Shown here piece by piece: positions 1 to 64,000 of a stretch of DNA of 64,000 nt. The DNA comes from Trichuris trichiura (Eukaryota; Nematoda; Enoplea; Trichinellida; Trichuridae), in contig JBAJFE010000062.1 of NCBI GenBank assembly GCA_037903355.1, forward strand, positions 124,001 through 188,000. Reading direction: 5' to 3'. The number at the start of each line of letters is the position of its first letter. Position 1 is the first letter of the stretch. Position numbers and translations under genes: made by a program. Below the pieces are notes generated by a model. The model saw only the letters and a list, made by a program, of their open reading frames with translations. It was not told the DNA's origin and did no database searches.

Positions 1-1854
1 TTCGAAAGCTTCCATTCCATTTAATATTTCTCGGCGTGGAGACCTCCCTCTGCTGTGCGGGCAAGTATTTTGTCAAGTGATCACGCCGCTGGAGAACCTT
101 ATTCCGGTGCCTCTGAAGCTACATGATCCCGGTCAGTCGTGCTTGAAAAGTATCTTTTCGCTGGCTGTTTCGTTTTCTTGCCATCTCTGTTCCTCACTGC
201 TTCCTTACCATGCGGCACGTTTCCGCGGGTTACTTGCCCACCGATTCGTGGCCATAGGCCGGCGCACTTCCATTTGCTTTGGCTGTTCTGGGATTCTGCA
301 GGTCAAGTTATCTGAAGATGGTTGCCAGCAAAAGGAAAGTCTACACGCGCGTACGGGCGTGCGCTTTTTCTTTCTCAAGCAGCGCGTTTAACTGGAACAA
401 GGGCAGTATTTTAGTCCCCCCGGTCTTCGACAGGCTTCATTTTCCAGGTAATTCTTTCCAACGGAACAACTTTCTATGGACATATTTTTCTGCACCTTTG
501 CGCAGTACTTATGCGGGTCTAGCAGTTTTGAACCTTTGTAAAAACATCTACCCGTATGTATCTCAAGTATAGCGGTATTTGCCTGACTTTGAGGGTTTAG
601 TATTGCGCGTCACGATAAAATGGATTTTGACAGATTCATTTGCTTACTATTTACCGACAGGGCAAAGCATACGAAAGAAACAGCACAGACAGTTGTGGTT
701 GCCTGTTGCTCCGATTTATGAAATATGATTGAGCAATGAAATCAGAGCGAATTGTAGCGGGACAAACGTTGTCTTATGGAAACGTTTGTTTCTCTGTTCT
801 CATTTTTGCAGCACAATGAAAAGGAACATCGCAGAAGGTAGGATGTTGGAAACAGGATACAAGGAAAAGTAGATTCCACGACGCGTTTGCTAACGGAGCA
901 ATAGAAACTAGCCGTTGGAAATGTATCATAAGAAAAGAAAACTCACAAAATGTATAAGCAGTACGAAAAGGCCTTCTGAAATGAAGTTTTCCAAGCATGG
1001 GCGGTGAGGCATTACGCATTGTGAGCTGAACCAAAAGGAGACTTTTCTAGTGGTGATAGGGGAGATCAGACATCATAGTGGATTAGTACCAGTGAGCTCG
1101 TGGTTCCGTTCACTTGCGTCAAAATGGATTGCTTTCTGCAACTGTACTCGCGCATTTACAGAATGTCCTTGACGACACTTTGCCTATTGAGCAATCGAAA
1201 TTCGAACACTTCATGTGAAGTAGACGTCTTCTTCACTCTGCAACTAATTCAGCAACGCTTCCTCTATACAGTAAGAGCTTCCCATTTTGGTCTCAATTGC
1301 TGTTCTGCAGAGCAGACGTTTCCTGGCAGTATGAGGTAGGGAAGAACAGCTTGTCCAAACCGCACTAGCGCCTCTGTCCATGGTGCCTGTTTATAATTTG
1401 CATAATGATAAGGCTGCTCCATGATTATTCCCGTTTTCATTTTTAACATTTCACGTATTGCCATTTGTCCATACGTTTTACGTAAGCAAGTTGGTTAACT
1501 GAAGAACATGAACGTCCTTTCAGACATAGGGAAAGCGCAGAGCAAGTGGACTACATGGTTGATTTCGTCTAGCAAAGGCGAACACAGCTGCTGACAGACC
1601 ACACAGTGACTTGAATGATGCCATCATCACGGATTGGCAACAGCGCAGCATATCATTTAAGTGAACAGCCGCGCGAGTGTGACGCGTTATTTGTATTGCA
1701 GCGAAATGGAAATTCATGAAGTTATTTCACATCTTTCCTGGGGTGAAATTGCAGCTCAGTCGCGCGTTCATAAGTACAGAACATGCACTAGCGAATCAGG
1801 GTTCTTCCAGGTCATTTCGTTGAGCCCATTTCCTTCTTCCGGACTATGTTACCT
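1..1854. other. Arm end without a recognised gene
   Basis: Short open frames here are mirrored in the other arm, but they show no domain, signal peptide or plausible splice structure. From about 1510 to 1854 the sequence is the 3' flank of pseudogene B1 and matches 9075-9450. Nothing else is recognised. Confidence 0.5.
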
Positions 1855-2357
1855 TTCACGTTCTTCGCGGTTGTCTTTGTAGCTTTGGAAGCTTTCTTGC
1901 CACCTTATGCAACCGACCCTGTAAACGTCTTCGCGAAACCTTTCGCACCTCTTCCCTTTGCCCTGCAGCGAGTCTGATTACAGATGGGAATGTATCCCTT
2001 ATGTCACTCACTTAGCTGTCTTCAGAGAACGACCACTGAGTTGCGAACTTTGTCTGACAGTAGCTTTGCGCTGATAGTGGTAGCGCTTGGTTTGCAGTCC
2101 TTGTTGGCACTTGTTCGCTTTTTTCTACATCTTCGCCTTTTTGGTTGTCCTTTTCGTAAATATGGAAACTGTCTGCTTAGAACTGTGTGAGTTCATTTAG
2201 AAAAGAGTGTCACCTGTGGTTCAGACGCTTCCGGCTGCTGTCCAGACTGTTCCTGGCGGACGGCCCGAAGAAGTACAGTTAGTAGAACGCTGGTCGTATT
2301 GAAAGGTCCTCACTGTGGAGATGAAGAGGGCAATGTAGAAAAGGAAAATGAACAACA
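1855..2357 (-). pseudogene. Lysine-rich secreted protein pseudogene B1
   Basis: This is a decayed paralogue of gene A1, mirrored by B2 in the right arm. Exon 1 still encodes a hydrophobic signal-peptide-like start (MLFIFLFYIALFIST) followed by a GTGAGG donor. The second exon acceptor has CGG in place of CAG, and the Cys codon found there in gene A is Arg. The last exon has an in-frame TAA where gene A has a Lys codon (GCATAAGGTAGC against ACAAAAGGCAGT). The intron-2 donor is a normal CAG|GTGACA, unlike the GC donor in the intact A copies. Confidence 0.75.
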
Positions 2358-2795
2358 TTGTTGCGTATATCGTTTGGAAACTGAATTCCTCTTTGTACTA
2401 ACCCATTCTATAGCCGATAATAGACAAAGCTGTGTGCACCCACTGTTAATTCTGTTAATCTTGCTAATTTTTGTTTATCCTACTCTTAGAGGAGGATCCC
2501 ACTGCCTTCTTTGTCAGATTATGCCCCTAAAAATAAAGCTGGCAATGGTATCGTTAAAACAGGGATCCGAAGATGTAGAACCATTGAACAGAAGGAAATT
2601 AGACAGTTCACTAAGAGTACGCAAGCACACATTGAAGACTCATTGGTTAGACTGACTTTTTATAGTTTTTCCTCATTAAATGGGACTCATATGCTACATG
2701 TAAGAACTTCAAAACGGGGTTTCTTGGTACGCGAACAAATGTTTTCATAATGAAGAAGTTTATTACGGATAATTCCCGTTTGTTCTGTATATGTA

Positions 2796-2846
2796 GAAGA
2801 ACTGCGGAGCTTTCAGGTCATTCGAGACCGGTCATCAGCGGTCTTA
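2796..2846 (-). ncRNA. Hammerhead ribozyme motif (left arm, 3' TIR)
   Basis: On the minus strand the core CUGAUGA (complement of 2832-2838) is followed by a GGUC/GACC-type stem II and then GAAA (complement of 2811-2814). Next comes GCUC with a possible cleavage site after UC. Stem I can form as CG/CG, an internal loop and AAGA/UCUU. Helix III would be a single A-U pair closing a GC loop, as in minimal Penelope-type hammerheads. The motif has the same orientation as the element's coding strand. Confidence 0.65.
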
Positions 2847-3186
2847 GGTTGTTGATATGATTCATGGCAGCGAGTGCCCTAATGTTTCTGAAGATTTTAA
2901 AGCGGGCATTTTTAAAGTTTTCTGTTCGTAAATCCTGGCATCTGAGTCTGTCAGCGTACTTCTATTTCTTGTTCGGTATGTCTTGTAGATTGTGTCTTGG
3001 CTGGGTAGTTACGAACATCTTTTGTTGTTGGTTCAGTGTTATTTCATTTTCCATTCATTTTTCTTTCTTTCTTTCTTCTTTTTTCTTTTTCTTTTCCGTT
3101 TTCGTTCCATATATATTGCAGTCCTATCCATTTCTATTTGTTCTAATTAGTTGTCTTTTTCTTTTTTCTTTCCGGGCTATTGTATT

Positions 3187-4266
3187 TCATCTGGTGAGAG
3201 AGCAACAATTATACCGCGTCACAATATTTGTCCAAATCGCACTTATGTCCACTCCTTGATCGCGGTTGTAGGTCGTATTGTGTCTAATGTACAGTGCTTC
3301 CTTAATTCTTCGTAACCGTAAATTGTTTTCGTAGCATAAAACTCTTGGGTGGAGTGGTTGGGTACATTGCGTCGCATGCTCCACTACAGCAGAGGCTTGT
3401 TTGGCTTTTTCCATTGTAAGTTTTGGGTCCACGATTGGTCTGCCTCGCTGTGTGGTTAGATTGGTGCCATTGTCAAGTATGGTTTTCGCGTTATTGTAAC
3501 TTGTGAGTTTTTTCATGTGTTCATTGAATCTATGCTCTAGGGTGTTTCCCGTTTCACCAATGTAAATCCCTGAGCAAGAACATTCAACCGCGTATATTAG
3601 TCCTGTCTTTTTGTTTTCGGGGATTTTAGTTTTGTCTGTGCGAAGAATTGCCCTAAGATTGGGCGAACTTTTGAAAAAGACTCTGAAACCTAATCTCTTT
3701 CCTAATTGTACAATCTTTTCGCCTAAGCCTGCCACATAAGGAATAACCAGACAAGTGTCGTGCGGAGTGTTTTGCTCTGGAGACCCACGTGTGCGAAGTC
3801 TGTGGTTGAGCACTTGGTTGATAAAGGATTTAGGGTAACCGTTTTTATAGAAGGTTTTTCTAATGTAGTTAATTTCTGGCTGGGGATATTCGGGACTGCA
3901 TAAATTGAATGTTCTGTCTATCATTCCGGAGAGGATACCACGCATTACTGATCGTGGGTGATGTGGTGAAAAACTGAGGTACCTAAGACCGCTGATGACG
4001 GGTCTCGAATGACCTGAAAGCTCCAGAGTTCTTCTATATATACAGAACAAACGGGAATTATCCGTAATAAACTTCTTCATTATGTACGAACTTGTCCTTA
4101 AGGGAACCGCAATTTTCCTTATCAGCACTGCATGTTCGCAGTCAGAGTGCATACAATCGCAACTCCAACGGAGCTTTATATATGCTGTCTGCTTTTTTCC
4201 TGAAAGAGACACTGAGTCATTCGGAAGGATGTACTGTAACTTGCTAATCCCTTCAAGCAGACCCAA
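3187..4266 (-). pseudogene. Penelope-like RT C-terminus plus GIY-YIG endonuclease (left arm)
   Basis: A 359-codon open frame. Residues about 100-165 (from PHHPRSVMRGILSGMID through YKNGYPKSFINQVLNH) match the tail of the RT fragment encoded at 17770-18303. Residues about 215-265 carry a GIY-YIG nuclease core: GLIYAVECSCSGIYIGETGN followed by LEHRFNEHMK, with the conserved Arg. Roughly the first 60 codons lie outside the element's right end (4084), and the next 40 lie inside the terminal repeat over a hammerhead motif, so the apparent N-terminus is fortuitous. The catalytic YVDD region is absent. The domain is known to nick target DNA in these retroelements; this copy could supply at most the endonuclease half. 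It is open in both arms, which may simply reflect recent duplication. Confidence 0.8.
3980..4035 (+). ncRNA. Hammerhead ribozyme motif (left arm, 5' TIR, opposite strand)
   Basis: CTGATGA at 3992-3998, stem II GGGTC/GACCT with loop TCGAAT, GAAA at 4016-4019, then GCTC. This is the inverted partner of the motif at 2796-2846. Stem I is weaker here because CGC is changed to CAG just after the predicted cleavage site, so it may be inactive. Confidence 0.55.
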
Positions 4267-6044
4267 AAGTTATTAATCAAGAAGGTGAAGCTTCTCGCCA
4301 GCGTGCTGTTCAAACGTTTCTTTTCAAGAAACCCATTTTAAAGCTTACGGTCTACCTGAGCTGTTCCTTATTGCGAAATGATGAGGATAACCATGTACGG
4401 TGATTCAGAAAATTTTACAACTTCCAACCGATGCCTTGTGCAAGCAGTATATTTGCAATGGCCATAAGAAACAAAAAATGTGAGCTTTCGAGACTTCCCT
4501 ACTGCTGCGTTCACTGAACCAGTTAACGACATAGACAATGGCAACACCATCTGTCCTTGGAAAATAGAAAGTCAAACTGCTTTGAGCAGAATGGCATTCT
4601 GCGCATAAACAGCTCTGGAGAGTTTAGTTAGGCATTTCGCAACTTCTGAAAGGATAGCTGCGCAGTGATGAGTAATAGTTCTATAACAGATCACAGGCAC
4701 AACCATTAAGAGGTATGATGTTTGCGACTTCGTTACTTCTTGCAGCCTTTCCTTACACTGGATAAGCTCCTAAACAGGAATTACGAGGATGCAAAGAAAA
4801 CAAGCAATACACGTGGATCAGCCCATAGTCAGTTTGGGACCGTGAACACCTCTACTGGCCAAAGCTCTAATTGCCTTCGCCAACGAGGTGTTTTAAGAAG
4901 AGAGTATTGATACGTAGGCAAGTACGTTTAAGCATTTGGAGGTAAAGTGATGAAGAACGGTTGCATTTTAAAGGCTTTATTTACATCTGCTCCAAACCTT
5001 AAGGCAAACTCATCCACACGACGCCAGATAATTATATCTGTAATTACTGGGATGTCTACCGAAAGAATTTACTCTTTGTAATCACTCGATGCTCAATGGC
5101 ACTATTGCTGGCAAAAACATGAGAAAGCTCAGTGTAGTAGGCAGTTTTAAACAGTAGTTATTGCTTTAACTGATCCGAGTGCGTGTCAGTTAGTGACCAT
5201 TTTAAGTTTCCCTCTGAGGACTTCGGCATAGCTGACTGCCCCTACAAACGTTTATCAGAGTTTCTACACAAAGAAATATGAGCCCTACCGTTCGTAGGGG
5301 ACTGATTTTGCTTCTATTGTATGCATGTGATTGCAATGAACGTCGGTCTTTGAAGACGGAAGTAAAAAACAGCTAACTCACCAAGAAAGAATGCTGGATA
5401 TTTTAGCGGATCAAAGCTTTATTTTCACGGCGTTTCAACTGTAGCCTTGAAACTGACTGAGGTGACAAAAGTTTTCTCTTTGTTGCATTATTTACAGCAT
5501 TTTAAAAAATCATACTAGCGCAAGCAAGTTCGAAGTGACAGTAAGTGAATAAACGCAGTCAACGGCTTTGTAGGATTTAACGCTGATACTAGACTGGAAG
5601 CACCTGCCAATGGAAAAGCACACTTGTCGCACAAACCAAATTCTTAATAACCATTATCGCAAATTTTGCAATCTTGCAACCATCAGGCGTTAGAAATAAT
5701 TTCTGATGTTCTGGAAATTTTGGAAAACATCGACGTGCGGATCAACTGCTAACGCGCACGTCGTTACAAGAGTGAGTTACAAACGTAGTCGTTTGGCCAA
5801 CACAAAATCTTATTAGCCCTCATCAGGAAATTGCTGATCGCTTTTTGAATGCTTGACTGGTTGCAAGGTTCAACTAGTACAGCGGACAAGGTAAACTATT
5901 TCAACAGGAGAAAAGACATAACATCGTAATCTTATTTTGTTCTTCTTTTTTCTTTAATTCGTGACAGGGTTCTTGGAAATCTTTTTTGAAGAAACCTTTT
6001 ACCGCTTTGAACCCGTTCTCTTCACATAAACGTTTATTGTTACA

Positions 6045-6100
6045 TAAACGTTGCGGAGCTTCTGGGACACTCTGAAGCCCGTCTTCAGAGCTACGAATAC
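6045..6100 (-). ncRNA. Degenerate hammerhead motif (left arm)
   Basis: The minus strand carries CUGAAGA, a short GGG/CCC stem, then AGAA in place of GAAA, and GCUCCGCAACG as in other copies. The core is damaged and stem I is not convincing. Mirrored at about 22045-22100. Confidence 0.35.
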
Positions 6101-6479
6101 GCAGCGACGGACCGGTCTCCATGGTTGTAAGCCCCTCCGTCTGCCCAACTTTGGGCAGGCCGCAGCTGTCAGCTCTATCTTCAGGCGTCAAGCTTTGGTC
6201 CCGCGTAGTTAGTCAAACGGTAGAGCGAGCGCCCAGCCGACCTACGGCGGCGGCACCGCAACAATTGAACGGCAAGGTGCAAGCATAAGGTGCATACCCG
6301 TCCGTCTTAAACGAAACGGATTTTAAACGTTTCTCTTTCCTGTGACTGACCCATCTGTCACTGTGCTACTGTTTTCGTTGTCCTCGCTTGCCTCTCTCTT
6401 ATTTTCCTTTTTCTTTTGGATTTTTGAAAAACATTTTACGGTTTTAACCCGTTTTTATAGAACGTTTATTGACGTTAAT

Positions 6480-6534
6480 AAGCGTTGTACACGAAGCTTT
6501 CGGGTCCTACCTTGACCCATCTTCAGCGCGAACA
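6480..6534 (-). ncRNA. Hammerhead ribozyme motif (left arm, second locus)
   Basis: This is the mirror of 21611-21665. The core CUGAAGA (position 7 of the core is variable in active hammerheads) is followed by stem II GGGUC/GACCC and GAAA, then GCUU. Stem I is CGCG/CGUG extended by UUGU/ACAA across an internal loop. All core positions are intact. Confidence 0.65.
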
Positions 6535-7604
6535 ATGCCCAACAAGTTCTAATTTAATCGTATTGACAATTCATTTACCAAAATATTGTCATCACGAAAA
6601 AGGGCAATAATGGAAAATTGTTCATTTACCATTTTAATATTGAAGTTACTCTTACTACTGCCGGAGCGTTACAATAAAAAGTGTGTCAGCTTACGCTATG
6701 TACAAATATTCAACGAGATAATTGCTTAGGAACGGTAGGTTTTGTTTTTGTTTCCGAAAGGTTGCAACCCTTAAGGGGATGGTGACTCGCCACCCGCTCA
6801 CAGTGCGCCCATATGTTTACCTTTAAAAACGATGGCGTGCGTCACGTAACGTTGGTAGTTATTTTCGCTATGCCATTATTACTCTCGTCTCTCGAAGCTC
6901 ACTTTAAGTGGTCCGCAACCATTGCGTAGAAGACACTTGGAAATGTCGCTCTTGGCTGAAATATCAACTACTCTCTATATGACGAGTTGCTTCTCTCGTT
7001 ATTAGTCTCATATGCCACGGAGTTCACTTTTTAAACAGTCATAACTATTCTTTCCAGGAGTATGACCCGTAATTACTTTACTCATGCTCCAGGAGTGCGA
7101 CTTACCTTATGTGCTACAGCAAAGTACGCTAACGAACAGCCTTTTGTCTTAAGCGCTATTCTGTAAATGATCAAGTTTCCTTTATCCAGCTTTTAACTGA
7201 CAAGAATGCATGGCTTTCGCGCTCTTTACCAGCTCCAGCATTCAACGCGAACAAGCGAGTTAATTTTATAGGCGGAAAGGAAGACGATTAAGAAGCAAAG
7301 AGCTACATGTAGAGTTGTGTAAGTTGAGGTTACAGTGCCGACACCATAACCATCACGTAGTCTAATTAGAATGAAGCCCTCAGCCTGGATTGTCTATAGT
7401 GCAGCAAAAGGTTTCTTGAGCGGTCGCGCAAGTAAAGCGCTATTCAGAGTATTGCAGCAAAATGCGGTATTCTTTAACTTAATGTGCACCTTTACTAAGG
7501 TAGAAGTACAGCTCAGTTGCGCTCTCCTAACAACACAACATGCACTTGAAAGCTGTTCTTCTTTCTCTTCATCCCCGTAGCAGCATGTTGCTTCGTTAAG
7601 CCAT

Positions 7605-8121
7605 TTACTTCTTCTTCTTAGTGACCTTGTTCTTCACGTTGGTTGCGGCACCCTTTGTCGCTTTGAATGCTTTCTTACTGCCTTTTGTGACCGTCGTTGC
7701 AAACTTCCTTGCGAAACCTTTCACACCACCATTTCCACCTTTGGTCCTGCAGCGAGTTCAATTACAATTATGAATGTCTCCCCTACGTTACTCACTTAGC
7801 TCCCTTCTGAGAACCAGCGTTTTTGCCACCGGCTTGTGGTGTTGCCATAGGCTGTCTTGGTTTGGCTGTTGTTGTTGTTGTCGTTGTTGACAGTACGCTT
7901 TCCGGCGTTTGATCTTCTTTCTAAATAGCGAAACTATCATGTGGAAAACAGCGAGAGTTAGTTTCTGAGAGGTTGCCTCTGGTTCCTCATTCAGTTGTTC
8001 CGGTGCAGATTCTTCCTCGCAGACGGCCTGAAGAAGTGCAGTTAATAAATACCCAGTGACATTAGTTGATCCTCACAGTTGAAATGAAAAAGCCAAGCAA
8101 GAAGATGTAGGTGAGCAGCAT
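7605..8121 (-). CDS. Small secreted lysine-rich protein, copy A1 (4 exons)
   Basis: Mirror image of A2 (20024-20540), with the same four exons and the same reading: a signal peptide, a short acidic segment with one Cys, a Thr/Gln/Gly-rich linker and a strongly basic Lys-rich C-terminus ending in four lysines. Exons on the minus strand are 8121-8077, 8027-7977, 7920-7796 and 7746-7605; introns are 49, 56 and 49 nt. A TATA box (TATATAAA, complement of 8156-8163) lies about 35 bp upstream. I found no inactivating change relative to A2. The family is unknown to me. Residues and splicing are described under A2. Confidence 0.7.
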
Positions 8122-8155
8122 TGTTGCAGGTTGTTTCTAAACGGGATCGCTCGGC

Positions 8156-8163
8156 TTTATATA
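8156..8163 (-). promoter_or_regulatory. TATA box of gene A1
   Basis: TATATAAA on the minus strand, 35 bp upstream of the A1 start codon and conserved at the same spacing in A2 and A3. This implies a short 5' leader. Confidence 0.6.
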
Positions 8164-9399
8164 GAGAATAGGGGATGAACGTGCGGGTCTATCGTATTGC
8201 TGCACGGGTTTACTTTGTTACCATTGTCAATAAACGTATGTACATTCAGTGCTGTTTTGCTGTTTCAAAATGTGCAAGCACCAGTCAGTATACCAGCAGG
8301 AATGTATGCAATGTTTCAATTTTTCGTAGGCGGAATAATGCCGCAATCGTCTTCTCATCTATTCAGGAAGGCGAATAAACTGTTTGAGCGTTTTCCTAAA
8401 AGACTCGCTGAGTGATGCAACATGAAACACATTCCGTGCTGCTGGGCATCGTGTCATTGCTCAGGATAGGACGATGCTCAAACCGATGCCAATACAACCG
8501 CTTCATCGTTCTGCATTTGGCGGGCTGTCGTGAGCAGGTTTTGGGGCGTTGCTGCAATTCTACTCGTCACGTTCGACCTTCCCCAATGTCCTCAAAGTTC
8601 ATTTACGCCATTCGTCCCGTTCAACTTTCTAGAAGATGAAAATTGCCTTTCAAGTGGGCGCATATTGTACATTAGTGGTACTACCCTGAAACCTGCGTTT
8701 AAAATATTATTACGTGCTGTTCTGTGATCTGCTGTCAGCCTTCTCCATAGACCGGATTTTTGCGTAATCCGCGCTGCCGTCCGCTCTGACGAGTCTGATC
8801 TAGGGAGGCTTTGCTGTATATGCGGCCGAACATTCGCGTTTTATTTCGTTAACCACCCCAGGCCATTGGTCCAGTGGTACCTTTTCTTTTGTCATTGCGT
8901 AAGATGGAACGGATGCTTAGGTTTTCTTGAACTATACCGTGTAGCCCAGTCTGTTTTTAAGCCTTTTAATACTTCTTCCCCGTCCAGCGTAATACAAGAG
9001 GATGACGCGCATCCTTGAAGCATGCCTTTTCAAAGCGTGGCAGTCTCAAGTATGCCACATGTTAATTGAAAAACACGAACATCCTTTCAGACATGGGGAA
9101 AGCGCAGAGCAAATGGACTACTTGGTTGATTTCGTCCAGCAAGGGCGAACACAGCTGCTGGCAGACCATACAGTGACTTGAGTGATGCCATCATCACAGA
9201 TTGGCAACAGCGCAGCATATCATTTAAGTGAACAGCCGCGCGAGTGTGACACGTTATTTGTATTGCAGCGAAATGGAAATTCATAGTTGTTTCACATCTT
9301 TCGTGGGGTAGAATTGCAGCTCAGTCGCGCGTTCATAAGTACAGAACATGCACTAGCGAATCAGCGTTCTTCCAGGTCATTTCGTTGAGCCCATTTCCT

Positions 9400-10244
9400 T
9401 CTTCCGGACTATGTTACCTTTCACGTTCTTCGCGGCTGTCTTTGTAGTTTTGGAAGTGTTGCCGGGAGGAAGTGCGCTGGTTCGGGAATCTTGGCAACAA
9501 AGGATGCACGGCGCGAATACAGTGGCGCAGGGCGTCGACGAGTAGATACTGATTTTTACTTAGCAATCAAATGAGCACGAGCGAAAGACAAAACCGAGCG
9601 ATCTCGACCAGAGCAAACGACCGAAAGATAACGAATGAGTGTCCACCCGCGCGACGCAGAGTGCTACCCCGCCAGAGGGCACGAATCAGTAAGTTGGCTT
9701 CCTGCAAACCGGTGGGGGGGGCCTCCGCGAGCGCGTCGTCGTCGTCAGTGCCTAATTGGCAACAGGAAGGTTTCTTGCTACCTTATGCAATCGTCCCTGT
9801 GAACGTCTTTGCAAAACCTGTGACGCCTTTTCCCTTTGCCCTGCAGTGAGTCTGATTACAGTTGTGAATGGGATTGTTATGTCACTCACTTAGCTGTCTC
9901 CTGAGAACCACCGGTTGGTTGCAAACTCTGCGGGACACTGGCTTGTGATGGTGGGCTTGGTCCGGCACTTGGCTTTGCTGCCGTTGTTGGGACTTGTAAA
10001 CTTTTTTCTACATCTTCACCTTCTTGGCCGTCCTCTTTCTAAATATTGAAACTGTCTGCTGAGAACTGTATGAGTTCATTTGGAAAAGAATGCCACCTGT
10101 CGCTCAGACAGTTCCTCGGCTGCTGTCCCAGACTGCTCTTTGCAGACGGCCTGAAGAAGTGCAGTTGATAGAACGCTAATCCTATGAATAGATCTTCACA
10201 GCTTAGATGAAGAAGCCAAGCTGGAAAGTGAAAGTGAACAACAT
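9400..10244 (-). pseudogene. Lysine-rich secreted protein pseudogene C
   Basis: The same four-exon layout as gene A can be followed on the minus strand: exon 1 from ATG at 10244, a CTTCTTCAG acceptor, a CAG|GTGGCA donor, an ATATTTAG acceptor, a GCTAA|GTGAGTG donor and a CACTGCAG acceptor. Exon 1 has an in-frame TAA within the signal peptide (FI then stop). The last exon has a one-base frame change plus the same GCATAA stop as the B copies, and is interrupted by the 308-bp LTR. It lies in the spacer except for its 3' tail, which is shared by both arms. Confidence 0.75.
9457..9764. repeat. Solo LTR inside pseudogene C
   Basis: A 308-bp unit with ends TGTTGCC...GGCAACA, flanked by the perfect 5-bp direct repeat GGAAG (9452-9456 and 9765-9769). 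TG...CA ends with a 5-bp target duplication are typical of LTR retrotransposons, and with no internal region attached this is a solo LTR. It splits the last exon region of pseudogene C. It differs from the LTR at the mirror position (18381-18688) by several percent, although the adjacent arm sequence is virtually identical. Confidence 0.75.
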
Positions 10245-10308
10245 TGTTGTATATCCTTTGGAAACTGAATTCTTCTCCACACGAACGCTTTGTATAGCCA
10301 ATAGTAGC

Positions 10309-10446
10309 TGTTACGGCCGCGACACCAATGATGCTCAGGTTCTTTGTAACCTGCACACACGAGATTACGTTCCGTTAGGGGGTGGTTGAGTACGGTGGTT
10401 TTGGGTTGGTTGTATGTTACTTGGACGTTCGATTAAAGCCTTAATA
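10309..10446 (+). repeat. 5' LTR of BEL/Pao element
   Basis: 138 bp, starting TGTTACGGCCGCGAC and ending AAGCCTTAATA, with an ATTAAA polyadenylation-like signal near the end. Paired with 15723-15860. Confidence 0.85.
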
Positions 10447-10497
10447 TTCTGGTCCTCTGTGTGCTGTATCTTTGGATTTTCGCTGGTGACACCTACA

Positions 10498-13400
10498 ATG
10501 TCCGCGAAAAAATTGCTGAATCAGCGCGAATGTCTGAAAGGCGGAGTCAAACGTCTATTGTCTGAAATGAAAGAGCATGCTTGCGCTGGGCAACATGCCC
10601 TGGTTCGTAGAACCATGGAACTCCTGGACACATATTTGGTACAGTGTCAGGAGGTTCAATATGACCTACAAGGTCACCTTCAGCCGGAAGAAGTACAAAC
10701 CGAAGTCTAATTGGATGAGCTTCGAGCTGGCAGTGGTGGAAGCTAAAGCTCAGATCGACAGTCTGCAGCCGGAATCAAAAGGACTGCCTTTGTCCGCAGC
10801 CGAGTCGCAGGAGCCGAAAGGCCCGTTACATGGTCCCCATCTGCCGAAATGGAACCTACCGGTGTTTGACGGTAACGTTTTAGAATTTGTCGCATTTTGG
10901 GATCAGTTTGAGGCTGGAGTGCACAGTCGCCAAGAGTTGAGCGATGCGACAAAATTCGTTTACTTGAAGTCTGCTTTGAAAGGTGCAGCGTGGGAAGCTG
11001 TCACCGGCTTGTCCTTGACCTCAGCCAACTACGCAGTTGCTGTTGATATTCTGAAGAACCGGTTTGGAAGGCCAGACCTCATCATACAGAATCACATCGT
11101 CTCGTTGCTCGACTTGCAACCTTGCGCTCAAGGGAGCGCTGAACGCCTGCGACATCTCCATGACAAACTGACCTGGCATGTCAGAGCATTATGTGCTATG
11201 GGGAAAAATCCAGCAGGGCAAATGACAGCGGCAGAAGTGCTGCTGGCAATTTTCAAACTGAAAATGCCCCACTTTCTTCGTAAGAAATGGGAAAACGATG
11301 TGCTTACTAGAAAGGAAGAAGTCACGCTGGACTCGTTTTTTGAATTTCTTCGAACACAAGTAGAGGTCGAAGAATCGGTAAAAGGAACCCTTGGAACTTA
11401 TCAGAAGCCCTTTACCGTACCCTATCTAAAACAGAACACAGAGAGAGAACGAATTGCAACGACTTCGATGTTGCAAACCTCAGTCTCTCCAGAAATACAC
11501 CTGTGTCCAATCTGTTCAACGGATGGACATCACTTTGCTCAGTGCCCAGTGTTTCTCAAAATGAATGTTAAACAACGTTGGCGAACAGTCAAAGAACATC
11601 GTGTATGCTTTATATGCCTTCAAAAGGGTCACAGTAGTGCCCGTTGTGAAGCTCAGAACGGACGTTGCACGATCACTGGATGTAAGCAACTACATCATCA
11701 GCTGCTGCATTATGGCAAGGTAGATAAGAGGTCGTACAACGGTGTGTCTCCCAAAAAGGAATCAGTGTCAGATAATCAACATAGAACCGCAGAAAGGGAA
11801 CTACACATTGGAGTTGCGAAAACTAACGATGGAAAGGTGATCCTGCAGACAGCTCAGGCAAGGCTCATCGGGCCGAATGGCAGTAAAGCCTTGGTAATGT
11901 GTCTCCTGGACGTTGGGTCTCAACGTTCTTTTGTGCGGAAAGACCTTGCAGATAATCTTGGTCTCAAGGGCCCCAATGAGTATATCTCCATACTCACATT
12001 TGGAAACCGTCACGGCCGGCAGGAAGTCGCCAGGTCGGTTGAATTTTGCTTGACTCCAGTTGCACAAGGGAAACCACGGAAGTGGATAAAGGCTCTTTGC
12101 GTGCCACAAATTTGTGGACCACTGGACGCAAACCCTCCGTTTTCGAAGATGTGGAAGCACCTTCCAAAATATAACTTGTCAGACCAATTTCCAAGGGGCA
12201 CCAAGGAGGTAGATGTATTAATCGGAGCCGGTTATTACTATGACTTCGTCGGTAATGAGGTTCGGAAGAATGCCGCTGACGAGCCCGTTGGAGTTCAGTC
12301 AATATTTGGCTGGATTCTATGTGGAAAAACGGGACGTACAATGAAGGAAGTTTCAACTATGCTTATGTGCCAAATTTCAGAGGAAGAATCAGTAAACGTA
12401 CTGTTACGGCAGTTTTGGCAGCTGGATGCCATCGGCATAATTCCAGAAGAAAACAATGGTTCATCGAGAGCTGAACGTCACTGCTTGAAGCGACCCATAC
12501 AGTTCAATGGAGGACGATACGTAGTGCCCTTACCATGGGAATTCAAACCGAAGCTCCCAAATAATTATGCCTATGCGCTGCAACGGCTAGAACAACTGGA
12601 AAGGCAAATGGAGAAGAAGCCTAACAAGAGGCGGATGTACATTGCAGCTATGCAGGAATACATCGACAAAGGATGGGTAGAGGAGGTACATCCTTCTGTT
12701 GAGGAGGGAAAGGTGTGGTACCTCCCGCACCACGCTGTAATACGTGGCACAGATTCAATGAAAAAATGTCGAGTTGTATTTGATGGTTCTGCAAGTTATC
12801 AAGGCCTCTCGCTAAATGATTTGCTCGATCCTGGACCTGCACTGCAAAATGGTTTAGTCGGCGTACTGTTGAGATACCGCCGCTTACGGTTTGCGGTTCA
12901 AGCCGACATTGAAGCTATGTTTTTGCAGATTGAACTGCAGCAGGAGGATCGTGACTTTGTACGTTTTCTGTGGCGACGGCTTGATCCACATGAAACATTA
13001 AGGACAATGCGATTAACTCGACTTTGTTTTGGGCTAAGAAGCTCACCTTTCCTCGCGATGGCTGCAGTTCAGAAACATGCCCGTGATAGCTCATCGCGAT
13101 TTGCAAGGGCATCCGCAGAAGTTTTGCGAAATATGTACGTGGACGACCTCCTAATCAACTCTGCATCAGAAGATGATGCAGTTTCCGTGGCGAAGGAAAC
13201 CGCAAGCTTACTCGCTTCAGGCGGCTTTCCATTGCATAAATGGAGCAGTAATTCTCCAGTAGTGAAGGAACGTCTAAGTTGCAGCTCACAAGGTGAACTG
13301 ACGAACAAGGTGAAAACTTTGGGAATGTTGTGGTGCCCTGAGGTAGATGCACTATCGGTTGCCCCGATAGCAGTAAAATGTCATATGCTCGTCTCGAAAC

Positions 13401-15706
13401 GGTCTTTGTTAATGTCAGTGGCGAAAATGTTCGATCCTCTCGGACTATTAGCACCATATACAGTGATGGCCAAAATTGTACTTCAAGAGTTGTGGAAGAT
13501 GAGCACGAGCTGGGATGAAGTGTTGCCAGAAACCATTATGGAGAAATGGACAAGTTGGAAGGAAGAGCTCCCTATTGTGGAACAAATTAAAGTGCCCAGA
13601 TGGTTGGGTATCATGGCTAATTCTCGAGAACAGAAAATAGAATTACATTCCTTCTGTGATGCATCAGAATTAGCGTACGGCGCTGCAGTCTACTTAAGAC
13701 TGATCACAGCCGAAAGTGAGCGTGCTGACGTCAATCTAATTATTGCCAAATCTAGGCTAGCTCTAGTGAAACGAGTATCATTCTCTAAGCTGGAACTACT
13801 AGCAGCCTTGCTGGGTGCCAGGGTTGTCTGCTTTGTAAAAAAAGAAGTAGATTTAGAGGTTCAACGCGCCGTTTGTTGGTCAGACAGCATGATTGTACTA
13901 TGTTGGATCAAAAACGGCTTCACTAGGTGGAAGCCCTTTGTCAGAAATCGAGTTGAAGAAATCCAGTCTTTGACAGACCCTGGTTGGTGGAAATACTGCC
14001 CGACCAAGGATAACGTGGCCGATTTAATCAGCCGCGGGCAAAAGCTCCGGAAGCTGCAAGGCAACGAGGCGTGGTGGCACAGTCCTGGATGGCTGAGTCA
14101 AACGGAAAAGGAATGGCCCCAGGAGCCACGTCCCAATGATACACAGGAAGAACTGAAAGAAAGAGAAACTTCTATCCAAGTGAATCTGTCCAGGGAAGAC
14201 GAATTGGATCGTTTGTCACCGCAATGTATTAGTCGATTGGAACGCTTGATCAGAATCACGGCATGGTGTCAGAGGTTTTCATGGAATGCCAGGAAAGGTC
14301 AGGAAGACCGGAAGAGCGGAGTCTTATCAGTAGAAGAATTACGGGCTGCTGAAAGGACATGGTTGAGGAAAGTTCAACAGTCAGCGTTTTCGAAAGAATG
14401 GGAAAGTCTGAAGAAGACTAAATTAGTGTCCCCCAATAGCCGTCTGCATCATCTCGATCCATTCATAGACGAGGAAGAGCTGATACGAATCGGCGGAAGA
14501 TTGCATCTATCTGGTTTGTGCACGGAATCACGTCATCAGATAGTTCTCTCGCACGAAGGTCAGTTTGTCCTTCTTCTAATTAGACGTTGTCATGAAAGAC
14601 AACTCCATGCGGGCGTTGAAGCGACACTAGCAATACTGAGACAACGATTTTGGATCCTGAAGGGTCGCAGCACAGTAAAAAGAGTCGTCAGAAATTGCGC
14701 AGTATGTCGACGTGTTTGTTCGAGGCCCTTTGAGCAGAAAATGGCGCCTTTGCCAGAAGGTCGCGTGACCATAGCGTACCCATTTGAAAGGACTGGAGTT
14801 GATTTCGCCGGTCCCTTGTACATTCGTCGAGGAAGAAGAGTAGCAAAGGTCTACGTTTGTGTCTTTACCTGCATGGTAACCCGTGCAATTCATCTGGAAC
14901 TTGTGTCGACTATGACTACTGAAGACTTTATTATGGCGTTGCGTCGCTTCATGTCCCGTCGCGGGAAACCCGCATGCATACAGTCGGATAACTTCCGATC
15001 GTTTAAGGCAGCTGACGAGGAAATCAAACGCCTGTTTGCAAGCGTCAGCTTTGACAGAGTGCAAGACAACCTGAGTAAAGATCGAATCGAGTGGCTATTT
15101 ATAACTCCCAGAGCACCATGGGTTGGTGGTTATTGGGAGAGACTAATCCGTTCAGTGAAGACTGCGCTCAAGAAGGTACTGGGAAATGCGTTGGTAAACG
15201 AAAACGTTCTGACCACGTTGTTGTGTGAAATTGAAGCTCGCATCAATGCGAGACCCTTGACCTTTGTAAGTGATGATGCCAATGACATGGAACCATTGAC
15301 TCCCTTCCACTTTCTGACTGGCAGACGATTTCAAGAAGTGCCAATGAAGTCCACGAAGGAAAACGTGGGTCCGCTGTACGGACACGCATTGCGGAAAAGG
15401 TGGCGTCTGCAACAGACGCTGCTGGGCCACCTGTGGAAGCGTTGGAGACAGGAATATATTGTTGCTCTTAGCGGACGATCAAAATGGTTCTACGCTAAGA
15501 GAGGACCTACAGTTGGGGACGTGGTATTGATCGCGGAAGAGAACGTGCCACGACAACGTTGGAAATTGGGTCGCGTTTTGCAGACGCACGCCTCCAGCGA
15601 TGGATTGGTAAGGACAGTCACCGTAAAGACTGAAGACGGAGAAACAGTGCGATCTGTAAGGCGTTTGCATTTGGTAGAGCCGGCGTCCCCGGTTGTTATG
15701 GCCTGA
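10498..15706 (+). CDS. BEL/Pao Gag-Pol polyprotein
   Basis: A frame of 1,709 codons (10577-15706) covers most of Gag and all of Pol. The Gag start (MSAKKLLNQ) lies in another frame, 10498-10710, so one frame change is needed near 10700. Counting residues in the long frame: the Gag body comes first, zinc-knuckle-like Cys/His clusters follow at about 308-375 (CPICSTDGHHFAQC, CFICLQKGHSSARC), then an aspartic protease at about 441-455 whose active site reads LLDVGSQRSFV, with Val where Ser/Thr is usual. The reverse transcriptase lies at about 770-860 (FAVQADIEAMFLQI, YVDDLLI) and RNase H at about 1024-1105 (FCDAS, WSDSMIVLCW). The integrase lies at about 1338-1525, with an HH-CC zinc site and D,D-35-E type blocks GVDFAGP, SDNFRSF and GGYWERLIRSVK. 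The Val in the protease and the altered SDN block are unusual for the family. Confidence 0.9.
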
Positions 15707-15722
15707 AGCCATGGTGGGGGAG

Positions 15723-15860
15723 TGTTACGGCCGCGACTCCAACGATGCTCAGGTTCTTTGTAACCTGCACACTCGAGATTACGTTCCGTTACGGGGAGGT
15801 TGAGTACGGTGGTTTTTGGTTGGTTGTGTGTTACTTGGTCGTTCGATTAAAGCCTTAATA
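15723..15860 (+). repeat. 3' LTR of BEL/Pao element
   Basis: Same length as the 5' LTR, with about 8 differences. Directly preceded by the polypurine tract. Confidence 0.85.
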
Positions 15861-16564
15861 GTAGACATATGCGTGTGCACCCACTTAAGTAGGCCCGCGT
15901 TATCCGCGAACGTGAGTCAACGCGGTTTGTCTTTAGAAAACAATGACTTAATTTTCAGCAGAGATTGACGAATCGCTGCTGAACATAATAGCGGCGCAGT
16001 ATCCTTTTTTGTGTATGTAGTTTTAAGATTCCATCATGTGACTAAAGAAAATGGTTTTTTCTATTCTTATATCTTCTCAACCTGCGCATAATGCTAATAC
16101 CTCGTGTTACTATGAGTTTGTATAATACTAATACTATTGAAAAAGCTTTATTACGGACAGAGTCCCGTTTAATGTGGGATAAAGGCGTTCACGCCTTTAT
16201 CACAACGGGACTCTGTCCGTAATAAAGTTTTTTCATTATGAAAACATACGGTCCCGTACCAAGAAACCACATCTTCGAATACTAATACTAGTTACTACTG
16301 TTGCTTTTAGTTTCTCATTTCCCCAAATTAGGCTTAGGTACCTCATGCTATTGTAAGTCAATTTCTTAAGTCATAATGGCTTATGAATAGTAATAAAACT
16401 CCTTATCCATAGGAGCCTGACGTTATTAAATATGCTTCGGGAAACAGTAGCAACGAAGCTATAGTTTCTGGTTAAAGTCTTCGCGCAAGAATTCGCACCT
16501 TTACTGCCGCCTCGTCGCTGCACTATCCGAAGTTGTTTCCTAGTTCAGAAAAGTTTCAAGAATA
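15861..16564. other. Spacer sequence between elements
   Basis: Apart from the foldback element at 16137-16277 I recognise nothing here. The first part is probably the displaced upstream flank of pseudogene C. Confidence 0.4.
16137..16277 (-). mobile_element. Foldback element with conserved tail, no hammerhead
   Basis: A 141-bp element flanked by the perfect 13-bp direct repeat AATACTAATACTA (16124-16136 and 16278-16290). Palindrome arms of about 40 bp contain TTATTACGGACAGAGTCCCG and start almost at the left end. A tail of about 45 nt follows the right arm and contains GGTCCCGTACCAAGAAAC, also seen in the tail of the Penelope unit at 2710. The central loop is a small self-complementary hairpin, and I see no hammerhead core. 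The arm end CCGTAATAAA..CTTCATTATG resembles the Penelope TIR end, so it is probably a non-autonomous derivative. Confidence 0.75.
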
Positions 16565-17767
16565 CAGTGAAACCTCCCTAATCCAAACCTCCCTTATCCG
16601 AATCCCTCTCTAATCCGAATTCGTGGAAGAGAACAGTAGATCGACAGTGCACAATAAAGATAATTAGGCTACTTGTGCGAAACGCACAGTCATTTGGCGG
16701 AAACGGCTATAAGGCAGCGAACAACCAGCCAATGGTCCTTCCGGTATATGCTAACATAGGCACTGTCCAGCCACGGCTTTGGCGAATTAATCTGGACCAA
16801 TAGGTTGGCTGCAACAATTCACCTCGTGACAGGCTTCCACAAATAAACGGAAATATGCAGTATAGCGGTCAATATTGGCACCGGACAGAGCTTGTCATAT
16901 GTATATGAACATGCCGCGGGAAGACCGTCAATCTAATTGCAGGATGTGCACAAAAATAGAATCGTGTTATGTGAAGGTAGGGCTACCATTTATCTGAAAG
17001 TAGGACTACCACCGCATTATACGAGAACAAACCGTATATAAGGAGAGCAATACGGGAGTCATTATCACTGTGTTCTGGTGTGTTATACGGTTTTGCAGTT
17101 GTCCAAATGTATAAGAGGAAGCACATTACGCTCACGATAGAGAAGAAGGCGGAGATAATCAAAGCATTGAAGAGGGGAGTGACCGGCCGAAGAACAGGAA
17201 GAATGCGATGGACGGCGCAGTTTGTGCTTAAAAAGCGTTCGTGACTTAGCCGTTAGCAGACGTCAAAGCCTGTTGAAGCAGACGCTAATAACTGACTACA
17301 TAAAATAAATTTAGACTTCGTGGACTTCTGCTGCACAGTGGAAGGAAGGATGCTTACCTGTGCGCAACCCAGGAAACAAAGGTTACAATAGCCCAGAAAT
17401 CGCACAATAATCAGCCGCTAACTCAATTTCTTTTCGAGCCGACAGAACTGGCTAGCAACTACGAATATGGGAAAATAAGTTCACGGGAACTATTTCCCAT
17501 GCCGCTTCGCGCTACAGCGTCCACAGCATATAAGAAATTCGTTTCTGCTGGTCAATCGTTTTCCTGAATCAGACGGACTTCGCCGCCCTCGTTAAGCTAT
17601 TCACCGCTTGCAGAGGCTGACATCGCGCTGTAGACGCCAGGAAAATGCATCTAAAATTGCATTACCTGCTTTTTTGTGGCCTACCGTAAGCCTCCTCCAT
17701 AATCCGAATTCTTCTATAATCCGAACTACCCCCGCCCCGACGTGTTCGGATTAGGGAGGTTTCACTG
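16565..17767 (+). mobile_element. Tigger/pogo-like DNA transposon, internally decayed
   Basis: Terminal inverted repeats CAGTGAAACCTCCCTAATCC... (16565) and ...GGATTAGGGAGGTTTCACTG (ending 17767) are flanked by TA on both sides, the hallmark of the Tc1/mariner/pogo superfamily. Motifs of the form TAATCCGAA repeat inside both ends. The interior retains only the start of a transposase (17107-17244). It is inserted against a Penelope RT fragment that begins directly after the right-hand TA. Confidence 0.85.
17107..17244 (+). pseudogene. Truncated pogo/Jerky-type transposase N-terminus
   Basis: A 45-codon frame with KRKHITLTIEKKAEIIKAL, which resembles the N-terminal helix-turn-helix (CENP-B/psq-like) of Tigger and Jerky transposases. 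It ends at TGA (17242-17244) soon after this motif, with no DDE domain recognised downstream. A TATATAAGG lies about 70 bp upstream. Confidence 0.65.
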
Positions 17768-17769
17768 TA

Positions 17770-18303
17770 GTTGAATACTTGGCTAATAAATGACCTGGGA
17801 TATCCGTTCTTGTAGAAAATGTTTCGAATGTGGTTGAACTCTGGTTGAAGATATTCAGGACTGCATAATTTGATTGCTCGATCAATCATTCCGGAGAGGA
17901 TACCACGCATTACTGATCTGGGGTGATGTGATGAAAAGTTGGGGTACTGACCCGTGTGCGTGGGTTTTCTGTATACTCTGGTTTTTAGCTCATCGTTTGT
18001 GCGGATAATTAATGCGTCTAGAAAGGGTAGGGTGTTGTTGTCTTCTTTTTCCATTGTGAAAACAATTTGGTTCGGGCCGATGTTGTTGAGGAATTGTAAA
18101 AATTGCTCTTCCTTTCCAGCTTTAATAATTACGAACATGTCGTCTACGTACCTTTTGAAAAGGCTTGCAGCTATGTGTCTGCCAACCGTTGCGAACATCT
18201 GTCTTTCAAAGCTTTCCATAAATATATCTGCTAATACTGGAGATAAGGCGATGAAGGCATCGTTCGCTCCGCCCTGGTGCATGCGAACGGTACAACCATC
18301 CAT
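17770..18303 (-). pseudogene. Penelope-like reverse transcriptase fragment
   Basis: The open frame reads 17662-18303, but the part below 17770 belongs to the adjacent DNA transposon. The Penelope part contains LSPVLADIFMESFE, the catalytic block KRYVDDMFVI, a region resembling LPFLDALIIR, and KPTHTGQYPNFSSHHPRSVMRGILSGMIDR, the last of which overlaps the N-terminal retroelement part of the GIY-YIG frames at 3187 and 23880. The stretch before LSPVLADIFM (GCTVRMHQGGANDAFIA) looks abnormal for the motif that normally precedes it. No fingers domain upstream and no GIY-YIG downstream: a fragment only. Confidence 0.75.
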
Positions 18304-18380
18304 CGGCCAGCGACGAAAATGTGCTTTCTGGAATCGGCAGATAACGATGTGGACAGCCCCTCAGTCCACAGGGCCGGCGA
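18304..18380. other. Possible remnant of LTR-element interior
   Basis: About 77 bp between the Penelope RT fragment and the LTR. On the plus strand a frame ends ESADNDVDSPSVHRAGDVAN and stops a few bases inside the LTR, as some retroelement polyproteins do. This is weak evidence for a leftover internal region. Confidence 0.25.
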
Positions 18381-18688
18381 TGTTGCCAATTAGGCACTGA
18401 CGACTACGACGCGCTCGCGAAAGGGCCCCCCACCGGTTGGCAGGTAGCCAACTTACTGATTCGTGCCCTCTGGCGGGGTAGCACTCTGCGTCGCGCGGGT
18501 GGACACTCATTCGCTATCTTCGGGTCGTTTGCTCTGGTCGAGATCGCTCGGTTTTGTCTTTCGCTCGTGCTCTTTTGATTGCTAAGTAAAAATCAGTATC
18601 AACTTGTCGATGCCCTGCGCCACTGTATTCGCGCCGTGCATCCTTTGTTCCCAAGATTCCTGAACCACCGCACTTCCTCCCGGCAACA
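18381..18688. repeat. LTR at inner end of right arm
   Basis: Counterpart of the solo LTR at 9457-9764, with TGTTGCC...GGCAACA ends. Its outer flank CTTCC (18689-18693) equals the other copy's target duplication, but the inner flank is GGCGA, so no duplication is present on that side. It differs from its mirror copy by roughly 6% in the stretches compared. Confidence 0.7.
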
Positions 18689-19981
18689 CTTCCAAAACTA
18701 CAAAGACAGCCGCGAAGAACGTGAAAGGTAACATAGTCCGGAAGAAGGAAATGGGCTCAACGAAATGACCTGGAAGAACGCTGATTCGCTAGTGCATGTT
18801 CTGCACTTATGAACGCGCGACTGAGCTGCAATTCTACCCCACGAAAGATGTGAAACAACTATGAATTTCCATTTCGCTGCAATACAAATAACGTGTCACA
18901 CTCGCGCGGCTGTTCACTTAAATGATATGCTGCGCTGTTGCCAATCTGTGATGATGGCATCATTCAAGTCACTGTATGGTCTGTCAGCAGCTGTGTTCGC
19001 CCTTGCTGGACGAAATCAACCAAGTAGTCCATTTGCTCTGCGCTTTCCCCATGTCTGAAAGGATGTTCGTGTTTTTCAATTAACATGTGGCATACTTGAG
19101 ACTGCCACGCTTTGAAAAGGCATGCTTCAAGGATGCGCGTCATCCTCTTGTATTACGCTGGACGGGGAAGAAGTATTAAAAGGCTTAAAAACAGACTGGG
19201 CTACACGGTATAGTTCAAGAAAACCTAAGCATCCGTTCCATCTTACGCAATGACAAAAGAAAAGGTACCACTGGACCAATGGCCTGGGGTGGTTAACGAA
19301 ATAAAACGCGAATGTTCGGCCGCATATACAGCAAAGCCTCCCTAGATCAGACTCGTCAGAGCGGACGGCAGCGCGGATTACGCAAAAATCCGGTCTATGG
19401 AGAAGGCTGACAGCAGATCACAGAACAGCACGTAATAATATTTTAAACGCAGGTTTCAGGGTAGTACCACTAATGTACAATATGCGCCCACTTGAAAGGC
19501 AATTTTCATCTTCTAGAAAGTTGAACGGGACGAATGGCGTAAATGAACTTTGAGGACATTGGGGAAGGTCGAACGTGACGAGTAGAATTGCAGCAACGCC
19601 CCAAAACCTGCTCACGACAGCCCGCCAAATGCAGAACGATGAAGCGGTTGTATTGGCATCGGTTTGAGCATCGTCCTATCCTGAGCAATGACACGATGCC
19701 CAGCAGCACGGAATGTGTTTCATGTTGCATCACTCAGCGAGTCTTTTAGGAAAACGCTCAAACAGTTTATTCGCCTTCCTGAATAGATGAGAAGACGATT
19801 GCGGCATTATTCCGCCTACGAAAAATTGAAACATTGCATACATTCCTGCTGGTATACTGACTGGTGCTTGCACATTTTGAAACAGCAAAACAGCACTGAA
19901 TGTACATACGTTTATTGACAATGGTAACAAAGTAAACCCGTGCAGCAATACGATAGACCCGCACGTTCATCCCCTATTCTC

Positions 19982-19989
19982 TATATAAA
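19982..19989 (+). promoter_or_regulatory. TATA box of gene A2
   Basis: TATATAAA 35 bp upstream of the A2 start codon, with identical spacing in A1 and A3. Confidence 0.6.
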
Positions 19990-20023
19990 GCCGAGCGATC
20001 CCGTTTAGAAACAACCTGCAACA

Positions 20024-20540
20024 ATGCTGCTCACCTACATCTTCTTGCTTGGCTTTTTCATTTCAACTGTGAGGATCAACTAATGTCACTGGGTATTTAT
20101 TAACTGCACTTCTTCAGGCCGTCTGCGAGGAAGAATCTGCACCGGAACAACTGAATGAGGAACCAGAGGCAACCTCTCAGAAACTAACTCTCGCTGTTTT
20201 CCACATGATAGTTTCGCTATTTAGAAAGAAGATCAAACGCCGGAAAGCGTACTGTCAACAACGACAACAACAACAACAGCCAAACCAAGACAGCCTATGG
20301 CAACACCACAAGCCGGTGGCAAAAACGCTGGTTCTCAGAAGGGAGCTAAGTGAGTAACATAGGGGAGACATTCATAATTGTAATTGAACTCGCTGCAGGA
20401 CCAAAGGTGGAAATGGTGGTGTGAAAGGTTTCGCAAGGAAGTTTGCAACGACGGTCACAAAAGGCAGTAAGAAAGCATTCAAAGCGACAAAGGGTGCCGC
20501 AACCAACGTGAAGAACAAGGTCACTAAGAAGAAGAAGTAA
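20024..20540 (+). CDS. Small secreted lysine-rich protein, copy A2 (4 exons)
   Basis: Exons 20024-20068, 20118-20168, 20225-20349 and 20399-20540 join in frame to encode 120 residues. Exon 1 encodes a signal peptide (MLLTYIFLLGFFIST). Exon 2 is acidic (AVCEEESAPEQLNEEPE) and has the only Cys. Exon 3 has a run of threonines (codons ACA/ACG) and a Gln/Gly-rich linker. Exon 4 has 15 Lys and 1 Arg in the last 47 residues with no acidic residue, and ends KVTKKKK. Intron 1 is GT-AG (49 nt); intron 2 is GC-AG (GAG|GCAACC to TTTAG, 56 nt); intron 3 is GT-AG (AA|GTGAGT to CTGCAG, 49 nt). Exon limits agree with the decayed paralogues. Secretion is inferred. The basic tail could bind membranes, nucleic acid or mucins; I recognise no family. 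Confidence 0.75.
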
Positions 20541-21610
20541 ATGGCTTAACGAAGCAACATGCTGCTACGGGGATGAAGAGAAAGAAGAACAGCTTTCAAG
20601 TGCATGTTGTGTTGTTAGGAGAGCGCAACTGAGCTGTACTTCTACCTTAGTAAAGGTGCACATTAAGTTAAAGAATACCGCATTTTGCTGCAATACTCTG
20701 AATAGCGCTTTACTTGCGCGACCGCTCAAGAAACCTTTTGCTGCACTATAGACAATCCAGGCTGAGGGCTTCATTCTAATTAGACTACGTGATGGTTATG
20801 GTGTCGGCACTGTAACCTCAACTTACACAACTCTACATGTAGCTCTTTGCTTCTTAATCGTCTTCCTTTCCGCCTATAAAATTAACTCGCTTGTTCGCGT
20901 TGAATGCTGGAGCTGGTAAAGAGCGCGAAAGCCATGCATTCTTGTCAGTTAAAAGCTGGATAAAGGAAACTTGATCATTTACAGAATAGCGCTTAAGACA
21001 AAAGGCTGTTCGTTAGCGTACTTTGCTGTAGCACATAAGGTAAGTCGCACTCCTGGAGCATGAGTAAAGTAATTACGGGTCATACTCCTGGAAAGAATAG
21101 TTATGACTGTTTAAAAAGTGAACTCCGTGGCATATGAGACTAATAACGAGAGAAGCAACTCGTCATATAGAGAGTAGTTGATATTTCAGCCAAGAGCGAC
21201 ATTTCCAAGTGTCTTCTACGCAATGGTTGCGGACCACTTAAAGTGAGCTTCGAGAGACGAGAGTAATAATGGCATAGCGAAAATAACTACCAACGTTACG
21301 TGACGCACGCCATCGTTTTTAAAGGTAAACATATGGGCGCACTGTGAGCGGGTGGCGAGTCACCATCCCCTTAAGGGTTGCAACCTTTCGGAAACAAAAA
21401 CAAAACCTACCGTTCCTAAGCAATTATCTCGTTGAATATTTGTACATAGCGTAAGCTGACACACTTTTTATTGTAACGCTCCGGCAGTAGTAAGAGTAAC
21501 TTCAATATTAAAATGGTAAATGAACAATTTTCCATTATTGCCCTTTTTCGTGATGACAATATTTTGGTAAATGAATTGTCAATACGATTAAATTAGAACT
21601 TGTTGGGCAT

Positions 21611-21665
21611 TGTTCGCGCTGAAGATGGGTCAAGGTAGGACCCGAAAGCTTCGTGTACAACGCTT
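21611..21665 (+). ncRNA. Hammerhead ribozyme motif (right arm, second locus)
   Basis: CTGAAGA at 21619-21625, stem II GGGTC/GACCC with an AAGGTAG loop, GAAA at 21644-21647, then GCTT and a predicted cut before CGTG. Stem I pairs CGCG with CGTG and TTGT with ACAA across an internal loop. The core is fully conserved. Confidence 0.65.
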
Positions 21666-22044
21666 ATTAACGTCAATAAACGTTCTATAAAAACGGGTTA
21701 AAACCGTAAAATGTTTTTCAAAAATCCAAAAGAAAAAGGAAAATAAGAGAGAGGCAAGCGAGGACAACGAAAACAGTAGCACAGTGACAGATGGGTCAGT
21801 CACAGGAAAGAGAAACGTTTAAAATCCGTTTCGTTTAAGACGGACGGGTATGCACCTTATGCTTGCACCTTGCCGTTCAATTGTTGCGGTGCCGCCGCCG
21901 TAGGTCGGCTGGGCGCTCGCTCTACCGTTTGACTAACTACGCGGGACCAAAGCTTGACGCCTGAAGATAGAGCTGACAGCTGCGGCCTGCCCAAAGTTGG
22001 GCAGACGGAGGGGCTTACAACCATGGAGACCGGTCCGTCGCTGC

Positions 22045-22100
22045 GTATTCGTAGCTCTGAAGACGGGCTTCAGAGTGTCCCAGAAGCTCCGCAACGTTTA
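22045..22100 (+). ncRNA. Degenerate hammerhead motif (right arm)
   Basis: CTGAAGA at 22057, a short stem II, then AGAAGCTCCGCAACG with a damaged GAAA. Mirror of 6045-6100. Confidence 0.35.
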
Positions 22101-23879
22101 TGTAACAATAAACGTTTATGTGAAGAGAACGGGTTCAAAGCGGTAAAAGGTTTCTTCAAAAAAGATTTCCAAGAACCCTGTCACGAATTAAAGAAAAAAG
22201 AAGAACAAAATAAGATTACGATGTTATGTCTTTTCTCCTGTTGAAATAGTTTACCTTGTCCGCTGTACTAGTTGAACCTTGCAACCAGTCAAGCATTCAA
22301 AAAGCGATCAGCAATTTCCTGATGGAGGCTAATAAGATTTTGTGTTGGCCAAACGACTACGTTTGTAACTCACTCTTGTAACGACGTGCGCGTTAGCAGT
22401 TGATCCGCACGTCGATGTTTTCCAAAATTTCCAGAACATCAGAAATTATTTCTAACGCCTGATGGTTGCAAGATTGCAAAATTTGCGATAATGGTTATTA
22501 AGAATTTGGTTTGTGCGACAAATGTGCTTTTCCCATTGGCAGGTGCTTCCAGTCTAGTATCAGCGTTAAATGCTACAAAGCTGTTGACTGCGTTTATTCA
22601 CTTACTGTCACTTCGAACTTGCTTGCGCTAGTATGATTTTTTAAAATGCTGTAAATAATGCAACAAAGAGAAAACTTTTGTCACCTCAGTCAGTTTCAAG
22701 GCTACAGTTGAAACGCTGAGAAAATAAAGCTTTGATCCGCTAAAATATCCAGCATTCTTTCTTGGTGAGTTAGCTGTTTTTTACTTCCGTCTTCAAAGAC
22801 CGACGTTCATTGCAATCACATGCATACAATAGAAGCAAAATCAGTCCCCTACGAACGGTAGGGCTCATATTTTTTTGTCTAGTAACTCTGATAAACGTTT
22901 GTAGGGGCAGTCAGCTATGCCGAAGTCCTCAGAGGGAAACTTAAAATGTTCACTAACTGACACGCACTCAGATCAGTTAAAGCAATAACTACTGTTTAAA
23001 ACTGCCTACTACACTGAGCTTTCTCATGTTTTTGCCAGCAATAGTGCCATTGAGCATCGAGTGATTACAAAGAGTAAATTCTTTCGGTAGACATCCCAGT
23101 AATTACAGATATAATTATCTGGCGTCGTGTGGATGAGTTCGCCTTAAGGTTTGGAGCAGATGTAAATAAAGCCTTTAAAATGCAACCGTTCTGCATCACT
23201 TTACCTCCAAATGCTTAAACGTACTTGCCTACGTATCAATACTCTCTTCTGAAAACACTTCGTTGGCGAAGGCAATTAGAACTTTGGCCAGTAGAGGTGT
23301 TCACGGTCCCAAACTGACTATGGGCTGATCCACGTGTGTTGCTTGTTTTCTTTGCATCCTCGTAATTCCTGTTTAAGAGCTTATCCAGTGTAAGGAAAGG
23401 CTGCAAGAAGTAACGAAGTCGCAAACATCATACCTCTTAATGGTTGTGCCTGTGATCTATTATAGAACTATTACTCATCACTGCGCAGCTATCCTTTCAG
23501 AAGTTGCGAAATGCCTAACTAAACTCTCCAGAGCTGTTTATGCGCAGAATGCCATTCTGCTCAAAGCAGTTTGACTTTCTATTTTCCAAGGACAGATGGT
23601 ATTGCCATTGTCTATGTCGTTAACTGGTTCAGTGAACGCAGCAGTAGGGAAGTCTCGAAAGCTCACATTTTTTGTTTCTTATGGCCATTGCAAATATACT
23701 GCTTGCACAAGGCATCGGTTGGAAGTTGTAAAATTTTCTGAATCACCGTACATGGTTATCCTCATCATTTCGCAATAAGGAACAGCTCAGGTAGACCGTA
23801 AGCTTTAAAATGGGTTTCTTGAAAAGAAACGTTTGAACAGCACGCTGGCGAGAAGCTTCACCTTCTTGATTAATAACTT

Positions 23880-24959
23880 TTGGGTCTGCTTGAAGGGATT
23901 AGCAAGTTACAGTACATCCTTCCGAATGACTCAGTGTCTCTTTCAGGAAAAAAGCAGACAGCATATATAAAGCTCCGTTGGAGTTGCGATTGTATGCACT
24001 CTGACTGCGAACATGCAGTGCTGATAAGGAAAATTGCGGTTCCCTTAAGGACAAGTTCGTACATAATGAAGAAGTTTATTACGGATAATTCCCGTTTGTT
24101 CTGTATATATAGAAGAACTCTGGAGCTTTCAGGTCATTCGAGACCCGTCATCAGCGGTCTTAGGTACCTCAGTTTTTCACCACATCACCCACGATCAGTA
24201 ATGCGTGGTATCCTCTCCGGAATGATAGACAGAACATTCAATTTATGCAGTCCCGAATATCCCCAGCCAGAAATTAACTACATTAGAAAAACCTTCTATA
24301 AAAACGGTTACCCTAAATCCTTTATCAACCAAGTGCTCAACCACAGACTTCGCACACGTGGGTCTCCAGAGCAAAACACTCCGCACGACACTTGTCTGGT
24401 TATTCCTTATGTGGCAGGCTTAGGCGAAAAGATTGTACAATTAGGAAAGAGATTAGGTTTCAGAGTCTTTTTCAAAAGTTCGCCCAATCTTAGGGCAATT
24501 CTTCGCACAGACAAAACTAAAATCCCCGAAAACAAAAAGACAGGACTAATATACGCGGTTGAATGTTCTTGCTCAGGGATTTACATTGGTGAAACGGGAA
24601 ACACCCTAGAGCATAGATTCAATGAACACATGAAAAAACTCACAAGTTACAATAACGCGAAAACCATACTTGACAATGGCACCAATCTAACCACACAGCG
24701 AGGCAGACCAATCGTGGACCCAAAACTTACAATGGAAAAAGCCAAACAAGCCTCTGCTGTAGTGGAGCATGCGACGCAATGTACCCAACCACTCCACCCA
24801 AGAGTTTTATGCTACGAAAACAATTTACGGTTACGAAGAATTAAGGAAGCACTGTACATTAGACACAATACGACCTACAACCGCGATCAAGGAGTGGACA
24901 TAAGTGCGATTTGGACAAATATTGTGACGCGGTATAATTGTTGCTCTCTCACCAGATGA
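23880..24959 (+). pseudogene. Penelope-like RT C-terminus plus GIY-YIG endonuclease (right arm)
   Basis: The encoded 359-residue frame is identical to that at 3187-4266. The GIY-YIG core GIYIGETGN lies at about residue 225-235. The N-terminal 60 codons lie outside the element and are unlikely to be part of a real protein. Because both copies are identical, conservation here says nothing about selection. Confidence 0.8.
24111..24166 (-). ncRNA. Hammerhead ribozyme motif (right arm, 5' TIR)
   Basis: Mirror of 3980-4035. CUGAUGA and GAAA are intact on the minus strand; stem I is weak. Confidence 0.55.
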
Positions 24960-25299
24960 AATACAATAGCCCGGAAAGAAAAAAGAAAAAGACAACTAAT
25001 TAGAACAAATAGAAATGGATAGGACTGCAATATATATGGAACGAAAACGGAAAAGAAAAAGAAAAAAGAAGAAAGAAAGAAAGAAAAATGAATGGAAAAT
25101 GAAATAACACTGAACCAACAACAAAAAATGTTCGTAACTACCCAGCCAAGACACAATCTACAAGACATACCGAACAAGAAATAGAAGTACGCTGACAGAC
25201 TCAGATGCCAGGATTTACGAACAGAAAACTTTAAAAATGCCCGCTTTAAAATCTTCAGAAACATTAGGGCACTCGCTGCCATGAATCATATCAACAACC

Positions 25300-25350
25300 T
25301 AAGACCGCTGATGACCGGTCTCGAATGACCTGAAAGCTCCGCAGTTCTTC
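25300..25350 (+). ncRNA. Hammerhead ribozyme motif (right arm, 3' TIR)
   Basis: CTGATGA at 25308-25314, stem II, GAAA at 25332-25335, then GCTC and CGCAG. Mirror of 2796-2846. Confidence 0.65.
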
Positions 25351-25787
25351 TACATATACAGAACAAACGGGAATTATCCGTAATAAACTTCTTCATTATG
25401 AAAACATTTGTTCGCGTACCAAGAAACCCCGTTTTGAAGTTCTTACATGTAGCATATGAGTCCCATTTAATGAGGAAAAACTATAAAAAGTCAGTCTAAC
25501 CAATGAGTCTTCAATGTGTGCTTGCGTACTCTTAGTGAACTGTCTAATTTCCTTCTGTTCAATGGTTCTACATCTTCGGATCCCTGTTTTAACAATACCA
25601 TTGCCAGCTTTATTTTTAGGGGCATAATCTGACAAAGAAGGCAGTGGGATCCTCCTCTAAGAGTAGGATAAACAAAAATTAGCAAGATTAACAGAATTAA
25701 CAGTGGGTGCACACAGCTTTGTCTATTATCAGCTATAGAATGGGTTAGTACAAAGAGGAATTCAGTTTCCAAACGATATACGCAACA

Positions 25788-26290
25788 ATGTTGTTCATTT
25801 TTCTTTTCTACATTGCCCTCTTCATCTCCACAGTGAGGACCTTTCAATACGACCAGCGTTCTACTAACTGTACTTCTTCGGGCCGTCCGCCAAGAACAGT
25901 CTGGACAGCAGCCGGAAGCGTCTGAACCACAGGTGACACTCTTTTCTAAATGAACTCACACAGTTCTAAGCAGACAGTTTCCATATTTACGAAAAGGACA
26001 ACCAAGAAGGCGAAGATGTAGAAAAAAGCGAACAAGTGCCAACAAGGACTGCAAACCAAGCGCTACCACTATCAGCGCAAAGCTACTGTCAGACAAAGTT
26101 CGCAACCAAGTGGTCGTTCTCTGAAGACAGCTAAGTGAGTGACATAAGGGATACATTCCCATCTGTAATCAGACTCGCTGCAGGGCAAAGGGAAGAGGTG
26201 CGAAAGGTTTCGCGAAGACGTTTACAGGGTCGGTTGCATAAGGTAGCAAGAAAGCTTCCAAAGCTACAAAGACAACCGCGAAGAACGTGA
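25788..26290 (+). pseudogene. Lysine-rich secreted protein pseudogene B2
   Basis: Mirror of B1, with the same acceptor loss (CGG for CAG) before exon 2 and the same in-frame TAA in the last exon. Exon 1 (MLFIFLFYIALFIST) and the GT donor of intron 2 (CAG|GTGACA) are preserved. The TATA position is degenerate (ctatagaatg). Confidence 0.75.
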
Positions 26291-28144
26291 AAGGTAACAT
26301 AGTCCGGAAGAAGGAAATGGGCTCAACGAAATGACCTGGAAGAACCCTGATTCGCTAGTGCATGTTCTGTACTTATGAACGCGCGACTGAGCTGCAATTT
26401 CACCCCAGGAAAGATGTGAAATAACTTCATGAATTTCCATTTCGCTGCAAACAAATAACGCGTCACACTCGCGCGGCTGTTCACTTAAATGATATGCTGC
26501 GCTGTTGCCAATCCGTGATGATGGCATCATTCAAGTCACTGTGTGGTCTGTCAGCAGCTGTGTTCGCCTTTGCTAGACGAAATCAACCATGTAGTCCACT
26601 TGCTCTGCGCTTTCCCTATGTCTGAAAGGACGTTCATGTTCTTCAGTTAACCAACTTGCTTACGTAAAACGTATGGACAAATGGCAATACGTGAAATGTT
26701 AAAAATGAAAACGGGAATAATCATGGAGCAGCCTTATCATTATGCAAATTATAAACAGGCACCATGGACAGAGGCGCTAGTGCGGTTTGGACAAGTTGTT
26801 CTTCCCTATCTCATACTGCCAGGAAACGTCTGCTCTGCAGAACAGCAATTGAGACCAAAATGGGAAGCTCTTACTGTATAGAGGAAGCGTTGCTGAATTA
26901 GTTGCAGAGTGAAGAAGACCTCTACCTCACATGAAGTGTTCAAATTTCGATTGCTCAATAGGCAAAGTGTCGTCAAGGACATTCTGTAAATGCGCGAGTA
27001 CAGTTGCAGAAAGCAATCCATTTTGACGCAAGTGAACGGAACCACGAGCTCACTGGTACTAATCCACTATGATGTCTGATCTCCCCTATCACGACTAGAA
27101 AAGTCTCCTTTTGGTTCAGCTCACAATGCGTAATGCCTCACCGCCCATGCTTAGGAAACTTCATTTCAGAAGGCCTTTTCGTACTGCTTATACATTTTGT
27201 GAGTTTTCTTTTCTTATGATACATTTCCAACGGCTAGTTTCTATTGCTCCGCGAGCAAACGCGTCGTGGAATCTACTTTTCCTTGTATCCTGTTTCCAAC
27301 ATCCTACCTTCTGCGATGTTCCCTTTCATTGTGCTGCAAAAATGAGAACAGAGAAACAAACGTTTCCATAAGACAACGTTTGTCCCGCTACAATTCGCTC
27401 TGATTTCATTGCTCAATCATATTTCATAAATCGGAGCAACAGGCAACCACAACTGTCTGTGCTGTTTCTTTCGTATGCTTTGCCCTGTCGGTAAATAGTA
27501 AGCAAATGAATCTGTCAAAATCCATTTTATCGTGACGCGCAATACTAAACCCTCAAAGTCAGGCAAATACCGCTATACTTGAGATACATACGGGTAGATG
27601 TTTTTACAAAGATTCAAAACTGCTAGACCCGCATAAGTACTGCGCAAAGGTGCAGAAAAATATGTCCATAGAAAGTTGTTCCGTTGGAAAGAATTACCTG
27701 GAAAATGAAGCCTGTCGAAGACCGGGGGGACTAAAATACTGCCCTTGTTCCAGTTAAACGCGCTGCTTGAGAAAGAAAAAGCGCACGCCCGTACGCGCGT
27801 GTAGACTTTCCTTTTGCTGGCAACCATCTTCAGATAACTTGACCTGCAGAATCCCAGAACAGCCAAAGCAAATGGAAGTGCGCCGGCCTATGGCCACGAA
27901 TCGGTAGGCAAGTAACCCGCGGAAACGTGCCGCATGGTAAGGAAGCAGTGAGGAACAGAGATGGCAAGAAAACGAAACAGCCAGCGAAAAGATACTTTTC
28001 AAGCACGACTGACCAGGATCATGTAGCTTCAGAGGCACCGGAATAAGGTTCTCCAGCGGCGTGATCACTTGACAAAATACTTGGCCGCACAGCAGAGGGA
28101 GGTCTCCACGCCGAGAAATATTAAATGGAATGGAAGCTTTCGAA

Positions 28145-28824
28145 ATATGGTCGGCAGAACGTAATTCCCGCTGACCAAAATAAAAGGAAGATCCATCGAA
28201 TCGTGCCCGTCATAAGCCAAAAATCAGACTCGATTGGAATAAACTGCTTCGTGCACTGAAACATGGCAGGTCTGAAGTGAGGACATGTGAAAACAAGGAA
28301 GGGCTTTTGCAAGGCAATTGAATGACGTAATACTTGGTACCTTTCAGATTAACACTGTCCACTCACAGCATAGACGGCTCGCCCGAAAAGACCAACCTGA
28401 GCAGGCCATCGCCAGCGAATTGTACCCCAGTTTGCGACCTACGCCTAATCCCTGACGTAGTATTACAAAAGGCTGCTTCAAGAAACATAGGAAGGCATGG
28501 AAGTTGCAAAACGAACATGCGCTACCCAGACTTTCTGATGGTTACGGGAGACCAATGGGCCATAACGTGAAGGACAAAGTATTGCACTACTAGAGCGGAA
28601 AGTAAGCGAACCTAAGGCACTCATGGATGAACTTGGGCAATGTATTCGGCAAAACAGGTATTCTAATAGAATAGCCTCTTGCTAACACAAAGTAAGGTTG
28701 CTTTCAGATGCACATGACGTGCTGCATTTCGCTTATTGTGAGAAATCGATAGGTTACACTAGCAACATCCTTTTTTCCGAAGAAATCTTTTCTCACTTTA
28801 AACCGTGCAGACACCTTCTTCACA
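28145..28824. other. No gene recognised
   Basis: First sequence beyond the part of the right arm that can be compared. The short frames (for example 28334-28570) have no domain, signal peptide or splice support. Confidence 0.4.
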
Positions 28825-29090
28825 ATGTCTCATTGGCTGACTCTCCTTTTCTACTTGATTTCGTGCACGTACAACAAGTCCTCAAGCTTTTCCAAACGTT
28901 TTGGCTTGTCGGTTGCACTGCAATGCTCGACAACGGGTTTAAGGGTAAGCAAATGTAACGCATTTCTTGCGCAAAGTATGATTGACATGCTCGTCTACAG
29001 ATAATAGTGGCCACTCCTACAGAGTATCTGAGGATACTACCTCCTTGTTCTCACACACTCCAAAAGTTACCTGCTCATCGGTTTGCTTAA
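28825..29090 (+). CDS. Candidate small secreted peptide, two exons
   Basis: Exon 1 (28825-28944, 40 codons) starts with a hydrophobic stretch, MSHWLTLLFYLISCT, that looks like a signal peptide, and ends at a good donor AGG|GTAAGC. Exon 2 (29001-29090) follows a TCTACAG acceptor, stays in frame and ends at TAA after 29 codons (IIVATPTEYLRILPPC...). The intron is 56 nt, the size seen in sure genes nearby. The joined product would be 69 residues. I recognise no family, and a chance arrangement is possible; the splice signals and signal peptide are the only support. Confidence 0.35.
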
Positions 29091-29884
29091 TTTCTTCAAC
29101 TCAATATTCTGATCTTATGAATAAATTACCAGAGCGCAAGGCATAGAAAATTAGCTACGGTTTCGTTCGCACGTTGCGCAGACTATAGACAGCTGCCAGA
29201 CCAAATTGAGTTAGCATCATGAAATGTGCACCGTCGGTAGCACGGCTGTCAACTTCAGCCAGTGCTTCAACAGATGGAATCGTTGTTGCTCTCCCTTCTT
29301 GAAGTTGTTCAGCAATTCTTCTTTCAACACGTACTGCACCCTTACAATTAACAGTGACTCTGATGAAGAACTCCGCCAGTGTGACGAACTGCAAAATAGA
29401 AATGGCGGCACGTGACTCTGGTGGGCGAAAAAAGTGATGCTTAGTAGGTCTGCTTTTACTGAGAAGTCAAAGCGAACCACAACCGTTATGGTCTCCCCAC
29501 AAAGACTACGCGGAAAAAATGCTCATTCATTTTCCCAACTGCTGATCACAACGAGTTGCAAACTACGCTAGCTTCCAATAGGGGAACTTCTCTGGGCATC
29601 GAAACGATGCGAAAGCTAAATCCTCAATTGAAGTTCACCTATGATCAACAACCTGATACGAAGAAGCCACAGTACAGTTTCACTCACAATCATAAAAGAA
29701 TCCCCAATACACGAGATGAAGAAACAGCAAAGATTCTTCAAATCTGGACTGGGTTAGGAAAAAGTTTTCTGACAACATTTTTTATGGTGCAGCTGCCCAC
29801 AGTCGCCCAAACGTTCGACCATTTTGCTTCTAGCGGAAGATATACAGCGACGCGAAAATGTTCAGGCACATACCGCTTAGGGCG
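29091..29884. other. No gene recognised
   Basis: The 118-codon frame at 29556-29912 (Thr/Lys-rich, no known motif) runs into the duplicated block and is not convincing. Confidence 0.4.
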
Positions 29885-30377
29885 CATGCATAGGGCAATC
29901 TTTCTCTGCTAGGAAGTTAAGCTGGACGAACAGCGTGAATGAACTTTGAGGACATTGGGGAAGGTCGAACGTGACGAGTAGAATTGCAGCAATGCCCCAA
30001 AACCTGCTCACGACAGCGCGCGAAATGCAGAACGATGAAGCGGTTGTATTGGCATCGGTTTGAGCATCGTCTTATCCTGAGCAATGACACGATGCTCTGC
30101 AACACGGAATGTGTTTCATGTTGCATCACTCAGCGAGTCTTTTAGGAAAACGCTCAAACAGTTTATTCACCTTCCTGAATAGATGAGAAGACGATTGCGG
30201 GATTATTCCGCCTACGAAAAATTGAAACGTTGCATACATTCCTGCTGGTATACTGACTAATGCTTGCACATTTTGAAACAGCAAAACAGCACTGAATGTA
30301 CATACGTTTATTGACAATAGTAACAAAGTAAACCCGTGCGGCAATACGATAGACCCGCACGTTCATCCTCTATCCTC

Positions 30378-30385
30378 TATATAAA
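30378..30385 (+). promoter_or_regulatory. TATA box of gene A3
   Basis: TATATAAA 35 bp upstream of the A3 start codon. Confidence 0.6.
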
Positions 30386-30419
30386 GCCGAGCGATTCCGT
30401 TTAGAAACAACCTGCAACA

Positions 30420-30936
30420 ATGCTGATCACCTACATCTTCTTGCTTGGCTTTTTCATTTCAACTGTGAGGATCAACTAATGTCACTGGGTATTTATTAAC
30501 TGCACTTCTTCAGGCCGTCTGCGAGGAAGAATCTGCACCGGAACAACTGAATGAGGAACCAGAGGCAACCTCTCAGAAACTAACTCTCGCTGTTTTCCAC
30601 ATGATAGTTTCGCTATTTAGAAAGAAGATCAAACGCCGGAAAGCGTACTGTCAACAACGACAACAACAACAACAGCCAAACCAAGACAGCCTATGGCAAC
30701 ACCACAAGCCGGTGGCAAAAACGCTGGTTCTCAGAAGGGAGCTAAGTGAGTAACGTAGGGGAGACATTCATAATTGTAATTGAACTCGCTGCAGGACCAA
30801 AGGTGGAAATGGTGGTGTGAAAGGTTTCGCAAGGAAGTTTGCAACGACGGTCACAAAAGGCAGTAAGAAAGCATTCAAAGCGACAAAGGGTGCCGCAACC
30901 AACGTGAAGAACAAGGTCACTAAGAAGAAGAAGTAA
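30420..30936 (+). CDS. Small secreted lysine-rich protein, copy A3 (4 exons)
   Basis: Exons 30420-30464, 30514-30564, 30621-30745 and 30795-30936, with the same phases and the same GC-AG second intron as A2. The product is again 120 residues. Exon 1 differs at one residue of the signal peptide (MLITYIF for MLLTYIF); I see no change in exons 2-4. It lies outside the palindrome and so is an independent intact copy, which supports the gene being functional rather than merely carried along by the arm duplication. Confidence 0.75.
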
Positions 30937-31926
30937 ATGGCTTAACGAAGCAACATGCTGCTACGGGGATGAAGAGAAAGAAGAACAGCTTTCAAGTGCA
31001 TGTTGTGTTGTTAGGAGAGCGCAACTGAGCTGTACTTCTACCTTAGTAAAGGTGCACATTAAGTTAAAGAATACCGCATTTTGCTGCAATACTCTGAATA
31101 GCGCTTTACTTGCGCGACCGCTCAAGAAACCTTTTGCTGCACTATAGACAATCCAGGCTGAGGGCTTCATTCTAATTAGACTACGTGATGGTTATGGTGT
31201 CGGCACTGTAACCTCAACTTACACAACTCTACATGTAGCTCTTTGCTTCTTAATCGTCTTCCTTTCCGCCTATAAAATTAACTCGCTTGTTCGCGTTGAA
31301 TGCTGGAGCTGGTAAAGAGCGCGAAAGCCATGCATTCTTGTCAGTTAAAAGCTGGATAAAGGAAACTTGATCATTTACAGAATAGCGCTTAAGACAAAAG
31401 GCTGTTCGTTAGCGTACTTTGCTGTAGCACATAAGGTAAGTCGCACTCCTGGAGCATGAGTAAAGTAATTACGGGTCATACTCCTGGAAAGAATAGTTAT
31501 GACTGTTTAAAAAGTGAACTCCGTGGCATATGAGACTAATAATGAGAGAAGGGATAAACATATACATTCATAACATTGGAAGTAGTTATTATTTCGTCCA
31601 AGGGGGACATTTCCAAGAATTGTCTTGCTAATGGTTTAAACCACTGAAAGCGATCTTCACGAAATCGGTGTAAAAAGGTCATATCGAAGATAACTACCAC
31701 CAGTATATGACGTACATCATTTTCTTCTTTGTGTGATTTTATGTCTCGCTTTCACTGAGGACAGGTGGGTGAAGGCTGCTCTGAAGGAACACTGGCTCCG
31801 TGTAGTCACCCGCGATGATTCATGCGTCGACTCGACAAGAAGGCACCTCTGTTGGCAATACAGAAAGGAGTCTCACCAGCCAGTCCTGGTGAAGGCAAAG
31901 AGAAGTTTTGTGAGATTTGTTCGTTT

Positions 31927-31976
31927 GTTTGTTTGCGCTGAGGATGGCCCATGGTAGGGCCGGGAAGCTCCGCAAG
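31927..31976 (+). ncRNA. Hammerhead-like motif, damaged core
   Basis: CTGAGGA at 31938-31944, a strong stem II (TGGCCC/GGGCCG), then GGAA in place of GAAA, and GCTCCGCAAG. Stem I TTGCG/CGCAA is perfect. The single core substitution probably abolishes cleavage. Confidence 0.45.
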
Positions 31977-32030
31977 AAAAGTTGATAAAAACGGGAGATC
32001 TGTAATAACGAAGAAATTATATTACAGTTA

Positions 32031-32174
32031 CAGTAGAACTTCTGAAGTTGACCACCTCTCTACGTCGACCACCTTCCTAAGTTGACCGAATTTTGACCAC
32101 TTGGTTGGTCCGCACGTTAATAATATAATATACCCACAGCCTCCCATGTTGACCAGTTTTTCCCGGTCCTACTG
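32031..32174. mobile_element. MITE with CAGTAGRAC ends
   Basis: 144 bp with inverted ends CAGTAGAAC and CAGTAGGAC (complement of the right end), flanked by TA on both sides. It carries several internal GTTGACCA repeats on one strand. The CAGT.GAAC-type ends suggest the pogo/Tigger group. No coding capacity. Confidence 0.7.
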
Positions 32175-32860
32175 TATTTTATTTTGCCTTTGCGGCAATA
32201 AGCAGCCACTAAAGGTATGATAATATTATGAATTTTTTGAGCGAGATTATGAAAAAACAATGGAACTTGAAATGCCATCTTTTGTGCTTTAGCATGAAAG
32301 AAGCTGAATCTGGACGTGGCTCTAATTAATTGTAGAGATTCTCATTCTGACTGCTGAATGACCGCGCATTCGTTTGTTTAACTGTTGTTCCGCATTTGCC
32401 AACACTGCTACTTATGAATGAAAAATAGCAAACCGTTCCAGTGATATAAAACAATGGCGCCCCTCTTTGCCGACTTTAACAGTAAATAGAAAACAAAGTT
32501 AAAGAGAAAGAGTAAACGAAGACATAATTACACGTTCGTTGCTCTACATATGTCCTTTAACTTTGTACTAAAACGCCTCGTGCAAATGCTATTGGAAATT
32601 TCCACTTCTTCAGCAATCCGTACAGCGTAGAATCGACAAGCAGATTCGCTAGACTTCTTGTTGATACCCAATTCTTTACTAACCATTACATTTATTGCAC
32701 CCTTTCAATAGATATTACAGAACAAGATCAATCTGCACTGAACGACAAGTACGAACATTAAAATAGCTTGCCTTGCCTTTCATGAGAATACCAGGTTGAT
32801 TGGAAGTTAAATGAGGATCCAAAAGTGCAAGTGTACGCCTCCATATTCAGATTTTCCAAA

Positions 32861-34133
32861 TCAGTACACGGGTGTACGACAAACTGCCCCTCCTGATGTC
32901 GTTGGACAGCATTTCATTCTGCCAGAGCAACTCTTATCGCTGTAGCAACTTTTTATACGGGCAAGGGGAGATGAGCACTCAATGATCCTGCATTTGCCTG
33001 GTTTGCTTTCAACAGGGAAACCCGGTGGTCTCCTGCACATTCGGCCCCTATCGTGAGGGCAACATTTCAAGTTTCCTGAACATTGACTATCACCAAGGCA
33101 CTGGTGTTTATTCCCCCATTTCGATGGGTGGAGATAGACTTTTGGACAATCTCCTGGCTTTGGTTTTTCTGATAACTCCTTCGGGTCGACGCACATAAAC
33201 CCGCTCGAAGTGTTGCAGCATTTTTTCTCCCCAGAACAGACAGAATCGTTAGCACAAGAGATTGCCTCGCCAGTGGTCACATTTGTCGTTGGACAAGTGC
33301 CTAGTTTTGGTGCTCCATCAGATTTGGCTACTGCAAAAACATCTTTAATAGAGTAGGGTCAATGAAAAGGCTAGTGTGAAAAGAGTTTTAAAAGTCTTTA
33401 TCTTTCTTTCACTTTTGTCCGTTCAACTCAGCTTCAGCTACTTTGGATTTACTATTTAGCTAACTTTGCACCATGTACAATAATCTCCTATGCTGAACAG
33501 TGAGCGGACAAAGAGCAAGAACGTAGTATCAGGTGAACGATTAGCTTAAGTTGCTCATGCTATAGCGAATTGAGCAAAAGCGTTCATTAACTAACGTAAA
33601 GAGCTTTTTCTCTTGAAGTAGACATATCTTGAAATTAAGTCCTATGTTCAGTATGAAACGCTTTTAAAGCAAAATCAGCTAAGTAGCCGAAGGGTTTATC
33701 AGTTGACTGACGGTAAAAGTTGGTAAAAACTCGAAGTTTGATCTTGCAAAAATTCAAGAAGCACGGATGTAAAGGACCTATTGTGCATTTATAGTCAGAA
33801 TGCACGCGATTAAAGCCATCAGGAATGAATTATTTTGTTAAAACAACATAAACCTGACGAAACTATTTAAATTACATTGCATTCTTGTATCACTCCAATT
33901 TCAGAGCCCATAATTTATATGTATACAGAATTACATATGAGGTTGAATTAGTGGGACATTGAACTTCTTTTATATTTTTTCCTTCAACATTACTTCCAGC
34001 GAGAAACAGAAATGCAATTTGGCTTGGTTGTGGGAATTAAGAGATGTAAATACTTCGGCTTTAGTTTCTTACCAATTGAGAAGAAAACTTCGACGCTCAA
34101 ACTAGCAAGAAATATGTAGCCCAATTGTATCAT
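32861..34133 (-). CDS. Secreted three-domain WAP-like protein (2 exons)
   Basis: Exon 1 (34133-34073) encodes a signal peptide, MIQLGYIFLASLSVEVFF, and ends ATT G|GTAAGAA. Exon 2 (33330-32861) follows TTTTTGCAG and continues in frame to TAA, giving 176 residues. Three tandem WAP-type (four-disulphide-core) repeats start GTCPTT, GDCPKV and GKCRII; each has the typical D/S-x2-CSG-x4-CC-x5-7-C ending (for example CSGEKKCC, CSGNLKCC, CSGRMKCC). Domains 1 and 2 have only six cysteines each and domain 3 has seven, against eight in the canonical WAP fold, so about one disulphide is lost. WAP proteins are often protease inhibitors or antimicrobial; such secreted proteins are abundant in whipworms. 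The 742-nt intron is long for this region. Confidence 0.8.
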
Positions 34134-34773
34134 AGCGTAAGAAATGGCACCCCAATTCTTCACGCTTCCTTATGTAGCACTGAACTAAGAAAAGAGTATT
34201 CATCATACACAATGATAAGCTTTCTTTCCCCAGCTTCCAAGTAAACAAATCGTAAAGCAAGCCCATTCTTAGTGTCAAACATTCAACTAAATGCCACCTT
34301 CGCTATATGCAGTAGCAAAGGCTGCTCTCCTTCATTGAACGCATTCACACCCAACTCGTGTAAACTAAGGCTTCATAATAGAAGAGCGATGGAGTGAAAA
34401 CAAGGCAAAGTCGTAAACAAACTCAGCTGGGATAATTTGCAGCATAGCATTTCAAAGACGACTGTTAGGAGCACACGGATCAGAAATGTTTATGCATGCG
34501 TAAATTTGTATAGGTAGCTACGCTGCTCTATGAGCTTTTTTCACCATTCTTTTATCGAATACAGTCGAAATGCAAGCTAAAAAAATTTATTGGCTGTTAA
34601 AGGTTGCGATCTTCTCAAAACTAATCTGTTCAGCTTTTAAAGTGGGCAGGATATCAAACGCAGCTTCACTGTAATGCACACACAAACACTTCGCATCGCT
34701 AAGTAAAGTCTTTGTAAACACATTCCTCAATACATTAACATTTGCGTTTAAAAAAACCTGTTTTGCTGTTGAT
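34134..34773. other. No gene recognised
   Basis: AT-rich upstream region of the WAP-like gene. No distinct promoter motif identified. Confidence 0.4.
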
Positions 34774-35019
34774 TTTTTGGCTTCTTTTTGTACGGATTTT
34801 CTATGTCCCGTTGAAAAAAAACTTATTAATAAACTGTCCGTAGCTTTCGGGTCCGAACTTGACCTGTCATCAGCGGTCTATGACGGGTCAAGTTCGGACC
34901 TGAAAGCTACGGACAGTTTATTAATAAAAGTTTTTTTTTCAACGGGACATAGAAAAATCCGTACAAAAAGAAGCCAAAAAATGAAATTATTTGGTCCCGT
35001 ACGAAGACACTATATTTTC
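34774..35019 (-). mobile_element. Foldback element with hammerhead ribozyme
   Basis: 246 bp flanked by the perfect 9-bp repeat GCTGTTGAT (34765-34773 and 35020-35028). Near-perfect palindrome arms of about 100 bp begin at the left end. A tail of about 36 nt with TTTGGTCCCGTACGAAGACAC follows the right arm. This architecture and the tail sequence match the elements at 2710, 16137 and 50928. A hammerhead core lies at the centre on the minus strand. The plus-strand half has lost part of its CTGATGA. The short open frame spanning the palindrome is not a gene. Confidence 0.8.
34833..34885 (-). ncRNA. Hammerhead ribozyme motif in foldback element
   Basis: Minus strand: CUGAUGA (complement of 34867-34873), stem II GGUC/GACC with loop AAGUUCG, GAAA (complement of 34845-34848), then GCUA with a predicted cut after UA. 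Stem I is CCG/CGG close to the core. All conserved core bases are present. Confidence 0.65.
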
Positions 35020-36177
35020 GCTGTTGATATTTAAAACAATAGAAAGATTCAACTAACGGATATCCCTTTTCGACTATTCATTGCAAAGAGGGATGCATTT
35101 TTACTCTTTCATTGCTGTCATTAGCAACCAACTCCAATGGACGTTTTAAGCTCAGCTACTGGTCGTACGAGAACTGTTAGGAACAAAAACAATAGCGGCC
35201 CAAGCTCGGAACAAATGCATGTGAGCTTTCCGTATCCACGACCTCGTTCACTTGAATCAATACTGTTTACCGGAAGTTCTTGTAAAAAAGGTTAAACTTG
35301 GCAATGAACTTGTGCCTGGATAAAAATTCTGCTGAAGCTAAAATTACGCTGGCAGGAACGAAACTGTTTGCAATCAACGAGTCGATAAGAAAAGTGATAA
35401 CGCTTTTGCATATCATCAATGAGCAGTTACACGCTAAACAAAATGCTGAACTGAACGCTCACAGGTGATTTATGCCGCATTAAACTTCATTTCTTGCTAG
35501 GTTGTTTACCGCCAAAGGTCTGGTTCGACATTTAACAACGCGAAGTCTTTCTCGTCATCTTAACTACATGACGGCGAATTCACGCAGCTGCCATTCGAAA
35601 TGCTAAGAAAAAACAGATTCATTCAAAATAGCAGGAGCATCTGCTCCCTTAATTTTTGTAGGCAACGTGCTACCAAAAATTCTGTAATATTGTAAGAAAG
35701 AACTACTATCAGTGACGATCGATCATTGCTAGCCCTGAGAGGGCAAGTTTCAGATACAAGAAGAGTCCTAAGAAGCATTACCGCAAGTGGTAGGCTTCAA
35801 CTTCTGCCATAAGTGCAGCTACCCAGAACAGAAATAGTTCAGCACATTGAGTACGCTGGGCTAAACTTTTAAATAGCGTTCCAGAAGACGGATTATATAT
35901 AGCCTGTCCACTGAGACAAAGAAGGATGACTACCTCCAAGGCAATGCTCAAACGCATGCATCCATGAAGACCACCTGAAATGTATCAAGGATGTATGCGC
36001 AGTCTGTGCACTGAAATTCTCTGAACCGAATTATCAGAACATCGAGATCCTTTCCCATCGCTCCTATTCAAATGAGTTTTCTCTAATTAAGGTGATCTTT
36101 ACGAGATGATCAATGCCTTTTCAGAAAAACGTGAACGTAACATGCATTTATGCATGACAGCTAACTAGACTGGCTTT
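35020..36177. other. No gene recognised
   Basis: No frame with domain or splice support on either strand. Confidence 0.4.
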
Positions 36178-36274
36178 GAAAATATAACTTTTTGGTACGG
36201 GAACACAGGTTTTCATGTTTGGACTCTTCGTACGGAGACTGTCCGTTAAAAAATACAAACAAATTTTATTGGTA

Positions 36275-36320
36275 GGCCGTAGCTTTCGGGCCGCGAGTAA
36301 CTCGACTTCAGCGGAATCTT
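36275..36320 (-). ncRNA. Hammerhead-like motif, minus strand
   Basis: CUGAAGU (complement of 36305-36311; last core A changed to U), then GAAA (complement of 36284-36287) and GCUACGG; stem I CCG/CGG. Probably inactive because of the A-to-U change. Confidence 0.4.
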
Positions 36321-36368
36321 TGGTACCGCTGAGAAAGGGTAACGCGCAGCCTGAAAGCTACGGCCTAC
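36320..36368 (+). ncRNA. Hammerhead-like motif, plus strand
   Basis: CTGAGAA at 36329-36335 (core G changed to A), GAAA at 36353-36356, GCTACGG; stem I CCG/CGG. A decayed partner of the minus-strand motif. Confidence 0.35.
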
Positions 36369-36785
36369 CAATAAAATTTTTTTGTGTATTTCCACGGGAT
36401 CTATAGGCACTTTTGATTATTGTCGTCTTGGAAATTTAGTAACAAATACAAAAAATACAAAACGATTTAAGGCAAGGCTTCAGAATGGGCTGCGTCAAGC
36501 GTGACTCAAACGTATTATTCAGTCGTTTTCATAAATTTAAGATTTACACGTGCTCTCCTACGAAATCATACAGGTTTCACATAAAAACACTTTTTAAAAA
36601 CTCACCTGCCAGAGAGTACCGTTTTTCTTTGTACTTGATTACCATTTAACGACTAGCGCTTGATCATCCTTAAGGACGTTAAGTTTAAACTGCTCACGGC
36701 AAAGCCGACCAATCATCCCCATTCTCAGTCGTTGCTTTGTGTAAGTTAGTGTGCGCTCGCCTGCCTTGCTTCCCTGCTGTTTATA

Positions 36786-38858
36786 ATGGCGACAAGTGAA
36801 CTGCCAGACAAGACGTTAGTTGATCAGTTACCTAACCTGATCGAACAAGTTCGCGCAATGGGGACATCCAATCACCTTGATTATGTAAGTAAGTACAACT
36901 TGACTATGTTGATTTACAAGGTAGCAACGCTGGGCGACAGTATAGAGCAGCTACCATTTGACCAGCGCATGAACATACTCAAATATCTAAGAATCATTAT
37001 GAAAAAGCATGGCAGGAGTTTGAACACTGCAATGCACCGAAATATTAACAGCCTAATAGTTGCTATCACCCGTCTGTCAACGAAGCCGGCAGAAAACAAT
37101 GATGCCACCGATTTTGAAGATGCACAAGGCTCGAATGAAGTTCCTGGATCAGATTATGTATCAAGCAAAGCCTCAAAGGGGGCGGCCAGCACTGAAAGGA
37201 AATTGGGGCATCAAAACAGCGCCTCACCAAAGCTAAAGGGACTGAGTGAATCGAAACAAAATGTCATGCGCTCAAAAACACGAAAACCTCAGAAAGGAAA
37301 AATAGGTACTGCTAAACTTGCTAACACAAACAGTAGTGGAGAACAAAATAAAGGCGAAAAGCAGTTCGTTGATGCTGTTACTACCGCGAACTTTATCACA
37401 AACAAAGAAGCGGAAAATGAGAAAGCTTCTGGTCTTGAGTTCAAAGACTGCATAGTCTACAGTTCGTTGGCAAGATCAAATGACAAGGCTATGTTCACTA
37501 TGCCTCATAGTCAAAGAAGTACTTCACGCAACGACATGTTTCATGTATCACTAGCTGAATGCATGTCTGCTACGGAAATATTTGGCGAGCGCTTTGCCAA
37601 GCGTGAAATGGTTATCCCTAAAAACTTGTCTTCTTTAATATTCGGTTGCAGCGAAGAGGTCGTAGCTATGGTAGAAATTTTGAGCAATACAATCATCTCA
37701 TTCAAACCAACAGAGGAAGGCGAGTCATGGCAACGGCTTGCAATCGCCGGACGTTACAAGCGAGACGTAGATAACACGACGTGTCTCATTCATTTGCTTT
37801 TGAAGTATCAAGTCAAGATGGATTTTGCTCGGCTCACCTCCTTGTGCTGCAAATTTCGCCAAGTGGATAAGCAAAAAAGGAAGCAATGTATGCGTAAAGG
37901 AACGTCTTGCAACAGCAGAAAACCTTTAACCGACAAAAGTCAAGTTACAATGACTGTGGAGACAGCTAAAGGCAAACAACCTGCTGCTAATACCAAGCCT
38001 ACAGTAAGTTGCCCAGAAACATCAAAGTGTCAGCAGGGCTTGAAATATAAGCTCGATACTGTGCAAATGCAACTTGAAATACCAAACAGTTCGGTTGGGA
38101 AAATTATGGGCGAAAGTGGATGCATCGCAGCCGTCATCGAAAATTTAACTAAGGCTATAATCAGCTTCCAACGAACCGGAATAGCCAAAGAAAAGCGCGT
38201 ATTGTACCTTAGGGCACGAAGTTGGCAAGATTTAAATTGCGCCCAAGAACTCGTCACTCTAACAATAGAACGCGGGATAAATTTTGGACTGTTGACGGAT
38301 GTGCTGTATTGGGGGAACGAATGCCTGCGATCCAGAAGTTTCCAAGATCTAGCGGATAATATGAGCGTACTGCCCAACTGGGAGGCTCGAAAGGACAAAT
38401 ACTACCAAAACGTTTGGATGCCTGAAGGTAGACAAAATATCCGTCAGCTTCTCTTGAAAAATGACCCGCACTTGAAAGCACCCGTTGAAATGTCGATAAA
38501 GTTGCATCTGCCATGCACAGCTAGCGCCCAAAGGGTTCGCGCAACGACATACCCTGTTCGCATGCAACGAAAAAGTTTTCCAAGCGGCTCTGTAAAAACG
38601 AAAGAAACCAAAGCGAAAAATTTGGGGTTTGATTTATCCAAGTGGAAACTGTTGAATCTGCCGAACACTGAAAAGGAAACCGCTGAAAATGAGAAGTCTC
38701 AGACGTTGGCTGAACAAGATAAACGACAGCAACTTCCTAATTTGACCTGCAATCACGACAATACGATACTGGCTCTACAAAGAGCAAACTTCCTCATGGC
38801 CGCCTTGGACACCCGGCAGCACGTCTCCATTGGAAAGAGACTGCCAACTTCTGTGTGA
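36786..38858 (+). CDS. Intronless protein with two KH-type RNA-binding domains
   Basis: A 690-residue open frame with no visible intron. The N-terminal ~110 residues are predicted helical (LPNLIEQVRAM ... LPFDQRMNILKYLRIIMKKHG) and not recognised. Residues about 115-270 are low-complexity and basic. A first degenerate KH-like unit lies at about 272-340 (MVIPKNLSSLIFGCSEEVV). A second, clearer unit lies at about 428-495 (LEIPNSSVGKIMGESGCIAA, with the GxxG-type loop GESG preceded by GKIM). The two units align with each other (IP..LSSLIFG/IP.SSVGKIMG; TIISFKPT/AIISFQRT). The C-terminus is Lys/Glu-rich. KH domains bind single-stranded RNA or DNA, so an RNA-binding role is inferred. The lack of introns, in a region where other long genes have many, suggests a retrocopied origin. 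No named orthologue recognised. Confidence 0.8.
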   Translation: MATSELPDKTLVDQLPNLIEQVRAMGTSNHLDYVSKYNLTMLIYKVATLGDSIEQLPFDQRMNILKYLRIIMKKHGRSLNTAMHRNINSLIVAITRLSTKPAENNDATDFEDAQGSNEVPGSDYVSSKASKGAASTERKLGHQNSASPKLKGLSESKQNVMRSKTRKPQKGKIGTAKLANTNSSGEQNKGEKQFVDAVTTANFITNKEAENEKASGLEFKDCIVYSSLARSNDKAMFTMPHSQRSTSRNDMFHVSLAECMSATEIFGERFAKREMVIPKNLSSLIFGCSEEVVAMVEILSNTIISFKPTEEGESWQRLAIAGRYKRDVDNTTCLIHLLLKYQVKMDFARLTSLCCKFRQVDKQKRKQCMRKGTSCNSRKPLTDKSQVTMTVETAKGKQPAANTKPTVSCPETSKCQQGLKYKLDTVQMQLEIPNSSVGKIMGESGCIAAVIENLTKAIISFQRTGIAKEKRVLYLRARSWQDLNCAQELVTLTIERGINFGLLTDVLYWGNECLRSRSFQDLADNMSVLPNWEARKDKYYQNVWMPEGRQNIRQLLLKNDPHLKAPVEMSIKLHLPCTASAQRVRATTYPVRMQRKSFPSGSVKTKETKAKNLGFDLSKWKLLNLPNTEKETAENEKSQTLAEQDKRQQLPNLTCNHDNTILALQRANFLMAALDTRQHVSIGKRLPTSV

Positions 38859-40840
38859 AGCCCTACGAATCAACAGAGAAACACGTTGAAGAATATTTAG
38901 CATAGCTGGATATAGCACAAGTCGAAGACTGACATTCAGTTATTTGAAACAATGGCAAATAAGTTTATTAAGTAGGTATCACGCGCTTACGACACCCTTC
39001 TAATAGTTACGGTAGGAAAGACTGCTGAGTTGCTCTAAACAAATTTTGCCGCCGTCCAGACTATATTCGTTTAGTAGCAATCAATCAAGGACAGAATTGC
39101 CGGTTGTAAGTTGCCTGCGTATGTGTAAAAATAAACTTTTGCATCGTGAACGTGGGGCCCATTACTCGAAAGAATATAGCCTTGAGAAGATACTGCGTCA
39201 TCATCTTTCCCTCAGGCTTTCGGACTTTAAGAAAACTTATCATTTTGGAGCCAAAATACGCGCTATTAACAGATTACAGAAGCTCTAAAAATCCTTTGCT
39301 TTTAAAATAAAGAATTTGTCTATAAGGTGGAAAAAGCAAAGCTACAAGGCAAAACCTTGTGATTCTCTTCATAGCAGTCCTATTTTCTTTGTTACTTTAA
39401 AACAATGGAGTCTAGCGACCTCCATTTCTTTTATACGTGAGCGGTTAAGCTGCCCAACTCCTTTCTTAAATATTTCCACATTTTTAACATATAACTATAT
39501 TCGTACTTGTTAACCCTCAAGGATACACAGCACATGCACTACATTATGAAGCTGAGCATACTTAAAGCTATATATGATTCGGGGGAACCATCTTTCTTTA
39601 CGCTCACTGTTATTTCTCAGCTGCTAACTGGAAGCAGTGTATTACTGGTTATTTTTTCTGACCTTTTCAACTTTGCTGCATCTCGCATCATTTAATCTTA
39701 ACACGATGCATACACTAAGAAGCATATTCGTTGCGAATAAAAGCAGTGCCGATTAGGCAGTTTAAGGGGTGATTGTTCAACATAAAAATTAGCTTTGAAG
39801 CTCACAAAATGCAATTTCAGAGTAAGAGCTCCACCGCCGAACAAGTGGCGACGTCTGTTAAAGAAAGGAGCGACTTTCGACTGATAATTCTTCCACCCCT
39901 AGAAGCAGTACGAAATGTTGCGTTTCGAGCCAGTTCCTGAAATAAAGAGTCAAACGAACTCAGTTATCTGATCAATTCTGACTGACTAAATCATTTTCCC
40001 GCATTTCCATAATTATAGCTTCTATAGCTTGAAGGGATAATATCGGCTGCGAAAACCGACGTTCTTGTTTTACTATCGAAAAGAATAGTACACTAGCGAG
40101 GTAATCTGAATCAGCGTTTTTCAAAAATCTCATTTTCTTTTTATGGGTTTGTCTTTTTTGACACAAACAGCAGTTTGCTCATTTTTCAGTGACAGATTCT
40201 ATAGAGTACTTATCTGTACTCACAAAACTAAAAAGTTTGCATCTATTGCACATAGGTTTGCCCACCACCATTATATCCTGTAGAACCCTACGTTAATAGC
40301 TATACTGGAGCTTCGCCTCGTAACAAGTCGTCAATACTAGACCCGTTAACTTATAATAAACTAAGACTTGCAAATTAAGTGAACAAAAGCAAACTCGTAT
40401 TAGCGTTCTTTCACATCGAGTTATTTTAAACGCGCTGTAGACATTGAAATTCTTTTGTGCCCTTCTACGGGTAGCTATGTTATTGTGGCATGTACAAGTA
40501 TATAACCGAAACGTTTCATTAAGCGGGAAGACTTCTGGTGAAAAAGATAAGTCGAATTACTTTAGCTACGATGCATAAATTTACATAAACAATTCGGTTC
40601 ATAGTGATGATCCCTACGCTTTGAATTTCTGCGGGTCACAAAAAAGCTCAAGTCCCGTAGAGTTGACTTTGACGTTCTTCAACGTACCTTAGTTCTTCTT
40701 TCTCCAGCGCTTCTTCCAATTGTCATAAATTAGCATATTTATTCGGTCCCACTTGAAAAACCATTTAAACTTCCAGACCGTTGCATTTTCGAACAAACAT
40801 AGGTAGTTTCGTTGACCTACAAAGAATTGGCAGTTGTACA
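38859..40840. other. No gene recognised
   Basis: About 2 kb without a supported gene. The 64-codon minus-strand frame at 39972-40166 has a protein-like composition but no domain or splice partner. Confidence 0.4.
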
Positions 40841-41653
40841 ATGGCACCCATCGGAAGATTTACCCTTTTGCTGGCCGTTGTGACCGCCGAACTGATATCT
40901 TTGAGCGCCAATGGTAATTAGGTCATTTTTTCACGGTGTCGCTTTACGCGCGTATATTTTAAATAAGCTATTTCGCTTTCCAATCTGATAATCGCATTTG
41001 GCCGATTACGACAAAAATAAGTCTGACTTAGAGCTGCTCCTTCTTGCTTTGAATAAAATGCGATTGCTTTAAGCACTCCACGATACTATTAACACATCCA
41101 CTACATTCAGCGAAGGCGAAATCTTTCTTTTGTTTCAGCAGAGGAATTTATGCCCATTTATCGCTTTGTTCACAGAACCATGGGATACACCATTTTAAAG
41201 AAAACAAATCAAGCAAACAACGATGAAAGGTACATTGATATAATAGGCTATACTGCAAAAAGCCCGGATTCAATGTCTGGTTGCAATTTGGTCAAAATAG
41301 TTGAATGGACAGCGTGGCACAATCGAAAGTATACAGTTGGTGAGAATAAACCTAATGGCAACTGGAAACGAGGAGACGACCTTGGATATGCTGCGCCGTA
41401 CGAGAAAGTATGCGAAGCAAAGATTCCTGTTTACTTATACAAAATCGACCGATGGGGTAAAAGATATTTCTACACGCCTAAGCAAACGGAAGTTAACCTC
41501 CTACTACTAAAATATGAATTCGAAGGTCAACCATTCAGTTTGTGGGCTAAAGATCAATGGCTTGATTATGCAGCAACAGAGAGGAAAAAAAGCGAAGACG
41601 GGAAGTATGTAGTAAGACTGATCAAACGACAATCAGAAGACATTTTTGATTAA
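40841..41653 (+). CDS. Secreted orphan protein, 195 residues (2 exons)
   Basis: Exon 1 (40841-40913) encodes a signal peptide, MAPIGRFTLLLAVVTAELISLSA, ending AAT G|GTAATT. Exon 2 (41139-41653) follows TTTTGTTTCAG and stays in frame, so the start is not the internal ATG at 41150. The mature part is rich in Trp, Tyr and Lys (WTAWHN, NGNWKRGDDLGYAAPYE, DRWGKRYFYT, SLWAKDQWLDY) and has just two Cys, which could form one disulphide. I recognise no family. The secretory signal and position beside other secreted genes suggest an excretory/secretory product. The 225-nt intron is AT-rich; an alternative acceptor at 41110 exists but would break the frame. Confidence 0.65.
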
Positions 41654-42291
41654 ATGAAGGTCGAACTTGACAAGCGTAAAACTGTTGCTTTCCTTGTCAA
41701 CCGACTTGTACTCAACACCAGCAACAATATTAAACGATTAATCCCTATGTCCTTGGCGGACACAATGCTGACTCATAATGTTAACTTAAAACTGAAAACC
41801 GTAAAATGACGAAATACTGTCACTTAAGCATAACAGTAGAAAGTCAACTGGCTATTTCAACTCGTTCACATTTTAAGCCTCGTTTTTTGACAAGCTCACT
41901 AACAGATTAGCACCCAGCCTTCCAGTGCCCCATAAAATTCACTAAACCTATTCCCAAGTCGAGATGTCAACCTACGCGCATTTGCCCCACTACGACAATG
42001 CCTTTCACTTCCGCAATTTGCGTTAGGATTAATCTGCTGCATAGCTTATAAGGAGAATGCTGAAGATTACGAATGAAGGTTAGAAATAAGCCAGGAAAAA
42101 GAAAAGGAAATGATTCGCAGGCACAACTTCATCTTACCTTCAAACTGCTTGCTTCCAAGCTGGCACGTGACAAATCGTTAATACATTTAAAAGCGGTTTG
42201 AAGGGTTAAAATTGGAAGACCTGTAGCGATCGGGAGAATAAAAATGCCAATGTTTATTTCAGTAAATGATACAAAACAAATTGACAATACT
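41654..42291. other. No gene recognised
   Basis: Convergent 3' flanks of the secreted orphan gene and CSN7. Nothing recognised. Confidence 0.4.
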
Positions 42292-42918
42292 CTACATTTC
42301 CGGCTCACTTCCAGAAAACTTAACTCCATTTAACCTGTTAGATTCTATGAATGACGTCTCTTTCTTCACTTCGGTCAACGTTTCATCGCATACCACCGCG
42401 TAGCCATCCAGGCAGGCTATGAGTGCGTCGTACTGTTTTGGATGCACGTCCCTACCTATATGCCATTTTACGATCAGCTTCCTGCCGATTTGATCCATTT
42501 TGCCGATAAGCAAATTATTATAAATGGCATCTATGATTATGTCTTCTAGTGAACGAATATCGTTGCTGTCGAGATCGAGCTCAGAGAATAGTTCCGAATA
42601 CGAAATCTCTGTTTTCCACGCAGCCAAGGAAACGATTGTTAGCTGTCGTAATTTAAGAATCATACTTTCAGTTAACGGAGGGAGCGAATCTTTTCTCGCC
42701 AAGTAGGTTCTATACTTTCCGTAAGCGAACAACGTAAGCAAATTGTGGTATTTCTTCGCAACGTCCGAACTTGCAAGTTTCGCAACGGAAGGCAATGCCA
42801 ACACTTCCCCGAAACAGTAAACCGACGGATTCCCAATGCAGGCAACAATCAGCTCAATAAGCTGTGATTCTGTGCAATTTTGGAACTCTTCAAGTTTCGG
42901 GATTGCGCGGGACTGCAT
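42292..42918 (-). CDS. CSN7: COP9 signalosome subunit 7
   Basis: A 208-residue uninterrupted frame. The COP9 signalosome removes NEDD8 from cullins and so controls cullin-RING ubiquitin ligases; CSN7 is a PCI-domain scaffold subunit. Recognisable blocks in order are VYCFGEVLALPSV (about 33-46), LLTLFAYGKYRTYLA (about 60-74), KLRQLTIVSLA (about 88-98), the winged-helix part ISYSELFSELDL..LEDIIIDAIYNNLLIGKMDQ (about 104-145) and WHIGRDV (about 151-157). These match animal CSN7A/7B closely. The C-terminal tail is shorter than in vertebrates. The absence of introns is notable beside multi-exon neighbours but the gene shows no damage. Confidence 0.88.
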   Translation of the reverse strand: MQSRAIPKLEEFQNCTESQLIELIVACIGNPSVYCFGEVLALPSVAKLASSDVAKKYHNLLTLFAYGKYRTYLARKDSLPPLTESMILKLRQLTIVSLAAWKTEISYSELFSELDLDSNDIRSLEDIIIDAIYNNLLIGKMDQIGRKLIVKWHIGRDVHPKQYDALIACLDGYAVVCDETLTEVKKETSFIESNRLNGVKFSGSEPEM

Positions 42919-43801
42919 AATTAACGTACACCTGCACGAGGCAAAAATTTAGGCTACGATGGGACAACCGATGGGAAAACACGACTCAGCCGACAGCTGT
43001 AAACTGCACATCGAATTCTTCAACTTTCGTCAACGCTTTTTTTAACAAGGAAACTTATAAACGAACACGTTTTGTCTTTGAGAAATCTTCCAAGAAGCCA
43101 ATGCAACTACTATTCTATTGGGCTTTGATTAGGTGCGACATAAAGCGGCCGCTAATGATAAATTTTGATTAGAAAAATGAAAAGCAGTGACGGAGAGTAA
43201 AGCTTCTCGTACAGTACATTCCCAGCCAAAAAAAGGAGCAACAAATTCTTAGCTGTACGCTCGTCTCAAATTAAGCGACAATAGACTACTTTATGAACAA
43301 ACATACCAAGCCTCAAGTCCGCAGATGCCCGAAGACCTTTCAGCTAAAAGTGCAGAAACGCTTAACTACCACCTTACTGTGCCTAAAAGAATATGCAGGT
43401 AAAAATCCGAACAAAATTTGCTAACTGTTAGTGTGCTCATCGTTTGTAACCGCCCCTCGCGTAAACAGCGTTGCAATTTTAACTATAGTAATAACCGCGG
43501 AAAATATTAACGTAAGTAATACGTTGGAAATACTAAACAGCTAAATAAAGAGTATTAAATCAAACAAGTAATTTGCTTGCCAAAAAACAGGCTTAAAACT
43601 GGCTCTGCGCCTTTGGGTAATGTGTGTACTCACCGCCTGATGGTCCAGAAGCAGTGTTTTGATCTAGTCAGATCGATATTACTTTCTTTAATACATACTG
43701 TAGAAGGCTCCAAAATAAAATCTGTATAAGGCAAAGCGAAAATGCATCGCACTTCTATGTACAGCAATATAAAGAAAAGGCGATGGCCGTTGAAACGAAA
43801 G
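42919..43801. other. Intergenic region between CSN7 and REV3
   Basis: AT-rich and holds the presumed CSN7 promoter and the REV3 3' flank. No motif I can name. Confidence 0.4.
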
Positions 43802-46800
43802 CTATTGGGTGGAAAACATGAAGTCAGTTAGCTGTTGAAATTGCTTTGCACTAGCAACGAAATTATCACATATGAGAAGACGCTGAAAGTAGACAGGACA
43901 ATCAATTGATACACAACCGTCCTCTGGGAATCCTGGACTATGTGTATACTCGGAGCAAATCTGACATAACCTTATAGCGCATGACAGCTTACGTTCCGCA
44001 TCCCGCAGCTGACATTGCAATGTTAAATAACTATTCATAGGATCACTGATGCAGTCGGAACACATATCTGCCACTGTAGGATCACCGCAGATTGGACATT
44101 TATGAATTTGAACGAACTGTGAAAGTGTGGACTGACAGATTCCGTTTCCGGCTAAACAAGCAACATTCCTTTATTTTAAATGCTCAATCGAGGAGACACT
44201 GCTTACCGCGAGATCTTTTTACTTTCCTACCAACGGAAGCTCCTGAGCGTCCACTAATTTGAACGAACAGGTCGTGACAATCCAGATTGAACAAATTGCA
44301 TACTCTATTCAAAGCGGGAACAAGTTGACGAACGACATAGTAAACATAATTCAATTTTAAGTTCGGATTTCGTACTAATTCCCACGGCTCTCTAACACAC
44401 GAGATCAAGGTAGAGCGAGGCTCGCCACATACAATTACGTAGGGAACGCGCTCGCCAATTCTAGGCTCGTTGCGACGGTCTTTGGCAAGTCTCCGCCTTT
44501 AAAGTTTCACATCTAAAAAGGGCATAAGCGAACGAACGTTTACCTAGCTATTGACGACGCCGGAACAGCGGAATTAGCCTTATAGCAATCTTGTCCTCTG
44601 TACTCTTTGGCAAAAATAAAATCTTCAAAAGGCGCAGAGCCGGAAAGCACATGTTCAAATTTTTCCATTAAATAGCGTTCCGCTTTTTTGATGTCTCCGG
44701 AGTCAAATAGAATTCTCAACATTTTCTCCAACGTCTTCAAAAAAGCGTTAGTGAGAAATTTTGGAAGAAAAAAATCAATGTTCATCAGAGACATTAGAAA
44801 CCAAAGGACACGTGTCCCTTCGCACTGTTTCGATACCCTTTGCATCGAAAATGGGTTCCCTCTGATCAGCGCTCTCGTATGAGTAGCCAACGTAACGCTT
44901 CTTCGTCTGCAGAACGCAGGGAAGGTAAACCTAAGAAAGGACATCCAAGATTTACATGCAATCAAGAATGAGTGAATAAACTTTTTCAAACTTCAACTTC
45001 ACCGGATATGGATTGACCTCAGTGACTGCAGCGGCAATTTCCGCCCCAATCTTAAACGCTTCCTCTTTATCGCGACCAGGTAAAGCAACAAACATGCTAA
45101 AACAAAAAATATCAATTACATATTCATATGTAAAATTATATGCGCAATTATCGAGATGCTTTCCAGGCTTGTTATCAATGCGATCTTAAACCGGCATGAC
45201 ATTATTAACTGCGACAAATAATGTATGTTGTACCTTGATTTCAGCATTTTAGGCACGAAAAATTTCGAAGCCAAAGAAGGCGTTACCTGTCAGTGTCCCC
45301 ATAAATGACTTTGGCATTCCAACGCTCATGGGAGTTGACCATCCTTATAGCCGCTTCGAGAGTCTCTCTGCCCTTCTGAACAATACTATCAGCAATCTAA
45401 ACGAAGCCCAAAGTGAAGATAAACATAATTTCTTTTACATACTTCGACGCACGGCATCCTGCCACTAAAATTGGCGGATGTGTAACCGTAAGTTACATTG
45501 GCGATTAACTTCAAACCCATCTGACGAGCGTCCAAGACTTTTACCAGCGCCTAAGACAAACTACATTATAATATCATTGCTTTTCGAGATTTTGCCTTAA
45601 TTTAAGAATTTCAGGTTGGTATGTTATCAGCATTCTGAGCATTATATGATAGAATTTGTCGTATAGTAAACAACGTACAGGTTGCTTTCAAGCTTAAGCT
45701 CACGTGCCTTTAATCGTACTGATTAAAACTATATGGTTTCATTGTGTACCTTTAAAAATTTTACAGTACACTATATAGTAATCAAGGAACGTGGTCGATT
45801 TGAAATTTGACGGGCAACTTAGGATGCCGGAGCTAAATAATCATTAGCAACAAATAAACTTTTATCCATAGCACAAGTTTTGCATTGTAACGATTAGTTA
45901 CATGCGCTCAAATACTAAGGAACTAACCTTGTTGTTTGCATACTCTTTCATACACTTCTTTACCATAATTCGAGTATTCAAGATCTCCTGGAGCATTTCA
46001 GGCAAAATACCACGGCGGATCGTATCATCAACAAAAACTACTCCCGCTGGAGAGCAAACGAGATGTTGTCTTAGCTTTGACAAAGTGCTGGTAGGTACTT
46101 TCAATTTCCAACAGCCAAAGTCAATGCGCTCATGGCTGCAGGAATGAACTAGCTTATTAAGGACTAAAAGGCTTCCGCTGTTGATCACCTGCATAATTCG
46201 GTCACCTTTCCTAAGCAAGTAGAAAAGCAGTAGTTGTAGGCAATGCAGATGGACGGATAGAGCGATTGGAAGTCGAGAACTAAGACTGGATACGAACAGA
46301 ACATCGACTCGGGTTCCATGTTCAACGCTATGCATTCGGGAGCGCTCATTCTGCAGAAAGAAACGAAAACTTAGTTTATTCACGCATTTTCTACGACGAT
46401 CGCAAGAAGAACTTTCTGCGCTGGTCAGGCGTTGGCGAAAGTGCGACGTAACCTTCTGCTTTGGCCATACGCAGCATAATTGACTCGACTCGAAATTGTG
46501 AACCTCTGCTTAAGACTTCCAAAAATTGTATGCCAAAAAGACGAGCCATTTCGGAAGTCCGATTGACTATATCTCTTGAGATCAAAAGCTGCAAATTCCC
46601 GATAGTGCGAAGAAAGTAGTAATGGAAAACTCGCCACCTGAAAGGTACAGCGAAGACTTACTAATGTGAACGAGCGCCCTACGCCTAAATACGCACTTAA
46701 GAAGACGGTGCAAAAGAATTGTAACATTATAAATATGGCAAAATTTAAGTTCATTCATCAACAAACGCTGCAAAACGTCTACTGAAGGACAGATGCCTCA

Positions 46801-49800
46801 ATACAATTTTTTGAAAAAAAACAAAAGCAAAATAAAAAAGAGCATAGCAAGCATTCGTACCTCGATTTACGCGACTTGAACCATTCTGTCAGCTGCCAAT
46901 GAGTATAAAATGGTACTCGCATATGCAGAACGTGGAAAGCAATATTTTCAAATGTATAACAGCGGAGAGTAACCTTAACTGGACTGCGTAAAACCATGAA
47001 GTAATAACTTATTTAGCACTTACAACATGCTTCATAAGAAACCAAACGTTTAGGGCAACGCGCCCTGTAACATTGAGCACATCAACTAAAGACCAACTGT
47101 TAACCACGGCGGGACGTTTGTAGCGCAGCTGCTCTAAGATTTTCAAAAAAGTGGCACTGAAACGGTTTAACTATATGAGCATACCTTGAATTCTGGAGCA
47201 ACGAGAACGAAGATCGTATCCCAGACGATCCGCCCGATCAAACAGGTAACCCCAGGAGAGCATCTCGAGCTCGTAGCCAACAAGAATATCTGGATCATTC
47301 CTGCACAGCAACAAAGAGCAGCATTTCTAGCATTACGCGCCAACAATCGCCTTATACGTACTTTACAACAACTTTTTCAAACTTTTCAAACAAATCCATC
47401 TCTGAGGCTACGCGAACTTCAACGTAAGGATGAGCAAAAGTGAAAAGAACGTTTTCGTACAAGCGACCGGAGACCTGAACATGAAATAGCGCTTCTAATG
47501 ACGTAGAAGTTGAATAAACTTGCCGATGATGTGCGCTGCGGTAATAACTTGCACAGTTACTAAAACGCGCTTAACAAATGGCTTTAAAAGTAACGCTTTA
47601 AAAGCTCAAATGCGCCTAACTGAAAGTATAAGAGAAATATTCACTTTCGGATCCGCGGAGGTACACCACCAGAAGCAATAAGTTTGAAAAGCATCTTTCG
47701 ATCCCATTGAATGCACCGAAGCGAATAGAGCTGTCACTGGGTCGAATTCTGGGTCAGCTTTAAGCTGCTGCCGTGTTTCCACATGTAGTTCAACCGACAT
47801 TATCGTTATGTGCAGAATCTTAAAAATTGCCTTAATGTAAACAGTTGCGTCAAGTGGAAATAATCAGGAATTTGATTTCGGGAAAAAAAATCGATTAATA
47901 GCCTATTCTCGAAACTGGATACAAGTGCAAAGCGTACATGCTAAGCTTAAAGAAAGTAGAAATGAGAACTAACTACCACAACGATGAATAGTGCGTTATA
48001 AGACACTTATGGCCATAGCTAAAAAGTTAAACTATGTTTGAACTGACGCAGTGGCTATATTCTATTCTTCAAAAAATTACGAAATGTGCTTACGTCATGG
48101 ACCGCGCGCGCCTCCGAGAAGTCAACAGCTGTAACATCGAACCCGAAGGATGTCCCTAAAGAATGATCAGTTGTCGCGGACTTTTCGAGCTTTGTGGAAA
48201 CTGTCTCCAAATCCTAGAAAAGGTAAAGACAACGCTATAACACCACAAAACTAAAACTATATGCCTTTTCATTCTTTATATTGCTGATTTTGAAGTTCCT
48301 TTTGTTATGCAAATGAACAGATACAGGTTTTGAGCTTTTTTAGCTAGCATAATTAGTAAGAAATGGTGAAATTTACCAAAGATGTGCATTAGAAACATTA
48401 GACAGACTCAGGCGCACTTAAATGTCTGCTAAAGAACTAGTTACCTCTATTTGTACAGGAGATCGATTTGCATTCCGGAGAACGGGATCACCGCCAGGGC
48501 TGCCGGCGGTATCGAGAGGAAATTCTTCTACGTAACTTTTTTCCCAGTAATCAATACTTGCATCGAACCTTGTCGGCAGACTAAAACAAAAGTTTGCTGT
48601 AAATATACGGGTAGCGCATAGCTGCATAAAGGCCGCCGACAACGTTTAATTGTTTCAAAGTTGGAGACTGCAGAGGATACGCGGACGTACGCAACCTATT
48701 CTTGCGGAAAACGTTACATTCCAATTATAGAGCTAACGCGTCTTTCGTGATCCACCGAAAAATTAAACAGATGAATAAGATACTACCACAGTAGAGGTTG
48801 TCGTGAAATAAGTAGCAAATTAAGCGAGCTTACTTTATTGGATCGTCAGTTCTTCGTGAGCTACATTCACCTTTTTCAGAACCTGAAAACAGACTTCCTC
48901 ACAGTCGAAAATGAGAAGGCAGAAGGTATGAAACAGTTTTATGCGCTTCGCCGCCATACTGTAACTCTGCTGGCCATTTTGTTCTGCCCTTACCTAAGCC
49001 TTAGCCTAAACGTGAGGCAAATATTTTAGCTTAAGCTTAGGTAAAGGCATAACAGGACAGCCGGCATGATCGTAAGTAAGAGTGAAACAGGACGACAGCG
49101 TGGTTGCCAAAAACGAACCTGCATTTCTCAAAAGGTGGGCGTATTACCGACAAACCCGAACACAGACTCTAAAAATTGAATTGTTACCTTCAATTTCTTC
49201 CGTTTCGGAATTATTGTCAGTTAGCTCATGATCTGGTAATAAGAAATTGTCGTTCATGCGATACCAGTGACAGGAACTATCTTTCTGTATTCCAGGAGGA
49301 CCATCGACTTGAGGGATCAGAGGAGAGTTCACACTGAACAAAATACTATTCACATATCAACATTGAAATTGTACATAAGCTACGATACAGCTGAGATGTT
49401 CAAGAGGAAAGGTGAAGGTTGGCATGTGAAAGGCTTCGTACAACAATAAGAACTGATAATGAACTTTATGTTGTACCGAAATTTACAGTACTAACGATTC
49501 AATTAACATATTGAAGAATCAATGTCCTTACATTACACTGAACACAGGTTTAATTCACCTCAACGTTTCCGATGAAGCTATAGGCTGAGAGACGAGAGAT
49601 GACAAGCACTGGCTCATTTCCAACTGCTCGTTGATCTGTGTGACCACTTCCGCATCGATATCATGATCTTCCTGCATTGCTATGTCTCCAAATACATCTT
49701 TGAATTCGCTCTCTATTGTCTTAGCTCTTTTTTGGCTGTCAAACATTTCCGCAAGTTCTGGCAACGAACTAACTGGCGTTTCCTCCTCCTTTGGGAAGCC

Positions 49801-52800
49801 CAAAAGATATTCAGTGAGCAGTTCCACCGCCAGACCTAAAAACAAGCATCATCAGCGGCTGACGTTGCTTTGAAATGAGCAATACAACCTGAGTTGTTCA
49901 AAGTAAGTTCCTGAGAATCGTTAGCACTTTCTCTACGATTCGCTTTTGGAGTCGACCGCACAAAAGGACCTTCGGAAAGTCTACGCAAAGTACGCAGTGA
50001 ACAAGAAGTGAACATTTTTGCCAAAAAAAGATAACTTTACCCGGCCAGTTTTGCGTCAAGCAATTCTGAATAGATCTTTTCGCTTTCGGACTGACTGAAG
50101 CTTTTTCTTTCTGCAAAAGTCCTCACAGGTCAACAGCCGAGCCCGCGAAACTTTTCGGACGCGTGCGTAACACAGTAGGTCTTGTAATGTTCGAAGAATG
50201 CTATTTAATCGTATGCATGCGCCATACATAGCAGAAATGCTAATAGCATATTTTGTGACCCACTTCGCTCACTCAACTTGTGAACTGCAAAAAATCATCC
50301 TTATTTGCTCAATATGGTAAAATTAAATTAATAGTTAGGGTAATAATACCGATGAAAAAATTATGCCTAAGTCTTGCTGCTTACTGCGAAAACCAATTCT
50401 ACTTTTACAACTGTCAAAGCCAAGATGTTATTCTACGCTTAGACATTTAATGACGTCAGCTACCTCCTTGAGATTCTGCTTTATAGGAAAACGGCGTTAG
50501 AACTTCGGCGCTCTTCCTCCGTTCAGCTTCGTCCTCCCATATGTACTTCAAACCCGGATTTTTCAACTGCCCTTAAAAGGAGAAGTATATTGAAGAAACA
50601 GTCAGCGAAAATACCTGAGCTAGGAAGAGTGACGTTCAGGATTTCTGCTTCGGTACAATCCATCTCAATCTGACATCTACTCTGTGCTTTCAACCGCCTA
50701 ACATTTATGAATCTGTAAGAGTGTTGCCAAACAATACTAGATTACCTTTCGTCACTCAGCATCGTTCCTGAAACGTGGTACGAGATTAAAAAACGTAAAA
50801 GAGCAGACCCTTAAGGACATGTACCTTCGTCATTGCTGCAACGCATTTTTACTGTGCTAAGCCGAATGAAGTCCATTCCGTACAAATTGTAATCGATGAA
50901 AAACTAAAATATGCAATACGACTTAGTGTTTCGAAAAACAGGATGTCTTTTAACAGGCTTGAATAGTTTCATAGTAGATCTTCAGATTCACGGGTTTTGC
51001 CTGTTGGGTGTATCTGTAAGTAAACTTCAAAATGCCTTACCAACGGATGGATGAGCAAATTGTTAGAGAAATTACAGAACAAATCGAATACCGTACGTTT
51101 CGGAACTGCTCGTGTTCCGTCGTCAGCAGTGTTGGGGAGTAGCAGGGAGGAGTTGGGGATTTGTTCTGTAATTTCTCTAACAATTTGCTCATCCATCCGT
51201 TGGTAGGGCATTTTGAAGTTTACTTACAGATACACCCAAGAGGCAAAAACCCGTGAATCTGAAGATCTACTATGAAAATACGACTTAGTAGTACAAAACA
51301 AATTTCGTTAGAGCAAAAGAAAGTAAGCTTTCTCAACTGCCGTCTTACCCAATCATGACTATATGAAGCTTTTGTGTTAATAATTAGTAGTTCTTAACAG
51401 CAGTCACTACTCTAAAGATTTTCTTAACTAGTAATTAGCATACCTTCACGGTCATTTCTGCTAAGGAAAGCATGATTTACAAAAATTGTACGAATAATAT
51501 ACTCAAGGATCACTCGTCTCGATTAGAAAACAGAAATGGAAAGCATAAACACCTAACGCAATAGAAAGCTGCAGAAGTTCGTTGGATCTTGCGGATTACC
51601 GCCCCATAGTCATACTGTAAGCTTGTGAGCCAACTTCTTCTGGCTTTAGCTAAGGCTAAGTCTAAACATGAGGCCTATATTTTGGCTTAGGCTTAGATAA
51701 AGGCAGAAAAAAACAGCAACCATGTTCTCCAGTGAAGGTAGAAGAGCACGGCTGCATGCTTATCAAAAAGGAACCTGCGTATCTCAAATAATGGGGCGGG
51801 CAAGCGAGAAGCAGTACAGGTTTATTAAGAAATATAATTGCAGCGTTATTTTACCAACAAAGCTTCAGGTTTTTAAGTTGAACCTTTCATGTGCAAGGTT
51901 CTGTCCCGCAATAAACTCACTGTTAGAGGAAATAAAATTTTTATTTATTACGGGTGCCTATGGTACTTTTCTTATCCACTTGCTGAATTAAGAAGCAATA
52001 ATAATAATAATAAAATACGTTTAGTTAGCACAATCCAATTCATACAAGAAATGCTTTCAGCCTACCTGCAGTGAGAACGGTATGTGGGCTTCGTACGGTT
52101 GCATTGGTACACCTTTTACCTTTCCGAGGTAGCAAAAATGCGAAGCTCTCAAAAAAGTGACACAACAACTGATTTTAGACAAAAAATACGCAAGCGGTGT
52201 TACTTGGAAATTAACAACGGGTTGTACAAAACGATTTTCAGGAAAGTAGATTCACTCTGGTGGTAACCATAGAATGGCCTTGAAATATTCTTGTCAGAGC
52301 GGTATTGTAAACAATTTTAGCTTACGTAAGCTTAACCGCGGAGACTTTGCGGACATAGCGTCTTACAGTAGACACTTTCCTAGCTGTAGCGAACTTTTCC
52401 AAATCGGCAGCTTCAAGCTGCTCGTTCAAGTCCGCTTTGATTGCTTGAAGGAAATCTTCCGATGGATATGCACAAGGAGACTGGACGTAAAAGTAGGGAA
52501 ATACGCCATGCACATGTAGGCAACATTTTTTGCCTGAAAAATTAAGAAGCAATCAATAGTACCCAAAGGATCCTAACCTCAACTGCCGCCAAAAACATGA
52601 GCGAGCTTCTAATTAAAAAAATCGTATAGAAAAGTCAAATACTAAATAAGCTACGAAGGCAGCGTTGATGGTTGAGAATTTACGTTTTACGAAAGGATGG
52701 GCCCTTAGAAAATGTTCGTGACGAAGCATAAAATAAACCATATAAGTTAGCATGGATAAACGGAAGACATTAAAACTTGCCGTTTGGTAAGCTTCCGAAA

Positions 52801-52949
52801 ATGCGCAACACAGGCATGGGAACAGTAGAATCATCTTCAATTGGCAAGTTCAGATAATCGCACTCGCGGGAATTTTTTCTCATATAATGATCACAAACAA
52901 AAATACGAATTGCGACATCTTGACTGTTCACTGAACTTGGACAGCTCAT
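43802..52949 (-). CDS. REV3: DNA polymerase zeta catalytic subunit (REV3), many exons
   Basis: This is the B-family polymerase that extends past DNA lesions, in complex with REV7. Start ATG at 52949 opens an exon with VAIRIFVCDHYM and PMPVLRIFGSLPN; the next exon (from about 52542) has KKCCLHVHGVFPYFYV, the REV3 N-terminal signature. The middle region has weakly conserved exons (48.1-50.6 kb). The exonuclease-like part has ELHVETRQQLKADPEFDP (47.8 kb) and NDPDILVGYELEMLSWGYLFDRA (47.3 kb). Polymerase motif A, DFQSLYPSICIAYNYC, is near 46.25 kb; GILPEMLQEILNTR is near 46.0 kb; motif B, QMGLKLIANVTYGYTSANF, is near 45.5 kb; motif C, IYGDTDS, is split by an intron at 45.29 kb. The end has FIFAKEYRG, GERVPYVIV, CPICG..C..C and a second four-Cys cluster CQIC...C...C in the last exon (43802-44151), which in yeast and human binds iron-sulphur and accessory subunits. 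Introns are mostly 50-80 nt. Catalytic motifs are intact. Intron 1 appears to be GC-AG (CG|GCAAGT). Confidence 0.9.
48976..49145. repeat. Intronic repeat, copy 1
   Basis: Contains a partly palindromic core (CTTAGCCTAAACGTGAGGC ... TTAGCTTAAGCTTAGGTAAAGGCA). It resembles 51636-51800, including downstream GAACCTGC.T.TCTCAAA. Both copies lie in REV3, probably in introns. Likely a small non-autonomous repeat; ends not defined. Confidence 0.5.
50928..51276 (+). mobile_element. Foldback element with hammerhead ribozyme in REV3
   Basis: 349 bp flanked by the perfect 13-bp direct repeat AATACGACTTAGT (50915-50927 and 51277-51289). A 38-nt tail (starting gtttcgaaaaacaggatgtctt) is followed by 120-bp palindrome arms (50966-51085 and 51158-51277, the last base overlapping the duplication) around a 72-nt centre. 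The centre contains a hammerhead core. The tail resembles that of the 34774 element (GAAAA..ATA..GTCTT...TTTCAT). It lies within the REV3 transcription unit, most likely in an intron, on or near the upstream coding part. Confidence 0.85.
51088..51136 (-). ncRNA. Hammerhead ribozyme motif in REV3 foldback element
   Basis: Minus strand, the same strand as REV3 transcription: CUGACGA (complement of 51120-51126), perfect 5-bp stem II GGAAC/GUUCC with loop ACGAGCA, GAAA (complement of 51098-51101), CGUA and a predicted cut before CGG; stem I CUG/CGG. All invariant core bases are present; C at the variable core position is tolerated in known hammerheads. Confidence 0.65.
51636..51800. repeat. Intronic repeat, copy 2
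   Basis: Partner of 48976-49145; core TAAGGCTAAGTCTAAACATGAGGC ... TTGGCTTAGGCTTAGATAAAGGCA is seen in shortened form. Confidence 0.5.
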
Positions 52950-53193
52950 GCTTATTTAAGCTAATATTTCTCACAGGTCTCTGCAAGTGTTGTTGCCGCG
53001 AAATACAGTACTGCTATGAATGCAAGTCTCTCAAAGCACCATTGAGCCCATGTCGTACATTTATTTTATTACACCCAAACAAAGATCGAGTTATCTTTAA
53101 GATTATTCATACACTGATGTCAGTTGAAGCTACGGAAAAAACAAATAGTAAACAATGGTAAGCAAAAAAGAAGTCGAATCCTCTGTAGGGATA

Positions 53194-54625
53194 TCAAGTA
53201 TTGCAACTAGGTTGAGGTAACACACTGACGGCACGGTAGTCGTGCAGGTTTCTGCAATGTTTCAGAAGTGTTCGTCTGCTTCTTAGCAATCGACCACAAA
53301 TATGGCACTGAAGGAACGAGTCTGGATTATGCAAACGTAAATGCTCCACGAGACGACATCTAAACCTAGAAACAAAAAGGACCAAATGATTTCCGCGGAC
53401 CAAATATCGATGACAATGAATAATCTTGCTCAGTTACTATGCCAGTAAACAAGTTTAATAGGTTATAAGAAGTTTGTAAGTGTGTAGTTTTTGAATTACC
53501 TGAATGATTGTCCACAAACACCACAGGAATGCCTGCTTTGACTCGGAGTGGTCGCTGCGTGAAATCTCTCGAAATGGAGTAATAAGTTTTCCTTCCTAGC
53601 GAATGTTCTTCCGCATATTTGGCATATTCTTCTTCTGCGAATAAACATACCGATATAACGAACAGACTAGAGGGGCAATTATACTGGTGACGAAGGTGAA
53701 CTTCGTTTATATGACGGTTAACCCGACCCTTTGAAGGAGCAGCATAGGAACACAACTTGCACTTGTAGGTTTTCCGAACTATGGATCTCTGTCGATGACC
53801 GCAACAATGCCTTTGGAACCGCTTCGAGCTTTTCGTTTCGTATGAACACGCGGAACAACGATAAACTCGAGCTTGGCTCGAATTGCAACCATGTCTCAGA
53901 CGTACATGGTTTGCCAACAGTTTTCGACGGTAGAAAGACATACCGCAAATGGAGCACGATGCGGAATAGCCACTATGGCGACTGGAATGCTGCTCCAGAG
54001 TACCTTGCATTTAGACGGCTCTGGTCAATAATAATAAAACAAAATGCTCAATACTTTTGCTGAAAGAAGAAAACGAGCAGACGCGACAAACGTGCAGCCT
54101 TTTTCCAAGCGAATGCAAATGCCGATGCTTGCAAAGTGCTTCTTTTCTTGAGCATCGATAGGGGCATTTAGGGCAGAAATATGCATATTTTTTAGCCACT
54201 TCCTTATCGGCTGCTAAAAAACAATCTACGTATTTTTTTAAAAAAATGCAAACGTCACGGTTACTGGAAGGATGCTTTTTCTCGGTAGTCTTCGATACAA
54301 ACGTATTCAAGTATCGTTCAGCCAAGAGTAAATCTTTCAAAGAGGCGGTAACGCAGAGGAAGCTCTCGCAACTAACAATTCTAGCTGCTGGGACGAGTGC
54401 GCATAGGAAGTCCGACAATTCAACCGCGATGGAAGCGGGAAAATGCTGCGAGTTAAGCCGAGCTGCGACATAGTCAAACGTTGGAGCCAAAGAAACATGT
54501 TCGACCGAACTAGCTCCAGAAATTGGCGCAGTAGTGCTGACTTCCACTGAAACATATTTTTCCGTAGAAACGTTACCAGTCGGTGCTGCATCGTTAAAGA
54601 TTTCCAAGACGCTCTCGTCTATCAT
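53194..54625 (-). CDS. C2H2 zinc-finger protein with eight fingers (4 exons)
   Basis: Exons on the minus strand are 54625-54055, 54003-53685, 53634-53500 and 53365-53194, joined in frame to 398 residues. The first ~150 residues are an acidic/hydrophobic region without a known domain. Eight C2H2 fingers follow: FCPKCPYRC..H..H, VCRVCSFSS (its His pair lies after the first intron), SCSICGMSF, RCSACSYET, KCKLCSYAA, ICQICGRTF, SCGVCGQSF and QCHICGRLL. Restoring the second finger by splicing A|GTATTG to GCAAG| gives exact C-x2-C-x12-H-x3-H spacing, good support for the exon joint. Introns are 50-134 nt. Probably a nuclear DNA-binding regulator; no specific orthologue recognised. The stop lies just 244 bp before the REV3 start, on the same strand. 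Confidence 0.85.
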
Positions 54626-56166
54626 TTCACTTCAAGCCCTTGCAGGTTAGGACGCATATGGTCCGGTACGTTAAGTCATCCGATCGCGCGCCCTCGGAAA
54701 GCCAAAAGATTTGCAGGTAGACTAAGCAGAAATGCGTTTCGTCTTGAGATTCACAACTGGTTACGCGCTGCGCCACACCTTAAGCGAAAATGCTCATGAA
54801 TCAGATAAAGCAGTGTGAGTTCTACGTTGGCTGCTAAAACATTAGATGAGAATGTTGTCAAGGGTGCTTAGTCACTGGTGACGAAGTTAGTAACAGTGGC
54901 GGAACAAAGATGGAACATTTTTTTAAAAAAATAATTACGCTAGTTCTAAAGCACTGGCATGTCAATGGATAACTCAGAATTTTAAACAGATCTTTTCTAA
55001 GATCAGCTTTTTACCTACAGTAAGAAAGAAGTAAACTTAGGTTCACTTAAACCATAAGATGTCGTTTGCGACTTATGGTGATTTTGGAGGCTCTAGGCCA
55101 GTAAACGCTGGGAACATAAGCGTAGGACGAAAACCAAGGAACGTTGATTAAAATCTCAGTAAAGCTTTTTTCTTGTTTGAAGCAGACAAATCACAGAATG
55201 AGCGACTAACTGCTACAATGCCGAACTTTTCAGCTACTCGTTTTTTGCGAACGAACTGCATACTCGAGTAGGAGATGAAAACAGGATATCGCGACATCAC
55301 GGCAACGCACTGCTGGTATTACGCGTTGCTCCACCGCAAGTCAGTGATGTCGCGAGGGGGGTTTAAACTGACTTCATTTTATTTTTAGTTCACTACAGCG
55401 ATGGGGCTGTACTAGGAAAAGTTAACAACTGTAATCAATGAAGTCTGTGATAAAAACGTAAACACAAGTTTTGAAGATTTTCATTCTTTAGCCAGCCGTC
55501 TGTATGAATATAGATGTTTAAGAGCAGCAAAGGACAAAGTGAAAAGTTTATTAAGCGCTAACCGTTTAACTACTCACGTCTACGTTTACAGTAAAGAGAA
55601 AATAAAGAACGACTTTTGGAACGTTAGTCTGAACCTGAACATCATTACTTGCTTGTAGCAATTTAAAACGCTAAGATAAGTCAAAAGCAAACTGCCTGAC
55701 TACTCTAATTTACAATCAGGGTTTTATAGGACAAAATAATTACGGCAGTCTTTCCATACAAAAAAGTTGACGTCTGTCTGTTCATTGAGAAACAAGAGAA
55801 GAATAAGAAATGTCAGAGCTTCCAGGAATTACAGAATTTATCTTCAGCGTAGCAGGTAGCTTTTGCGCCGAAGACGCGACTTCTTTTGATAAAAATCGAA
55901 GCTCATGTTACGGTATAACCTGTATTTAAATTATGACAGAATATTTGCACAGCCTAACTACCATCAATCAAATCTTTTAAGTTAAGTATTAGTATTATCG
56001 TAGAACAACTAGCAGCCTCGTTGACGGAGGTAATAATTGCAAGTAACAATTATGCAAATTAAAAAACAGTTTACTGGCAAAGCAACCTTGAAAGTACAAA
56101 GCAGCAAAGCCACGCGACTCGACTCGAACCTAATTTCTTTTCATTTAATAACATGCTGTAACGTAA
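54626..56166. other. Intergenic region before midasin 3' end
   Basis: About 1.5 kb upstream of the zinc-finger gene and downstream of midasin. No gene supported. It contains the two-part hairpin at 55289-55355. Confidence 0.45.
55289..55355. other. Two-part perfect hairpin
   Basis: Outer stem TCGCGACATCAC (55289-55300) pairs perfectly with GTGATGTCGCGA (55344-55355); inner stem GCAACGC (55302-55308) pairs with GCGTTGC (55323-55329). The 14-nt loop and a 14-nt unpaired 3' side give an RNA-like shape. No flanking duplication found. Confidence 0.5.
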
Positions 56167-59100
56167 TCAAATGTTGGCAACCATTTGAAACCACTGGCAC
56201 AAAGCGTCACCAACGACGCCTGGCAGATCACTGATACGTTTTAGGATGATGTAAAACGGAAAAGGAAAGATTTCCAAATAGGAGACAATATCCAAGCGAC
56301 CGTTGTCCTTGAACGTAGGCACCTTAACGTCGAATATCGAACTCTAAAAGGTGTAAATCTGTTTGACTTGAACCAACAGTTTCAGCTTTTTTTACCTTTC
56401 CCGGACTTTCTTGGTCTATGATGATGAACAATATAAAAACACCGAATTGGATCAACTCTTGAATAGACTGCTTCATTGCGTCTTGACCTTCAGCATAGAC
56501 ACCTCGACCGTCCGAAACGATAACCAGAAGACGAGCGGGAGCGTCAATGCCGACAAAATCACCGCCGTCACCGGGCGAAGAGAAAAATGAAGGAACGCAT
56601 TTGAGCAACTAAACTCGTACTTAAGTTAATATGCAAATTAACTGAAAGCAAAAAGAACAGTACGTTGCAAACGTTAGTCCTAAGCTCGCTGAAGTTTAAA
56701 CCCTGAACGACGGCTGCCCCTGTGAGGTCATCAAAGTGGTCGCATAATGGCGACAACAACTCCGTACTTTCTCCAAACTTGCACACCGCAACTGAGCCAA
56801 CTTCAAGGCGTCTAAGAGCGTTACTGATCAACGCGAGCGACTCGATAGCAATCTGAAAAAGTAAACAACGATGGTCAATGGGTTTCAGAAAAGGGAGAAT
56901 CACAAAAAGTGAAAACCTGCTTAGCACGATTGTCCATCATGCTCGACGAACTATCAATGGCAATAATAATCTGATAGCTTCGCTTCGCCCTTTTCGTTCT
57001 GCGGAGCCAAATTTTGTTCTGCCGAAAGTTGCTGGCGACAAACGGTATCAGCTTCCGAATGTTCAAACGTTTGCCAGTGCGATAGTCACCTCTGTTTTTT
57101 TAAAAAAAACAAAAGTATCATTTCAAGAAAATCAGCTAAAATAGGCGGTGTTACTGAAGACGAGACGCCGTGGTGGGTACTAGTATGGCCCTCAAACGTT
57201 CACACAATTCGACGGACAAGGATTCCGTAAATCGTACAAACTGTGTCCATATGCTCAGACATTCTTCGGCGCTCAGGACTTCAGGCTTAGCGGGAAGCTC
57301 AAGAGCTGATTCCGATGGCCATTCCGTAGAATGAAAATATCGAACCTAACAAAGAATTTCAACTCAAAAACAATTCAACAACCGTATGCCGCTTACAAGT
57401 TCGTAGAAGTCACGGTTTGTACAAAACGTAGAGGGAGACGCGTCCGGAGGGCTGTCGTCAACCATTTCATCATCAGGTGTCATTTCACTCCCTTCGTTTT
57501 CCAATCCACGAACCTCGTGCTGCCGCTCAGCGTCCTTTTCAACAATTACGGAATCAGTTACTTGATTTTCTTTATCCTTAAAGCAGAACACCACGTATAC
57601 TGTCAAAAAATTTCAAAAATTAGTTTCGCAGGTGCAAAGCAGAAAGGCTGATTCTAGTCAGCCGGGAAAGCGACATTACGAAGCATGTTAAGGGCAAGGT
57701 TACACTATGGAAACTCACGTTTGACCTGTTATACTACGAGCGCACATACTGTAGCAAAAGAATAAAAACAACCTGAATTTGACAGGAAAAATAATGAAAG
57801 TGATTCATGCAGTAGGGAATGGCCTACTCGACGTACGATTGTCATCAAGAAAGTATGCACTTCCGTTTAAGGTAAGAAACAATTAGCTTTGAAAGAAAAG
57901 TATCTATCATTGCCTCGCGCAAAAGGTTTTTAAAAAAGAGCTTAAAAATAACATATGCTACAGAATGCTAAATGATTTAAAGGTATATTGTCAAGGCCAT
58001 CAGTTTTTTTACGAACTTGTCTCTGTTGCAAGCGTTCTGTTCGTTTCCCTTCCGAATGGCAAGTTGTTAAAACGATCGAACGAGGCATTTACCGCATTTG
58101 GTTGTTCGCTAACGTCAAGCATTTGCCCGCGATGCTCCAGTCGCTCCAAATTCTGTTTTTTGACTATGTCCAATGTTGCACTGTCAACAACTTGGTTACA
58201 CTGCTCCGACAGATCAGCGGAATGAGCAAAGACGTTTCCATCAGTTTCTATAGGATTTGCGCCGTCAAAGTCAGCCTGATCGATTTCAGCATTCTGTTCG
58301 AATGCTTTCGACGGATCGCCGGCAGTCTTCATTTCTTCAGGCACCTTTTGGCGCTTGAGCGGGGAAGAAAATTCGTTTTGCCACTCCTTCGTTGTTTCAG
58401 CGGCAACGTTACGCTTCAGTGTGTCTTGACGGCTATCGCTCTCGCTATCTTGAGCCAACGCAGTTTGATCAATTCCTTCCGTACGATCTTCCTGTTGTTC
58501 CGTCTTCTCCGTCGGTTCGCCCACATCCGGCGTAGCATCACTTACACATTGGCAGCCGGAAGATGTAGGAGGCGTTTGCTTTTTATCCACGTCTTTGCTT
58601 TCATCCTCTTCGCTCTCTTTTAGGTCGGCTTGCTGCTCAGCTATTTCTGGCTCTTCCTCTTCCAACATGCTGCAATTTTCAAGCTCCGAATCGTTAGCGG
58701 TGCCTTCGCTTTCGCTCATTTCGTTCGCGAACTCCATATGGTCATCATTATCTTCTGCATTCTCCTCTTCCTTTTCTACATCTGGAAAAAATGAATATTC
58801 AAATCATGACACAATAAGCAAGCAAAATTTTAAATCAGAGTTGCCTCCAGTTAGTTAAATAAAAAAGTCTGCCACCTTCGGTTTGAATATCTTCAATATT
58901 CTGCTGGTCAGCTGAGGCATTGCCTTCTTCCTTCGCTCCTAATTCGTCCATTGGTTTTTGCGCTGCTTCATTGTTTTGATCCAAATCAGGAGTTTCTTCT
59001 TCTTCTTCCGTATCCCAAAGTTCCGGATCAAGAACATCTTCAGCTGCATCATTCACTTCACCGAACTGATCGTCGACACTTTCCACACTGCCACCTTCGC

Positions 59101-61130
59101 TTGAATCCGATGCATTGTCGTCGCCTAAAGCAACAACATTGTCTTTTTCGGAAGATAAGATGAAAACTGCATCCTACTGTCATTATCTCGGTCTGATCCG
59201 AGCTCGAGATCTTCAAGATTTCCCAAAAAGTCATCCTCAAGATCAATCGGCGTTTCCACATCATCAAACTGTCGATCGTTTTGTTCTTCAGGCAGGTCGC
59301 CAGATTTTTTCAGATCCTCAACTTGCCCCATGTTTTCAATTTCATCCGTAACATCCTTGGCGCCTTCGCCTTCACCAAGGCCGGCATTTTCAAAGTTTTC
59401 AAATTTCGTCTCCCCGCTGCCGGCCGCCTCTTCTGGTGGCGGTTCCACGTAGCCCTAAGGGACAACAATTGATAACGGCTTAACTATACTATGAGTAGCA
59501 AAAACTGTACATGCTCGCATAAGGCAATAACCAACTGTGCGAGAGACTCGTAGAATAAGCAAAATTTCACAGCCAACTGGTGACAATGCTCATGGGCATT
59601 TTCAAGGGTGCTACATAATTTGTCCAATGAGTTGTACACGACCAGCGAACTTGAACTGAATGTCGTTGTTTCCAAAAGGCTTTTGTTGAAATTTCCAACC
59701 ACTTCATTGAGCTGAAAATGAAATCTGAAATGTTAGCAACGGCAGTACAAATGCATTAAAGAACGAAGTTGGAAGCTTAAACAGAGTTCAACCCTACTCA
59801 ACATTCGTGAGCTGAAATTTCAGTTCATGCGAATAGTACGGACAGCCGGTGCAATAATAACAAAATTAGTAATACTACGATCATAGCTTTAATGCTTTAC
59901 TGCTAAGAGGGACAGTGGGAGCGACCCTACTAAAGAAACAACACGGAATTCTGATATCTATTCAGAGCGCTAAAATTAATAGCATCGGAACATCCCCATG
60001 GCAACAAGAGGACCAATTGATGCATACTCCAAAAGCGTCTAAGCAATGAGTAGGCGGTATAAGTGACCACCGCTTTTAAAATTCAGTGGGACGTCTAGCC
60101 ATTGTTGCCCTATTTTCTTTCCAATCGAACTTACAAACCTCGACTTTCACAATTGTATGTTCCTTCCAGTGATTTTCAAAAACTGGCCATTGCTTTTTCA
60201 TTTAGGAATACTGTGGTAAAGGAAACATACAGAACTCGTTAGAAGATTTCAAATATTCAAATATTTTTAATCTTGTTAAAAGCTCTGCACTCTTAACTGC
60301 TCAGGTACTTCCGCTGTAACGAGGTGAACAAGTAATACAGCGATAGCGCATAACACTTCTGATAATGGAAAATCAATTGACTTTCAGGTACCATGCGTAT
60401 TGTAAATTTGTATTCAAATATTTGTTTATATATTACAGTACGCATGTTACTTGAAAGTCAATTGGCGTTCCATAGAATTATTTGTTATCAATTATCGCCT
60501 TCTGACTATTTTACCCTACTACAACGAGAGTGGCTGAACAGTCCTTCAATTTGAATTCTGCTTTAGCTTTGGACACAAGAGGATCAAGGATTCCTTCGGG
60601 AATAGGCGCTAGTCGCTCCGTAACGTCATTTAGAACCGTCAAAACTTCAACGTCAGAAAAACATATAAAATCTTAATCTGACATGTCTCAGTTTGCTCAG
60701 CTAGTTACAGGAAAGCGAAAATAGCACGATAAAACAAAAGTAAAGGCTACACATGAAACAACAGGCATGAGATCCTAACAAGAACAGAAGTATACATGGC
60801 CTATGCAACAATTACTAATTTAAACAGTGAAATGGCAACAAAACTAAACAAGTGTTTAGTAAAGCTGACTACTTCATAGTAGAGGCTTCACTATCTACAG
60901 CGTCTATGTCACCATATTATCCTATATTTTCTACGTTTAAAAGCTGACGCCAAGACTAAGGAATTCTAACGGTACCACATAACTAAAGACATGTTTGAGC
61001 ATAGTGCGTTTTGATTGATAAATTATCTATGCATCGTATCCACCTTATCTTACAAAAGACATCAATGTCTTAATATAGTGAAGCTATGCTAACCTGCTAC
61101 AAGGCATACAACCTTCAATAGAATTTCAAC

Positions 61131-61201
<71 letters not shown>

Positions 61202-64000
61202 CTACACTTGTGATTTCGGTACTATGGAAACTGAAGCAGAATATGTTTTAAGAATAGGGATTTATACTTTTTATGAAAAAACATGTTTCCATGCTTACCT
61301 TAATATTTGCATTAAGCAAAATTTTTGAAGCTTTTGAAATTGTTTCGGCAGGAGAATCTGACTCGAGAAGGCAAATATTCTGCTTATGCAAATTCTGCGC
61401 AAACAGCTGAACAGCATGGAAGGTATCATCAATCAAAGTGGTATCAATGTCAACTGTATCTTGAAAATCCGGCCGCGCCTTTAGCAAAGACGCTTCAGCT
61501 GTCATACATGCGGCGCGCAACTTGTTCGTCCAATCAGGCAATGACCCTCCATGAAATGTCGGCTTACCATCGTCGCAACTAACTATAACATGTAGGAGTT
61601 CGTCCATGTGCGGCAGGAGTACTGTACTTATTTGCGAAAGCATATTGCTGAAGCGTTGCACCTGAGAGCTAAAAAAACTTATGCAAATTAAGAGACCGAA
61701 AAGCTGATTGCCAACCCGGAAACGTAGTTCATATTTTTGGCAGACATATCGCACAACTGTTCAGCCTCCTTGCAAACAAGATCGACATCCGATTGAAGCT
61801 TCGAAAGGCGTTCCATAGCGGAAGTAAAGTCAGAGCTGTGCTTCGACCAAGTTGCGATTGGAGAATTGCAACTATGGAACAACTTAGCCAACCGTTTCCA
61901 CTTGGGCTCACCTTCGACGTCGTCGTCTTCCGGTGCGCACCGCCAGAGAGTAAGCAATGCTCCTACAGCCTTTCTGGTTTCGTTTAACAGTAGGTTTAAT
62001 TCAACCATCAGTTTGTAACACACGCGGCCTTCCAGCACGTTGACTCCTTTGCTTAAATCATTCACCAACATTCCACCCTCTTTGCATAAAAGGCGCAAAT
62101 TTTCTAGAGAGCGCTTTTGCGAGTTCAACATTCCAGTCAAGCGTATAATCTTATTCATGCACAAGTTGCTCAGACCAAGCATGACTGCGCTGGTTCGCTT
62201 TTCCACTTGATCATTAATACCAGTGAAACTCTTTGCGGATACTTTCATCCAGTAAGACATACAAGTCCAGTAGAATCGGCACAACGTATCAAGATTTTCA
62301 AATGACGTCTCAGAAATGTCACTTCCATCCTGTTCATCGATGCACATGCTGAAAGCCGCATTTTCCATCTGTTCAAAGCTGATAAGATGCCCTTTTCTAT
62401 ATGACAAACCAAGCACATCCGACATTGTCCTCATCAAAGCGGCTATCGTCTTTTGCCGTTGCGCCAATTCCCTTTTAAAAAGCTTTTCATTTTTTTCACT
62501 TTCTCCATAACCGGCCGAGCCGCGTAATTTGGCTGTTGTATTTTTGCACAGCTCTGCAACCTCACCCAACATCTCCGAGCACTTGAGCGTTGACGATTGC
62601 ATGTTGAACCGCTTGAGCAGCTGACCGAGCTTACCGTAAATTTTGAGAATTTTCGGACAATCGCTGCACGCCTCCAAAGGCTTGTCATCATCCATACCAG
62701 AGCTGTTGAAAGGGAAACACCCGGCATCGTCGATGGTTAACGCAGAAACGGTGCCGGCAGACAGAACGACGCTTAAAGGCTCAGCCAGTTTTTCTTTGTA
62801 CTTTTTCACGATGTTGAATAGCTGTCGCTTTTTATGCTTCACGGAATCCAACAAGGCCCACCAGTTCAACGTGTTGAACTTTACAATTCGAATTAAGTCC
62901 TGAACAAGACAAAAAGCAAAAATGAATAGCGAGACAAAACATAGCTAGCGTTAGCTTGCCTTCAGCTCCTTCTCCTTCGGCTGTCTGGCTGTAGCTACGG
63001 ATTTTCGAACAATAACGAAATATTGGGAATAGTAGGCGCACATGTTCGCCAATACGTCAGCGTAGCGCGATTGGCGGATCGACTTGCAGTGCCGCAACAA
63101 CAACTGTATCCCGCGGATGTAGCTGATAAAGTGACCGACAGCCAACGAAGCAATGTCCACCGAGAAACTTTTAATGAAACCGCCCAGTGGTACAGTCTGA
63201 AAAACGACAATCAAGTAGGAGCTCTGCTGTCTTACTGCAGCAGCGAATTCTTAAAAAACTCATATGGGCGAGGCAACTTATCTGGTTGGACATTCTACCC
63301 TGCAACTTCTTATCTTTTTACACACAAAGTTTTTACAGTAATGATAATTCAGAAAGTTGCCCAAAGCGGGGCCAGCGGAAGGAAAAGTACTTACTGTTGT
63401 CTGGCAAAGGTCAACAATGTCTGCAAAGGCCAAAGCCCTTTCCAAACCCTCATTTTGAAAGTCAATTTCAGCGTCGTCCAGCAGTAAGCTCCAACGACCC
63501 AACTCTTGCTCTCGTCCTTTGATCAACAAAGCTCTCAAGGGCTGACTAGCTTCGTTGAGTTTATCGTCGCGTCGAGCGACTTGATCCCATTGTTCCACTC
63601 GACCTGCGAAAAAAAATTGCATAGGGGACATAGCTTAAATTGCAGCTAGTCAATGCCGTATACCTAGAAGCAACTGAAGCGCCGGTAAGAGCCCCTGATA
63701 AGTTGTATTGCATGGCAATTCCAGTAAGCGATCAATGTCCGCTTGGATATCTTGAAGTATAGCATTGTTTGGCCACTCGGTTTCAAGACGAAGGAGGGAT
63801 GATTGCAAAGTTTCCACCGCTGTTGAGCACTGCACAGCGAGTGAGTAGCATCCATTTTCCTTTGCATCCTCCTTTAACCCAGCCAACGAACGATAGATTT
63901 CGTTAAGAATAAGCACGTGATTGCTCATCAAATATTCGTCAAAGTGATCAAAAACGGAAAGCCATTTTTCGCAAGGCTTCACGTTTGCCCAATAGGACGT
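56167..64000 (-). CDS. MDN1: Midasin (MDN1/Rea1) AAA-ATPase, C-terminal part, many exons
   Basis: Midasin is a giant dynein-like AAA-ATPase that removes assembly factors from the pre-60S ribosome in the nucleolus and nucleoplasm. Only its linker, acidic region and MIDAS domain are in the window; the ATPase ring would lie beyond 64000. The linker includes long exons 62869-61688 and 63982-63650. The Asp/Glu-rich region covers about 59450-57360, with runs such as LWDTEEEEETPDLDQNNEA and MSESEGTANDSELEN. The MIDAS (von Willebrand A) part has GDYRTGKRLNIRKLIPFVAS, KIWLRRTKRAKRSYQ, the metal site IIIAIDSSSSM (56.95 kb), ESLALISNAL, ARLLVIVSDGRGV and a last exon 56344-56167 with FPFPFYIIL..LP..VGDALCQWF and the stop TGA. 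The metal site DxSxS is intact. Introns are mostly 50-60 nt, but 59.7-61.2 kb is intron-rich with repeats and one short exon near 60530-60650. Confidence 0.9.
60363..60476. repeat. Palindromic repeat in midasin intron
   Basis: Arms 60374-60399 and 60439-60464 pair with 2 mismatches in 26 (CAATTGACTTTCAGGTACCATGCGTA and its near-complement). Pairing resumes outside with ATGGAA/TTCCAT. An AT-rich loop separates them. Probably a small foldback or MITE; no clear duplication seen. Confidence 0.55.
61131..61201. repeat. (TTA)n microsatellite
   Basis: About 23 perfect trinucleotide units in an intron-like part of midasin. Confidence 0.95.

Follow-up and report, generated by a model that had tools for sequence, protein, structure and literature searches.

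The palindromic insertion at positions 34774-35019 of the window and its relatives in the Trichuris trichiura genome are probably one-step insertion products of endonuclease-bearing Penelope-like elements (PLEs), formed by two-ended priming and by joining of the two resulting cDNAs head to head. Each hairpin seems to have come straight from PLE RNA, with severe 5' truncation. The window is the whole stretch of 64,000 nucleotides that was analysed, corresponding to positions 124001-188000 of its contig, and the genome searched comprises 72.7 Mb in 62 contigs.

The element at 34774-35019 is a palindrome with one side flush with a 9-bp target duplication and a 39-nt tail on the opposite side. The left copy of the duplication (GCTGTTGAT, 34765-34773) abuts the tail-less end of the left arm (34774-34870, minus strand), a pseudo-LTR that is antisense on the plus strand. 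At the centre junction the aligned arms are separated by nine nucleotides (34871-34879), a junction that recurs in none of the other copies compared, and the right arm (34880-34980, plus strand), also a pseudo-LTR, is truncated within the hammerhead. A minimal hammerhead motif, CTGATGA ... GAAAGCTA/CGG (34826-34883), is complete on the minus strand only. The right arm continues into the tail (34981-35019, plus strand), which corresponds to codons 1-13 of the PLE open reading frame (ORF) (MKLFGPVRRHYIF) and is followed by the right copy of GCTGTTGAT (35020-35028). The left flank (34520-34773) is single copy.

The sequence-only reading had placed this element with others in the window on the basis of a shared palindrome, tail and duplication, and that design holds at 34774, 16137, 50928 and 2710, with 36178 lacking a duplication as it had claimed. 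The short hairpin at 16137-16277 (plus strand), of the MKTYGPVPRNHIF subfamily, has its tail at 16238-16276, no hammerhead core and a 13-bp duplication (AATACTAATACTA, 16124-16136 and 16278-16290). The hairpin at 50928-51276 (minus strand) belongs to a divergent PLE family; its tail lies at 50934-50972 (MKLFKPVKRHPVF) and its 13-bp duplication, AATACGACTTAGT, at 50915-50927 and 51277-51289. The copy at 36178-36412 (minus strand; tail 36178-36216, MKTCVPVPKSYIF) is decayed, with a degenerate hammerhead core and a truncated far arm, and no target duplication was found at its flanks. A longer inverted PLE insertion at 2710-4083 (minus strand; tail 2710-2748) has a GIY-YIG region between its arms, and its duplication, GTAAGAACTT/GTACGAACTT, agrees at 9 of 10 bp by eye and is exact over 6 bp only. 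The mirror of this insertion, at 24062-25435 (plus strand), is not an independent insertion, because it lies inside a 9.8-kb inverted repeat that duplicates 2710 (window positions 1-9764 against 18381-28144, 99.3% identity, with an 8.6-kb spacer and touching the left edge of the window). Hammerhead cores had been reported in most of the five elements, and PLE-type motifs are indeed present in three (2710, 34774 and 50928): by pattern and by eye, CTGANGA...GAAA is complete in 2710, in one arm only of 34774, and as a single central copy in 50928.

Other features of the window include an extra inverted copy of part of the 9.8-kb repeat at 29894-31551 (98.3% identical to 6990-8647) and, in the spacer of that repeat (10571-15706), a 1711-aa open frame that resembles a BEL/Pao-type polyprotein by eye. 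A PLE reverse transcriptase (RT) fragment from another PLE insertion lies at 17662-18360 (minus strand), and at least 150 relatives of it were scored genome-wide; an open frame at 32861-33358 (minus strand) encodes repeated cysteine-rich units that look WAP-domain-like by eye.

Codons 1-13 of the PLE ORF make up the tail, and the sequence 5' of the ATG makes up the arm. This assignment follows because long open PLE copies begin with the tail peptide and continue into the PLE protein. One of them (L077), complete from the initial M, starts MKTHAPIQKHHVF-KTIKGEYGTPLL, and another (L078) reads MKI-YGPVRRNHIF-KTIQGVYGTPLL, its first codons (M-K-I) being supplied by the adjoining piece L080. In a further locus (L033) the tail sequence is followed by a frameshifted, decayed PLE body. 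Most copies recovered by peptide pattern have a tail translation of MKxxxPVxRxx[VI]F or near it, and the tails of 34774, 16137, 36178 and 50928 are all among the matches of this type. A codon-position test of the tails for coding constraint gave 0.41, 0.39 and 0.41 at positions 1, 2 and 3, in a set where most copies are dead and the search pattern itself fixes some positions. That the tail might be part of an unrelated known repeat, an outcome named in advance as refuting the earlier claim, is ruled out, since the PLE ORF begins with this tail.

The arms are PLE pseudo-LTRs lying directly 5' of the ORF ATG. PLE coding is flanked by two inverted arms in 12 of 18 loci chosen by likeness to the 34774 arm and tail, for example in the layout arm(-) EN(-) / EN(+) arm(+) tail(+); the rest consist of arms only (two), coding with one arm found (three) and a single arm (one). 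RT and GIY-YIG regions adjoin arms and tails, and both occur in one ORF, as is characteristic of PLEs. RT and GIY-YIG proteins of Trichuris suis and T. muris are among the closest named proteins, with example matches of 62% over 84% of the query and 80% over 42%. Pfam matches to the PLE coding were weak, RVT_1 falling under its cut-off, and no GIY-YIG match was found there at E up to 0.01. The earlier proposal that the elements belong together and were made by Penelope-type machinery is upheld; nearly all have target duplications, and PLE coding is present in some.

The hammerhead motif of the arms consists of CTGANGA, a 5-bp stem II, GAAA, stem III and then A, C or T ahead of CGG. Stem III is one A-T pair closing a 2-nt loop, and there is one extra nucleotide between A9 and stem II relative to the usual form. 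The alignment used 20 hand-picked sequences of 68 distinct ones, and the invariance of the core is partly by construction because the finding pattern demands most of it. In the fold, 97.2% of cells are paired against 95.8% in shuffled alignments, 10 of 500 shuffles being equally high. Covariation is weak (two double changes, both in 50928), as most pairs scarcely vary. A gathering scan of the whole window with Rfam did not call a hammerhead, nor did E-value scans of the window, of 51060-51180 and of one related locus, which returned chance hairpin-like or snoRNA-like matches only. The minimal type I hammerhead expected in a PLE pseudo-LTR is recognized here by motif. PLE hammerheads are described as minimal, without helix III or its usual contacts, in PMC7761336. 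Within an inverted copy, base pairing between the hammerhead and its complement is possible and would probably leave the hammerhead inactive.

The sequence-only reading had proposed a genome scan with the tail and arm ends and a count of target duplications, whose absence was to speak against it. Tail-core matches and target duplications both exceed chance. Allowing at most one mismatch, the tail core has 994 matches (510+484) in the 72.7-Mb genome versus 1 for the reversed control. We studied 55 elements, comprising a T set (the first 30 exact tail-core matches on contig C1), an F set (20 loci resembling 34774) and the five from the window. An inverted arm is present in 51, with none within reach in the other four; four of the 30 tail-selected loci have no inverted arm inside 1.5 kb, which counts against the explanation we prefer. 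An exact duplication of at least 8 bp flanks 40 of the 51 two-armed elements versus 19 of 1005 shuffled flank pairs, and two of the 40 (L012 and L056) sit in simple repeats. For 12 further copies of the 50928 family, counted with no shuffled control, duplications of 11-16 bp were found in 11, and the remaining one (L090) is unmeasured. Unoccupied sites were sought with 40 joined flanks in the fetched DNA, and two genuine-looking unoccupied paralogues were recovered, one clean at 74% (L059) and one, for 16137, at 71% with a gappy junction. Matches for L018 and L021 were rejected as artefacts of tail or arm similarity, and those for L062 and L056 were judged likewise from their coordinates; a further candidate match pairs L064 with L047.

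The outer ends of the elements are asymmetric. The tail-less arm end falls at -5 to +8 relative to the ATG in 44 of 51 elements. Tails were counted in a sample selected by arm, not by tail, which contains 91 arms, with arms less than 3 kb apart taken as neighbours. Neighbouring pairs are head-to-head in 30 cases and tail-to-tail in none; two of the 32 neighbouring arm pairs are tandem and are candidates for the partial tandem arrays that PLEs can form, and 31 arms have no such partner. Exactly one tail is present in 25 of the 30 head-to-head pairs, both in three and none in two, and the counts are the same when all tail places are included; a tail with more than three mismatches would escape detection in this sample. 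Were each end to choose independently at one half, the probability of at least 25 in 30 would be near 0.00016. The span between the arms is below 400 bp in 20 of the 30 pairs. Both ends also appear tailed at L036 (3012-5708), a 2.7-kb near-perfect palindrome (99.3%) with PLE arms, which is probably a duplicated locus.

These ends bear on the possibility that a single cDNA folds back and self-primes its second strand, which would supply the second arm. Loop-free perfect palindromes form some of the centres (L064, L071 and L015), as self-priming would give. Self-priming should however copy the tail to the other end, yet the tail-less ends sit at about the ATG in the 44 elements above and two tails occur in only 3 of 30 pairs; moreover, many centres join arms of unequal length. 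We therefore consider self-priming unlikely. The centres of L058 and L047 hold long TA-rich or AAT repeats.

The hairpins look as if they formed anew at each insertion from two head-to-head cDNAs, because the copies compared each have a centre junction of their own. At a score of 0.9, no centre junction is shared in 210 pairs among 21 short elements of the 34774 family, nor in 276 pairs among 24 short T elements; the closest pair, L009 and L011, reaches 0.88. Arms within an element diverge by 1.7% in 20 F elements and by 6.4% in 21 T elements, and arms of different elements by 8.3% and 32%, respectively. Mean arm distances reveal no clustering into left and right, left arms being on average no nearer to left than to right arms of other elements. 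Against formation at insertion, 6 of 20 F and 5 of 21 T elements have a left arm that lies closer to the left arm of some other element than to the right arm of the same element.

The earlier note had regarded most of these hairpins as non-autonomous derivatives, and a foldback family of this kind, with whole hairpins transcribed and re-inserted in trans by PLE proteins, would account for the many short non-coding copies with common arms and tail. With no compared copies sharing a centre junction, the hairpins do not behave like a family copied as a unit, and this designation is not borne out. Arm lengths that vary within and between copies and the lack of left-right clustering in the mean distances also argue against such a family, which we regard as quite improbable. 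Barely plausible is a foldback or MITE-like DNA transposon that has acquired PLE sequence: it would explain long inverted repeats with target duplications, but the ends are asymmetric, as a rule one bearing the 39-nt tail, the centres are not shared among the compared copies, and in the longer copies RT/GIY-YIG coding is collinear with the arms. Foldback and MITE elements are recognized by symmetric terminal inverted repeats that are copied as a unit, and these were not found in the insertions examined.

Hammerhead cleavage was rejected as the cause of the centres. Cleavage predicts arms that begin at CGG, right after GAAAGCT(H). The motif could be placed in 54 of 63 two-armed elements (the nine unscored include 16137), and in none of the 54 does the shorter arm end within 3 nt of it: 31 end at least 30 nt upstream, 11 upstream within the hammerhead and 12 downstream. 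One possible exception is the tail-less arm of L087, scored at +5, which by eye, with a 2-nt indel permitted, may reach the cleavage site. L067 lacks a second arm and begins a few nucleotides upstream of that site. Since arms do not end at the cleavage site, most template RNAs appear to have been uncut there.

The inner boundary of the arms was located by comparing the sequence upstream of 92 motif-bearing places, from the window and fetched loci, with four references; L001-L008 were left out as duplicates of others. In the F family (n=52), 28 places run through the 34-nt upstream reference and 24 stop within it, of which 14 stop at 12-19 nt before AGACCG, 10 nearer and none at 20-33. In the G/C families (n=29), the stop lies at 13-14 in eight, nearer in 14 and, weakly, at 20 in one; the other six, among them both members of the 2710 mirror pair, run through the reference. 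Eleven places fell to the fourth reference, 10 of them over 4 nt only, and so had nothing usable to be compared with. Among 13 tail-side arms of the 50928 family, seven stop at -13 of the first C of the core, one at -14 and one at -12; L091, among the seven, probably continues past an indel, so that 8 of 13 are counted within -12 to -14. The remaining stops are at 0, +10, -30 and -61. The boundary thus lies 18-25 nt (F), 19-20 nt (G/C) and 12-14 nt (50928 family) upstream of the first C of the core. At the boundary the F and G families have TTC/ATA, and the family of 50928 has TT/CTCCCC; both are candidate initiator-like sequences. We read this boundary, 12-25 nt upstream of the hammerhead core, as the putative 5' end of the mRNA. 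The scatter of the arm stops counts against this reading, with 10 of 24 in F nearer the hammerhead and the other 14 spread over 12-19, and 14 of 29 nearer in G/C. By eye, the 5' regions of two full-length copies have no simple boundary: in L079 a truncated inverted arm is joined to a longer 5' region, and in L080 inverted PLE coding is joined near the ATG.

Two-ended insertion of PLE RNA is best modelled as follows. The PLE protein would cut both target strands, and each freed 3' end would prime reverse transcription within PLE RNA, the first roughly at the ATG and the second some 39 nt downstream of it; these two start sites would leave, as a rule, a single end tailed. Both cDNAs would extend toward the RNA 5' end and then be joined head to head, and filling of the staggered cut would generate the target duplication. 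Use of the ORF start closest to the mRNA 5' end would let the cDNAs run off after about 100-130 nt, or after about 165 nt in the 50928 family, giving non-coding hairpins. Priming at an ORF start farther downstream, on a longer RNA, would place RT/GIY-YIG coding between the arms. The joining, the gap filling and the reason for the tail asymmetry are steps that we infer. More broadly, and with some reserve, we lean toward the view that PLE integration is two-ended by rule, with fixed and distinct starts (one near the ATG, the other 13 codons into the ORF) and cDNAs running toward the mRNA 5' end, that hundreds of hairpins map this 5' end 12-25 nt before the hammerhead core, and that most templates are not self-cleaved.

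Much of this architecture has precedents. According to PMC3846280, Adineta vaga Pen2a and other rotifer Penelope elements have inverted pseudo-LTRs, one of which carries a 31-bp tail, together with a duplication of 9 bp; the pseudo-LTR of Adineta Penelope spans the first 12 codons and the pseudo-LTR with the tail spans 22, and self-priming is proposed for the rotifer elements. The T. trichiura elements are like these in their inverted pseudo-LTRs, in a tail that continues the ORF start, in their target duplications (8-10 bp in the rotifer elements) and in their 5'-truncated derivatives. In contrast to those elements, most insertions of the one family sampled here are short (the 20 of 30 spans below 400 bp), the tail core has 994 matches, and many arms end just 5' of the hammerhead. 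Often-inverted pseudo-LTRs with a 30-40 bp tail at one end and duplications of variable length, as found here, are PLE features. An inverted pseudo-LTR with tail and duplication is a published PLE hallmark, and the earlier suggestion that the elements form a new class is not supported.

The Poseidon/PAc element of Anolis carolinensis provides a biochemical parallel (PMC11167929). The anole PLE protein cuts and extends both target strands, and the tail of a PLE is the interval between two internal RT start sites that bound it (PMC11167929). Our elements are like Poseidon/PAc in having a tail between two RT starts near the ORF start and a hammerhead near the pseudo-LTR/ORF junction, and in that unprocessed RNA is the dominant template in vitro in that system (PMC11167929). 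In contrast, the hammerhead is upstream of the ATG here and across it there, and the arrangement is head-to-head here (30 versus 2 tandem pairs, in one family sampled) and tandem there (PMC11167929). The commonest RT start of Poseidon/PAc, 111-118 nt into the ORF, is farther in than here, and its start sites are alike on both strands (PMC11167929), which counts against the proposed mechanism. Metazoan retrozymes (PMC7229834) likewise carry hammerhead motifs in short elements of about 170-400 nt that lack coding, but they have circular RNAs, and their canonical type I hammerheads lie in direct tandem repeats. Here 30 pairs are head-to-head versus 2 tandem, and stem III of the minimal hammerhead is a single pair; the retrozyme layout, tandem direct repeats bearing canonical type I hammerheads, was not found in these insertions.

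Among open-licence papers we found no literature on such PLE elements in Trichuris. The present data contribute an abundant set of PLE insertions, centre junctions that are each compared element's own, the rule of one tail per insertion and the inner boundary of the arms. Completion of PLE integration after priming is said to await validation (PMC11167929), and the role of PLE hammerheads is called a mystery in PMC7761336. Hairpins of this kind should not be named as a new non-autonomous class. They form a large natural insertion set, in which the outer ends give RT start sites and the centres may give the RNA 5' end, and their tail asymmetry is a rule that a reconstituted reaction could be asked to reproduce.
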